A stretch of DNA of 64,000 nt from assembly GCA_030737835.1 (NCBI GenBank), contig CM060848.1, positions 4,946,361 through 5,010,360 on the forward strand, in the 5' to 3' direction. Numbering within the stretch: the stretch's first letter is position 1; each line of letters opens with the position of its first letter. Of the stretch, positions 1 through 64,000 are shown piece by piece. The translations under genes were made by a program, and so were the position numbers. Source of the stretch: Acorus gramineus. Lineage: Eukaryota > Streptophyta > Magnoliopsida > Acorales > Acoraceae. A model generated the notes under the pieces. It ran no database searches. It was not told the origin of the DNA and was given only the letters and a program-made list of their open reading frames with translations.

Positions 1-906
1 AGACTCGCGCGCACGCGCGCGAATGACCCCGCATGCGCGCCCGAGTCCTTCCCACCCTGTCCCTCAGCCCTCCCACACTCTTAACACACATGCATACCAT
101 GCACACCCAAATACACACCCTAATCATGCATCTAAACAAGGAAATTGGAGGAGAAGGACTCACCCAAGGAAGGAAGAACAAAGGGATGAAACTGGGTGCC
201 CTTCGCGCACCGAATCACCACCACCAAAGCCACCACCACCAAGCCTCTTCTCAGCCCTAGAAAGGCTGAAAACAGAGGAGAAAAGGAAGCCATGAGAGGA
301 GGTCAACAAGGGGGAAATCAAAAACAAAACCATGGGAAGGTAGATCAAGTCCTCACCTTCCTTTTTCCCTTCTATGGCTTTTCTTTTTAACCACCTCTAC
401 TAGATCAAATGGAGGATTTAAAGAGAGGAGATATGAGATTTGTGAGTGAGTGAGAGAGAGAAGAAGATGAACTATTGGTGGGTGTGGACCTCACTTGGTT
501 GCACACACACACACACACACACCACTTAGGGCACTTAGGGTATTTTGTGAACTTTGACCTCAAGTCAACCTAGCCACACAAACAAACAAAACCAATTGAC
601 CAAGTCAATGGTCAAACTTGACTTGGTCAAGTCTCCCCATGACTTTTCGCTTGGTCAAAACCCGGATACGATTCGGAACTGCGAAATTCTGAACGTTACC
701 GGAATTCGATGAAATTTTCGTGAGAGGCTTGAAATGGCACCAGGACACATAATGTGCAGTTAGATTTTCAATCGGAGTTCTCAAACTCATGATGATGGCT
801 AAAAGTCTGAAATTTTAGAGGTTCCGATCGAAAAAAAGAAAAAGTTGAAAAACTGCCAGAATTCTCCAATGGTGACTAGAAGGCTAAAAGTGACACATAT
901 ATAACA
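1..906 (-). mobile_element. Partial LTR of the large gypsy family (left end outside window)
   Basis: The segment ends in the family-specific terminus AGTGACACATATATAACA at 889-906, the same sequence that ends every other LTR of this family here, with LINE sequence directly after it. Read on the - strand (the element's own orientation) this is the start of the LTR, beginning TGTTATATATG. It resembles the LTR at 24973-28068 most closely: both have the segment with GCGCACCGAA and CACCACC runs near their middle (about 210 and 27340). The remainder of the LTR lies left of the window, so its target duplication cannot be checked. If it is a clean insertion, GTAAA at 907-911 should recur on the far side. 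Confidence 0.85.
502..522. repeat. (CA)n microsatellite
   Basis: A run of about ten CA units inside the partial LTR. Nothing suggests a function. Confidence 0.9.
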
Positions 907-2831
907 GTAAAAGTGCACCTGACGCCTGCGGCCGTCCCTAGCCTCTCCCAAAATCTGACTGCATTTGGGCAATTGAGTAGTAGATGTTCTGCCGTCTTTG
1001 GCTGAGTACCACAAAACGAGTAGTCAGTAGGTTCCGCGGGCCGCCATTTTGCTCTATATACTTTGGTAATGATACGTACCTGTAGCAGCAACCAAAGAAA
1101 TACTTTAACCTTGCATGGGATTTTCCATTTCCATATCTTGGGCGTGCTCACTGCCATTGACGGGTTGCCTTCCAACGACCGCGACCACCACGCATAACCT
1201 GCTTTGACACTAAACTGCATTAGAGGAGGATCCCCCCACGTGCGGACATCCACGTTATCCACTCCTGGTCCTTGGGTTGGCAGACGCTGTAGAAGGGTGG
1301 CCAATTCATTAACTTGTGACTCGGACATAAGTCTCCGCAGACGAGGTCGCCAGTCCCCACCCTCACTGTTTCTATGCCATACTTCCTGAACCCTCTCCTC
1401 CTTAACTTCCACAGCTCTGAATAAGTTCAAAAATTCTTGGCTGAACGGTAACTCTCCACACCATCTTTCTAACCAGAACCAAATAGAGACCCCGTTCCCC
1501 AGCTTCCACCCCAGTGCCAACTTGAATTCCTCCCCGAGTGAAAACCACCCTTTACATAAAAATGACATCTTTGGACGTAGATTCGGCAAGGTGGTCTGTG
1601 CATTCCCATCCCCGAATTTGACTCGCATTAGTCGCACCCACATCGATCCCTCATTCAAGGCCCATTTCCATAACCATTTAGAGAGTAGGGCCATATGCAT
1701 CGCTCTCAGGTCAATGATACCCAGTCCCCCTTTCTCACGCCGTTGGCACATCCGCTCCCATTTGACCATACAAGGCCTGTGAACCTCCCTGTTCGGCCCG
1801 TTCCAAAAGAATATGCAGCGAATGGCTTCGAGCTTCTTAAGAATCCCCTTCGGAATGCGAAATACTGACAAGTAAAATAGTGAAAGGTTTGAAATAACCG
1901 CGCGCAGGAGTGTGAGCTTTCCCCATGCACTTAGGGACTTGTTTTGCCACCCCTCAAGTCGCGTTTGGATGCGATCTACCAATGGTAACCAATCCGCCCG
2001 GAGAAGTTTGTGGTGCACCAACGGTAAGCTGAGATGTTTTGTAGGGAAGACCTGTTGTTGAAATCCTAAAATGTTCGTGAGTTCTTCCGCCTCCGATGCC
2101 TCAACATTTACGGTAAGTAAGGCGCTTTTCATCCAATTAATATGTAGACCCGACACTAAAGCGTAGCAATGTAGAATTAACCTGAGTCCTGCCATCACTT
2201 CAATTGTGGGGGTCACGAAAACCATCGTGTCATCTGCATATTGTAGATGAGTGATCGGTGCGTCGCCGCCTGAACATACCAGCCCCTCAATCCATCCTTC
2301 CCTGGCAGCTTTACCACACATCCGACTGAGTGCGTTTGCTACGAGCGAGAAGAGGAGTGGGGACAGCGGGTCCCCCTGGTGTAAGCCACATCCGATGGGA
2401 AAGTATCCATGCACCACTCTGTTAATGGCAACCGATGCCCGTGCTGACGTGGTACAGTTGTGGATCATTTTTAGCCACGTTGGTGAAAACCCATTCAGCC
2501 ACAACACTTGGAATAGGAAATTCCAATCAACCCGGTCATAAGCCTTCGAGAAGTCTAATATGAGAATGGCTCCGCTGCGCTTCTCCTGATGTAGACTAGA
2601 AATTATCTCCTGGGAAATGGCGTAGCCTTCATGGAGACCTCTGCCAGGTTTGGCCGTAACCTTGGCAATGATCCTGTAACCGCCATTAACTAAGCAAATG
2701 GGCTGGTAATCATTTACCGATTCCGCTCCCTCTTTCTTCAGAATGAGTACGAATAAGGATGCGTTCAGACATCCCATTCCCCGGCCATCTCGCTGGAATT
2801 CTTCAAACATGGCCACCACGTCTTCCTGCAC
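907..2831 (-). pseudogene. LINE ORF2, reverse transcriptase and zinc-binding part (plant L1 type)
   Basis: Reading on the - strand from 2831 down, this is the longest open part of a non-LTR retrotransposon ORF2. Recognisable RT blocks, in order, are a DYQPICLV-type block, LDFSKAYDRVDW (an acidic catalytic residue), GLHQGDPLSPLLFSL, and LQYADDTMVFV with the YADD catalytic box. Near the 3' end a zinc-binding RVT domain shows FCG followed by EHLLLNCP. Between the KVTAKPGRG and EIISSLHQEKRSGA stretches a piece is missing compared with typical plant L1 RTs, so there is probably a small in-frame deletion. The protein runs into the LTR at 906, so the real C-terminus and 3' tail are cut off or lie outside the window. 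A stop codon just upstream (around 2850) separates this part from the rest of ORF2. Confidence 0.9.
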
Positions 2832-3373
2832 TATCTGCCAATATCTCTAATAAAATGCCATACTGAACCAGTCAGGCCCTGGGGACTTATCGCCATCCGC
2901 ACTGAAGACTGCCCCCCTGATCTCTCCGAGCGTGACTGGCTCCTCCATTTGGGCACCCAGAGTTGTCAGAATTTGCGGGAGTTCCCTGTCCTCCTATGTA
3001 GGTCGCCAAGACCTGTCCTTCTTGAACTGCGTTTGGAAATGTGAAACTATCCTCTCCACAATTGTCCCCTCCTCTGTCAGCATTTCCTCGCCCACCGAAA
3101 TCCTCGCAATCCTGTTCACCTGCCTTCTCTAGTTAGCAAATTTATGAAAATATTTAGTGTTACCATCCCCGCTTGAAGCCATAAAGCTTTGGATTTCTGA
3201 CGCCATTCGAGTTCCTCCAGTCGTAACGCCTCCGCCAGCCTCGCTTTAGCGCCTCGTCTCCGTGCCCTTTCCGCCTCTATTAAGCTTCTCTCCTCTTCCG
3301 TTCTGTCTAGTTTGGCGATCTCCTTCATTATGCGTGCCTTCTCCTCCACCCGTTTGCTCTTCGTGATGCCATT
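2832..3373 (-). pseudogene. LINE ORF2, linker between endonuclease and RT, broken
   Basis: In pieces of different frames the - strand reads a basic, Glu/Arg-rich linker, then WRQKSKALWLQAG, then (after a 1-base frame change) GDGNTKYFHK, the usual plant L1 junction motif. Next comes VNRIARISVG and finally GPDWFSMAFY just before the RT. I see in-frame stops near 2850, 2995 and 3130 and the frame change near 3180. It cannot make a continuous protein. The order and spacing match the EN-RT linker of a plant LINE. Confidence 0.85.
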
Positions 3374-4250
3374 CTATGCCATCAGACACCTCTTCAATCT
3401 GCGAATTTTGAATGCAAGCCTCCTCGCCCCGCCTATAATACCAGCCGGTTTACTCCAACTAGCAAGGGTGGTTTCTTCCGCATCAGGACACTCAGCCCAC
3501 CAAGACTCATATCGAAATGGAACCTTCTTACGCGAGGAGTTTTGGGACGATAGAAGCAGGGGTACGAGATCAGACGTGATTCTGGGCAGTCCCTGTAACT
3601 CACAAAATGGGAAAACATCCTCCCATTCTGCACTTAGGAGGATTTTGTCCAATTTGGCCAATGTCGGAAACTCGAGCATGCTACTCCATGTGAATGCGTG
3701 GTTGGCGATGGGGAGGTCAAGAAGCCCTTCAAGATCAATCCATTCCAAGAACTTGTCCATGGCCTCCGTGCGAGAACCGTCTCTATTTCGTTCTCCCACG
3801 AAACGAGTGACATTGAAGTCGCCCGCCACGCACCAAGGAACATCCCATGCGGCCCTAATTGTTGAAAGCTCTGACCATAAATCCTCCCGTTCTCCCTCGC
3901 CTTGCGGTCCTTAGACCCCCAACAACATCCACCTCCACCCTGTCCGAGCCTCTTGAAACAACCCAGACATAGAATAGTTTCCTATGACCTGGTCCTGTAG
4001 CGTCCATTCCGAGGAGTTCCAGCCTAACATGATCCCCCTTGGCGCGCCTGCCGAAGCCTTATATATCATCTGATCCAGCCTTCCGGCGCTCAGGTAGTGT
4101 AGCACCGTCAAATCTACCCGCTCCAGTTTCGTTTCCTGTATGCAGCAAAAATTTACCTGGAATTGTTTCACCAATTCCGCAATATCACGTCTTTTTAAGG
4201 TCGTGCAAGCCCCTGATGTTCTAGGATAAGCACTTGATCATGGGGAAGAA
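3374..4250 (-). pseudogene. LINE ORF2, apurinic-type endonuclease domain, broken
   Basis: The domain starts around 4240, where the - strand reads NFCCIQETKLE, the QET motif of the exonuclease-endonuclease-phosphatase fold of L1 elements. A frame break follows near 3840-3910, then MAGDFNVTRFVGERN with the GDFN motif, AFTWSS, KLDKILLS, and SDLVPLLL. In active relatives the last block has His in the SDH motif, and here it is Leu, so the catalytic site is mutated as well. The domain nicks target DNA during LINE insertion. This copy is dead. Confidence 0.88.
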
Positions 4251-4407
4251 CGGGACTCCTCCTGCCTCGCGAGTGGCATCGCTTGTCCCACCGAAGCATC
4301 AGAAACATTTCGAGTTGTGTTCACGTGAGGGATTGCCATAATATTTCGCGAACTAGCCACCCCGGCCGCTGTCGGAAAGATCGTCCCATCACTAAATACC
4401 CTCCGCA

Positions 4408-4412
4408 GGAAG
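4408..4412. repeat. Target site duplication GGAAG, left copy
   Basis: GGAAG directly precedes the LTR start at 4413 and recurs at 7874-7878 right after the LTR end. This is the 5-bp duplication expected of gypsy-type integration. Confidence 0.93.
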
Positions 4413-4949
4413 TGTCACGCCCCGGGCGTCCCCGAGACGCGGCAAGTGTATATATAATATCAGAATCTACTCAGGAGGTCAATAATATCATACACAAGCA
4501 GCCAAAATGACACACAGACAACAAAAGCAAGGCTGAGAGGATATATACACCAAATGCGGATAACTAAGACTGATTCTGTAATCAAAACACACTACAGACT
4601 CCATACATAATCACATGTCCTGTGAGAGCCAACATACATATAAAGACATCCAAATACAACCAAACGCGTGCCCAAGCACGGAAAATAATACATACTGGTA
4701 CAAGGGATGCTGATAGTCTCTGCAACTCGCGGGACGTGGCGCTACTCCGCTACTGATGAAGTCCCTCGGGGAGCTCCTCCTCTGGATCCGACTCAGATGG
4801 CACTGAAGAAAAATATTGTGCGAGGGGTGAGCCACACGCTCAGCGAACGGCACAACCCATGCATCACAGACAATATTTACCACAACCAGATATCCTTATA
4901 ATCCACAATTCATATTACTTAATCCACAAATGATAGCACAACTCAAAGC

Positions 4950-5300
4950 CGTGGGTTGCTCAATCGCCAACCCACTACACCCTCACCCTCACCCTTCAAT
5001 GGGCGACAAAGGATATTGGGACTGGCTACACATAACCAGCGGGTCGCTTCCGCCAACCCGCCACACCCTCACCCTCACCCTTCAATGGGTGACATAGGAT
5101 ATTGGGACTAACTGCACCAAAAACCAACGGGTCGCTTCCGCCAACCCGCTACACCCTCACCCTCACCCTTCAATGGGTGACATAGGATTTTGGGACTTAC
5201 AAGCATCCAATCACAACTCCAGTGGGTCGTTCATCGCCAACCCACTACACCCTCACCCTCACCCTTCAATGGGTGACATAGGATTTTGGGACTGACTAGG
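4950..5300 (-). repeat. Tandem array with G-quadruplex-forming core (4 units)
   Basis: The core CACCCTCACCCTCACC begins at 4978, 5064, 5152 and 5248, giving spacings of 86, 88 and 96 bp. Each core is followed by CTTCAATGGG and GACA..GGAT..TGGGACT. On the element-sense (-) strand each unit reads GGGTGAGGGTGAGGG plus a further GGG, which fits the classical four-run G-quadruplex pattern. Confidence 0.9.
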
Positions 5301-6179
5301 CTGTTGGTCACCCTTGGTCCACCGATAGTCTCTCCTCCACTCCGTAGGCCGCCTGGTCTACTCCCACATTCAGCACAGTCCGTCCTAAATCAGGAGGTGC
5401 CTACTGATGGGAGCCCTCTGTCAGGAAGGCCTGTCTAACGCTGGGGTAGTCTCTACCGGATCCAACGAAGGGAACAGAACATCCTACCCATCGCATATGA
5501 TCCACTTGGATCCGCAGACGGCACATTATAACAACACTAATGTTCTGAATTCCTCAGAACCCACCAGGGCGCATAACTACGATGCGGGGAACATGCATAA
5601 GGTTATAACAAGGGTGGAATATCATTGGGGGAAAGAAACTCGGGAGGGCAGCGTGAGTTCCCGTTATAGGACACCCCGACAACCAAACAAGGAACACGGT
5701 GTACCCTAACCCGGGTCTCACCGCTGTCCTCGCAAGGCCCCTCCCCTATAATATTCACTATAACATGCAATTAAACAAATACTAGCATTTAATTTAATAA
5801 ATAAACTAGTAGGGCACATGCATCGGTCGGGCTTCCTAGCATGGAAACAGGGGACATGCTGCATGGCTCATACACATCCTAAGGGTGCAAGTCCCTAACA
5901 CGCAAAGTCTAGGGTAACATGCATTCTACAATTAAATCATGCTCGCATGATATACATATTATTGCAGGTTAATATTTATCCATGGCGCCCCAGGAGAGGT
6001 CGGTACACGCCCAAATGCGTATAACGCCTCTCTACTGGGTTGGATTGTCCCACTCACAGGAATCGGGGTCGTCGCGCGACCGTCCGTCTAGATCTGCAAG
6101 ACAGACATTCAATATGGTGAGAAACCACACAATTTATACATAAAAATGCATAGAAATACCCAAAACTCGGATAAGCATG

Positions 6180-7130
6180 CATACGGGCTCGCACGCATGC
6201 GAGCACGCGCGTACGCACGCGAGTCCGAGTGCCCCGACAACTACCCAAACCCTCGGGCAGCCATTCGCATGGCCCCCTGCATGCGCACGCACGAATGCGC
6301 ACGCACGCACACACCCCGGCACCATCGGCGCACTGCCGCGCGCTTGCCCGCGAGCCCAGACGCGCACCCGCACGCATGCGCACGCTCGCGCGCGCTCACG
6401 TGCACCGCGCGTCCAGCCCGCGCCCCTCGCGCAGCACCCCGCGCACTGCCCCAGCAGGCCCCAGCACGCCCCAGCACGCGCACGCACGCGCATGCACGCG
6501 CGCGCGCGCACTGGTTCCCTGCCCAGCGCCCAGGCGCACTGCCCAGGCGCACTGGCCGCGCGCGCGCACGCCCGCGCGCCCCCGCGCGTACCCGCGCGCA
6601 CTCCCGCGCACACCCCCGCTCGCGCCAGAACCCGCGCGCACCCGCGCGCCTGCTCAGCGCGAACCCGCGCACCCGCGCGCGACTGCGCCCGCCAGCGCCC
6701 AGACGCCCAGCACCCTCGGCCAGCACCCGGTACCCGCGACCCGCGCCCAGCGCCCAGCACCCGGGACCATCACCCAGCGTCCACGCGCACGCCCGCGCAA
6801 CACGCGCCTATCGCGCCTGGCAGCACGCGCCCAGCGCGCCTGCCAGCCTGCCCGCGCTGCTGCCCGCGTTGCCTGCCTGCGCGCGTCGCCGAGTGGCCCG
6901 AGCACCGCTCGCTTGCACGCCCGGGGCACTGCCCGCCTGATGCCCGAGCGCCCCTGCCCTGCTCGCCTGCGCGCCCAGCCAGCTTAGCACCCGACTAGCC
7001 CTGCACGCCCAGCACCAGGCACGCCCAGCGCCAGCCCGAGCGCACGCCCGCGCGCACGTACGCGCGCGCCCTGCCAGCGGCCCTGCCTGTTGCGCCTGCT
7101 GCTGCTGCCCTGCCATCCTGCCCGAGCCCG
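6180..7130. other. CG-rich tract inside the LTR
   Basis: About 950 bp of almost pure C/G with dense CGCGCAC and CCAGCAC motifs, standing out from the AT-rich surroundings. Matching tracts sit in the other LTRs at about 21290-21930, 26640-27150, 32680-33250, 40015-40720, 46615-47320 and 53200-53900. Long open frames on both strands (Arg/Ala/Pro-rich) follow from the lack of T and A and do not resemble any protein family I know. Confidence 0.9.
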
Positions 7131-7450
7131 AGCTCCTCTACCACCCACCTCCGACCACCACCACAGCCTCCGACCGCCTCCCACAGCCCTCCGACGGCCA
7201 CCCACCGCCGCCAACCGCCTCCCAACCACAAAACCACCCCCCTAGCATTCATCTATGCAAGAAAAAGAGGGAAAGGGGGCTTACCAAGGGGAGGAGGGGA
7301 AGTCCGGTGGCTCTCCGCGCGCCGAAACCTTTCTCAAAGGCTCTCCTACGCCCCGATCTACCTCCACCGCCGAGATGGCTCAAATCAGGGACGAAGAGAG
7401 GGCGGACGGACGGGCAAAACTCGCCGGAATTGGGATTTGAAAACATCGGA

Positions 7451-7475
7451 GTGTAGATCGGGACCCGATCTACAC
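7451..7475. repeat. 25-bp palindrome conserved in the LTR family
   Basis: Arms GTGTAGATCGGG and CCCGATCTACAC surround a single central A and match perfectly. The same palindrome occurs at 22219-22243, 33576-33600, 41034-41058, 47631-47655 and 54218-54242. In element orientation it lies about 140 bp after the TATA box, so it would form a hairpin in the transcript leader. Confidence 0.9.
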
Positions 7476-7611
7476 TTCCTATGTTTTAGGTTTTAAGGTT
7501 TGAGGGGTCTAAGGGGCTCAAACGCAAGAAAAACGGAGGAGAGGAGAGAGGGGGCTCAAGGTAGGGGATGATGAACAGTAACTCGGAATTTACATCCCAC
7601 CTTTATATAGC

Positions 7612-7619
7612 GTGCGACT
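7612..7619 (-). promoter_or_regulatory. Putative LTR TATA box
   Basis: The - strand reads CTATATAAAGG, about 255 bp into the LTR counted in element orientation, a plausible U3 promoter position. Equivalent but variant sites lie near 22371-22378 and 33728-33736. The three LTRs of the 38-54 kb array have a degraded ACTTAAAAG at this place. Confidence 0.6.
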
Positions 7620-7873
7620 TAAAAACCCAGATACGCCCCGGAACTGCGAAATTTCGGGAACGTTACCGGAATTCGATGAAATTTTCGTGAGAGGTCTAAA
7701 ATGGCACCAGGACACCAAATATGCAGTTAGATTTCCAATCGGAGTCCTCTAGCTCAGGACGATAGCTAACAGTCCAAAAATTAGCGGTTCCGATCGAAAA
7801 CCCTAAAAATTTTAAAAACTGCCAGGACGCTCTAACGGTTACCAGCAGGCTAAAAAGTGACACATATATAACA

Positions 7874-7878
7874 GGAAG
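7874..7878. repeat. Target site duplication GGAAG, right copy
   Basis: Matches 4408-4412 and flanks the solo LTR. Confidence 0.93.
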
Positions 7879-9320
7879 TGCGTGAATTTCACATCCTCAC
7901 GCTTGTCTTCTACCAACAGGTCGAGCTGCTTCGCACGATCATGGGCCTGGACATCCTCCTTCATCCGCGGGATCTGTCCCTCCGATTGCAACGGATTCTC
8001 CCCCACCGCTGCATTTTCGCCTTCCTTCTCCGCTCCGCTCCCGTCCACCACTCTGAGCCTCGGCCCCATTACACATTCATCATCCACTGAATGGTGTGTA
8101 ATCGGAGCATTTCGAGATGTGTCTGAGTTACGGCCCAAATTTACCGGTCGAAATAAAGCAGAGCCCGTGCTGGGTCTCTACCCCACCATGCCCAAGCCCA
8201 TCCTAGGCCCAGAAGCCCAGGGACCAGTGGACAATCCGAATCTTCTGCCTCCAGAACCGGCATGTCAAGTCGACGTTGACCACTAGAAGAAACCCCCGGT
8301 CCCGAAATGTGCGGATCTCGAGGAGACTGGTTCGGCGCTGTCTTACTCTCCACATGGGATGGACTTTGCGAATCCGCGCTAGTCGCCAAAATGATCTCCT
8401 TTCCTTTCCCGTGGAACGCGCCGTCTAACGTTGTCGCAAGTCTACTGGTTTCCCTGACTCCAGCAGGTTGCGTGATGCGTGTCTCAAGCCGTTTTGGTAC
8501 TACCGTCATTGACCCAATCCGTATGGGTCCCGCGAGTACTCTCTCACTTGGCGCCGGGTGAGTTGGTGACTCGGAACTCGTCCTGTCCTCTCGTGGACAT
8601 CTACCCGTTGATTGCACCGGCGCCGGGGGTACCGCTCCTTCCCCCGGACTGGCCGACGCCTCCGTTTTACAAGAACCCTCTGCCACCTGAATCCCCACCA
8701 GGAACTGTTCTTTTCCATGAATCACCACCAGGGACTTGGGGAAGTGGTCCCCTCCGCAACCGACAGGCGCACCTCCTTCACTGTGCGGCCCTGCTGATCC
8801 ATCCCTTCGAATAGAAATTCCTTGATGGGGTTGCGGCAGAGTGCCGAACTCTAGGGTCCATTCTCAGAATATCAGACAACCAGCGTTACCATCCACCGAC
8901 CCCACTTTCAAAAGTTTCTCTTTAAACCCACCTTCAGATCCCGAAATCACAAAAGAATCCCCGCCGATCGCCCGCACCCTCTCAATGGCACGAATCCCCC
9001 AGAAACTTATTAACAGTTCCTTGACTTGTGCTGGGGACGGAGACCATCCTCGTGCCTCCGCAATGACGCACTGCGACAACCAGGCTACCTCGGCCCTCGT
9101 GTCAAACACCTCCGGCAGTCGAATGCACTCCGACGCGAGCGCACCGGCTGCCACCGACAGGGGATGGATAACCTTCCGCCTTTGACACGCCGCCGCCCGA
9201 TGTCCCGTTCCCCTGCACTTGCGACAGATGATCGGGTCGCGGCATTCCCAGCTACTGTGGCCCAAACTAAGGCATCTGAAACAATACACCTCGGACCGTT
9301 TGGACTCCTCTCACCGTTTG

Positions 9321-9471
9321 GAGTGACCCACCTTTTGCCATTCGTACTGTCCCCCACTTCGCCCTCCGCTCGCAGAAGCCCCGACCCTGAACTTGTCACC
9401 TTCTCTTCTGCGTTTTCTGGAGTGACCCACCTTTTGCCATTCGTACTGTTCCCCACTTCGCCCTCCGCTCG
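9321..9471. repeat. Direct repeat (52 bp, two copies) in LINE ORF1
   Basis: 9321-9372 and 9420-9471 are almost identical (GAGTGACCCACC to CCCTCCGCTCG, one base different), offset by 99 bp. A 99-bp step keeps the reading frame, so the ORF1 protein repeats a short peptide. Confidence 0.9.
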
Positions 9472-9584
9472 CTCTCACCGTTCGCCCCCAGGCTGCCGTC
9501 CCGTCCACTCGCCGTCCACTCCCACCGCTCTCGCCGCTCGGTCCCCACATCCTCTCCTTTCTTCTTATTTTTTGGACCCTCGGT

Positions 9585-10010
9585 GATCATGCTAATTTAT
9601 AGGGCATGCAACACATAAAAGTTGGCATGACATAATCATGCAGTATTACTATCATCAAGTTTACCTTTGGCATGTATATACTTTTGAGCAGTTGAACATT
9701 ATTGAAAATATTAATAAAAGTTATCACTTAATGATTATTAATAATTTATATAATATCGATATGTTACTTATATTTCGATTTTTAAGATAAATGAGATGTC
9801 AGTGTAAATCTATTTACACACGCAAGTTTGAACATGTGGTTATTATTTTGTTCTATTCTTATATTTTGAAAAGAGCATGTGACATGAGATTTAATTAAAA
9901 AAGTATTCCCGATAAATTTATTTGTTTATTTATTGTTATTTTATGTAACTGGCTCATTTGGGAAGATCATTAGAATCAATCATCTTCGTTAGATCAGTAT
10001 TTAGACATCC
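9585..10010 (+). repeat. AT-rich dispersed repeat, copy a
   Basis: Shared landmarks with 17965-18390 are GCATGCAACACATAAA, GGCATGACATAATCATGCAG, GCAGTTGAACAT, GATAAATGAGATGTCAG, AAAGAGCATGTGACATGAG and CATTTGG(G)AAGATCATT, in the same order and spacing. It directly abuts the LINE 5' end. No coding potential was seen, and the origin (element or local duplication) is unknown. Confidence 0.85.
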
Positions 10011-10196
10011 CATCAACTAATGGGAATGATGTTACCGATCATTCGAGTGCTTTTTTTTTCTCCTCTCCTCTCACCTTCCATTCCGATACGTAATCACACT
10101 TTCAATTAATAAAATTGCCCGTAGCAATGCAATGTCTATTTTTTCCTAAAAAAAAAAAAAAAATTCAACTTTCTTTGAATTTGTTTGCCTGATCCT

Positions 10197-10700
10197 AAGG
10201 GCCCGGGATGGGCCGGGCGGCGGCAAAAAAAAAAAGCCCGGGCCCTGATGGGCTGGGCCTGGACTTCAGACCCACGGCCAGATTTTAAGCATCTTATTTT
10301 TTTTGTTTTTTATTTCAAATTGTTCATTTGTATATAAATGTTAAAATAACACAAAATTGAAGTATAATGTTGAGAAAAAAAATATTTACATCTATTGAAT
10401 TTTTAAAAATAAAAATATTAAATGAATTAATTACTTAAAAATTAAATAACTACATGTACCTAACTAGGTAGACACTTACATAAATGTCAATTGTATAATT
10501 AGACCACAATTCAAATAAAAATTACATAAAATTACGTATGACGCATTTATTGTATTGCCCCCCATGGGCCTATGGACCTGGCCAGTGGGCAAGGGTGCAG
10601 GCCTGACCTAACGAGCGCAATTCGGGCGGGCCTGCGGGCCGGGCTTTGACCCTTTGTTCTCGGGCCAGGCTTTCAAGCCTCGGGTTTTTTGAGAAACCTT
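10197..10700. mobile_element. GGGCC-rich non-autonomous element, possibly hAT-like
   Basis: GC-rich ends with GGGCCGGGC, GCCCGGGCC and GGGCTGGGCCT (10201-10280) on the left and GGGCGGGCCTGCGGGCCGGGC plus CTCGGGCCAGGCTTTCAAGCC (10560-10690) on the right enclose an AT-rich core. Runs of this kind mark a common class of small plant hAT-related elements. Exact ends and the 8-bp duplication were not resolved, so the class is an inference. Confidence 0.5.
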
Positions 10701-11092
10701 ACTTATCCTGCCCACTCCAAAATTTTATCTATTTAGTTATTATTATTACTTTGATATGTAAAAACTAAAATGTATTCATCTATAAGTCTTTACGAATATG
10801 CTTTATTTCATAGTATAGCATGTCTTCAATGAAAAAGTGTTTGATTTTTTTTTCTGAAAAATAAAGAAAAACGATGTGAACTATAATTGGGGCTGTATAA
10901 GGGCTCCACGTATCATTCTTCACAACATTTTGGTTCACTTAATCACACCATTAGTCTGTTCATGACCAAACACCTAAGGCAGGCTGAGTTGACTTCATTG
11001 TGGTTTTTTTTTTCTTTTCTTGTCTTTGAGGGAACAAAGTCATACTGAAAACTTAAATCTCACATGTAACATGAACTGAATTCATCATCAGA
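10701..11092. other. AT-rich intergenic DNA, nothing recognised
   Basis: No gene, RNA or clear repeat seen. The only notable features are homopolymer runs. Confidence 0.6.
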
Positions 11093-11198
11093 TTTGCGTG
11101 CAATACATGTATTTGGCATGAAAAACAACCATACATTGTGAATGTATATCATCAGACATCCATCTTTATATGTGTCATACTTAGGGAGTTGGGATGCA

Positions 11199-11207
11199 TT
11201 TCAAAAA
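11199..11207. repeat. 9-bp target duplication TTTCAAAAA, left
   Basis: Exact match to 12164-12172. It flanks the inverted-repeat element. A 9-bp duplication is characteristic of Mutator-like elements. Confidence 0.93.
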
Positions 11208-12163
11208 GGGTTAAAGACATCTAAGTCCCTACAAACATGAGAAAATCCATATAAGTCCCTACTAAAATTAGGACAGACGTACGAGTCCCTGAAAACTCAG
11301 AAAAACCCAATTATCATCCCTGAGTTAAATTTCCATCCAAACTTAACGGAATATTCCCAGAATATTCTGTCACATATAATTGTATTGACATTGAAGTCCT
11401 TATAAACAGTCATAAAGACAAATTAGTCCCTGCAAAAGACAAAATTACCCCTGAAAGACTTTTACATTAAATTGTGTACACATTGCAGTCCCTGTAAACA
11501 ATCATAAAGACAAATTAATCCTTGCAAAAGACAAAATTGCCCCTGAAAGATTTTTACATTTAATTGGATAGACATTGTAGTCCTTATAAATAATCGTAAA
11601 GACAAATTGGTACATGTAAAAGACAAAAATGCCCCTGAAGAATTTTTACATTTAATTGTGTAGAAATTGCAGTATTTTAGAGGGTATTTAATTTTTAAAT
11701 TGCAATGTCTGCACAATTAAATGTAAAAATCCTTCAAGAGTATTTTTGTCTTTTAGAGGGACCAATTTGTCTTTACGATTGTTTATAAGGACTGTAATGT
11801 CTATTTAATTATATGTAAAAGTCTTTCAATGACAATTTTGTCTTTTGTGGAGACTAATTTGTTTTTATGATTATTTATAGGGACTACAATATATACACAA
11901 TTTAATGTAAAGTCTTTTAGGGGCAATTTTATCTTTTGCAGGGACTAATTTGTCTTTATGACTGTTTAGAAGGATTTCAATGTCTACACAATTATATGTG
12001 ATGGAATATTCTATTAATATTCCATTACATTTGGATGGAAATTTAACTTAGGGATGATAATTGGGTTTTTCTGAGTTTTCAGGGACTCGTACGTCTGTCC
12101 TAATTTTAGTAGGGACTTATATGGGTTTTCCCATGTTTGTAGGGACTTAGATGTCTTTAACCC
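11208..12163. mobile_element. Foldback MULE-type element, 956 bp
   Basis: Nearly the whole element is an inverted repeat. The left end, GGGTTAAAGACATCTAAG, is mirrored by CTTAGATGTCTTTAACCC at the right end, and the arms continue for over 400 bp on each side. The arms consist of repeated modules with AAGTCCCT.AAA and AAGACAAATT.GTCCCTGCAAAAGACAAAAT. No transposase is encoded. Exact 9-bp duplications on both sides support Mutator-type transposition by an enzyme from elsewhere. It could fold into one long hairpin, and if transcribed could feed small-RNA production (inference). Confidence 0.93.
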
Positions 12164-12172
12164 TTTCAAAAA
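12164..12172. repeat. 9-bp target duplication TTTCAAAAA, right
   Basis: Pairs with 11199-11207. Confidence 0.93.
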
Positions 12173-12330
12173 TTAGTTTGCACCACTAATTATCAAGAGC
12201 TGATTGATATTATAACGACCGTTACTCCCATGTTTCATTTTCCGTTTTCACTCGACAACATGAGATATCGGAGTAAATTGTATAACATATGTCATCGCGG
12301 GATTTGAATATAGGGGTCATTAATTTCACT

Positions 12331-14040
12331 ATTTTTACTCTATTTTAGTGCAATTACATAATAAATAAATTCTTAAAGCCCTTTCTTTTTCTCTCATTTT
12401 CGGCTTCCTTCCCCTCAATCAAATTTCTTGTCCCCCTCTACTATGAATCTCGTTGAGATGGACAGCTCACACACAGTGCATAGCATGTACAACTCTCTCT
12501 TGACGTCTAAATTAGCCAATACTACTCCATCATAATTGCTTACCAGCAGCCCCACTACTACATCGTGATCCCTCCACATTGAGGCGCTGGTCTAACAGGT
12601 GTGATCTCTCAAACCAGTTTTGTTGGTTCAGGTAGAATATCGTTTCATGTCAGGTGAGTGACTTAATAGCTCACCATGCTCTCTCGCAGGGGCGTTTCAT
12701 CAATGACTTCATCCCCTCCTAGGGTTGGTTGGATCCGCAATAGGTGGCTCGTGAAGAGGTTCAACGACTTCATCGACTGCATCGTTGCCTTTGCCGCTTA
12801 CCCAAACGACTTATGGCTCTATTCCTTGCAGAAACTCGAATGGGGTTCCCTTCCTTTCACAAGAATATATAAATAAAGTTCATTTTTTTTGTGGAGGGAG
12901 GGGTCTTTTGAAATATAGGCATTTTACTAATATAGGCATCTTCTGAAATATTAGTTTGCCCCGTTATCTAACATAGTCCATTCCATTTATCCAATATTAT
13001 TCCATAATAGTTAGCAATACACATACATGAGATGAAATTCATGATCTGAACAATCTTCTCATTAACTTGTATCTTGTCACATGCAACATTTTAAAGTGCG
13101 ATGGTGACTGAGTGATTTTGAAAAGCTAATTGGCTTTTGAAAAATATTATTTTCATGTATGTGTTCTCAAACTCTGAAAAAATAATATAGTGAATGTTGA
13201 ATTTTTAGTCAATGTGGCGTTTGAAAAAAGATATTTGAATCCTCATCTAATGGTTGAACCATATAAAAGGTCTAAATGTGGATATGAACAAGTTCTCAAT
13301 TTTTATAACAAAAATAAGCTTAAAATTATTTTAGAGATCAATTGATAAACAATAAAAGTCAAGAATTGTCAAGCTTGATTTAACTCAAATTAAATGAGCA
13401 ATCAAAACTATATGTAATAATTGATATATAGCATTTTAGAAGCTTATTTAATTTTAAGTTAATTTATTTTTAAAAAAGAATTCGTAATATTTGAACAATC
13501 TTACCATATTACACTTCAAAAATGGTTAAGATAATTTATTATATACATATCTTATTATAAAGCGAATCAAAGAATGAACAGCTGAGTGTTATTATGTTTA
13601 TTATAAAATTTGAAAAAAAAAAAAAAAGGTATATTTAACGCTGTGTGCAGCCCCATCGAAATTAATCCTCTCTGTTTCCCGTTTTTTAAAGAAAATATTA
13701 TACACTCGCCTATTGATCTACATGTTGTTATAAAATAAAAAAGCACACACTCAAAAACACTAGTATACTTTTTATATAAAAAATTCTAAAAAAATAATTT
13801 TTGTACAGTACGATAGTGTATCACAGTGTACATTGCACTATCGTTGTGTATAGATGGTTGAGGCACTACTGCTAGAGTACTTTAGATGGGAATGCAAAAC
13901 AAATTAAGTGTATCGATGCTCTTTATAAAACAAATGGGCAAAGATATATATACCCACTACCCTACTTAATTTTTCCACAACCCCAAATTATCAAAAAACT
14001 AGCTTTTTGTTTTTTTTTAAGTCCATGAATCTCACTACCC
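12331..14040. other. Intergenic DNA with a weak coding-like patch
   Basis: About 12400-12870 is less AT-rich and includes a 66-codon open frame (12676-12876, +) ending in a sequence like RFNDFIDCIVAFAA. I recognise no family, and neither splice structure nor promoter supports a gene. The remainder is AT-rich with homopolymer runs. Confidence 0.4.
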
Positions 14041-14176
14041 AGTTCGACAAGGACATAGTCGAACTCTTCTTCACTGGGATGACAGAATGTCCACCAAGTT
14101 GGCTGAGCAAAGGTCGACATGGCCATAGTCGAAGTATGCTTTACTGGGAAACATAAGGTCCGTTGATCTGAGCAAA
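14041..14176 (+). repeat. Diverged tandem duplication (about 66-69 bp units)
   Basis: Two units run from TTCGACAAGGACATAGTCGAA to GCTGAGCAAA and from GGTCGACATGGCCATAGTCGA to TCTGAGCAAA. Both carry a near-palindromic TCGAC..CATAGTCGA core. A similar GTCGACATAGTC core recurs near 24874. Confidence 0.7.
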
Positions 14177-14370
14177 TATTAATAGGAGGCATGTCGAATG
14201 AGTAATATATAATTCGACACAAAACATGTCGAACCCTTCAGAACAGCAGCTTTCTTTTGAAAATCAATCACATGTAAAATCATTTAAATCTTCACAAAGA
14301 ACAAAATATCATTTAAGTAATTTAAGTCCTTTTGAAAATAATTCACTTATATAGTCATTTAAGCATAAGA

Positions 14371-14628
14371 AAAAAATGCCAAACAAACAGTCATTTAAGC
14401 CAAATAAACAGTAAGCATTCCATATACATAATAAACAATAAAACATTGTTTTGTTTTCTAAACATGCGGAGTCCCATTCAAAATGAAATGGCTCATGCCT
14501 GTGGGGTTGTTTAACATTTTATTTTAAATAAGACTCTGCATGTTCAGATACAAAACGAGTTTTCTTGTGTATATGAAATGTTTATTGTTTATTTAACTTA
14601 AATGACTATTTGTTTAACATTTTTATTC
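14371..14628. mobile_element. Short foldback (MITE-like) element
   Basis: The left arm (about 14371-14473) and the inverted right arm (about 14531-14628) pair over roughly 100 bp. Matching pieces are AAACAAACAGTCATTTAAG with CTTAAATGACTATTTGTTT, and ACATGCGGAGTC with GACTCTGCATGT. The loop is about 57 bp and there is no coding capacity. Family and target duplication were not resolved. Confidence 0.75.
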
Positions 14629-15934
14629 CTCGTACTTCTTGTCACCAGTATAGAATTTGGGAATAATATAACAGGGGCAATAATTCTCAATACAGTAAAT
14701 TTTATAGAAACACAACATTTTGGTTACTAATAAAAAAAACAAGAAGAAGATCCACATAACCTTAGCAAATGGAGGTCTTATAAGGCAGTCAAATTGGGGT
14801 CATTATTTCCACCCGTTAAGCTGGAACCTCACTCTTTAAAAAAAAAATTCATCTTTTTCAGGGTTGGAAGAAGAATAAATCAAAAAAATTAAAAGAGAAA
14901 GACAGGAGGGGAGAGGGGAATGGGAGGAGGGCGTGTGGAAGACAGATATGATTATGGAGCTCTAATTTGGGATCATGAAAGCTACTGCTTGGAGGCCACC
15001 ATAGCACAGACTTGTGCGTACTCAAATCAACATTTTGGAACACAAATTAAGCTGTGGTTGAAGAAGGCCTACAACTCAATATTCATCACATAGCCACCAT
15101 GGTTTGGAGCCAATCTGATTTCACAATGGCAGTTGCTTTTGCTTGGATTCTTTTTCCCCTAAACATATAATGAAATAAATGTGAAGCTCTTTAGCAAGGG
15201 AACCTTCTCCTGTCAGGGTTCAAGGAATTTAAGGAGTTTTTTTAGCCAACGTTTGTTACACGCAATCCTTTTTCAAGTCCCATTTCCGGTCCATATACCT
15301 CATTAGCTACAAGTCTTTATTTTTATGTGGTATATATTTCGTTATAAATTTTTACATTTTTTTTATAAATACGACTATGTAATTAATTGAAGTATATATA
15401 CTTCATCTTTATAAAAACATAAACCTTATTAGTTGAAAGTATGCTATTAAAAAAACTAAAACGGGACATACTGGATAATAGGACTACGTGTAGCATTATT
15501 CCTTCTTTAACAACAGAATAATCTGAAATTGGCTTCACTAGAATGATGTCTAATACGTTTGGGGAGGAGCTTTGAAACATTTCCTTGATGCTCTTATAAT
15601 CCTATTTTGGGCAGCAGTGCTCGTACTGTTACATTTAATCCATTTTGATCTAGCTTGTACAGTTGACTATGTAACACTCTTACATTTAATCCATTTTACA
15701 ACCGCATAAACCATATTAGCCATCTGCATTCACTTTATTGAGCTGTATATATATTTTTATTAGAACTTTTTGTACACTTCCATAAATGAATCCATAACAA
15801 TTTATTATAATATATATTTTATTGTTTACATAAATATATACATCAATAAATGAAATGTATATTATTTAAAAAAAAAGATGAATATTATATTTGGGGGCTT
15901 TTCTTCCACCAAACACACACGTGTTAACATCAGT
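14629..15934. other. AT-rich intergenic DNA, nothing recognised
   Basis: Scattered short AT-rich open frames only. No protein family, RNA gene or clear repeat seen. Confidence 0.6.
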
Positions 15935-16180
15935 CATGCAACAAAATCATAGTGTATGTGGTTGGGCAACTATTGCATGGCACAACATGCAATGTGAATG
16001 TCACTGAATTTAATCAAACAAATTTGTCTTTGGGAGTTGGATTGCATTGAAAATATAATTATATATATTCTGACTAATGGGTATAATTTATATAATGACC
16101 TATACTGGACATATGTTAGTTAGAGTTGCATTTTCTAAGATACATGGGATATCAGAGTATATCAATTACTATTTTGAAGA
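15935..16180 (+). repeat. AT-rich dispersed repeat, copy c (diverged)
   Basis: It shares CATGCAAC..AAATCATA, TTTGTCTTTGGGAGTTGGATTGCATT, AAATATAATTA and ACATGGGATATCAGAGTATATC with the better-preserved copy at 17965-18390, in the same order. Confidence 0.6.
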
Positions 16181-17964
16181 TTCTAACAATGTCTAGCTTT
16201 TCATTTTATATCTCCTATAATTATTAAGCCTGTTGAAACTTTCAATGCCGTGGCACAAATCTCATACCAACTTGAGACATTTAGAATTGAAAGAATGAAA
16301 AATACAAATCAAACAATGGCTGAGATTCTCTTCACCCCTATAATTACCCTTTATCCCCTTCTGAAATCACGTAATTGTATAATCCCTCCGCAGGGATATC
16401 AATATCATGTTTTTTTGTTTCAGTTTATTGTCCAGTTTTTGTTTCAATATCAATATCAATATCAATATCAATACTGGACGAATGTCCAGTTTATTGTTTC
16501 AGTTTTTATTTTAATATGATCCACTTTCCACAATACTTTCCGAGCTTTAATCAATAAATGATTGATATGTAAAAAACCAAAACCAAGTGAACACCTCAAC
16601 AACAATAAATTATTAAAATAAATCTTAACACAAACTAAAATTAGAGGCGGACCTAAAGGTTGGCTGGTCCGGACCCTAATTTTTTTGTTAATTTATGATG
16701 TATAGTATGATATTTATATTTTATATTATAGAAATTTACAATTTATACATAAATATATTCCAATCCGATCATTTTAAAAATGAAAGTCTCAATCTAAAAT
16801 AGTGCATATATATATTTTTGGACATTATTATCACTTCAAATCATTTAAAATAGAGATTTATGAGAGAGAAAGAACAATAACATAATGATAAATCAAATCT
16901 TAACGTAACAAAACTAGATCTCAACCTAATAAAACCAAATCAAATTAATTATTCTTAATTAACTAAATTTAATTTTCAAAGGAATAGTTTTATTAATAAT
17001 AAATCACATAAATTTTAACAATTCTAAATCTTAAAATTCAAATATTACGTTAAGAATTAACTTAACTTAAATTAAATCAAGAACGACACATTATATCCAT
17101 AAATTCAAAATGGCATCATTTCTAGTACAATTCTTAAAAGTATCCATTTTGGGTATTTCTTATCTTTAGAAGATTTATTTAAGTATTTTCTATATAAAAT
17201 TTATTAGATCATTTACTTCACTTTTTTTTTAAAGATAAATATTTCGTTACATGGATATACTCTTCAAAAACACGTGGGAAACATGTTTTTCCCTAATATA
17301 ATCCTAATTTTCTTCAAAGACCTAGTTAAGCTAAAGTTAAACCAACTACCCCCAGATGAAGTTTATTCCGGGCTCATGTATATTTGATAACACAAAAACA
17401 AAAAAAACAAAAAAATTAATTAAAGGAAAATGATGTCCAGTCATGTGTGCAATCCCATCTGCAACCTTCACTGATTTCTTTTAAAAAAATATATGCCCGT
17501 CCATTGAAGTAAATATATTAATATACATTGAGATATATTAATGTAATTTAAAAAATAAATAAATAATTTCTGTATATTGCGATAGTGTATACAGTCAGAT
17601 GAGACTATCAACACTCTTAATTAAGGAAAATGTTAAGATTAAGTCATTTTTATCAACCAAAACTCAGACCACACATGTTTTCATTTTTCTTTAAATAGTA
17701 AACATCATCTAATGAGTTATATGTTTTAATAGAAAATGTATATATATCACTCCATTTCAAGTTAAATGAACTCATTTTTAGTAAGTATAAATAATTTTGT
17801 TTAATGAGATACATACATGTCTAATGAGATTTATGTTTCAGTTAGATTTTTAAAAAGGTATATAGGACTGTATTTTATAGTGTAAAAATAAACCGAGTGT
17901 AACAACACACTTAATTAAATCCATTTGTATTTTATATCCTGCAATGTGTGTGGGTGTGGTCATG
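16181..17964. other. AT-rich intergenic DNA with (ATCAAT)n
   Basis: A hexanucleotide microsatellite of about five ATCAAT units lies at 16445-16478, flanked on both sides by diverged copies of a TTTATTGT(CCAGT)TTTTGTTT..AAT segment. I see no gene or RNA in the rest. Confidence 0.65.
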
Positions 17965-18390
17965 CTATTAGTGCATGCAACACATAAATTTGGCATGACA
18001 TAATCATGCAGTTTGAGCATCATCAAGCTTACCTCTTACATGTAATATATATTTGTCTTCGGCAGTTGAACATCATTTGCAAATATAATTAGTAAAAGTT
18101 ATCTCTTAATGTTTAATTATGAATACTTTTTTATATAACATCGATGTGTTACTTGTATTTTGAATCGATTTATTTTTTTTTCAAGATAAATGAGATGTCA
18201 GAGTAAATCTATTCACACATGCAAGTTTCTACCTGAGGTTATCATTTGATTATGTTCTTATAGTTTGAAAAGAGCATGTGACATGAGATTTAATTACAAA
18301 AATATTCTTTATATATTTATTTATTTATTTTTATTTTTCGTAGATGGCCCATTTGGAAGATCATTTGATTCGATTCATTAGATCACCAAA
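17965..18390 (+). repeat. AT-rich dispersed repeat, copy d
   Basis: Best match to copy a (9585-10010), from TCATGCTATTAGTGCATGCAAC to GGCCCATTTGGAAGATCATT, about 8.4 kb away in direct orientation. After its end (18390-18600) a + strand frame reads a short SFWDGRRVVCVWHVN-type peptide that I cannot assign. Confidence 0.85.
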
Positions 18391-19092
18391 CTACCAGGCA
18401 GTGTGGAGACTGTTGTTATTGGTGGAAGTTGTGGAATATCTTTTTGGGACGGCAGGAGAGTTGTTTGTGTATGGCACGTAAATGTTCCTCTTCATGAATA
18501 AGGATTTGTTGAGCGCAGTTGCTCCGACCACAGCAAAATTGACTGAATGTTCAAATTAGACGTTCTTATCCACGTATGGATTAAGAAGTTGGAGCCTGAG
18601 CTTTTTTTGCTTCAAAAAATATAACATTGAGCATGTGAGTAACAAGAATTATTTTCAACTTGTATTTGTTAAAAGTTTGTGTGAAAGCAATATCTTTATT
18701 TACGATAATATAAATAAATGCAGAAACTTTATTCCTATTGTGGAAAATTTCCACATTCCCTTTTTCTTTTTTTTTTCCATTTCCTACCATTTTTCTGGTT
18801 AACAATTTGTTTGTCAACTTGTATATTTTCTGTAAATTTCATGAAAAATATCAATACATTGGATCAAAATTTGTATCCAAAATATTTTAAATATTTGGTA
18901 TTTGAAATCTGTGTCCATATTTAAAATAAAATATCCATATATTTTAAATGCGATACGAATACGATGGTATCCGAACCAAACAACATATGCATCTAATATT
19001 ATTAATTATAATATTGTATATTATATTAATATATTTTGATAAAAATTAAAATAGGATTATTTTTATTTTTTATTTAAATATTAGATAATTAT
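18391..19092. other. AT-rich intergenic DNA
   Basis: Apart from the unassigned peptide near 18430-18520 nothing was recognised. Confidence 0.55.
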
Positions 19093-19408
19093 TTTAGGGT
19101 TTTACCATGTAACCATAGATTTTAGGAATTTTTATTTTTAAGTCCATGTAAACTAGGATATTTAGTGATCAGTCCCTCTCTTTTTCATATTTCTTTTTAA
19201 GTCACCAACTTCTAATATCTATTTTGTTATAAATCCCTCCGTCAAACGACCGTCCAAACACAGTTAGTTGGTCAAATTTGTTATTACTTTTAAGTCCCTA
19301 AAAACTATGTTATTTTGTTATTAGTCTCTCCATTCTTTATATTTTATTTTAAGTCCCTAACTTTAAATGTTTTTTCCATTATTAGTCCCTAGACAAAATA
19401 TATATATG
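19093..19408. mobile_element. Left arm of a foldback MULE-type element
   Basis: The arm pairs in inverted orientation with 22966-23295. Matching pieces include TTTTTAAGTCCATGTAAACTA, ATATTTAGTGATC.GTC.CTC, TCCGTCAAACG.C.GT and TCCCTAGACAAAAT. The arms repeat AAGTCCCT modules like those of 11208-12163, which suggests the same superfamily. The arms are more diverged from each other than those of the 11-kb element, so it is older. The exact outer ends and target duplication are unclear. Confidence 0.8.
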
Positions 19409-19488
19409 ATTTTGTAAGTAGTTTAATATTTAGAACTTGTATATATGAGTGAAAAATCTAAAGCAAAACTGCATTTGCATTATTAGGT

Positions 19489-19493
19489 GTCGA
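19489..19493. repeat. Target site duplication GTCGA, left
   Basis: Identical to 22640-22644 on the other side of the solo LTR. Confidence 0.93.
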
Positions 19494-22400
19494 TGTCACG
19501 CCCCAGGGCGGCCGTCCCCGGGACGCGGCAGGTGTATATATCATATCAGAAACCTACACAGGAGGTCAAATATATATACTCTAAACCACAAATAAAATGA
19601 CAACACAGATCAAACAGGGCTGACATAATATATACACAATATAGCGGAAGCTAAAACTGAGTCTGTAATCCAAAACATATTACAGACTCGATACACAATC
19701 ATACGTCCTGTGAGAGCCAATATACATAGCAACAACTGAATATACACAGACACGTGCCAAGCACGGAAATAAAATACATACAGTCAAGAAGGGATGCTGA
19801 TAACCTCTGGTACTCGCGGAGCGTGGCGCTGCTCCGCTATTGAAGGAATCCCTCGGAAAGCTCCAACTGCTGCTCCGGCTCCAGCTCAGTGACCACTGGG
19901 GAAAAACATATGCGAGGGGTTAGCCACACGCTCAGTGAACAGCACAACCCATGCATCACAGACAATATTTACCATAATTCCATTATTTATCCATCTTAAA
20001 CCACAATTTTCATAACCCAGATCATACCCTCACTTTTACCCCTCAACAGGGGACTCAGGATGTTGGGACTAACAATCATCCATAAACAAAACTAGCAGGT
20101 CGCTCATCGCCAACCCACTACACCCTCACCCTCACCTTTCCAAAGGTGACATAGGATTTTGGGACTGACTAGGCTGTTGGTCACCCTTGGTCCACCGATA
20201 GTCTCTCCTCCACTCCGTAGGCCGCTTGGTCTCCACCCACAACTTCAGCACAGTCCGAAACCAAATCAGGAGGTGCCTACTTATGTGGGTCCTCCGAAGG
20301 ACGGCCTTTCTAACGCTGGGGGTAGCCTCTACCGGATCCAACGCAGGGAACAGAACAGCCTATCCATACGCATATGATCCACTCGGATCCGCCGACAACA
20401 CATCTCTACCACTCAAATGTCATGAACTCTTCAGAGTTCCTCCAGGGCGCATATCCAAGAATGCGGGGAAAATAAGTACGATCAAAAGCAGTGTTGGAAT
20501 ATCATTGGGGAAAAGAAACTCGGGAGGGCGGCGTGAGTTCCCGATATAGGATACCCCGACAACCAAACAAGGAACACGGAGTACCCTAACCCGGGTCTCA
20601 CCGCTGTCCTCGCAAGGCCCCTCCCCTATAATATTCACTACTCATGCTAATAATCATACCAAACATACAACATTACTTATAATATTATTGGGACTAGAAA
20701 CCTTGGGAGGGCAGCATGAGGTCCCGATACAGGACATCCCGACAACCAAACAAGGAACACGGAGTACCCTAACACGGGTCTCACCGCTGTCCTCGCAAGG
20801 CTCCTCCCGATAATATTACCTAAGGCATGCGATTTAACATACACTAGCATTTAATTGAATAAATAAACTAGTAGGACGCATACACAGGTCGCGGTTTCCT
20901 AACATGAAACAGGAGACATGGTGCATGGCTCATACACATATCCTAAGGGTGCAAGTCCCTAACATGCAAAGTCTAGGGTAGCATGCATTCTACAATTTAA
21001 TCATACAAGCATGGATTACATATTACTGCAGGTTAATATTCATCCACGGTGCCCCAGGAGAGGTCGGTATACGCCCAAGTGCGTATAACGCATCTCTACT
21101 GGTTGGATTGTCCCACTCACCAGTATCTGGGTCGTCGCGCGACCGCCCGTCTAGATCTGTAAGATAGACATTCAATATGGTGAGTTAAAATCCACAAATA
21201 CTACAAAATACACAAGAACTTTCATAAACCCACAACTAAACTCCTAACACTCGGGCAAACGTGCATACGACCCGCACGCACGCTAGCCCGAGCACCCCCG
21301 GCAACCACCCGCACGACCGGCAACCACCCGCACGGCCGCCCGACCGCCCGGTGCACCGCCGCGCCTCAGCCCGCGCGCCCCGACGCACTGCCGCACGCAC
21401 GCGCACGCTCGCGCGCGCCCGCGCGCACCGCGCGTCCAGCCCAGCGCGCCCCCGCGCGCACTGCACGCACGCCCCAACACGCGCGCGCACTGGTCCCCAG
21501 CACCGCGCGCACTGGTCCCCAGCACCGCGCCCAGGCGCATGCCCAGGCGCCCTGCCCAGCACCCAGGCACAGTGCCCAGGTGCCCTGCCCGCGCGCGTGC
21601 ACGCTCGCGCGCACGCCCGCGCGTGCCTGCGCGCACCCGCGCGCACTCCCGCGCACACCCCCGCTCGCGCCAGCACCCGCGCGCACCCGCGCGCCCGCTC
21701 CGCGCGAACCCGCGCACCCGCGCGCACGCTCCCGCGCGCGACTGCGCGCCCGACTGCGCCTGCCAGCGCCCATCGCCCAGCGCCCAGCGCCCAGCTCCAC
21801 CCGCGCGCACGTCCGCGCGCACGCGCGCGCGCGCCCCTGCCAGCTGCTGCGCCTGCTGCCTGTGCTGCTGCCAGTGCTGCTGCCACCAGCCACCCTGCCC
21901 GAGCACCTCCACCACCACTCCTCCGGCCACCAATGGCCTCCGACCACCTCCACAGCCCTCCGACGACCACCCACCGCCGCCAACCACCTCCCAACCCCAA
22001 ATCCCACCTCCTAACATCCATCTAAGCATGAAAAGAGAGGAAAGAGGCTTACCAAGGGGAGGAGGGGAAGTCCGGTTGCTCTCCGCGCACCGAAACCTCT
22101 CCCAAAGGGCTTCCAACGCCCGGATCTACTCCCACCTCCGAAATGAGCCAAAACAGAGGAGAAGAGAGGGCGGACGGAGGGGCAAAACTCGCCGAAATTC
22201 GGATTTGAAAGCACCGGAGTGTAGATCGGGACCCGATCTACACTTCTTATGCTTTGGGTTTTAAGCTTTGAGGGCTCTAGGGGGCTCAAAAGTGAGAAAA
22301 GGAGAGAGGGGAGAGAGAAAATCACTTTGGTAGGGATGATGAATAGTAACTCGGAAATTAGATTTCACTTATTTATAGTGTGCGACTTAAAAACCCAGAT

Positions 22401-22639
22401 ACGCCCCGGAACTGTGAAATTTCGGGAACGTTACCGGAATTCGATGAAATTTTCGTGAGAGGTCTTAAATGGCACCAGGACACCAAATATGCAGTTAGAT
22501 TTCCAATCGGAGTCCTCTAGCTCAGGACGATAGCTAACAGTCCAAAAATTAGCGGTTCCGATCGAAAAACCGAAAAAACGAAAAACTGTCAGAACGCTCC
22601 AACGGTTACCAGCAGGCTAAAAGTGACACATATATAACA
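19494..22639 (-). mobile_element. Solo LTR (3146 bp) inside the foldback element
   Basis: It runs from TGTCACGCCCCAGGGCGG to TATATAACA and is flanked by GTCGA. It has the family features: a CG-rich tract at about 21290-21930, the palindrome at 22219-22243 and a TATA-like site near 22371-22378 (- strand). It carries only one clear CACCCTCACCCTCACC core (near 20120), where other LTRs have four or five. The ACCAAACAAGGAACACGG block is duplicated (about 20505-20640 and 20690-20822). Confidence 0.94.
20505..20822. repeat. Duplicated block inside the LTR
   Basis: Two copies of the segment GACAACCAAACAAGGAACAC through CGCTGTCCTCGCAAGG..CCTCCC.TATAATATT, offset by about 183 bp. The LTR at 24973-28068 has a comparable doubling (about 25806-25930 and 26040-26165). 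The other LTRs have one copy, so this marks a subfamily. Confidence 0.85.
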
Positions 22640-22644
22640 GTCGA
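22640..22644. repeat. Target site duplication GTCGA, right
   Basis: Pairs with 19489-19493. Confidence 0.93.
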
Positions 22645-22965
22645 ATGCTAATTTCAGTGTTATTCAACACTGCATATACCCACCATGTAGCATTTTCTGT
22701 CGAATTAAAATTGATTACATAAGCAAAAGAAGAAAGATTATCTAAGCAAATTTTTAAAATATTTTTATGTTTGAATTTTGATTTAAATGATTTTTAATGT
22801 GTTTAGAATTTTAAATTAAAAAATTTAGATGCCACTCATAAATAAATAAATAATAGTAGCTTAAATGTAAAAAAGTAAATAAATAATATACTCATAAATA
22901 AATAATAGTAGCTTAAATGTAAAAAAGTAAATAAATAATATAAATACGTTATATTCCTGTAATAG
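22645..22965. other. Loop region of the split foldback element
   Basis: AT-rich, with a direct repeat of CTCATAAATAAATAATAGTA..TAAATGTAAAAAAGTAAATA (about 22832-22890 and 22891-22940). No coding sequence seen. Confidence 0.55.
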
Positions 22966-23295
22966 CACATAGATATTTTGTCCAGGGATTAATCATGAAA
23001 AAAGCATTTGAAATTAAAAACTTAAAATGAAATATGAAAATGAATGGACAAATTACGAATTAACATGATTTACAAGGGCTTAAAAATATTTTTTTTTACC
23101 AATTAACTTTGTTCAAACTGCCGTTTGACGGAGAGAGTTATAACCAAATAGGCGATAGAAACTGGGGACAAAAAAGGAAATATGTAGAAGCGAGAGACCG
23201 ATCACTAAATATCATAGTTTATAAAGACTTAAAAAATAAAAATCCATATATTTTATCTATGAATTTAAAAATAAGTTTTTTAGGATTTGTAAGAT
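22966..23295. mobile_element. Right arm of the foldback MULE-type element
   Basis: Inverted partner of 19093-19408. Together with the LTR between them this is a nested insertion. Confidence 0.8.
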
Positions 23296-24972
23296 TTAGA
23301 CATACTCAGATTGTTAGAATTAGGTTGTTAGAAATCTATTGATTTGTTAAAGGAGCTAGGATTTAGAAAAGATATCATCACATCTCAACAAACTTAAGTG
23401 CCTAAAATTAGGCCTCATTATAGTTGTAAAAGCTGTTCAATTTATTATTATTATTATTTATCCCTCTCCTTTGCATATTCTCCTATCTTCTCTACATCAG
23501 ATTTTTTTTTTTTTTTGATATTAAACAATATTCCCCTCATGTGGAGTGAAACATAAACAGATAAGGGGGAATAAACAAGAATAAGGAAAAAAATGTTATG
23601 TGTTTTAGGAGAATAAACCATAGTAGCAAGGAAAAAAAATTATTTGTTTCAGAAGAATAAACCATGGTAACAATGCTTAGGTAAGCTGGAATTGCTTATC
23701 AGGACTTATATATGGTAACTGATAAAAATATTATTTTCTATCATTTTAAAATTTTATTTCACCTAAGACACACATATCCAAAAAGGGAAACATTATTCCA
23801 ACCCCCATATTTATTTAACCCGCCCCAATTGTGAACCCACCCGGTCTATTTTTTACAAAAACCAAATCCACCCCATTATAACTAGATGGGACTACAAGGT
23901 GCAAACCCACCCCTAATGGTTTTCAAGTCATCTTTCTCACTCTCTCTTCTTACTCTCTTGTCTCTGGTCCAAGCCCCTGCCACCGGTGGTCATCATCGTC
24001 CCCCCACCCCCCGATGGTTGTCGTCGTCTCCCCCTTGTTGCATCTCTCTCGTGGTCGTCTCCCCTGCTCCTCCGCAAGAACAAGGTCTCCACACCTTTTT
24101 CCTTTTTTTAATGTGTTTGTTTTGTCGCTTTTTTTAATGTATTATGTGGCTTTGCATTGTATTTCATGTCTTTCTAGTTTTAAAATGTGTTGATCTTGTA
24201 AGAATTTATGATATCTCAAATCATTCATGTTCTTAAAAATCTTATGTTTTTATTTCTCGCAAATTGGAAATGGAAATGAATCATGAATGAAATCACATGT
24301 ATCATCGGTTCATTGATGTGAATTTCGATGTGTTACTTCTGCATTAGAAAGATGGTGTGCCTTTTTTTTTTTATGAAAATGATGGTGTGCCTTTAAAAAG
24401 GATGTTTTTGATCTTTAGTTTAAAGATGACTTTGATCCATGTTTCAACATTTTACTTCAGCATTTCAAAGATATGATCAGGGTGTGTTGTTCTTGAATAC
24501 CATGTAAAACCATGCCATGTTAGCTTGGGAAGAATGTCAACACACTTCCATTTAAATCTTCAATTTACAGATGAAGTTGATCCATGTTGCCACGCGTTTA
24601 GAAAATGGTGTGTTGTTGAATACCATGTAATAATTGGAGTGGTGGCAGCTTTTGGACAGAATGAAGTGAGAAAAAAAACTGGATTTCACTTTACAGATGA
24701 ATTTGCATCTCAAGGCAGTCAAGCTGTCAGTCCGTCACCCAAATTTTACTAGTTTTTTTTTATATGGAATGGTTGGCTGTCTTGGTTGATTGGGATGTAT
24801 GAATGAATATGCAAGTGGACTTGGATTTGATGCACATAGACAGATAAACTACTTGATTCGACACTGCTAGTGTCGACATAGTCATCTGCCATCAACGCTT
24901 GTTCTGTCGACCCTTGCAGGCTCCTTTGCTATAGTTTCCTTTTCGACAAAAATCGTGTCGACTGGATGCATA
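23296..24972. other. Intergenic DNA with imperfect internal repeats
   Basis: A + strand open frame at 23886-24137 starts MGLQGANPPLMVFKSSF and is Ser/Pro-rich. I do not recognise it and no splice partner is visible. Around 24340-24720 two motifs recur: GTGTGTTGTTCTTGAATACCATGTAA against GTGTGTTGTTGAATACCATGTAA, and TTACAGATGAAGTTGATCC against TTACAGATGAATTTG. TCGAC-containing motifs at 24860-24962 resemble those at 14041-14176. Confidence 0.5.
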
Positions 24973-27900
24973 TGTCACGCCCCAGGGCAGCCGTCCCCGG
25001 GACGCGGCAAGTGTATATGTAATATCAGCAGTCAATACAGGAAGTCAATAACATACTCTAACAACATTCAAAATGGCAACACAGACAACAAAGGGGCTGA
25101 CATGATATATACACAAATAGCGGAAGCTAAAAGACTGAATCTGTAACTCAAAGACATATTACAGACTCGATACATAATCAACTGTCCTGTGAGAGCCAAT
25201 ATATACAATGACATCCAAATATTATACAAACGTGTGCCCAAGCACAGAAATCCAATACATACAATCAAAAAGGGATGCTGATGGCCTCTAACACTCGCAG
25301 AAATGTGGCGCTGCACCGCTACTGCTGAGGTCCCTCGGGGAGCTCCTCCTCCTGATCCGACTCAGATACCACTGGAGAAAAATATATGCGAGGGGTGAGC
25401 CACACGCTCAGTGAATAGCACAACCCATGCATCACAATTCATATTAACCACCATTTTATTATTATTCAAGCCCCAAAGTGACAGGAACTACACAATCCAG
25501 TGGGTCGCAACATCGCCAACCCACCACACCCTCACCCTCTCCCCTCAATAGGTGACATAGGATATTGGGACTGACTAGGCTGTTAATCACCCTTGGTCCA
25601 CCGATAGTCTCTCCTCCACTCCGTAGCCGCTTGGCCTACTCCCACACTTCAGCACAGTCCGAATCCAAATCAGGAGGTACCTACTGATGGGAGCCCTCTC
25701 ACGGGACGGCCTTTCTAACGCTGGGGCAGTCTCTATACGGATCCAACGAAAGGAACAAAAACAGCCTATCCATACGCATACGATCCACTCGGATCCGCGA
25801 TACCCTTAACTGGAAAAAGAAACCTTGGGAAGGCACCATGAGGTCCCCATATAGGATATCCCGACAACCAAACAAGGAACACGGAGTACCCTAGCCCGGG
25901 TCTCAACGCTGACTTCGCAAGGCCCCTTAATCCAGAAAAGGGAGACTCTACTGGTGTCATGAATTCTTCAGAACTCCTCCAGGGCGCATAACCAAGATGC
26001 GGGGAACATATATAATAATAACGAGGTTATAATATTATCGGGAAAGGAAACCTTGGGAGGGCACCATGAGGTCCCGACATAGGATATCCCGACAACCAAA
26101 CAAGGAACACGGAGTACCCTAGCCCGGGTCTCAATGTTGACCTCGCAAGGCCCCTTATAATATCCCCTAAGGCATGCTAAAATACTAAGTTCGCATTTAA
26201 CTTAATAAATTAAACTAATAGGACACATGCATGGGTCGAGGCTTTCCTAGCATGAGAAACATGGAGTCAGGATGCATGGCTCTTACACATGTCCTAAGGG
26301 TGCAAGTCCCTAACATACAAGTCTAGGGTGGCATGCATACTACATATTAATCATGGTTGCATGGAATTACATATTAATCAAGTTAATACTAGACTATGGT
26401 GCCCCAGGGGAGGACGGTATACGCCCAAGTGCATATAGCGCCTCCCTACTGGGTTGGATTGTCCCACTCACCAATATCCGGGTCGTCGCGCGACCGTCCT
26501 TCAAGATCTGCAAGACAGGGTAATCAACTAGGTGAGTAAAATACGCAAATACAACTAAAATACCCCAAAAATACGCAACACTTGGACAAACGTACATACG
26601 GCCCGTACGCACGCGAGTCCGAGCACCCCGACTCACCCGAACCCCCGGGCAGCCGTACGCACGGCCACCCGCCCCGGGTGCACAGCCGCGCCCCAGCCTG
26701 CGCGCCCAGACGCACTGCCGAGCCCCCCGCCCGCACGCCCAGACACGCGACCGAGCCCCCTGCCCGCACGCCCGGACACGCCGCACGCTCAGACGCACGC
26801 ACGCGCACGCCCGCGCGCACCGCGCGACCAGCCCCCCGGGTGCACCCGCGCGCACCGCGACCCAGCGCAGCGCCTCACGCGCACACCCGCCCGCACTGCG
26901 CCCCAGCGCAGTGCCCCGCACACACTCCCCGCTCGCCCTGCGCGCACTGCGCCCCCTATGCAGCACCCGCACACCCCCCCCCCCGCTCACCTCTCCGCAC
27001 GCACGGCACGCACTGCGCCCCCTGCGCAGCGCTCCGCGCGCAGCACCCGCACGCGTGCCCGCGCGCACGCCAGGCACTGCGCCCAGCGCGCAGCACCCGC
27101 GCGCACGCGCGCGTTCCCTGCCAGCCCGCCTGCCCGCGCTGCCTGCCCGATCCTACCACCTCCCAACGGCCACCAATGGCCACCAACAGCCACCCAACAT
27201 CCCCCAAACCACCAAGCACACCATTCACACCCAAAAACACATCCTACTCAAGCATCTAAACAAGAAAGGAAGGAAAGAAAGCTTACCCTAGGAGAGGAAG
27301 AGAAGGGGAGGAAGAACGGGTGCTCTTCGCGCACCGAAACACCACCTCCAAGGCCTCCACCACCAAGATCTCGAACTCAGCCTAAGAGGGCTGAAATCAG
27401 AGGAGAAAAGAGGGTAAGAGAAGGGGTCACACATGTGGGAATTCGAATCCGAGACCACCGGAAGGTAGATCGGGAGCTCACCTATTCTTTCTCTTCTTAG
27501 GGTTTTTGATTTTGACCACCCTAACTAAGTCATATGGGGGGATTAAAGAGAGGGAGAGAGAGAAATTTTTGGAGAAGATGATGAATAGTGGGGGATATGT
27601 TGTCGTGGGATTTCTTTATACTCACACCCCCACCAAACACTCTCACACCCACTTAGATTAGCCCTAATTAGGTTTAGGCTAGGGTTAGGTTAGGTTTAAG
27701 TGATCTAAGTGCACTTTGACCCTAGTCAACCCAACCACACTAAAATCCAAAACCATTTGACCAAGTCAAAGGTCAACTTTGACCAAGTCAAGTCTCCCAA
27801 TGACTTCTCGCTCGGTCAAAACCCGGATACGCTTCGGAACTGTGAAATTCTGAAACGTTACCGGAATTCGATGAAATTTTTGTGAGTGGCTTGGAATGGC

Positions 27901-28068
27901 ACCAGGACACATAATATGCAGTTAGATTTTCAATCGGAGCCCTCAAACTCAGGGTGATAGCTAAAAGTCTGAAATTTTAGCGGTTCCGATCGAAAAACGA
28001 AAAAAACTGAAAAACTGCCAGAATGTTCCAATGGTTACCAGAAGGCTAAAAGTGACACATATATAACA
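24973..28068 (-). mobile_element. LTR (downstream LTR of the 25-31 kb gypsy-type element)
   Basis: From TGTCACGCCCCAGGGCAG to TATATAACA. It adjoins a purine-tract-bearing internal region on its right. Because gag reads on the - strand, this is the 3' LTR. It has a CG-rich tract (about 26640-27150), a doubled block near 25806-26165 and a variant TATAAAG near 27612 (- strand). The palindrome is degraded (AGGTAGATCGGGAGCTCACC near 27462), as in the LTR at 1-906. The flanking GCATA (24968-24972) has no match after 33997, so no intact target duplication was found. Confidence 0.92.
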
Positions 28069-28084
28069 TTCTTCCCCCCTTAGG
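28069..28084 (-). promoter_or_regulatory. Polypurine tract
   Basis: Immediately inside the 3' LTR the - strand reads CTAAGGGGGGAAGAA, then the LTR start TGTTATAT. It is the usual plus-strand priming site for reverse transcription. Counterparts are at 41454-41468 and 48053-48067. Confidence 0.8.
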
Positions 28085-28094
28085 AAATTTTGTC

Positions 28095-28720
28095 CTCAAA
28101 ATAAATACAAAAACATCTAGGAAGGGAAGAGATGCGGATACGCGTCACGCAAGGCGTCCTCGGGCCCCCAAATGGCCTCGACACCGGAACGGTGCTGCCA
28201 TCGCACCTTGACCAACTGGACGGTCTTGGTGCGGAGCCTCTTCTCGCGGCGGTCCAGGATCTTGATCGGCTGCTCGACGAATGACAAGTCCGGCTCGAAG
28301 ACGAGCGGCTCGAACGGGATGACGTGAGCAGGATCGTGGACGCAACCCACACCCAACCGCGATGCCTCGGAGCAAACTGCGAACCCACCCCTCCCAGACG
28401 GAAGGGTAAGAACTGGCGCTGAGGTGAGCCTTCGCTTAAACTCCAGGAAGCTCTCCTCGCAAGACGGGGACCATTCGAACCGGACATCCTTCCGAGCGAG
28501 GCGGTTAGGAGGTACAGCTATCTTCGAGAAACCCTCGACAAACCTCCTGCAATGACCCGCCAAGCCCAGGAAGCTCCGAATCTCAGTGGGGTTCGATGGT
28601 CGACGCCAATTTAACACGGCGAGCATCTTGACCGGGTCCACAGATATGCCCTCGCCGGAAATCACGTGGCTCAGAAAACCATACGCTCCAACCAAAACTC
28701 GCACTTAATTCACCCTCAAT
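28095..28720 (-). pseudogene. Gypsy pol remnant: RT/RNase H fragment fused to integrase tail
   Basis: The - strand reads [30 protein letters not shown] and [15 protein letters not shown], the connection between RT and RNase H in Ty3/gypsy pol. The start of RNase H follows ([17 protein letters not shown]). The frame then jumps directly to [34 protein letters not shown] and a PHLFPS end, which resembles the extreme C-terminal tail of gypsy integrases. Most of RNase H and integrase is missing. The joint at GCV/HDPAHV is shared with the copies near 41650-42036 and 48225-48635. It cannot supply any pol enzyme. Confidence 0.88.
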
Positions 28721-28729
28721 TTGATGCTT

Positions 28730-29330
28730 CTAAGGTATTCCTTGACTGGGAAAAGAAACCTTGGGAGGGCACCATGAGGTCCCGATATAGGATATCCCGA
28801 CAACCAAACAAGGAACACGGAGTACCCTAACCCGGGTCTCAACGCTGTCCTCGCAAAGCCCCTTAATCCAGAAGGAACACTAGAAGAAGACATCACCCTT
28901 AAAGAACACCACTAATTCTACTGGAAACCCAAGGATCACTGGGTCACGAGGCGACGCGTCTCCGCCTCATCCACACCCTCACTCCCGAAAGGAGACATTT
29001 TGGGACTTTGGGAGAGACTTAGACTGCTCTACACCCCTGGTCCACCGGTAGCCTCTCCCCGCTCCGTAGCTTACCTGGTCCTCTGACCGGTAGCCTGTCT
29101 AACGCCGGGGCTGTACTACACGGATCCAACGAAGGGGAGAACGATTCCACGCTCGCGACATCATTCATTAATCCTCTTCCGGGTAGCCTCTACCTGGCAT
29201 ACTCCCACGATCAGTACCCCTCCGACTGCATCGGTGGTACCTACGGATGGGAACCCTCTGCCAGGACAGCTACAACCCGGCCTCCTCAACTCGAACAACC
29301 ACTCTCGATACTCGCTCATCGAGATATCAC
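28730..29330 (-). other. LTR-like non-coding filler in place of protease and RT
   Basis: 28738-28870 (GGAAAAGAAACCTTGGGAGG to CCCCTTAATCCAG) closely matches the LTR block at 25806-25935. 29030-29300 (CCTGGTCCACCGGTAGCCTC, GATCAGTACCCCTCCGACTG) resembles blocks of the LTRs and of the inverted fragment at 34205-34640. No protease or catalytic RT motif is present. Confidence 0.8.
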
Positions 29331-29359
29331 ACACATGCATAACAACAACCAACACACTC

Positions 29360-30767
29360 ATATATATAGGGAGCTGGGAAAACAAAACAATACCTCTGAC
29401 CATGATACCCGAACCCTGCACCTCCTCGGCCGAAAGTGCTGCAACTCTGCCCTGGACGAACTGCGGCTGAGGAGCAGGGCACGCCTCGCAGGCTGCACTG
29501 GCTGCCTCCACTGGTCAACTCGGCCACCCTGTGGCTGATGCTGCTGACGCTGAGGCTGCTGCTGCTGGAACTGCTGCTGCTGCGGAGGCAGCACGCGGGG
29601 TCGGCCAGCATCTGGGCAATTATACATAATATGCCCGATGCGCTGACAGTGGTAACAGCGCCGCGTCTCCGGTCACCTGGCCTGGACTGGCACTGCCGCA
29701 ATGGGTGCTGGATCCCACGCTGGCACCACATCGACTGGAATAGCGGCAGCGCTGGCTGATCAAAGCGGGGCCGCTTCTTCTTGCGCTGTCCCTGGTCCGG
29801 GCTCCTGGGAGGTCTCTGCTCTACAGAAGGGGTTGGAACCCTCACGAGGATCCCGAGGTCTCGCTCGACTGTCTTCGCCCGAGACACCAAGTCCGAGTAC
29901 CTCGTGAAAGCCTGGGAGGAGACATGCACCCGAATGGTGCTGATGAGACCCATCTCGAATCGACGGCACCGCGTCTCCTCATCCATCACCAAGGCTGGGG
30001 CGAACCTGGAAAGCCTCGTGAAGCGCGTGGAGTAGTCCGCGACTGACATGGAGCCTGCATCAGCTGCTCAAACTCCCGCATCACGATCTGGCGCGTCGAA
30101 AACGGGAAGTACTCCTCCAGGAAATACCTCCGGAACCCCGCCCATAGAAGCTGCTCCACTCCCTCAGGGATGTCCACCGATCGGGTAGCCCACCAGTCGG
30201 CGGCGCTACCCTTCAGCATAAAGGTGGCCAGGGAGACACGCTGGCGATCAGTGCAGTGCATGGTCGAGAAGATCTTGTCCACCTCCATCAACCATCTCTC
30301 AGGGGCAAGGGGATCCGACGTCTGTCCGTGGAACTCGGGAGGGTGGAGCTTCAGAAAGGCAGTGAGGCCACTCTGGTGCACTCGCGCTGCAGCCTCTAGC
30401 TCCACCTCCCTCACCAGAGGATCCTGAACTCTCACCGCTGGAATCGCCACGGGAGCAGGAGGTACATTGGGTACCACATGCGGATCTGTCACAAAGGGAG
30501 CCTGTGGAACTGCATCACGGGCCGCTCTCAGCTCCTGAATCTCTCTAGCCTGCTCAGCTAATGCCCTCGCCTGGGCCTCTAATGCTCTCGTTTGAGTCTC
30601 CACCAAATCTGCTATCCGAGCGTAAGCACGCTCCCATGCAGGAGGCTCCTGTGCCAATCCTGGCCCCACAGCCGAGGACTCTCCAGTAGCATCCTCACCT
30701 CTGTAGGTCCGGAAACCTCCAAAGGTCGAGAGGGACCACGTCCACGCATTCCTCTGCTAGGAGGCAT
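29360..30767 (-). pseudogene. gag: gag of the 25-31 kb gypsy-type element, frameshifted
   Basis: The start is placed at the MPPSRG methionine (30767) by comparison with the intact copy. The capsid-like retrotransposon gag region reads FLKLHPPEFHGQTSDPLAPE, WLMEVDKIFSTM, ADWWATRSVDIPEGVEQL and YFLEEYFPFSTRQIVM, then MSVADYSTRFTRLSRFAP. A CX2CX4HX4C zinc knuckle (CYHCQRIGHIMYNC) is near 29610-29650. Relative to the intact copy it has a 2-base deletion near 30700 and a 1-base deletion near 30050, and the frame changes again after the knuckle. It would have made the particle-forming nucleocapsid protein. This copy is non-functional. Confidence 0.9.
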
Positions 30768-30865
30768 ATCAGCAACCTAAGAAAACCAGACACTAGGATC
30801 AGAATACTCATATAGAAATCCTAGGACTCATCTCTACAAAAAGAAGACCATTGGCTCTGACAGGA

Positions 30866-30881
30866 CCAGGCTCTGATACCA
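30866..30881 (-). promoter_or_regulatory. Primer binding site (initiator Met tRNA type)
   Basis: The - strand reads TGGTATCAGAGCCTGG a few bases inside the 5' LTR boundary (30887). TGGTATCAGAGC is complementary to the 3' end of plant initiator methionine tRNA and is the usual primer site in plant gypsy elements. Confidence 0.92.
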
Positions 30882-30886
30882 ACTTT

Positions 30887-31092
30887 TGTCACGCCCCAGG
30901 GCGGCCGTCCCCGGGACGCGGCAAGTGTATATATGATATCAGCAGTCTAAACAGGAGTCAATAACATACTCTAAACAACATCAAAATGGCAACACAGACA
31001 ACAAAGGGGCTGACATGATATATACACAAATAGCGGAAGCTAAAAGACTGAATCTGTAACTCAAAGACATATTACAGACTCGATACATAATC
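30887..31092 (-). mobile_element. Truncated 5' LTR (206 bp left)
   Basis: It begins TGTCACGCCCCAGGGCGG and is nearly identical to the first 206 bp of the LTR at 24973, so it is the genuine partner LTR. It breaks off at CGATACATAATC, where a second LTR of another subfamily starts. Confidence 0.88.
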
Positions 31093-33997
31093 TATCACGC
31101 CCCAGGGCGGCCGTCCCCGGAACGCGGCAAGTGTATATATGATATCAGTAAACAGGAGTTCAATAATATACTCACACAACAGCTAAAATGACAACACAGA
31201 TAAAAGCAGGGCTGACATGATATATACACCAAATGCGGAAGCTAAAAGACTGAATCTGTAATCAAAACATACTACAGACTCGATACATAATCATATGTCC
31301 TGTGAGAGCCAACATGTCCATATACACACAAATACAATCCATACATAATCCAAACTAGGTGCCCAAGCACAGAAATATATACATACAACAAAGAGAAGGA
31401 TGCTGATGGCCTCAAAACTCGAGGGACGTGGCACTACTCCGCTACTGGTGTAGTCGCTCGGGAAGCTCCTCCTTCAAGTCCTCCTCAGTGATCACTGAAA
31501 AAGATTTTATGCAAGGGGTGAGCCACACGCTCAGTGAATAGCACAACCCATGCATACAGTTTATATTAACCACAATTTATAGCAAAGAGCCTCAAAGTGG
31601 CATAATCAATCACAAGTCCGGTGGTTCGCTACATCGCCGAACCACCACACCCTCACCCTCACCCTCACCCCTCCATAGGTGACCAAGGATGTTGGGACTT
31701 AATGGGCTGATAATCATCCATACACAATCATGTGGGTCGTCGCATCGCCGGCCCACCATACCCTCACCCCTCAATAGGTGACATAGGCTCTTGGGACTGA
31801 CTAGGCTGTTGGTCACCCTTGGTCCACCGATAGTCTCTCCCCACTCCGTAGGTCATTTGGCCACTCCCACATTCGGCACAGTCCTTCTACCAAATCAGGA
31901 GGCGCCTACTGATGGGAGCCCCTGCACGGGACGACCTTTCTAACGCTGAGGTAGTCTCTACACGGATCCAACGAAGGGAACAGAACAGCCTATCCATCGC
32001 ATATGATCCACTCGGATCCGCTGACAGCACATCTCTACAACTCTAATGTCTTGAATTCTTTCAGAATTCCTCCAGCGCGCATAACCAAGATGCGGGGAAT
32101 ACATAAGATAATAATGAGGAAAAGAGACCTTGGGAGGGCAACCTGAGGTCTCGATGTAGGACATCCCGCCAACCAAACAAGGAACACGGAGTACCCTAAC
32201 CCGGGTCTCAATGTTAACCTCGCAAGGCCCCCTTATATTCCCCAAAGCATGCTAACAATATCACAAGTTTGCATTTAAGTAAATAAATCAAACTAATAGG
32301 ACGCATGCATAGGTCGGGGCTTTCCTAGCATGATAACAGGGTGACAGGATGCACGGCTCATGCACATATCCTAAGGGTGCAAGTCCCTAACATACAAGTC
32401 TAGGGTGGCATGCATTCTACACATAGATCATGCTTGCATGGATTACAATAAAACAGTTAATATTAACTATGTGCCCCAGGGGAGGACGGTACACGCCCAA
32501 GTGCATGTAGCGCCTCCCAAACTGGGTTGGGTTGTCCCACTCACCGGAAGTCGGGTCGACGCGCGACCGTACTCGAGATCTGCAAGACAGGATATCAACT
32601 GGGTGAGTATAATCCACAAATACCCTAAAATACACAAAATACACAAATAAATACCCAACACTCGGGCAAACGTGCATACGACCCGCACGCACGCTAGCCC
32701 GAGCACCCCGACTCACTCCCGCACCCCCGGCAACCACCCGCACGGCCTCCCAACCTCGGATGCACCGCCGCGCCTCAGCCCGTGCACCCAGGCGCCCCAT
32801 CGGGCCCCTGCCCGCATGCCTGGACACGCCGCCCAGCCTCCCGGGTGCACCGCGCGCCTACTGCGCCCCAGCGCAGCAGCTCGCGCGCACCTCGCACACC
32901 TCGCGCCCTGCGCCTCGCCCCGCGCGCACCTCCGCTGCACTCGTCTCGCTCCGCGCGCGCACCGCCGACTCGCCCAGCACTCCACCGACTCCCGCGCGCG
33001 CGCACAGCGTGCCTGCGCCCCTGCGCAGCGCTCCGTGCACACCCTGCACGACGCCCTGCACTCACGACCACTCGACCAGCACCCCCAGCACACCCGCGCA
33101 CAGCACGCCCAGCGCCTGCGCGCCCTGCTGGCCACCAGCTCCCCCCGAGCGCACGCCCGCGCGCACGCACGCGCGCACCCTGCCAGCGGCTCTGCCTGCT
33201 ACGCCTGTGCTGCCTGTGCTGCTGCCTGTGCTGCTGCCCTGCCCGAGACAGCAACCTCCATGCCCGAGCACCTCCACCACCAATCCACCGGCCTCCGACC
33301 GCCCCCAACCACCTCCGACAGCCTCCCACAGCCGCCGACCACCACCCAAACACAAAACCCCCTTCCTAACATACATCTAAGCCAAAAAGAAGAGGAAAAA
33401 GAGCTTACCAAGGGGGAGGAAGAGGTGTCTGGTTGCTCTCCGCGCACCGAAACGCTCCCCCAACGGTCTCCACCACCAAGACCAACTCTCACCTCCGATT
33501 TGGCTCGGATCTGAGGAGAAGAGAGGGCGGATGGGAGGGCTAGGTTGGCCGGAATCCGGATTTGAAAGCACCGGGGTGTAGATCGGGACCCGATCTACAC
33601 TTTCTATGCTTTAAGTTTTAAGCTTTGAGGGCTCTAAGGGGCTCAAATGGAAGAAAAGGAGAGAGGGGAGAGAGAGAAATTAATTTGGAAGGGATGATGA
33701 ATAGTGCCAATCTAATTTTTCACTCCACTTATAAAGTCAACTCACTTAAAACCCGGATACGCCCCGGAACTGTGAAATTTTGAAAACGTTGCCGGAATTC
33801 GAATTTTCATGAGTGGCTTAGAATGGCACCAGGACACATAATGTGCAGTTTGATTTTCAATCGGAGTCCTCTAGCTCAGGACGATAGCTAACAGTCCAAA
33901 ATTATGCGGTTCCGATCGAAAAACGAAAAAAAAACTCAAAAACTGCCAAAATGCTCCAATGGTTACCTGCAAGCCAAAAAGTGACACGTATATAACA
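31093..33997 (-). mobile_element. Second LTR abutting the truncated one (2905 bp)
   Basis: It starts TATCACGCCCCAGGGCGG (TA where other copies have TG) and ends GTATATAACA. It contains a CACCCTCACCCTCACCCTCACCCCT core at about 31650, a CG-rich tract (about 32680-33250), the intact palindrome at 33576-33600 and a TATA-like site near 33728-33736 (- strand). The flanks TAATC and TAGCT do not match, so it is not a simple solo insertion. Recombination or a deletion has altered at least one edge. Confidence 0.85.
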
Positions 33998-34204
33998 TAG
34001 CTATGATATGATTCTCTTATTATATATACGCACATGTTAAAACCAATTAGGCCTATCTGAAATAGGCATTGGTACGACCCGCCGTTGGGATGTGCCTCAT
34101 TAGTTAGTGTGCGAGCGCTGTAATAGCCCCTGCATCCATGTGGTGCACTTGAATGGAATTCAGGAGAATTCATTTGTTGTATCGGTTTTGTTAAACCAGT
34201 AGCT
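33998..34204. other. Short unassigned segment
   Basis: Lies between two LTR-derived pieces, with no match seen to either. It could be the relic of another element or of the original target. Confidence 0.4.
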
Positions 34205-34254
34205 TTGGCATTAAGTTAGGCGATTATCGAGAGTAGTTGTTTTTTCATTGGGTT

Positions 34255-34640
34255 CGCTTTGCGAACATGGAGTGTTTTCTCCCAATGTCGTCCGTGTTGA
34301 AGCGGCCCGAGTTGTAGCTGTCCTGACAGAGGACCCCCACCTATAGGTACTATCGATGCATGCGATGTGGCAAGATGTATTGATCATGGGAATATACGAG
34401 GTAGAGGTTACCCGGGAGAGGGCTAACGAATGATATTGCGAGCGTGAAATCGTTCTCCCCTTCGTTGGATCCGTGTAGGAACTCCCCGGCGTTGGAAAAG
34501 CTGTCCTGACAGAGGGCTCCCATCCGTAGGTACTACCGATGCGTTCGGGAACGTACTGATCGTGGGAGTATACCAGGTAGAGGCTAACCGGGGAAAGGGC
34601 TACCGGTGGACCAAGGGTGTAGAGCAGTCTAATCTCTCCC
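34255..34640 (+). repeat. Tandem duplication, about 190-bp units
   Basis: Two diverged units share CTGTCCTGACAGAGG..CCC, TAGGTACTA.CGATGC, TGATC.TGGGA.TATAC.AGGTAGAGG and GGGCTA. They are offset by about 183 bp. Confidence 0.8.
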
Positions 34641-34796
34641 AAAAGTCCTATGTCACCTCTAAAGGGTGAGGGGGAGGATGAGGTGAAGTCACGTCACCAC
34701 GTGACCCATTTGTTGCTTGTCCGTTCCCATAGTTGTTGGGTCCGGTTGCGTATCGATGTTTAAAGACATCGTTGAGCAGTTATCTCGATGTAGATG

Positions 34797-34858
34797 ATCC
34801 AGTAGTGTTGTGTAGACCAGTAATTCCATCCAGTAGTGTTGTGTAGACCAGTAATTCC
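34797..34858 (+). repeat. Perfect 31-bp tandem duplication
   Basis: 34797-34827 and 34828-34858 are identical (ATCCAGTAGTG ... CAGTAATTCC). Perfect identity suggests a recent slip. Confidence 0.95.
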
Positions 34859-35486
34859 GCGTCTCTTCGACCAACGGTATGGTCTCTCCCCAAAAGTCCC
34901 AAGAGTCTTTCTCCGGGAGTGAGGGTGAGGGTGAGGGTGACGTTGGTCGTGCCGCCGCGTGACCCTGTTATCCATTGGGTTTCCACCCGTGTATTCCTTG
35001 TAAGGAAATTGCCTTAACATTGAACTATTGTAATGGTGATTGGTTTTCAGTCACTCACTGAGCTTGTAGCTCACCCCTCGCATACTGTTTCTTTTCAGGG
35101 ACAGTGTTGGGCGTGGAGCTGGAGCTTCCCTGTGGCGTGGTCTTATGTGCATGGAGCGTTCTGTCCGGCGGATGGCGAGTGCGAGGCTGTCAGCAGTCCT
35201 AGAGTCATTTTATGTATTGTGAATCGTGCATCTGGCATAGGTTATATTTTATTTGGACTAGACCTGGCTCTCTCATAGGACAGTGATTGTGTATTCGAGT
35301 CTGTAATAATGTTTTTGGTTTATAGACATTGTTGATATCTTATGCTTCCACTTTTCAGTCAGTTATCATTTATCTTTGCTTTGTCACCCTGTGTGTTGTT
35401 GTTGGAGTCTTTGTTGACCTCAGGTATTGATAGCTGATAATTTATATATTGCCGCGTCTCGGGGACGGCCGCCCTGGGACGTGACA

Positions 35487-36790
35487 CCTACCATTCCACG
35501 GGAAAGTGTTGGATTTGCATAGCAAGAAGATATCCGACATTCACCTCCTACAGAAGCATTTTCCATCAACGAATTTGCACAGAAAGGATGTTCGAGAGAA
35601 GCTCATTCAGCTCCACTCATCAAAGGAGGAGGAGGACCAGTAGGACTTTATTCGGATCCTTATTATTCTCATGTGTGCTACCTTTCTGCTACCCAACAAG
35701 AGGTATGCGTGTCCCAACAATGTGGCCAGATACTTGGAAAATCTTGATGCAACCTGAAAATTTTCGTGGGCATCGACTGTCCATGAAATGATAATAAAGG
35801 ACCTGAGGCTGTTTGCCCAGAGAGTAAGACAAAGAGATTCCAGGGAAGGGGTTAACCTAGGATACATCACCGGATGCACGGCTACTTTGATGGTTAGCTT
35901 ACCCTATTTGTTCTTAGTTTTTTTTTATTAATGTGTACATGTCAGGCATATAATATGAAAAGCATAATGCAGGTGTGGTTCTACGAGCACACCAGACTAA
36001 GGAGTCCGTCATCATATGGAATAGTTCCAAGATTTTTCCAATGGGGGAGGATGAATGACAAAAGCCCCCTCTTCCGCTGCTCAGAACAATTCCACCTCAT
36101 CAGAGCAGAGCAGGTAATTCATAATGATTATGTATGTATCTATCTATATATGTGTATCATGTTATCTTTGTATTATCTCTGTAAACAAAATTTCTCTGTT
36201 TTGGAAATGAATTACAATTTTTTGCTAATACTATATTAGTTTCTGTAAACACTATATGTATTTCTGTAACCTAATACTTCGTTTATGTAATCATGTTCTC
36301 ATTTATGTAAATACTTGGTTTTTTTTAGGTGGATCCTGAGCTCAATATTGGCCGAGATGAGGAGCACCTTTTTAGGCCACATGACGCAACATTAATGGTT
36401 CAGCAAATTAGGATGAGGGCCATTAAGCAGCTAAGAGAGGAAGAGAATAAAAGAGAAGGGGAAGAGAAAAATTCTTGAGGGAGAAAAACAGAAGGAGGAG
36501 AACAAGAAGAAGAAGAGAGAAGAAGAAGTAGAGAGGGGGAAGGGAGGGGAGGACTCTAAGAGAAGTTTGGAGATGCTGAAGAAGAATAAACAACTCCAAA
36601 AGGAAGTACAGAGGCTCTAGCAAGAGATCCAGAAGCTGAACAAGTGCATGCAGACTATGAGGATGGAAAATGGTCAATTGACGAGCTTGCATGATCCAAT
36701 TGTTGAAAGATTCGGCCAGGTTGGAATACATAATCTGAATCAATGTACAAAAAAGGTTATACAAGTCACAGATTTTGTAAACATACTTAC
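35487..36790 (+). pseudogene. MULE-associated gene resembling plant mobile-domain proteins, broken
   Basis: Exon-like segments read KVLDLHSKKISDIHLLQKHF, RKDVREKLIQLHSSKEEEDQ, a stop, then ILIILMCATFLLPNKRYACP, another stop, then GVNLGYITGCTATLM up to about 35892. A plausible intron (GTTAGC to ATGCAG, about 35893-35970) leads to VWFYEHTRLRSP and PRFFQWGR. A second intron (GTAATTC to TTTTTAG, about 36115-36329) leads to VDPELNIGRDEEHLFRPHDA and a Glu/Lys-rich tail. The layout (predicted helical region, ITGC, WFYEH, PRF..W) resembles the DUF1985/plant mobile domain proteins carried by some MULEs. This assignment comes from memory of the family and is tentative. Its 5' part is cut by the LTR fragment ending at 35486. 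Confidence 0.6.
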
Positions 36791-37740
36791 ATAAACTATT
36801 ATGTTAGTTGCGAAAATAGTTAAGCTACTGAATATCTTATCCCATATTGCTTGTCCTGAAATAGTGCATTACACCAATGCTCGAGACTATGTTCAGCGAT
36901 CCACACCTCATCTTGAGGCACCTCCCTTTTCAAATCTTCAAGTGCTTTTTCATATCCACATCTTGTATATGAATATGCAACGGAATCCAGCAAACTGGAC
37001 AAAACTTCCTTGCGTGTTTTGTTATATGATTTCAAAACAGTACTCTTAAAATTCATTTTTAGATGCCTATGACAGTAAGAATGATATGAATTGGAAAAGG
37101 TTTGGTTCATGACAACAATCATACCCTTGCATCTGTCCGAAATAAATGTAATCCGACATTCACTGGTAAGAGCATTCTTCAAGTGTGTAAAGAACCACAA
37201 CCATGAGTCAGAGTGCTCATTATCAACGACCACGAACGCAACAAGATAAAGCTTCTCTTCAGCATTATAGGAAGAGGCGGCCAACAATATTCCTTAAAAT
37301 CTAGACTTCAAAAATGTTGCATCAACACACAACATCAGTCTGCATCCAGTCTCAAAACCTTTGATGCATGCTCGAAAAGAGATGAATAAATAGTTGAATC
37401 GTTGTGTGGCATCCGTTTCGATCACCACTAAGCTACCTGGATTAGTGGCTTCAACGGCATCTGCATATCATCTCATTTGATCAAAACAACAAAATTCATT
37501 ACCATGCAATTCATTATTTGCGATCTCCTTTCCATGCCATGTCCGATCATATGTAACATTCATCCCAAATTGTCTATTCAGTTGGTTCCTCATGTCCTTT
37601 GCGGTGAATAAGGGATTAACTTGAAGATCATCTTTAACAAGTTCAGAAATCCATTTACTGCCAGCCTTTGGATGCCCTGCTCTTCGTAAACCACCCCCGC
37701 AAGTATGTGTCGGTATATAAGTCTTTAGTTTAAACAACTG

Positions 37741-37752
37741 CCCCCCCCCCCC
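37741..37752. repeat. Poly-C run causing a frame change in the transposase
   Basis: About 12 consecutive C. The transposase frame before and after it differs. Homopolymer length should be confirmed in reads, since it is also a common assembly error. Confidence 0.8.
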
Positions 37753-38145
37753 TCCTTTGCTTGCCAAACAGATGCATGAATTCGTCAACTGCAATTGTGT
37801 GCAGCACATCTTGCAGTCACTCTGATTCTGTCACTCTTAATGACATGATAGTCAAACTCGTGTGCAATAGAAAAGTTGCGAAGGTCACGGCGAAAGTGAT
37901 CTACATCATGAAAGATTTGGCCAGGCTTTGTAATGAGGTCTCCCCACATGTTAATCATTAGTATATGAGCTTCATTAGCCTCTATGTTTTTGATGTTCAC
38001 CAATGACATATCATGAGTTTCTTCGACAGCATTTTCATTAACATCGTGATTTGACCCATTCCACTGAAAGGGGGGAATTTCAGGTCTAGGAGTATTTACA
38101 GAATATATATCATGAGTTACAGAATCAATGTTTTCATTTTCAGAA

Positions 38146-38150
38146 TTATC
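38146..38150. repeat. Target site duplication TTATC, left, of the LTR array
   Basis: TTATC precedes the first LTR and recurs at 54639-54643 after the third LTR, 16.5 kb away. Confidence 0.92.
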
Positions 38151-41100
38151 TGTCACGCCCCGGGCGTCCCCGGTACGCGGCAAGTGTATATATAATATCA
38201 GAATCTACACAGGAGGTCAATAATATAACATACACAAGCAGCCAGAATGACACACAGACAACAAAAGCAGGGCTGACATGATATATACACCAAATGCGGA
38301 TAACTAAAGACTGAATCTGTAATCAAAATATACTACAGACTCCATACATAATCACATGTCCTGTGAGAGCCAATATACATACAAAGACATCCAAATACAA
38401 CACAAACGCGTGCCCAAGCACGGAAAATACATACTGGTACAAGGGATGCTGATAGCCTCTGCAACTCGCGGGACGTGGCGCTACTCCGCTACTGATGAAA
38501 TCCCTCGGGGAGCTCCTCCTCCAGATCCGACTCAGATGACACTGTAGAAAGATATTATGCGAGGGGTGAGCCACACGCTCAGTGAACGGCACAACCCATG
38601 CATCACAGACAATATTTACCACGATTCCATTATTTATCCAGTCTCTAAGACATAACAACATGATCCAGTGATTCGTACTTCGCCGAACCACCACACCCTC
38701 ACCCTCACCCATCAATGGGTGACATAGGTTATTGGGACTGATAATCATCCATTCACATATCCAGTAGGTCGCTCATCGCCAACCCACTACACCCTCACCC
38801 TCACCCTACCACGGGTGACATAGGATTTTGGGACTGATTATACCAAACCAGCGGGTCGCTTCCGCCAACCCGCTACACCCTCACCCTCACCCTTCAATGG
38901 GTGACATAGGATATTGGGACTAACTGCACCAAAAATCAACGGGTCGCTTCCGCCAACCCGCCACACCCTCACCCTCACCCTTCAACGGGTGACATAGGAT
39001 ATTGGGACTTACAATCCAGTGGGTCGCCACATCGCCGGCCCACCATACCCTCACCCTCACCTTTCAACAGGTGACATAGGCTCTTGGGACTGGCTAGGCT
39101 GTTGGTCACCCTTGGTCCACCGATAGTCTCTCCTCACTCCGCGGTTGTTTGGCCACTCCCATGTTCAGCACAGTCCTTCATCAAACCAGGAGGCGCCTAC
39201 TAGTGGGAGCCCCTGCACGGGACAACCTGTCTAACGCCGAGGTAGTCTCTAAAGGATCCAACGCAGGGCAACAGAACAGCCTAACCATCGCATATGATCC
39301 ACTCGGATCCGCAGACAACACATCATAACAACACTAACGTTCTGAATTCCTCAGAACCCACCAGGGCGCATAACTACGATGCGGGGAACATGCATAAGGT
39401 TATAACAGGGTGAAATATTGTTGGGGGAAAGCAACTCGGGAGGGCAGCGTGAGTTCCCGTTATAGGACACCCCGACAACCAAACAAGGAACACGGTGTAC
39501 CCTAACCCGGGTCTCACCGCTGTCCTCGCAAGGCCCCTCCCCTAAAATATTCACTATAACATGCAATTCAATAAATACTAGCCTTTAATTTAATAAATAA
39601 ACTAGTAGGGCACATGCATCGGTCGGGCTTCCTAACAAGGAACCAGGGGACATGCTGCATGGCTCATATACATATATCCTAAGGGTGCAAGTCCCTAACA
39701 TGCAAAGTCTAGGGTAACATGCATTCTACAGTTTAATCATGCTCGCATGATATACATATCATTGCAGGTTAATATTTATCCATGACGCCCCAGGAGAGGT
39801 CGGTATACGCCCAAATGCGTATGACCCCTCTCTACTGGGTTGAATTGTCCCACTCACCAGGAATCGGGTCGACGCGCGACCGTCCGTCTAGATCTGCAAG
39901 ACAGACATTCACTGGTTAGTATTAATCCACAATGACCCCAAAATACATAACATACACCAATAAACACCCAAAATCCCAAATTAATCATCCAACACCTCCC
40001 CAACAACCACCCGCGGCCTCGGCAACCACCCGCACGGCCCCCGGCAACCACCCGCACGGCCGGCCACCGCCCGGACGCGCCGCCGCGGGCCCCGCACGCC
40101 TTGCGCCGGTCCGCGAGCACCCCGCGCGCCCCCGCACGCAGTGCCCCGCCTCGCGCGCACCCCGCGCGCACCTCCGCCACCTTGCCGCACCTCGCGCGCA
40201 CCTCGCACGCACCTCGCACACCTCGCGCGCACCTCGCACGCACCTCGCCGCACCTCGCCGCGCTTCGCGCGCACCTCGCGGCCTCACCGCGCCCTCCGCG
40301 CACCACCACGGACTCGCCGCGCCCTCCGCGCGCGCACCACATTGCGCCCGCGCACGCCGCCTCGCGCCCGTGCCTCCTCCGCGCGCGCCCCGGCACCTCA
40401 GCCACCACCTCGCGCACGCCCTCCGCTGCCTTCACGCGCACCAGTCCGCCCAGCACCGCGCGCGCTCCGCCCAGCCCTCGGCCAGCACCTCCGCGCGCGC
40501 CCAGACCAGCGCCCAGACCAGCCTCTGCCCGCCCAGCACTGGCCCCTGCTCGCCCAGGCCGACCAGCACCCTGCACCAGGCCCGCGCGCCCTCGCGCGCA
40601 CGCCGCGCGTACGCGCGCCCGCGCACGCACGCGCGCCTGCCCGCGCGCACCCGACCTGCGCGCCGCCTGGCTGCTGCTGCTGCTGCCTGCTGCCCGGAAT
40701 GACCTGCCGCAGCCCGAGCGCCACCACCACCCCTCCCTTGACCACCGACCACCTTCCAACCACCTCCGACCACCCTCCGACGACCCCCACAGCCGCCGAC
40801 CACTCCCAAACACCAAACCCACCTCCCTAGCATTCATCTATGCAAGAAAAAGAGGGAAAGGAGGCTTACCGAGGGGAGGAGGGGAAGTCCGGACGCTCTC
40901 CGCTCGCCAAAACCTTTCCCAAGGGTTTCCCCCCGACGGATCTCGCTCGGCCTCCGAAACAGCCCCGATCCGAGCAGAAAGAGAGGAGGTCGGAGTGGCT
41001 ATACTTGTCGGAAAAGGATTTGAAAACACCGGAGTGTAGATCGGGACCCGATCTACACTTCTCGTGTTTTAAGTTTTCGATTTTGAGGGGTGGAGGGGGC

Positions 41101-41453
41101 TCAAACGGAAGAAAAACGGAGAAGGGGAGAGAGAGGCTAGTCGGGAAGATGATGAATAGTGTAGGGCGTATTTTCGATTTCTTTTAAGTAGAGCGCGACT
41201 TAAAAACCCGGATACGCCCCGGAACTGCGAAATTTTTGCAAACGATGCCAGAATTCAATGAAATTTTCGTGAGAGGTCAGGAATGGCACCAGGACACCAA
41301 ATATGCAGTTAGATTTTCAATCGGAGTCCTCTAGCTCAGACGATAGCTAACAGTCTGAAATTATGCGGTTCCGATCGAAAAACCGGTAAAAACCAAAAAC
41401 TGCCAGAACGCTCTAACGGTTACCAACAGGTTAAAAGTGACACATATATAACA
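38151..41453 (-). mobile_element. LTR A of the three-LTR array (3303 bp)
   Basis: From TGTCACGCCCCGGGCGTCC to TATATAACA. It shares almost base-for-base sequence with LTR B 6.6 kb further on. It contains five tandem units (38694-39046), the conserved block with AACCAAACAAGGAACACGG, a CG-rich tract (about 40015-40720) and the palindrome at 41034-41058. The TATA region is changed to a poor ACTTAAAAG (- strand), so promoter activity is doubtful. Confidence 0.95.
38670..39110 (-). repeat. Tandem array with G-quadruplex-forming core (5 units)
   Basis: CACCCTCACC cores start near 38694, 38790, 38876, 38964 and 39046 (spacing 82-96 bp). The element-sense strand has GGGTGAGGGTGAGGG. Counterparts lie at about 45272-45712 (LTR B) and 51871-52305 (LTR C). 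Confidence 0.9.
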
Positions 41454-41539
41454 TTATCCCCCCCTTAGGAAATTTTGTCCCCAAAATTCGCCAAAAACAT
41501 CTAGGAGGGGGAAAGATGTGGATACACGTCACACCTGGC

Positions 41540-42036
41540 ATCCATGAGCTCTCAAGTGTCCTTAACACCGGAACGGTGCTGCCATCGCACCTCGACCAAC
41601 TAGACGGTCTTGGTGCAGAGCCTCCTCACGCGGCGGTCCATGATCTCAATCGACTGCTCCACGAATGACTGTCCGGCTCAGAGACGAGCGGCTCGAACGG
41701 GATGACGTGAGCAGGATCGCGGACACACCCTTATCCAACTGCGAACCCACCACTCCAAGACGGAGAGGTAAGAATTGGCGCTAAGGTGAGCCTCCGAGTA
41801 AACTCCAGGAAGCTCTCCTCGCAAGAAGGGGACCACTCGAACCGGACATCCTTTCGAGTAAGGCGGTTAAGAGGAACAGCTATCTTCGAGAGACCCTCGT
41901 CAAGCTTCCTGCAATAACCCGCCAAACTCGGGAAGCTCCGAATCCTAGCAGGGTTCGACGGTCGACGCCAATAAGACGCGACGAGCGTCTTGCCCGGGTC
42001 CACAGATATTCCTTTACCAGAAATCACCCAGCCCAA
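41540..42036 (-). pseudogene. Pol remnant in internal region 1
   Basis: The - strand reads [45 protein letters not shown] and SGGFAVG. The integrase-tail DNA follows, recognisable at the nucleotide level (GGAACGGTGCTGCCATCGCACCT, GACGGTCTTGGTGCAGAGCC). It shares the joint seen at 28095-28720, with an extra deletion that removes part of the RNase H start. Confidence 0.85.
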
Positions 42037-42946
42037 AAGGCCTTAACCACCAACCAAACTCACACCTAATCTTTCATCCATCACCAGCTGATGCTTCCAG
42101 GGTATCCCTTGACTGGGAAAAGAACCTTGGGAGGGCAGCATGAGGTCCCAATATAGGATACCCCGACAACCAAACAAGGAACACGAAGTACCCTAGCTCG
42201 GGTCTCAACGCTGACCTCACGCGGCCCCTTAAACCAGAAAAGGAACACTAGAAGAAGACATCATTCTTAAAGAACATTACCAACCTCACCGGATCATCTA
42301 CATCTAGATAATCACCCACCGACATCCTTCCACATCCATCTCAAGACCGAACCCATCCTCCGTGGGAATGGTCGAACAGCAATTTGGGTCACGAGGCGAC
42401 GTGTCCTTGTCTCATCCACACCCTCACTCCTATCAGGAGACATATTGGGACTTTGGGAGAGACTAGACTGTTCTACACCCCTGGTCCACCGGTAGCCTCT
42501 CCTCCACACCGTAGGCCGCCTGGTCCGCTCCCACAATTCAGCACAGTCCTTCTACCAAATCAGGAGGTGCCTACTGATGGGAGCCCTCTGTCAGGAAGGC
42601 CTTTCTAACGCTGAGGAGTCCCTACTCGGGTCCAACGAAGGGGAGAACAATTCCATACTCGCGACATCATCCATTACAGGACCGAACCCAACATCATCGG
42701 GAATGGTCGAATAAACCATTTGGTCACGAGCGACCCGCCTTCGCCTCATCCACACCCTCACTCCCGAAAGGAGACATTTTGGGACTTTGGGAGAGACTTA
42801 GACTGCTCTCTACCCCTGGTCCACCGGTAGCCTCTCCCCGCTCCGTAGCTCGCCTGGTCCTCTGACCGGGAGCCTGTCTAACGCCGGGGCTGTACTACAC
42901 GGATCCGACGAAGGGGAGAGCGATTCCACGCTCGCGACACCATTCC

Positions 42947-43240
42947 ATAATCCATTTCCGGATTAGCCCCTACCTGACATACTCCCACGATCAGTACCCC
43001 TCCGACTGCATCGGCGGTACCTACGGATGAGAGCCTCCTGCCAGGACGGCTACAACCCGGCTTCCTTAACCCAAACAACCATTCTTGATTCTCACTCATC
43101 CATTAATCCATTCCCGGATTAGCCCCTACCTGACATACTCCCACGATCAGTACCCCTCCGACTGCATCGGCGGTACCTACGGATGAGAGCCTCCTGTCAG
43201 GACGGCTACAACCCGGACTCTTTAACTCAAACAACCACAT
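42947..43240 (-). repeat. Tandem duplication in the filler of internal region 1
   Basis: CCGGATTAGCCCCTACCTGA through CGGCTACAACCCGG occurs twice, offset by about 165 bp. The same doubling is present in internal region 2 (about 49546-49840), so it predates the duplication of the unit. Confidence 0.9.
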
Positions 43241-43315
43241 TCATTACCCACTCAACAAGATAACACACACATGCTTAACAGCAACCAACACACATACATA
43301 TTCATTCACAGAGAG

Positions 43316-44632
43316 CTAGGGAACCAGGACATTACCTCGAACAATGACGCCCGAAACCTGCGCCTCCTCAGCCGAAAGCGCTGCAACCCTGCCTTGAACA
43401 AACTGCGGCAGAGGAGCAAGAGCACGCCCCGCCGGCTGCCGCTGCTGAGGTAGCACACGGGGTCGGCCAGCATCAGGGCAATTGGATCTGATATGCCCGA
43501 TGCGCTGACAATGGAAGCAACGCCGCCTCTCTGGTCGCCGGGACTGGATGGGCACTGCCGCAATGGGTGCTGGATCCCACTCTGGCACCACATCTGCTGG
43601 AGGAGAGGCAGCCGCTGACTGATCGAAACGGGGCCTCCTCCTCTTGCGCTGCCCCTGGTCCCGACTCCCGGAAGGACCCTGATCTGCAGAAAAGGTCGGA
43701 ACCCCCGCGATGATCCCGAGGTCTCGCTCGATTGTCTTCGCCCGAGACACCAAGTCCGAGAACCTCGAGAAAGCCTGGGAGGAGACATGCACCCGAATGG
43801 CGCTGCAGAGACCCAACTCGAAACGGCGGCACCGCGCCTCTTCGTCCAACACCAAAGCTGGAGCGAATCTGGATAGCCTCGTGAAGCGCGTGGAGTAGTC
43901 GGCGACAGACATAGAGCCTTGCGTCAACCGCTCAAACTCCTGCACCACGATCTGCTGCGCCGAGAACGGGAAGTACTCCTCCAGGAAATACCTCCGGAAT
44001 CCTGCCCAAGAAAGCTGCTCCACTCCCTCTGGAATGTCCACCACTCGGGTAGCCCACCAGTCGGCAGCGCTACCCTTCAGCATGAAGGTGGCCAGAGAGA
44101 CTCGCTGGCGATCGGTGCAAAGCATGGTCGAGAAGATCACCTCCACCTCCATCAACCATCGCTCTGGGGCAAGGGGATCCGCCAACTGGCCATAGAACTC
44201 GGGAGGGTGGAGCTTCAGAAAGGCTGCGAGGCCACTCTGCTGCACCCGCGCTGCAGCCTCTAGCCCACCTCCCTCGCCAGGGGATCCTGAACCCTCGCCG
44301 CTGGAAACACCACGGGGACTGGGGGTACTTCAGGTACCACAGACGGATCTGCTGCCAAGGGGACCTGTGGAAATGCATCACGGGCCGCCCTCAGCTCCCG
44401 GATCTCCCGCGCTTGCTCTACCAACGCTCTGGTCTGCGCCTCCAGTGCCCTAATCCGAGTCTCCACCGAATCCGCTGTCCAAGCGAACGCACGTTCCCGT
44501 GCGGGAGGCTCCTGCGCCGATCCTGGCCTCACGGCCGTGGACTCTCCAGTAGCATCCTCGCCTCTAGCAGGTCCGGAAACCTCCAAAGGTCGAGAGGGAC
44601 CATGTCCGCGCCGTCCTCCACGAGGAGACATA
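43316..44632 (-). pseudogene. gag: gag of internal region 1, one frameshift
   Basis: Same protein as the intact copy at 49915-51231, starting at an MSPRGG methionine near 44632. The N-terminal third contains an Arg/Glu/Ala-rich helix with coiled-coil character (RALEAQTRALVEQAREIREL). A 1-base deletion near 44260 (CTAGCCCACC where the other copy has CTAGCCTCACC) breaks the frame before the capsid-like domain. The capsid region and the CFHCQRIGHIRSNC zinc knuckle are then open to the stop at 43316. Confidence 0.92.
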
Positions 44633-44730
44633 TCAGCAATCCTAAGAAAACCAGACACTAGGATCAGAATACTCATCTCGAAATCCTAGGACTCACTTCT
44701 ACGAAAAGAAGACCATTGGCTCTGACAGGA

Positions 44731-44746
44731 CCAGGCTCTGATACCA
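44731..44746 (-). promoter_or_regulatory. Primer binding site, unit 1
   Basis: TGGTATCAGAGCCTGG on the - strand, 6 bases inside LTR B. Confidence 0.9.
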
Positions 44747-44752
44747 CCAATT

Positions 44753-47700
44753 TGTCACGCCCCGGGCGTCCCCGGTACGCGGCAAGTGTATATATAATAT
44801 CAGAATCTACACAGGAGGTCAATAATATAACATACACAAGCAACCAAAGACACACAGACAACAAAAGCAGGGCTGACATGATATATACACCAAATGCGGA
44901 TAACTAAAGACTGAATCTGTAATCAAAATATACTACAGACTCCATACATAATCACATGTCCTGTGAGAGCCAATATACATACAAAGACGTCCAAATACAA
45001 CACAAGCGCGTGCCCAAGCACGGGAAATACATACTGGTACAAGGGATGCTGATAGCCTCTGCAACTCGCGGGACGTGGCGCTACTCCGCTACTGATGAAA
45101 TCCCTCGGGGAGCTCCTCCTCCAGATCCGACTCAGATGACACTGTAGAGAAAAATATTATGCGAGGGGTGAGCCACACGCTCAGTGAACGGCACGACCCA
45201 TGCATCACAGACAATATTGACCACAATTCCATTATTTATCCAGTCTCTAAGACATAACAACATGATCCAGTGATTCGTACTTCGCCGAACCACCACACCC
45301 TCACCCTCACCCATCAATGGGTGACATAGGTTATTGGGACTGATAATAATCCATTCACAATCCAGTAGGTCGCTCATCGCCAACCCACTACACCCTCACC
45401 CTCACCCTACCACGGGTGACATAGGATTTTGGGACTGATTATACCAAACCAGCGGGTCGCTTCCGCCAACCCGCTACACCCTCACCCTCACCCTTCAATG
45501 GGTGACATAGGATATTGGGACTAACTGCACCAAAACCAACGGATCGCTTCCGCCAACCCGCCACACCCTCACCCTCACCCTTCAATGGGTGACATAGGAT
45601 TTTGGGACTTACAATCCAGTGGGTCGTCACAACGCCGGCCCACCATACCCTCACCCTCACCTTTCAACAGGTGACATAGGCTCTTGGGACTGACTAGGCT
45701 GTTGGTCACCCTTGGTCCACCGATAGTCTCTCCTCACTCCGCGGTTGTTTGGCCACTCCCATGTTCAGCACAGTCCTTCATCAAACCAGGAGGCGCCTAC
45801 TAGTGGGAGCCCCTGCACGGGACAACCTGTCTAACGCCGAGGTAGTCTCTAAAGGATCCAACGCAGGGCAACAGAACAGCCTAACCATCGCATATGATCC
45901 ACTCGGATCCGCAGACAACACATCATAACAACACTAACGTTCTGAATTCCTCAGAACCCACCAGGGCGCATAACTACGATGCGGGGAACATGCATAAGGT
46001 TATAACAGGGTGAAATATTGTTGGGGGAAAGCAACTCGGGAGGGCAGCGTGAGTTCCCGTTATAGGACACCCCGACAACCAAACAAGGAACACGGTGTAC
46101 CCTAACCCGGGTCTCACCGCTGTCCTCGCAAGGCCCCTCCCCTAAAATATTCACTATAACATGCAATTCAATAAATACTAGCCTTTAATTTAATAAATAA
46201 ACTAGTAGGGCACATGCATCGGTCGGGCTTCCTAACAAGGAACCAGGGGACATGCTGCATGGCTCATATACATATATCCTAAGGGTGCAAGTCCCTAACA
46301 TGCAAAGTCTAGGGTAACATGCATTCTACAGTTTAATCATGCTCGCATGATATACATATCATTGCAGGTTAATATTTATCCATGACGCCCCAGGAGAGGT
46401 CGGTATACGCCCAAATGCGTATGACCCTCTCTACTGGGTTGGATTGTCCCACTCACCAGGAATCTGGGTCGACGCGCGACCGTCCGTCTAGATCTGCAAG
46501 ACAGACATTCACTGGTTAGTATTAATCCACAATGACCCCAAAATACATAACATACACCAATAAACACCCAAAATCCCAAATTAATCATCCAACACCTCCC
46601 CAACAACCACCCGCGGCCTCGGCAACCACCCGCACGGCCCCCGGCAACCACCCGCACGGCCGGCCACCGCCCGGACGCGCCGCCGCGGGCCCCGCACGCC
46701 TCGCGCCGGTCCGCGAGCACCCCGCGCGCCCCCGCACGCAGTGCCCCGCCTCGCGCGCACCCCGCGCGCACCTCCGCCACCTTGCCGCACCTCGCGCGCA
46801 CCTCGCACGCACCTCGCACACCTCGCGCGCACCTCGCACGCACCTCGCCGCACCTCGCCGCGCTTCGCGCGCACCTCGCGGCCTCACCGCGCCCTCCGCG
46901 CACCACCACGGACTCGCCGCGCCCTCCGCGCGCGCACCACATTGCGCCCGCGCACGCCGCCTCGCGCCCGTGCCTCCTCCGCGCGCGCCCCGGCACCTCA
47001 GCCACCACCTCGCGCACGCCCTCCGCTGCCTTCACGCGCACCAGTCCGCCCAGCACCGCGCGCGCTCCGCCCAGCCCTCGGCCAGCACCTCCACGCGCGC
47101 CCAGACCAGCGCCCAGACCAGCCTCTGCCCGCCCAGCACTGGCCCCTGCTCGCCCAGGCCGACCAGCACCCTGCACCAGGCCCGCGCGCCCTCGCGCGCA
47201 CGCCGCGCGTACGCGCGCCCGCGCACGCACGCGCGCCTGCCCGCGCGCACCCGACCTGGCGCCGCCTGGCTGCTGCTGCTGCTGCTGCTTGGCCCGGATG
47301 ACCTGCCGCAGCCCGAGCGCCACCACCACCCCTCCCTTGACCACCGACCTCCGACCACTTCCGCCGCCCTCCGACGGCCACCCACAGCCGCCGACCACCC
47401 CCAAACACCAAACCCACCTCCCTAGCATTCATCTATGCAAGAAAAAGAGGGAAGGGAAGCTTACCGAGGGGAGGAGGGGAAGTCCGGACGCTCTCCGCGC
47501 GCCGAAACCTTTCCCCAAGGGTTTCCTCCGACCGGATCTCGCTCGGCCTCCGAAACAGCCCCGATCCGAGCAGAAAGAGAGGAGGTCGGAGTGGCTATAC
47601 TTGTCGGAAAAGGGATTTGAAAACACCGGAGTGTAGATCGGGACCCGATCTACACTTCTCGTGTTTTAAGTTTTCGATTTTGAGGGGTGGAGGGGGCTCA

Positions 47701-48052
47701 AACGGAAGAAAAACGGAGAAGGGGAGAGAGAGAGGCTAGTCGGGAAGATGATGAATAGTGTAGGGCGTATTTTCGATTTCTTTTAAGTAGAGCGCGACTT
47801 AAAAACCCGGATACGCCCCGGAACTGGGAAATTTTTGCAAACGATGCCGGAATTCAACGAAATTTTCGTGAGAGGTCAGGAATGGCGCCAGGACACCAAA
47901 TATGCAGTTAGATTTTCAATCGGAGTCCTCTAGCTCAGAAAATAGCTAACAGACTGAAATTAAGCGGTTCCGATCGAAAAACCGGTAAAAACCGAAAACT
48001 GCCAGAACGCTCTAACGGTTACCAACAGGTTAAAAGTGACACATATATAACA
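44753..48052 (-). mobile_element. LTR B, shared middle LTR (3300 bp)
   Basis: Same termini as LTR A and C. It serves both as 5' LTR of unit 1 and 3' LTR of unit 2. At different sites it agrees with A against C (for example it keeps the ACGCCGCGCGTACGCGCG segment lost in C) or with C against A (GACCTGGCGCCGCC, where A has GACCTGCGCGCCGCC). At others it differs from both (CGACCTCCGACCACTTCCGC at about 47345). This mosaic points to recombination or conversion. Palindrome at 47631-47655, CG-rich tract about 46615-47320. Confidence 0.95.
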
Positions 48053-48129
48053 TTATTCCCCCCTTAGGAAATTTTGTCCCCAAAATTCGCCAAAAACATC
48101 TAGGAGGGGGAAAGATGTGGATACACGTC

Positions 48130-48635
48130 ACACCTGGCATCCATGAGCTCTCAAGTGTCCTTAACACCGGAACGGTGCTGCCATCGCACCTCGACCAACT
48201 GGACGGTCTTGGTGCAGAGCCTCCTCACGCGGCGGTCCATGATCTCAATCGACTGCTCCACGAATGACTGTCCGGCTCAGAGACGAGCGGCTCGAACGGG
48301 ATGACGTGAGCAGGATCGTGGACACAGCCTTTCCCAACTGCGAACCCACCCCTCCAAGACGGAAGGGTAAGAATTGGCGCTGAGGTGAGCCTCCGAGTAA
48401 ACTCCAGGAAGCTCTCCTCGCAAGACGGGGACCACTCGAACCGGATATCCTTCCGAGTAAGGCGGTTAAGAGGAACAGCTATCTTCGAGAGACCCTCGTC
48501 AAGCTTCCTGCAATAACCCGCCAAACTCGGGAAGCTCCGAATCCTAGCAGGGTTCGACGGTCGACGCCAATAAGACGCGACGAGCGTCTTGCCCGGGTCC
48601 ACAGATATTCCTTTACCAGAAATCACCCAGCCCAA
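48130..48635 (-). pseudogene. Pol remnant in internal region 2
   Basis: The - strand reads [32 protein letters not shown] and TLPSWRGGFAVGKGCV, joined to [13 protein letters not shown]. So the GCV/HDPAHV joint of 28095-28720 is present, plus a further loss of the residues after FAV. The integrase tail then runs out of frame. Confidence 0.87.
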
Positions 48636-49914
48636 AAGGCCTTAACCACCAACCAAACTCACACCTAATCTTTCATCCATCACCAGCTGATGCTTCCAGG
48701 GTATCCCTTGACTGGGAAAAGAACCTTGGGAGGGCAGCATGAGGTCCCAATATAGGATACCCCGACAACCAAACAAGGAACACGAAGTACCCTAGCTCGG
48801 GTCTCAACGCTGACCTCACGCGGCCCCTTAAACCAGAAAAGGAACACTAGAAGAAGACATCATTCTTAAAGAACATTACCAACCTCACCGGATCATCTAC
48901 ATCTAGATAATCACCCACCGACATCCTTCCACATCCATCTCAAGACCGAACCCATCCTCCGTGGGAATGGTCGAACAGCAATTTGGGTCACGAGGTGACG
49001 TGTCCTTGTCTCATCCACACCCTCACTCCTATCAGGAGACATATTGGGACTTTGGGAGAGACTAGACTGTTCTACACCCCTGGTCCACCGGTAGCCTCTC
49101 CTCCACACCGTAGGCCGCCTGGTCCACTCCCACAATTCAGCACAATCCTTCTACCAAATCAGGAGGTGCCTACTGAGGGGAGCCCTCTGTCAGGAAGGCC
49201 TCTCTAACGCTGAGGAGTCCCTACTAGGGTCCAACGAAGGGGAGAACAATTCCATACTCGCGACATCATCCATTACAGGACCGAACCCAACATCATCGGG
49301 AATGGTCGAATAAACCATTTGGTCACGAGCGACCCGCCTTCGCCTCATCCACACCCTCACTCCCGAAAGGAGACATTTTGGGACTTTGGGAGAGACTTAG
49401 ACTGCTCTCTACCCCTGGTCCACCGGTAGCCTCTCCCCGCTCCGTAGCTCGCCTGGTCCTCTGACCGGGAGCCTGTCTAACGCCGGGGCTGTACTACACG
49501 GATCCGACGAAGGGGAGAGCGATTCCACGCTCGCGACACCATTCCATAATCCATTTCCGGATTAGCCCCTACCTGACATACTCCCACGATCAGTACCCCT
49601 CCGACTGCATCGGCGGTACCTACGGATGAGAGCCTCCTGCCAGGACGGCTACAACCCGGCTTCCTTAACCCAAACAACCATTCTTGATTCTCACTCATCC
49701 ATTAATCCATTCCCGGATTAGCCCCTACCTGACATACTCCCACGATCAGTACCCCTCCGACTGCATCGGCGGTACCTACGGATGAGAGCCTCCTGTCAGG
49801 ACGGCTACAACCCGGACTCTTTAACTCAAACAACCACATTCATTACCCACTCAACAAGATAACACACACATGCTTAACAGCAACCAACACACATACATAT
49901 TCATTCACAGAGAG

Positions 49915-51231
49915 CTAGGGAACCAGGACATTACCTCGAACAATGACGCCCGAAACCCGCGCCTCCTCGGCCGAAAGCGCTGCAACCCCGCCTTGAACAA
50001 ACTGCGGCAGAGGAGCAAGAGCACGCCCCGCCGGCTGCCGCTGCTGAGGTAGCACACGGGGTCGGCCAGCATCAGGGCAATTGGATCTGATATGCCCGAT
50101 GCGCTGACAATGGAAGCAACGCCGCCTCTCCGGCCGCCAGGACTGGATGGGCAATGCTGCAATGGGTGCTGGATCCCACTCTGGCACCACATCTGCTGGA
50201 GGAGAGGCAGCCGCTGACTGATCGAAACGGGGCCTCCTCCTCTTGCGCTGCCCCTGGTCCCGACTCCCGGAAGGACCCTGATCTGCAGAAAAGGTCGGAA
50301 CCCCACCGATGATCCCGAGGTCTCGCTCGACTGTCTTCGCTCGAGACACCAAGTCCGAGAACCTCGAGAAAGCCTGGGAGGAGACATGCACCCGAATGGC
50401 GCTGCAGAGACCAAGTTCGAAACGGCGGCACCGCGCCTCTTCGTCCATCACCAAAGCTGGAGCGAATCGGGATAGCCTCGTGAAGCGCGTGGAGTAGTCG
50501 GCGACAGACATAGAGCCCTGCGTCAACCGCACAAACTCCTGCACCACGATCTGCTGCGCCGAGAACGGGAAGTACTCCTCCAGGAAATACCTCTGGAATC
50601 CTGCCCAAGAAAGCTGCTCCACTCCCTCTGGAATGTCCACCACTCGGGTAGCCCACCAGTCGGCAGTGCTACCCTTCAGCATGAAGGTGGCCAGAGAGAC
50701 TCGCTGGCGATCGGTGCAAAGCATGGTCGAGAAGATCACCTCCACCTCCATCAACCATCGCTCTGGGGCAAGGGGATCCGCCAACTGGCCATAGAACTCG
50801 GGAGGATGGAGCTTCAGAAAGGCTGCGAGGCTACTCTGCTGCACCCGCGCTACAGCCTCTAGCCTCACCTCCCTCGCCAGGGGATCATGAACCCTCGCCG
50901 CTGGAATCACCACGGGGACTGGGGGTACTTCAGGTACCACAGACGGATCTGCTGCCAAGGGGACCTGTGGAAATGCATCACGGGCCGCCCTCAGCTCCCG
51001 GATCTCCCGCGCTTGCTCTACCAACGCTCTGGTCTGCGCCTCCAGTGCCCTGATCCGAGTCTCCACCGAATCCGCTGTCCAAGCGAACGCACGTTCCCGT
51101 GCGGGAGGCTCCTGCGCCGATCCTGGCCTCACGGCCGTGGACTCTCCAGTAGCATCCTCGCCTCTAGCAGGTCCGGAAACCTCCAAAGGTCGAGAGGGAC
51201 CATGTCCGCGCCGTCCTCCACGAGGAGACAT
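49915..51231 (-). CDS. gag: gag polyprotein of internal region 2, open frame
   Basis: The only uninterrupted gag, about 438 residues from the MSPRGG methionine (an in-frame upstream ATG at 51276 would add 15). The order is a basic and acidic N-terminus, a helical region with RALEAQTRALVEQAREIREL, the retrotransposon gag/capsid-like domain (FLKLHPPEFYGQ, WLMEVEVIFSTM, ADWWATRVVDIPEGVEQL, YFLEEYFPFSAQQIVV, MSVADYSTRFTRLSRFAP), an Arg/Lys-rich stretch and a CX2CX4HX4C zinc knuckle (CFHCQRIGHIRSNC) near the C-terminus. It would assemble particles and package RNA. The C-terminus ends before any protease, so it is a gag-only element. No expression evidence is available and the LTR TATA sequence is degraded. 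Confidence 0.9.
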   Translation of the reverse strand: MSPRGGRRGHGPSRPLEVSGPARGEDATGESTAVRPGSAQEPPARERAFAWTADSVETRIRALEAQTRALVEQAREIRELRAARDAFPQVPLAADPSVVPEVPPVPVVIPAARVHDPLAREVRLEAVARVQQSSLAAFLKLHPPEFYGQLADPLAPERWLMEVEVIFSTMLCTDRQRVSLATFMLKGSTADWWATRVVDIPEGVEQLSWAGFQRYFLEEYFPFSAQQIVVQEFVRLTQGSMSVADYSTRFTRLSRFAPALVMDEEARCRRFELGLCSAIRVHVSSQAFSRFSDLVSRAKTVERDLGIIGGVPTFSADQGPSGSRDQGQRKRRRPRFDQSAAASPPADVVPEWDPAPIAALPIQSWRPERRRCFHCQRIGHIRSNCPDAGRPRVLPQQRQPAGRALAPLPQFVQGGVAALSAEEARVSGVIVRGNVLVP

Positions 51232-51328
51232 ATCAGCAATCCTAAGAAAACCAGACACTAGGATCAGAATACTCATCTCGAAATCCTAGGACTCACTTCT
51301 ACGAAAAAGACCATTGGCTCTGACAGGA

Positions 51329-51344
51329 CCAGGCTCTGATACCA
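51329..51344 (-). promoter_or_regulatory. Primer binding site, unit 2
   Basis: TGGTATCAGAGCCTGG on the - strand, 6 bases inside LTR C. Confidence 0.9.
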
Positions 51345-51350
51345 CCAATT

Positions 51351-54300
51351 TGTCACGCCCCGGGCGTCCCCGGTACGCGGCAAGTGTATATATAATATCA
51401 GAATCTACACAGGAGGTCAATAATATAACATACACAACAACCAGGAAGACACACTGACAACAAAAGCAGGGCTGACATGATATATACACCAAATGCGGAT
51501 AACTAAAGACTGAATCTGTAATCAAAACACTACAGACTCCATACATAATCACATGTCCTGTGAGAGCCAATATACATACAAAGACATCCAAATACAACAC
51601 AAACGCGTGCCCAAGCACGGAAAATACATACTGGTACAAGGGATGCTGATAGCCTCTGCAACTCGCGGGACGTGGCGCTACTCCGCTACTGATGAAATCC
51701 CTCGGGGAGCTCCTCCTGCAGATCCGACTCAGATGACACTGGAGAAAAATATATGCGAGGGGTGAGCCACACGCTCAGTGAATAGCACAACCCATGCATC
51801 ACAGACAATATTTACCACAATTCCATTATTTATCCAGTCTCTAAGACATAACAACATGATCCAGTGATTCGTACTTCGCCGAACCACCACACCCTCACCC
51901 TCACCCATCAATGGGTGACATAGGTTATTGGGACTGATAATAATCCATTCACATCCAGTAGGTCGCTCATCGCCAACCCACTACACCCTCACCCTCACCC
52001 TACCACGGGTGACATAGGATTTTGGGACTGATTATACCAAAACAGCGGGTCGCTTCCGCCAACCCGCCACACCCTCACCCTCACCCTTCAATGGGTGACA
52101 TAGGATATTGGGACTAACTGCACCAAAAATCAACGGGTCGCTTCCGCCAACCCGCCACACCCTCACCCTCACCCTTCAATGGGTGACATAGGATTTTGGG
52201 ACTTACAATCCAGTGGGTCGTCACAACGCCGGCCCACCATACCCTCACCCTCACCTTTCAACAGGTGACATAGGCTCTTGGGACTGACTAGGCTGTTGGT
52301 CACCCTTGGTCCACCGATAGTCTCTCCTCACTCCGCGGTTGTTTGGCCACTCCCATGTTCAGCACAGTCCTTCATCAAACCAGGAGGCGCCTACTAGTGG
52401 GAGCCCCTGCACGGGACAACCTGTCTAACGCCGAGGTAGTCTCTAAAGGATCCAACGCAGGGCAACAGAACAGCCTAACCATCGCATATGATCCACTCGG
52501 ATCCGCAGACAACACATCATAACAACTCTAACGTTCTGAATTCCTCAGAACCCACCAGGGCGCATAACTACGATGCGGGGAACATGCATAAGGTTATAAC
52601 AGGGTGAAATATTGTTGGGGGAAAGCAACTCGGGAGGGCAGCGTGAGTTCCCGTTATAGGACACCCCGACAACCAAACAAGGAACACGGTGTACCCTAAC
52701 CCGGGTCTCACCGCTGTCCTCGCAAGGCCCCTCCCCTAAAATATTCACTATAACATGCAATTCAACAAATACTAGCATTTAATTTAATAAATAAACTAGT
52801 AGGGCACATGCATCGGTCGGGCTTCCTAACAAGGAACCAGGGGACATGCTGCATGGCTCATATACATATCCTAAGGGTGCAAGTCCCTAACATGCACAGT
52901 CTAGGGAAGCATGCATTCTACAATTAAATCATGCTCGCATGATATACATATCATTGCAGGTTAATATTTATCCATGACGCCCCAGGAGAGGTCGGTATAC
53001 GCCCAAATGCGTATGACCCCTCTCTACTGGGTTGAATTGTCCCACTCACCAGGAATCGGGTCGACGCGCGACCGTCCGTCGAGATCTGCAAGACAGGTAT
53101 TCACTGGTTAGAATAAATCCATAATGACCCCAAAATACATAACATACACCAATAAACACCCAAAATCCCAAATCATCCAACACCTCCCCAACAACCACCC
53201 GCGGCCTCGGCAACCACCCGCACGGCCCCCGGCAACCACCCGCACGGCCGGCCACCGCCCGGACGCGCCGCCGCGGGCCCCGCACGCCTCGCGCCGGTCC
53301 GCGAGCACCCCGCGCGCCCCCGCACGCAGTGCCCCGCCTCGCGCGCACCCCGCGCGCACCTCCGCCACCTTGCCGCACCTCGCGCGCACCTCGCACGCAC
53401 CTCGCACACCTCGCGCGCACCTCGCACGCACCTCGCACGCCTTACCGCACCTCGCGCGCACCTCGCACGCACCTCGCCGCACCTCGCCGCGCTTCGCGCG
53501 CACCTCCACGGCCTCACCGCGCCCTCCGCGCACCACCACGGACTCGCCGCGCCCTCCGCGCGCGCACCACATTGCGCCCGCGCACGCCGCCTCGCGCCCG
53601 TGCCTCCTCCGCGCGCGCCCCGGCACCTCAGCCACCACCTCGCGCACGCCCTCCGCTGCCTCCACGCGCACCAGTCCGCCCAGCACCGCGCGCGCTCCAC
53701 CCAGCCCTCGGCCAGCACCTCCGCGCGCGCCCAGACCAGCGCCCAGACCAGCCTCTGCCCGCCCAGCACTGGCCCCTGCTCGCCCAGACCGACCAGCACC
53801 CTGCACCAGGCCCGCGCGCGCCTGCCCGCGCGCACCGACCTGGCGCCGCCTGGCTGCTGCTGCTGCTGCTGCTTGGCCCGGACGACCTGCCGCAGCCCGA
53901 GCGCCACCACCACCCCTCCCTTGACCACCGACCACCTTCCAACCACCTCCGACCACCCTCCGACGACCCCCACAGCCGCCGACCACCCCCAAACACCAAA
54001 CCCACCTCCCTAGCATACATTCATGCAAGAAAAGAGGGAAGGGAAGCTTACCGAGGGGAGGAGGGGAAGTCCGGACGCTCTCCGCGCGCCGAAACCTTTC
54101 CCCAAGGGTTTCCTCCGACCGGATCTCGCTCGGCCTCCGAAACAGCCCCGATCCGAGCAGAAAGAGAGGAGGTCGGAGTGGCTATACTTGTCGGAAAAGG
54201 GATTTGAAAACACCGGAGTGTAGATCGGGACCCGATCTACACTTCTCGTGTTTTAAGTTTTCGATTTTGAGGGGTGGAGGGGGCTCAAACGGAAGAAAAA

Positions 54301-54638
54301 CGGAGGAGGGGAGAGAGAGAGGCTAGTCGGGAAGATGATGAATAGTGCTGGGCGTATTTTCGATTTCTTTTAAGTAGAGCGCGACTTAAAAACCCGGATA
54401 CGCCCCGGAACTGGGAAATTTTGCAAACGATGCCGGAATTCAACGAAATTTTCGTGAGAGGTCAGGAATGGCGCCAGGACACCAAATATGCAGTTAGATT
54501 TTCAATCGGAGTCCTCTAGCTCAGACAATAGCTAACAGTCTGAAAATACGCGGTTCCGATCGAAAAACCGGTAAAAACCGAAAACTGCCAGAACGCTCTA
54601 ACGGTTACCAACAGGTTAAAAGTGACACATATATAACA
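51351..54638 (-). mobile_element. LTR C, outer 5' LTR of the array (3288 bp)
   Basis: Same termini as A and B. Compared with them its CG-rich tract (about 53200-53900) has an extra GCACGCCTTACCGCACC-type segment near 53436 and lacks about 46 bp around 53820. Palindrome at 54218-54242. Followed at once by TTATC. Confidence 0.95.
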
Positions 54639-54643
54639 TTATC
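54639..54643. repeat. Target site duplication TTATC, right, of the LTR array
   Basis: Matches 38146-38150. One pair encloses all three LTRs. Confidence 0.92.
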
Positions 54644-55035
54644 AAAGTCCATTACATAATCAAATGCACAATATCAATGTCCATTACAGAATCAATGTTT
54701 ACAACTATGTCACAAATGTATTCTTCTGATACTTACATAAAAACAGATATACATGCACCACATGCCCATTTTCAATTACAGTTTCTATGCACTAACTTAC
54801 AGGTGTGACCATGCAAAGTTCACATAAATCGATAATCCTAAAGATGATTATGCATACCCATTGGAATTTTAAGCAAAGAGGTGTATTAGTCGGGCATCAA
54901 AGCGAATGTGTAGCTGAACCATCTTCTTCATATCACGATCATCGATCAATGTCACATTCTTTATCACAGCCGGGAATGGAGTACTTCATTGTCATTTTAG
55001 ATGGATCCAAGTTCCATCTTCAACACACTACCTAA
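54644..55035 (-). pseudogene. N-terminal part of the Mutator-like transposase, broken
   Basis: The - strand reads TWIHLK, MKYSIPGC and, in a neighbouring frame, KNVTLIDDRDMKKMVQLHI followed by DARLIHLFA. This is the PB1-like N-terminal module common in plant MuDR transposases. It continues toward the array and would join the DNA-binding domain at 38150 if the 16.5-kb insertion were absent. Several stops and frame changes show it was already decaying. Confidence 0.7.
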
Positions 55036-55984
55036 CAAAACTTTGAAACCCAGTATCTTCTCCAACATCTGCAATATATGAATCCTCTCTGTATTTACAA
55101 TGGGTAGGTAATGAAGACATCGGGTGAGTTTCGGCGATGGGTTTCGATGTGTATAACAGCGACTGGGTTCTTCGCCAGGTGGAAGAGAAGTCGATGGAGG
55201 AGGAGAGAAGGGTCAATGCGGTCATAGTCGGGTGGTCGGATGAAGGAGATCGGTGAGGGTTTCAAAAACAGAGGGACAAAGTTGATTTTGTGAGGCTAGT
55301 AGGGATTGTGAAAAAGAAGGATATTGGTGGAACAAATAAATGATGTGACAGATAAGATGATAGAATAAAAAAAAAAAATAAGTGTGTACAATAAAAAATA
55401 AATAAAAAAAATTTAAAAGGTGTGAGCACAGAAAAAACTAAAATTGAGTTACAGGGTACTTGAACCATTGACGAAAAAAACAAAAACAAAAATTATGATA
55501 AGGGATAATTCACTCTGGGAACAAAAAAATTTTGTTTTTATTTGGAAGTTTGAAACACGTTTCCTGTCTAATCACGTGTCAGAGATATCCTTCCAAGAAT
55601 GAAGGTTGAACTTTAACCGTAAAAAAATAAATGAAAAGAAAAAAAAAAAAAAAGTAAAGGATAGTTGAACGACCCATCAAGTGATAGAATAGATTAGTTT
55701 TTTATGCGATATAAATGAGTATAACTGACTATGCTCCATACAGCTCGACACGATACCTACCCCCCATGTCCCCATTGATGCCTTGTCTATTCCCAACAAG
55801 TATTTTCTTTAACCAACTACCGTACTTTAGCCACCATCAGTCATTTAGATTTATGCTAATCCCACCCATCTATAAATATATCTTTACATAATACAATCCA
55901 CCCAATCACATTTTTTTTTACAGGCGCGTCTATCTTCATCAATCATTTCTTTTAACTCATTAATAATAATAAAATAAATGTTTT
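55036..55984. other. MULE flank and AT-rich intergenic DNA
   Basis: 55040-55260 (GC-balanced, antisense frame starting MTALTLLSSSIDF) is probably the 5' region of the MULE. Terminal inverted repeats could not be identified. The remainder is AT-rich with A-runs. Confidence 0.5.
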
Positions 55985-56735
55985 TTTTTGTTCCCACCGA
56001 TCCGGTCAGTTCGATCAAACTTGATCGTCACTTTAAGTTTTGGACGATCAGATTTGATCATCATTTCATATTTTGAGTAACCTAACTTGGTCGTCATTTC
56101 AGGTTTTAGACGACCGAACTTGATTTATGATAAAGTTTATAATTTTTTCTTGGAAACCTAATCCCATGACGTGTATCCTCCTTGAATTTTTCATACCACT
56201 CTAAGTCTAAGTTGTAATGTATGGGGAATCAATCATTATTCTTAAATGTAGAACACAGGAATAGTCTTTTTACATAAGTGAGAGACACATTTTTCAAAGT
56301 CAAATATAAAATGTATTTGGATCAACTGGTAGTTTTTTTTTTTCAAACAAAATGATATATATTTGTCACTTAATCACGAATTTAAACGAAACTTAAAAAT
56401 GATATATATTTGTCTAATAAGATATTTTTCTATAAAAAATTGAATTAATTGAAAGTATACCTACTCACATCTTTTTCAGTCCCTTAGCTGCTGTTTGGAT
56501 AAAGGAATAAACGTAGAATATGATGGATAAACCCAAAAGTTTACAAAAATAAGTAAATATAGCTATGTCAAAAACATATAATATCTTGACTCCGTTCGAC
56601 TCGGTTGTCCAAAACCTAAAATGACAACCAAGTTCAGTCGCCCAAAACCTGAAATGACGACCGAGTTCGATCGTTCAAAATATGAAATGGCGACCAAGTT
56701 CGATCGACCTGGATTGGTGGGAACAGCCAAACACT
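55985..56735. mobile_element. Inverted-repeat element with repeat-built arms
   Basis: The left arm (about 55990-56125) starts GTTCCCACCGATCCGGTCAG and the right arm (about 56580-56725) ends in GGTGGGAAC as its inverted match. Each arm holds three to four copies of a motif of about 39 bp, GTTCGATCA.ACTTG.TCGTCATTTCA.TTTTGGACGA, in opposite orientation on the two sides. The centre is AT-rich. No coding capacity; the target duplication was not resolved. Confidence 0.78.
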
Positions 56736-57117
56736 GTTTTTTTTTATGGTAGGTTAAGGGAAACAATTGGTGGGGATAGACACGCCCTTCTCTTACACAC
56801 TCTCTCCTCACCCTTTTTTTCCCTCTTCACTGTGCGGGCAAGGCGGACGAGGCTAGCTTGGGGCGGTGCGGTTCCTTCATAGAGTTGTAGTCCAAGTGGG
56901 CGGAGGTGGAGGCGACAGAGGAGTAGTTGAAGCAATGGGTCTAGAAGAGTTCTCTCATTGTGTTGACAGCGATGGTGCAACTAAGGGATTGTTGCGCTCG
57001 GCCTCCAGGATTCAACAATCACACTCTTTGATTGCTGTGCACTTAGAAAATCAAAGGAACACAAGCTCACAGTACTGACTCCATAATTTTGTATGTGGAA
57101 TAAACTAGGGAATATGT
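56736..57117. other. Intergenic DNA with a segment echoed upstream of the SCPL gene
   Basis: TTAAGGGAAACAATTGGTGG followed by GGATAGACACGCCC (56755-56790) resembles CTAAGGGATTGTTTTGGTGG followed by GGGGATAGACACGCCC at 58078-58113. Short open frames on both strands (for example 56866-57078) match nothing I recognise. Confidence 0.5.
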
Positions 57118-57151
57118 GTGTGTGTGTGTGTGTGTGTTTTTTTTTTTTTTT
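57118..57151. repeat. (TG)n and poly-T microsatellite
   Basis: About ten TG units followed by a T run. Confidence 0.9.
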
Positions 57152-57180
57152 TCTGTCCCCTCCTCAAGGAATGCATACCC

Positions 57181-57189
57181 TTTATATAG
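57181..57189 (-). promoter_or_regulatory. TATA-like site on the - strand
   Basis: The - strand reads GGGCTCTATATAAAGGG. A promoter of a lost element or gene is possible, but no gene downstream (to the left) was recognised. Confidence 0.3.
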
Positions 57190-57214
57190 AGCCCCAAAAC
57201 TCTTCAAATACATG

Positions 57215-57365
57215 AACCAACATTAATTAAATTCATACACCCACATTCATTGGATAGTTAATCCAATTATTGTAATTTATGCACCCATATTTAATGGAAA
57301 GTTAATTGAGGAGAATACATGCACCAATATTCATTGGAAAGTTAATAGATGAGAATTCGAAAGGA
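57215..57365. repeat. Imperfect tandem repeat, about 55-65 bp units
   Basis: Three units carry CA.CCA.ATT.A.TGGA.AGTTAAT (near 57240, 57285 and 57330). Confidence 0.65.
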
Positions 57366-58230
57366 CATACATGATGCGCACAATGTAGTGATAGAATAAT
57401 AACTTTTACATTGAGTATTAATAATTACAATTTTGGAATCACAAAACCTAACAAAGATCATCGGCGGGGAGCCGATGGAGATCTCCATGTAGTACTCGTG
57501 GATTCCGTCAATGTTGTCGTCATCTGTGCTTTGGTCAAAGGACCGCTGCCTCGATATATTGTGCCTGTGGTGCGCGGCGGTGAGGTGGACGAGCTCGGTC
57601 TAGGTGAGGTTGCGGGCGGTGTGGAGGCCGCACATTGGCGGTTTGGCTTTGTAGAGGGGGCAAGTCGAGTTGGCGGTGACGATGGTGCAAATGATAAGCA
57701 TCTACTCTGCCGCTGATAGGAAGAAGAGAAGTATCTGTGATGGTGAAGGTGTCATTGTTGAATTGATGGAGAGCAAATGGAATGAGGAGTTAACAAAGGG
57801 ATAAGCACAATGTTTATTTTTGTTTTGGCTAGGATTGGTCGCCCGTTTGTATGTTCGGGTCTACCAGGTCCAGTATAAATCGAATCAGATCTAAATTAGA
57901 TTAGATATATTACACGTGTAATCGAATTAGATCGGATCCGGATTGACAAGCCTAGTCGCGGTCAACCGCGGAGGAAATGGGCTAGACAGAGAAAAGAAAC
58001 AGGTTCGGGTGTTTTGCTCTCACTGTCTTGGTGGGATAGGCAAACTATGTTTTGACTTTTTTTTGGTCTGGGGTGGGCTAAGGGATTGTTTTGGTGGGGG
58101 GATAGACACGCCCAATATCAATAACTTCTCATTGGGATTGGGAAACTTGAACCTTCCCGTTACTTTATCTTGTCTTCTACTTTTTATCCTGTCTCTTCCA
58201 TCACCAGGGAGAGAGTCTGTGAAGAAGAAG
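57366..58230 (+). promoter_or_regulatory. Upstream region of the SCPL gene
   Basis: A perfect palindrome TTACACGTGTAA with a central G-box CACGTG lies at 57910-57921, about 310 bp before the start codon, and CAGTATAAATCG lies at about 57871. G-boxes bind bZIP and bHLH factors in plants, so this is a candidate control site and no more than that. The leader next to the ATG is pyrimidine-rich. 57411-57716 is an open frame of unknown meaning (Gly/Val-rich) that I do not call a gene. Confidence 0.4.
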
Positions 58231-60810
58231 ATGGAGACAAGAATAGGTAGCCTGGTTGGAGTTCCATCTCTCCTCCTTGCACTTCTGATCTCTATCACAA
58301 GTGCCTCTCTCTCTCTTTCCACCACTTCTTGGATTGTTAAGTCCCTCCCTGGCTTTGATGGTCCTCTCCCCTTCCATTTGGAAACTGGGTCACCTCTCTC
58401 TCTCTCTCTCTCTCTCTCTCTAGTGGCTAGTGGGTTAGTTGTGTTTGTAGGTTTGAAGGCATATATATATGTTTGAGTGCATGGTGGGTTCAGGTACATA
58501 GGAGTGGATGAAGAAAGGGATGCGCAGCTTTTCTACTACTTCATAAAGTCTGAGAGAAGCCCTGATGAGGATCCTCTCCTTGTGTGGATCAGTGGTGGCC
58601 CTGGTTGCTCTGTTTTCTCTGCTGTGGCTTATGAGATTGGTGAGGATCTGTTTCTTTTCTTATCTTTCTCAAAAATGTTTGTATATGAGTTCTTTTTTCC
58701 ATACTCAATTCAAGTTCTACATACTTGGTTAACATCATATATTTACATTAACAAAATATATGTTTTGATAAAAAAAAAATTCTTTTTTTTTTAAAATGTA
58801 TCATTGCAATTCATTAAACGAGTTCTACTTAACATTATCCTTTTATTTTTATCTCTCTTTCATTGATGACATATTCAATGGAATTGATGTTACTTAGGGC
58901 CTTTGCATTTTGATGTCAAAGAATACAAAGGAGAATTACCTACTTTGGTTCGGCATCCTTATTCATGGACAAAGGTTTCATTTGCTTCTTCTCAAGCCTT
59001 CGTTAATATAATTTTCATAAGGTTTGACTCATTTTAGTAGGTGATTGTATCAAGTAATTATTTCATCTACTTTTGTTTTAGGTATCAAACATTCTTTTCA
59101 TCGATTCCCCAATTGGGACCGGATTCTCATTTGCGAAGGACCACCGGATTCTCATTTGCGAAGGACCCCGAGGTCTATTATGGTGGGGATTTTAAATCAT
59201 CCAAACAAGTTGTAAAATTCATCAGAAAGGTATAAAGTCTTCAATACAATCAAAGTTGGCCTTGAGATTGCATGGATGGAGAATGGGACCTCTCTCACAT
59301 GATTTTATTTTATGTTTCTATTTTAAATAATTTCTAATTTAATTTTCAATTTTTTACATAATTAATCTTGATTAAAAGAAATCTCAATCCTCATAAAATA
59401 AGAAGAAGAATTATAAATAAAATTTTGAAAAATAAAATAACACACATATATAAGAAACATAACATAAAATGAGATGGAAAACGAAAGGAAAAAGGAATCA
59501 CAAAAATTGAAAATAAAAAAAGAGAAATATCATGTGATGAAATCTGAATTTTTTATTTTCAAATTTTTAAAAACAAAAAAAGTTGATGAAAAAAATAACA
59601 AAAAAATAAAAGAATACAAAAGTTAATGGAGAAAGGGACAACAAAAAATATTAAAGTGAATAAAAAATTTTAAAAAAATCATGTAACTCAATTTGATTTA
59701 TTTCTTTATAAATAAATAAATAAAATAAAATAAAATATCGATAAAATAGTAAAAAAACAAACGGAACTAACAAAGGTGCACAAAGAGAAAATATACATTT
59801 AGGTGCACTCAGAATGTGGGGGCCTCTAGGTCGCTTATAGTCAGGGCCAACCCTAAGATAAATTTGAGTTAATTTAAATTTTATGGGCAACCTTATGTGA
59901 AATGTTTTCTCCTTGGACAATTTTTGTTCTTTAAGTGGCTGGATGATCACCCTCAATTCTTTTTGAATCCTCTCTACATCGGCGGGGATTCATATTCTGG
60001 AAAGGTTGTTCCCATCATTACACTTGAAATAGTGAAAGGTAATACCTGTGTTACAAGTAGTTGTAGTTTATGGTAATTGAATAGAAAAGTTATTCCATGC
60101 ATTCAAATTCAAAGAATTGGATTATATTTTAGAATAGCAAGCCTTTCCTCTTCAAGCAGAATGACAACCTTCCCTGGACTTTATATGTCATGCCAGATAT
60201 TGAAGGTGGGAAACAGCCATTCCTCAATCTTAAGGTATACATGCACTTAAAAATTAAGGTATACATGCACTTAAAAATTATTGACATTTTTTCTATATCA
60301 AATTGCATACTGAATTTGATTTGATGAGATTGTCATGCAGCATTTCAGATATGATTTCTGTTTTATTTCTTTATTTTGTTTGTTAGACTTGGTTATTTTT
60401 TAAGGATGTTAGGATAAGATGATTTGTGAATGGATTAGTTATTTAGGTATAGTTGGTTATGATTTAGGTAGTTTAGATTCGGATTCTCTGTAACTAAAAA
60501 AAATTAAGGGAAAAATCGATATAACTCCGTAGAAAGTTAGGTAAATCAGAAATGGTCCCTGCAAAATCTTAAAATCACTGTAGGCCCATGTCTTATTAAG
60601 AAATTGTTGTTTTAGTCCCTATTGTTACACCAACTAACCAAGCCAAAGGTTAAACCTAACTAGACATATTAAATTACCGTATTGCTCTTATCTTCGCTTA
60701 CCTTTCTCTGATTCTCTTTCGTTCATTTTCTCTCAGAACTCCCTCACCCCCAAAATATGTTGAAGACCGATGCCTCCCCAAAGGCTCCTGAAACAACGAA
60801 GCTCCCATCT

Positions 60811-60853
<43 letters not shown>

Positions 60854-63800
60854 ATGTTTGTGATGCTTCTTTCCCCCACCCCAATGAGCGAAGAAGAAGA
60901 AGAAGAAGCCGTCCCATCTATTGATCCCAAATCAAACGGTCCACAAACAATGGACTTCCCTGAAGAGGACGACCACCACCGTCGAAACCCTAACAACGAC
61001 GACCTTTACAAGCTCCTCATGAATGGCCTCAATTCATGAGAAGAGATGATGATGTTACATAAATAGCAAGGAATCAACAACTCAATTTCTGTCCGTAGGA
61101 GTTGCCTAAAAATAATTTCTGCCCATTGGAAGAGACAAGGGCAAGTTCAAAAAATTTGAATGTCTCAAGGGCATTTTAGCCATAGAAAAGGACTTACTTT
61201 GATTTTTTCAACTTTTTGAGGACTTATTCTAATATGAGTTTCACAGATTCCGTTAATCAGACAAACAGACAAATATTCCGAGTATATACTTTCTTTTTTG
61301 AAGGATTTTTAACTTGAGGACTAAAATCGTTAACTACAACAAAATATAGGGACCTACGGCGATTTTAGGATTTTTTTTTAAGGACCTTTTCCGATTTACC
61401 TAAATTTCAGGGAGTTATATCAATTTTACTCTAAAATTTAAGAGCTGCTACACTATCATTTTTATAATTTAAAATGCAGTTTCATATACCTCACTAACTA
61501 CTCCCCTTACTATAACAATATATATATATATACCCAGTTGAGAATTTTTCATATTTTTTTATATAAAAATGATATCATTCAGTTCATTGAAGTATCTGTT
61601 TTACATTTTATAAAAGTATATACCATACTAGATGTGATATATGATTTAAAAATAAAAATTAAAAGGAAAAAAATTCATATAACCCCCTGCAAACTGTCAG
61701 AAATCCATATAACCCCCTATAACCCCCTGACTTTTCTTAAAATTTGTATAACCCCCTAAAAACACCTGTATAAATCCAAATAACCCCCTGAGTTAAATTT
61801 TCATTGACAGATAAGGAATATTATATTTAGTTAACCCTTGTTGAAAACATAATATACCAACCTTTCGGATAGGGTTTTATAATCTATTTAGAAAGATAAA
61901 ATCATCATTTCTAGAGGATTTTCCGCATTTTTAACACATTGTAGGGGGTTTTGGGTGTCCTGCATTTTTAGCCAGGGTTAATCAAATGGAATATTCACAT
62001 AATATTTCTTATCTATCAATAGAAGTTTAATCCTATGGGCTATTTGGATTTACATAGGTGTGTTTTCAGGGAGTTATGTGGACTTCAAGAAAATTCAGGG
62101 GGTTATATGGCTTTCAAACAGTTTATAGGGGGTTATTTGAAAGTTTCCCAAAATATAAACATTAAAGTAATATGTATTACATGTAACATTTTTCATAAAA
62201 TTAGTCCCCATTAAAGTAATATGTAGTCATCCTCGTCTTGTTATTCAAGCATCATGTTAATCAGAGTACGCTTGTTTATTTAGTATTTTCATCTTGGGTG
62301 CTAATTAATAGCATTAGTTTTTCTTAATTATGAATGTCTCAGGGTTATGTGGCTGGAAATCCATTTTCAGATGCAAGGTTTGATGACAACTCTTTCGTTG
62401 CTTACTCCTTTGGAATGGGACTTATATCCAAAGAACTATACAAGGTAATATATATATCCATATTGTGACGAAAAAATGTTTAGAGAGTAAAAAAACAAAA
62501 AGCTCACTTGTTTGTAATTCTTTAGTCAGCTAAGAAGAGCTGCGCAGGACAGTATGCGAAGCCGAACAATTCACAATGTGTACAGGATGTTGAGGCTATA
62601 AACAAGGTGTTCTGTTTTTTTTGGTGGTTCTGATAAATTCTGTGGAAGAAGAATTTGACCTGGAATGTCCATAAATGCATATAGAAATGGAAGATTCCAA
62701 ACACAAATTTTTTTTTTTGGTTCCCGTAGAATGAAAATAAGAATGAACGCCAAACGGACTCTTAACTTTACTGATCTCATCTTCTCTTCAATTATGCGTG
62801 AAGGAAGGACTGACATGTTGGATTTAACCAGTGTATCTCAGGACTGAGTAAAAACCATATTTTGGAACCAAAATGTGAGATGGTTTCCCCCCATCCAAGA
62901 CAGAGGAGATCCCTCGTGGATCAATCTTTAGAGCTCATGTCACCACTCTCAATTCCTGACATTAAATGCCATCGGGTAACCCCTTCACCCTCCCATGCAT
63001 GTTAACATGACAAAAGGCCTCGTTTGAAAATTGAAATTCCCAAAAGTTTTTCTCAACCAACTTTTTCTTATAAAGCTGTTTTGTTGACTTTTAACATATC
63101 ACAACCAAGATCCATTTAGAATTGATTGTTTTCAAGCAGAAGTATTTTAAAACAATGATTTGTATTTGCAGAGTTATGGTTTTTCGTTATCCTACTACTG
63201 GGCAAACAGTGATACAGTTAGAGAGGCTCTCCATGTTCAAAAGGTATGTATCTGCCAATTGTTTTGGTGTAACTCATCATATATTTGAAAGTTTTATCTT
63301 TGGGTGTTGTTGGTATCAACAACGAAACTTCTAACATTGTAGCAGAATAGTGTAATGTGTATGCTTTATCTTAAATTTGTTCATAAGTTATAACACACTG
63401 TGTGCTAATAATAATACAGGACACAGTTGAAGAGTGGGTAAGGTGTGACTTTGCTGTACCATATGTCAAAGATGTTCCAAGCAGTATTCCATATCATCAC
63501 ATCCTCACAACTAGAGGTTATCGTGCTCTGGTGTACAAGTGAGCTTAATTTTCACATTCAGAATTCAATGTGGGAACATGATCTATCTATTAAAGCATAT
63601 ATTTCTTGTTCTTGAATAGTGGTGATCATGATCTGTCTGTCACTCATGTGGGTACACAAGCATGGATAAAAAGCCTCAATTTTCCAATCGTCGATGACTG
63701 GAGGCCTTGGTCTGTGGATGGCCAAGTTGCAGGGTGAGATCTTTATATCACAAGAATTATTTCTCTTTCTTGAATTCACCTCACAAGGGAGTTAATCTAA

Positions 63801-63875
63801 ATCAATTTATTTCTTTTTGTTCAAAACAGTTACACTAGGTCGTTTGCAAACAATTTGACCTTTGCACTAGTGAAG
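58231..63875 (+). CDS. Serine carboxypeptidase-like protein (SCPL), 3' end beyond window, frameshifted in exon 4
   Basis: Exons by splice sites and homology: 58231-58388, 58494-58639, 58898-58974, 59082-59229, 59936-60038, 60197-60234, 62343-62444, 62526-62606, 62832-62975, 63172-63243, 63420-63538, 63620-63733, 63830-63875. Later exons lie outside. The protein starts [20 protein letters not shown], a likely signal peptide of about 26 residues, so it would enter the secretory route (vacuole or outside). Key sites are WISGGPGCS (oxyanion region, residues 84-92) and GGDSYSGK in exon 5 with the nucleophile Ser (about 187). [14 protein letters not shown] and YNGDHDLSV in exon 12 carry the catalytic Asp; the His exon is not in view. 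The GDSYSG and NGDHD forms are those of clade I SCPLs, many of which are acyltransferases using glucose esters. Substrate unknown. All phases fit only if the 25-bp duplication in exon 4 is disregarded. As written, translation stops soon after it. Confidence 0.88.
58393..58421. repeat. (CT)n microsatellite in SCPL intron 1
   Basis: About 14 CT units directly after the exon 1 donor site. Confidence 0.9.
59118..59167 (+). repeat. Perfect 25-bp tandem duplication in SCPL exon 4
   Basis: 59118-59142 and 59143-59167 are identical (ACCGGATTCTCA ... GAAGGACC). With one copy the exon encodes [18 protein letters not shown] and is 41 codons long with clean phases. The second copy adds 25 bases, shifts the frame and brings a TAA about 50 bases later. 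Confidence 0.95.
60508..61432. mobile_element. Foldback MULE-type element in SCPL intron 6, with a captured-looking fragment
   Basis: The left arm begins GGGAAAAATCGATATAACTCC and the right arm mirrors it (GGAGTTATATCAATTTTACTCT). The arms pair over about 125 bp with TTAGGTAAATC.GAAA.GGTCC, CCTAAAATC.C.GTAGG and GATTTTAGTCC modules. Flanks AAAAATTAA (60499-60507) and AAAATTTAA (61433-61441) agree in 8 of 9 positions, fitting a Mutator-type 9-bp duplication. The centre (about 60720-61045) is GC-balanced and gene-like. Confidence 0.8.
60720..61045 (+). pseudogene. Gene-like fragment inside the foldback element
   Basis: After a (CT)n leader (about 60815-60852) the + strand frame reads [20 protein letters not shown], then [20 protein letters not shown] and [13 protein letters not shown], with a stop at 61039. 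The composition (CT-rich leader, acidic start) looks like the 5' end of a host gene rather than transposon DNA, as in Pack-MULEs. The parent gene is not recognised. Confidence 0.45.
61665..62149. mobile_element. Second foldback element in SCPL intron 6
   Basis: The arms pair in inverted orientation. Left TTCATATAACCCCCTGCAAACTGT matches right ACAGTTTATAGGGGGTTATTTGAA, and AAATAACCCCCTGAGTTAAA resembles the inverse of TTTAATCCTATGGGCTATTTGG. The arms repeat ATAACCCCCT modules. The outer flanks (AAAATTAAA and AAAATATAA) agree only partly, so the target duplication is uncertain. Confidence 0.75.
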
Positions 63876-64000
63876 GTAAGCAATTCACATCCATCAAATG
63901 GATTGCATGATTGTAAACTCTAAAATTGTAAAAATTTTTGAGTAATTTCAATCTTTAAAAGCTATACATCTTGAATTCTTAAGAGATGTCCCATATAACA
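63876..64000 (+). other. SCPL intron 13 (partial)
   Basis: Starts with the donor GTAAGC after VTF-type exon 13 sequence. The next exon, expected to carry the catalytic His, is beyond the window. Confidence 0.8.

Follow-up and report, generated by a model that had tools for sequence, protein, structure and literature searches.

Within the 64,000-nucleotide stretch of DNA analysed here (the window; contig 2, 4,946,361-5,010,360), three LTRs alternate with two internal regions, INT1 and INT2, and the resulting array securely stems from one insertion into a copy of a Mutator-like transposon. The three-LTR structure is real in the assembly. On balance, the second unit was probably supplied by an early exchange between LTRs. 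The locus has several assets that bear on the question of origin: a segmental duplicate without the array at a distance of about 345 kb, several copies of the host repeat whose site is empty, and sister arrays elsewhere in the genome. Separating private mutations from pre-existing alleles provides a test beyond the reach of a single target duplication.

Layout of the array and its insertion site

An initial annotation, made from the sequence alone, had described three LTRs and two internal regions enclosed by a single TTATC pair, and alignment confirmed their lengths and the position of the pair to the base (Table 1). LTRs and internal regions alternate, with an LTR at both ends and one flanking 5-bp duplication but none at the inner junctions, the layout of a tandem LTR-retrotransposon array in the sense of PMC11899658. 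Aligned with itself, the window gives 9.9 kb at 96.8% identity with an offset of 6.6 kb, so the repeat structure is not due to chance. The check proposed with the annotation, an alignment of the three LTRs and the two internal regions, gave 46-69 substitutions per pair, all copies being distinct: 49/3292 (1.49%) for LTR1-LTR2, 52/3237 (1.61%) for LTR2-LTR3, 69/3242 (2.13%) for LTR1-LTR3, the least similar LTR pair, and 46/3297 for INT1-INT2 (47/3297 in an alignment with other family members). The outer LTRs have diverged more than the internal regions (69/3242 versus 47/3297, Fisher p=0.039).

Table 1. Features of the array and its host repeat (positions in the window)
Feature	Position	Strand	Remarks
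Host Mutator-like transposase ORF	36820-37287	minus	MULE PF10551 1.1e-13, Transposase_mut 1.8e-8; in the repeat holding the array
Left target-site duplication, TTATC	38146-38150		Present once in six of the seven paralogues with an empty site; C missing in the seventh
LTR1	38151-41453 (3303 bp)	minus	3' LTR in element orientation
INT1	41454-44752 (3299 bp)	minus	Purine tract adjoins LTR1, primer site adjoins LTR2; gag frame interrupted
gag ORF fragment, 309 aa (INT1)	43316-44245	minus	Retrotrans_gag 4.2e-17, Ty3_capsid 7.6e-10
LTR2	44753-48052 (3300 bp)	minus	Shared middle LTR
INT2	48053-51350 (3298 bp)	minus	Purine tract adjoins LTR2, primer site adjoins LTR3
gag ORF, 453 aa, open (INT2)	49915-51276	minus	Retrotrans_gag 7e-16, Ty3_capsid 1.3e-8
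LTR3	51351-54638 (3288 bp)	minus	5' LTR in element orientation
Right target-site duplication, TTATC	54639-54643		Pairs with the left copy across the array

A search of the genome with the left flank gave at least 43 matches (the best 40 of 77 candidates scored). The seven host-repeat paralogues retrieved all run contiguously across the insertion site and lack the array there. Since the site is uninterrupted in every one of them, TTATC is a true target duplication (by chance alone, such a pair would match one time in 1024), and the claim that the array goes back to one insertion is well supported. A second target duplication at an inner junction, which the annotation had named as grounds for giving up its view, was looked for, and none was found. 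The one candidate, a TTATC at 41454-41458 in INT1, directly after LTR1, was rejected: INT2 reads TTATT at that place, all 17 other family internals compared have T there, and the five bases ahead of LTR2 and of LTR3 are CAATT, so the inner TTATC has no partner before LTR2.

One of the seven paralogues belongs to a larger segmental duplicate, inverted and lying at a distance of about 345 kb (G000:C2:4631780-4645579; L031, L038 and L039), which lacks the array and matches the window at 33,999-38,150, 54,644-55,609 and 55,764-61,277, the last up to the edge of the compared sequence. The left edge of the duplicate, at window position 33999, coincides with an LTR end. Its overall divergence from the window (169/10576) is exceeded by that of LTR1-LTR3 (p=0.045) but not by that of the internal regions (p=0.52). 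The bound that the duplicate places on the age of the array is loose, because its divergence is uneven, ranging from 33/494 (about 7%) near 34-35 kb to 10/4239 (about 0.2%) beyond 57 kb.

Signals and coding content

The element is oriented along the minus strand, a point on which the annotation was silent. As had been said, a primer site and a purine tract are kept in each unit: the primer site, TGGTATCAGAGC, lies 6 bases past the LTR end ...GGGGCGTGACA, and the purine tract, containing CTAAGGGGGG, lies at the end of the unit, ahead of TGTTATATATG. We take the primer site to be a match to initiator methionine tRNA. On their U3 side, the LTRs carry a CpG-rich island, and it is on that side, too, that short tandem repeats occur and that the LTRs differ most in length (two differences, of 41 and 45 bp).

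A Pfam scan covered all 17 frames on the minus strand that reach 70 aa and overlap INT1 or INT2, and Gag domains alone passed the cut-off, the zinc knuckle of the INT2 gag falling slightly under it. Domains of reverse transcriptase, integrase and protease were absent from these 17 frames, which well below the cut-off gave one RNase H-like match (E 0.036, 14.5 bits against the 29.8 needed) and two zinc-binding matches (E 0.093). Scanning the window for Rfam families and tRNAs gave no hits. The Ty3-type Gag, the Met-type primer site and the 5-bp duplication are those of Ty3/gypsy elements, and a Gag domain without pol domains in the scanned frames is the mark of a TR-GAG. Judged by these features of its sequence, the array element is a gag-only Ty3-type LTR retrotransposon.

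Other elements are found nearby. Two solo LTRs of related type lie in the window at 19494-22639 and 4413-7873, with 5-bp duplications GTCGA and GGAAG. Solo LTRs mark LTR-LTR recombination, and these two were counted as support for it. An older related element (24973-33998) has no matching flanking duplication; the first 206 bp of its right LTR (30887-31092) share 96% identity with the end of the left LTR and are followed by a second copy of this stretch, 89% identical. A LINE-type ORF of 651 aa (876-2831; RVT_1 and zf-RVT) adjoins an LTR end at 906.

Origin of the second unit

The literature describes two routes that leave one target duplication: LTRs exchange once the element is in place, or the template is switched while reverse transcription is under way. 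From the single duplication, the annotation had concluded that the insertion was expanded after integration, most simply by unequal recombination between LTRs of sister or homologous copies. Such an expansion is plausible, but one duplication is no proof of it, since template switching predicts the same mark. Unequal recombination between LTRs fares better on other evidence, given below; a late and simple unequal crossover does not.

The case for LTR-LTR recombination rests mainly on the middle LTR. Variant events that single out one LTR number 47 for LTR3, 37 for LTR1 and 24 for LTR2 (two three-way events left out), and the low count of LTR2 has a binomial p of 0.008, which becomes 0.045 if clusters are collapsed at 15 bp and 0.030 if they are collapsed at 40 bp. 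Few variants peculiar to LTR2 are what would be expected of a hybrid between the outer LTRs, and a middle LTR that is the least distinctive, together with an outer pair that is the least alike, favors LTR-LTR recombination. The excess of LTR1-LTR3 over INT1-INT2 divergence counts on this side as well. A single crossover further predicts that LTR2 is like LTR3 in its left part and like LTR1 in its right. In the raw sites the order is reversed, left like LTR1 and right like LTR3, with a break near LTR position 2500; the pattern is mostly one in which LTR3 is the odd one on the left and LTR1 the odd one on the right. The reversal is not robust, its permutation p rising from 0.0001 (raw) to 0.075 when clusters are merged at 15 bp and to 0.46 at 40 bp. 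When parts of the LTRs were placed in trees rooted with three outgroup LTRs, none of the three topologies was rejected (lowest AU p 0.06), and polarising the LTR variants with outgroups from the window gave a mixed result.

The internal regions were compared with other family members from the genome (398.6 Mb, 137 contigs). The best 40 of 3132 candidates were scored, and the 19 other loci used are the next-best matches (ranks 3-21) to one piece of INT1, not a random sample; 16 of them contributed 17 internal sequences, L018, L024 and L028 being left out as incomplete. Both alleles are present among these 17 sequences at 36 of the 47 positions where INT1 and INT2 differ. By comparison, only about 9% of fresh transitions and about 2% of fresh transversions would hit on an allele already present. 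The 11 private differences (2 in INT1, 9 in INT2) stand against at most one unique state common to both, and INT1 and INT2 are not supported as sisters in the family alignment. A simple crossover would leave internal regions differing by private mutations only, which is not what is found. These old family alleles and the near absence of shared unique states mean that the expansion was early or that the units have different sources: either INT1 and INT2 would come from different source copies, or one unit would have been duplicated early and then given tracts by other copies. The internal regions lie 2-3% from those of L011, L012, L013, L017 and L020, and the array LTRs are closest to those of L014 and L019, at about 8%; with different nearest relatives, LTR and internal histories disagree.

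Taken as proof of two sources, the presence of both alleles elsewhere fails a control. The LTRs of 11 of the 19 loci were compared (L016, L018, L021-L024, L026 and L028 left out), and the LTR pairs at ten of ten control loci (L011-L015, L017, L019, L020, L025 and L027; six are two-LTR copies with perfect duplications) differ at old alleles beyond the null (p values unadjusted). Allele scrambling thus occurs in ordinary copies too, and this prevents a firm choice of mechanism. It could be due to ectopic conversion, to unlike templates at birth or to an artefact of read polishing. Gene conversion between LTRs is documented in plants and is described as far commoner within than between elements (PMC7251063). 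That other LTR pairs differ largely at old alleles also calls for caution in dating insertions by LTR divergence.

The genome offers at least two further three-LTR arrays for comparison. Among the best 40 of 3132 candidates, at least two pairs of internal regions stand at array spacing: that of the studied array (6,599 bp) and one at C2:940,859/947,285 (6,426 bp), which belongs to a three-LTR array whose right LTR is truncated (CAT; L009-L010). The other array, L020x (C32:3,751,730-3,767,755), is complete, with LTRs of 3202, 3203 and 3030 bp within CGGGA duplications. In all, the ends of the 11 loci show six two-LTR copies with perfect duplications, the two arrays, two copies without duplication (L011 and L012) and one that is cut (L025). 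The middle LTR of L020x has the order that a crossover predicts, its left part like the right LTR and its right part like the left (permutation p 0.007, 0.022 and 0.058), the best break shifting from about 1100 to about 2870 on collapsing clusters, and its internal regions have three shared-unique states versus one private. Its middle LTR carries 9 single-LTR variants versus 17 and 16, which is not significant (p 0.067-0.14). In CAT, the count for the middle LTR, taken over the first 2546 positions, is 24 versus 25 and 16, so the low-uniqueness signal is absent. Of the LTR pairs of CAT, the outer two are the most alike (32/2548 versus 40/2543 and 57/3306). The internal regions of CAT differ at 93/3102 although its LTRs differ by just 1.3-1.7%.

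We lean toward an early LTR-LTR exchange. One gag-only Ty3-type element, on the minus strand, inserted once into the Mutator-like transposon copy and produced the TTATC duplication, the step that the empty paralogues directly attest. According to this model, the second 6.6-kb unit was then probably supplied, either during the insertion itself or shortly afterwards, when sister chromatids or homologues recombined through their 3.3-kb LTRs, in which case LTR2 would be the recombinant junction LTR. The early timing is suggested by the scarcity of unique states shared by INT1 and INT2 relative to their private differences. Short tracts exchanged later between the LTRs of the array, and between the array and some of the family's many other copies, may have blurred the crossover point. 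At least one other array, L020x, has both a middle LTR of the crossover type and shared-unique internal states, as the model would have it. Against the model stand the old-allele differences between the internal regions, which would not be expected if one unit had simply been copied, and the reversed, though not robust, order of sites in LTR2. Low uniqueness of the middle LTR falls short of significance in L020x and is missing from CAT, whose internal regions differ more than its LTRs do.

Perhaps the array was instead born as a concatemer: the minus strand would have jumped from the R region of one RNA to that of a second, co-packaged RNA, or a read-through tandem RNA would have been copied, and the three-LTR cDNA integrated once. 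This is possible but less likely. The model and cases of it are published; as formulated, it leaves one duplication and outer LTRs that are identical, with the middle LTR free to differ (PMC1950507). It fits the single target duplication; two source RNAs would give old-allele differences, unsupported sisterhood and few shared unique states in the internal regions, and in CAT it is the outer LTRs that are most alike. In the studied array, however, the outer LTRs resemble each other least and the middle one, far from odd, is the least distinctive, and the old-allele signal is unspecific, being seen in all ten control pairs. A related reading, which we consider doubtful, is that of a heterodimer, its two internal regions coming from different co-packaged or cDNA-recombined sources; exchange between templates would be the rule in this gag-only family, unlike LTRs at integration would be ordinary, and LTR divergence would be no measure of age.

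Entry of a second copy (linear cDNA or a one-LTR circle) by homology into an LTR of an existing two-LTR insertion, as in yeast, a route mentioned in PMC11899658, would account for one duplication and two unlike internal regions. It is nonetheless quite improbable: entry at the left LTR predicts an LTR2 that is odd on the left, and entry at the right LTR one that is odd on the right, but the odd ones are mostly LTR3 on the left and LTR1 on the right, and neither version fits without further conversion (the order test, again, is not robust). Still less likely is an artefact of assembly or polishing, in which one unit is spurious or mis-mapped reads carried alleles from copy to copy. Polishing with short reads could, in a repeat family, also produce the scrambled alleles of all ten control LTR pairs, but the five parts of the array are clearly distinct, the assembly contains at least two further arrays, a read-confirmed array, TLI1, is reported in PMC11899658, and a chimera of two haplotypes would give an LTR2 like LTR3 on the left, which is not seen (by an order test that is not robust). 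Recombination between two neighboring independent insertions, said in PMC1950507 to account for most three-LTR complexes without duplications, would leave unmatched flanks and is rejected, the empty site being contiguous in all seven paralogues.

Comparison with known systems

Arrays of this kind are already established in many plants, and the studied locus is a well-preserved ordinary case. The types of element present suggest a plant host. With its LTRs, its Gag domain and no pol domain at cut-off, the element resembles TR-GAG and LARD elements, which are non-autonomous Ty3 types, the likeness being one of features. The CpG-rich U3-side island is similar to the 5' islands reported from Del LTRs of monocots; the scanned frames gave no reverse transcriptase domain by which to place the element with Del/Tekay.

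Tandem LTR-retrotransposon structures are reported from rice, Arabidopsis, almond and cotton (TLI1, TLI2 and the IDENTAM set), with 266 in a rice pangenome and 130 in cotton, in a 2025 survey that describes their origin as unresolved and leaves the choice of route open (PMC11899658). The studied array is like these in having three LTRs, two internal regions and one 5-bp duplication, and like TLI2, whose units are about 99% identical, in being inserted in a MULE (PMC11899658). It differs from the 28 curated arrays, which that survey describes as having conserved retrotransposon domains and does not, in its account of them, call gag-only, in that Gag domains alone are found here (PMC11899658).

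Three-LTR complexes with single duplications are described from Aegilops, Triticum, rice and maize (PMC1950507). Those attributed to template switching, Angela, Squiq and Opie, share with the studied array an internal LTR, two cores and a flanking 5-bp duplication, but their diagnostic similarity of outer LTRs is absent here (PMC1950507). Three LTRs are reported in 8 of 89 intact Wukong elements of maize (PMC4528315). For BARE1 of barley, a figure of at least 4600 is cited for structures of this kind (PMC7215508). Tandem units with common LTRs link the studied array to the TRIM families Wukong and Cassandra; in contrast to TRIMs, which are small and described as without coding domains, it has LTRs of 3.3 kb and encodes Gag (PMC4528315, PMC7215508).
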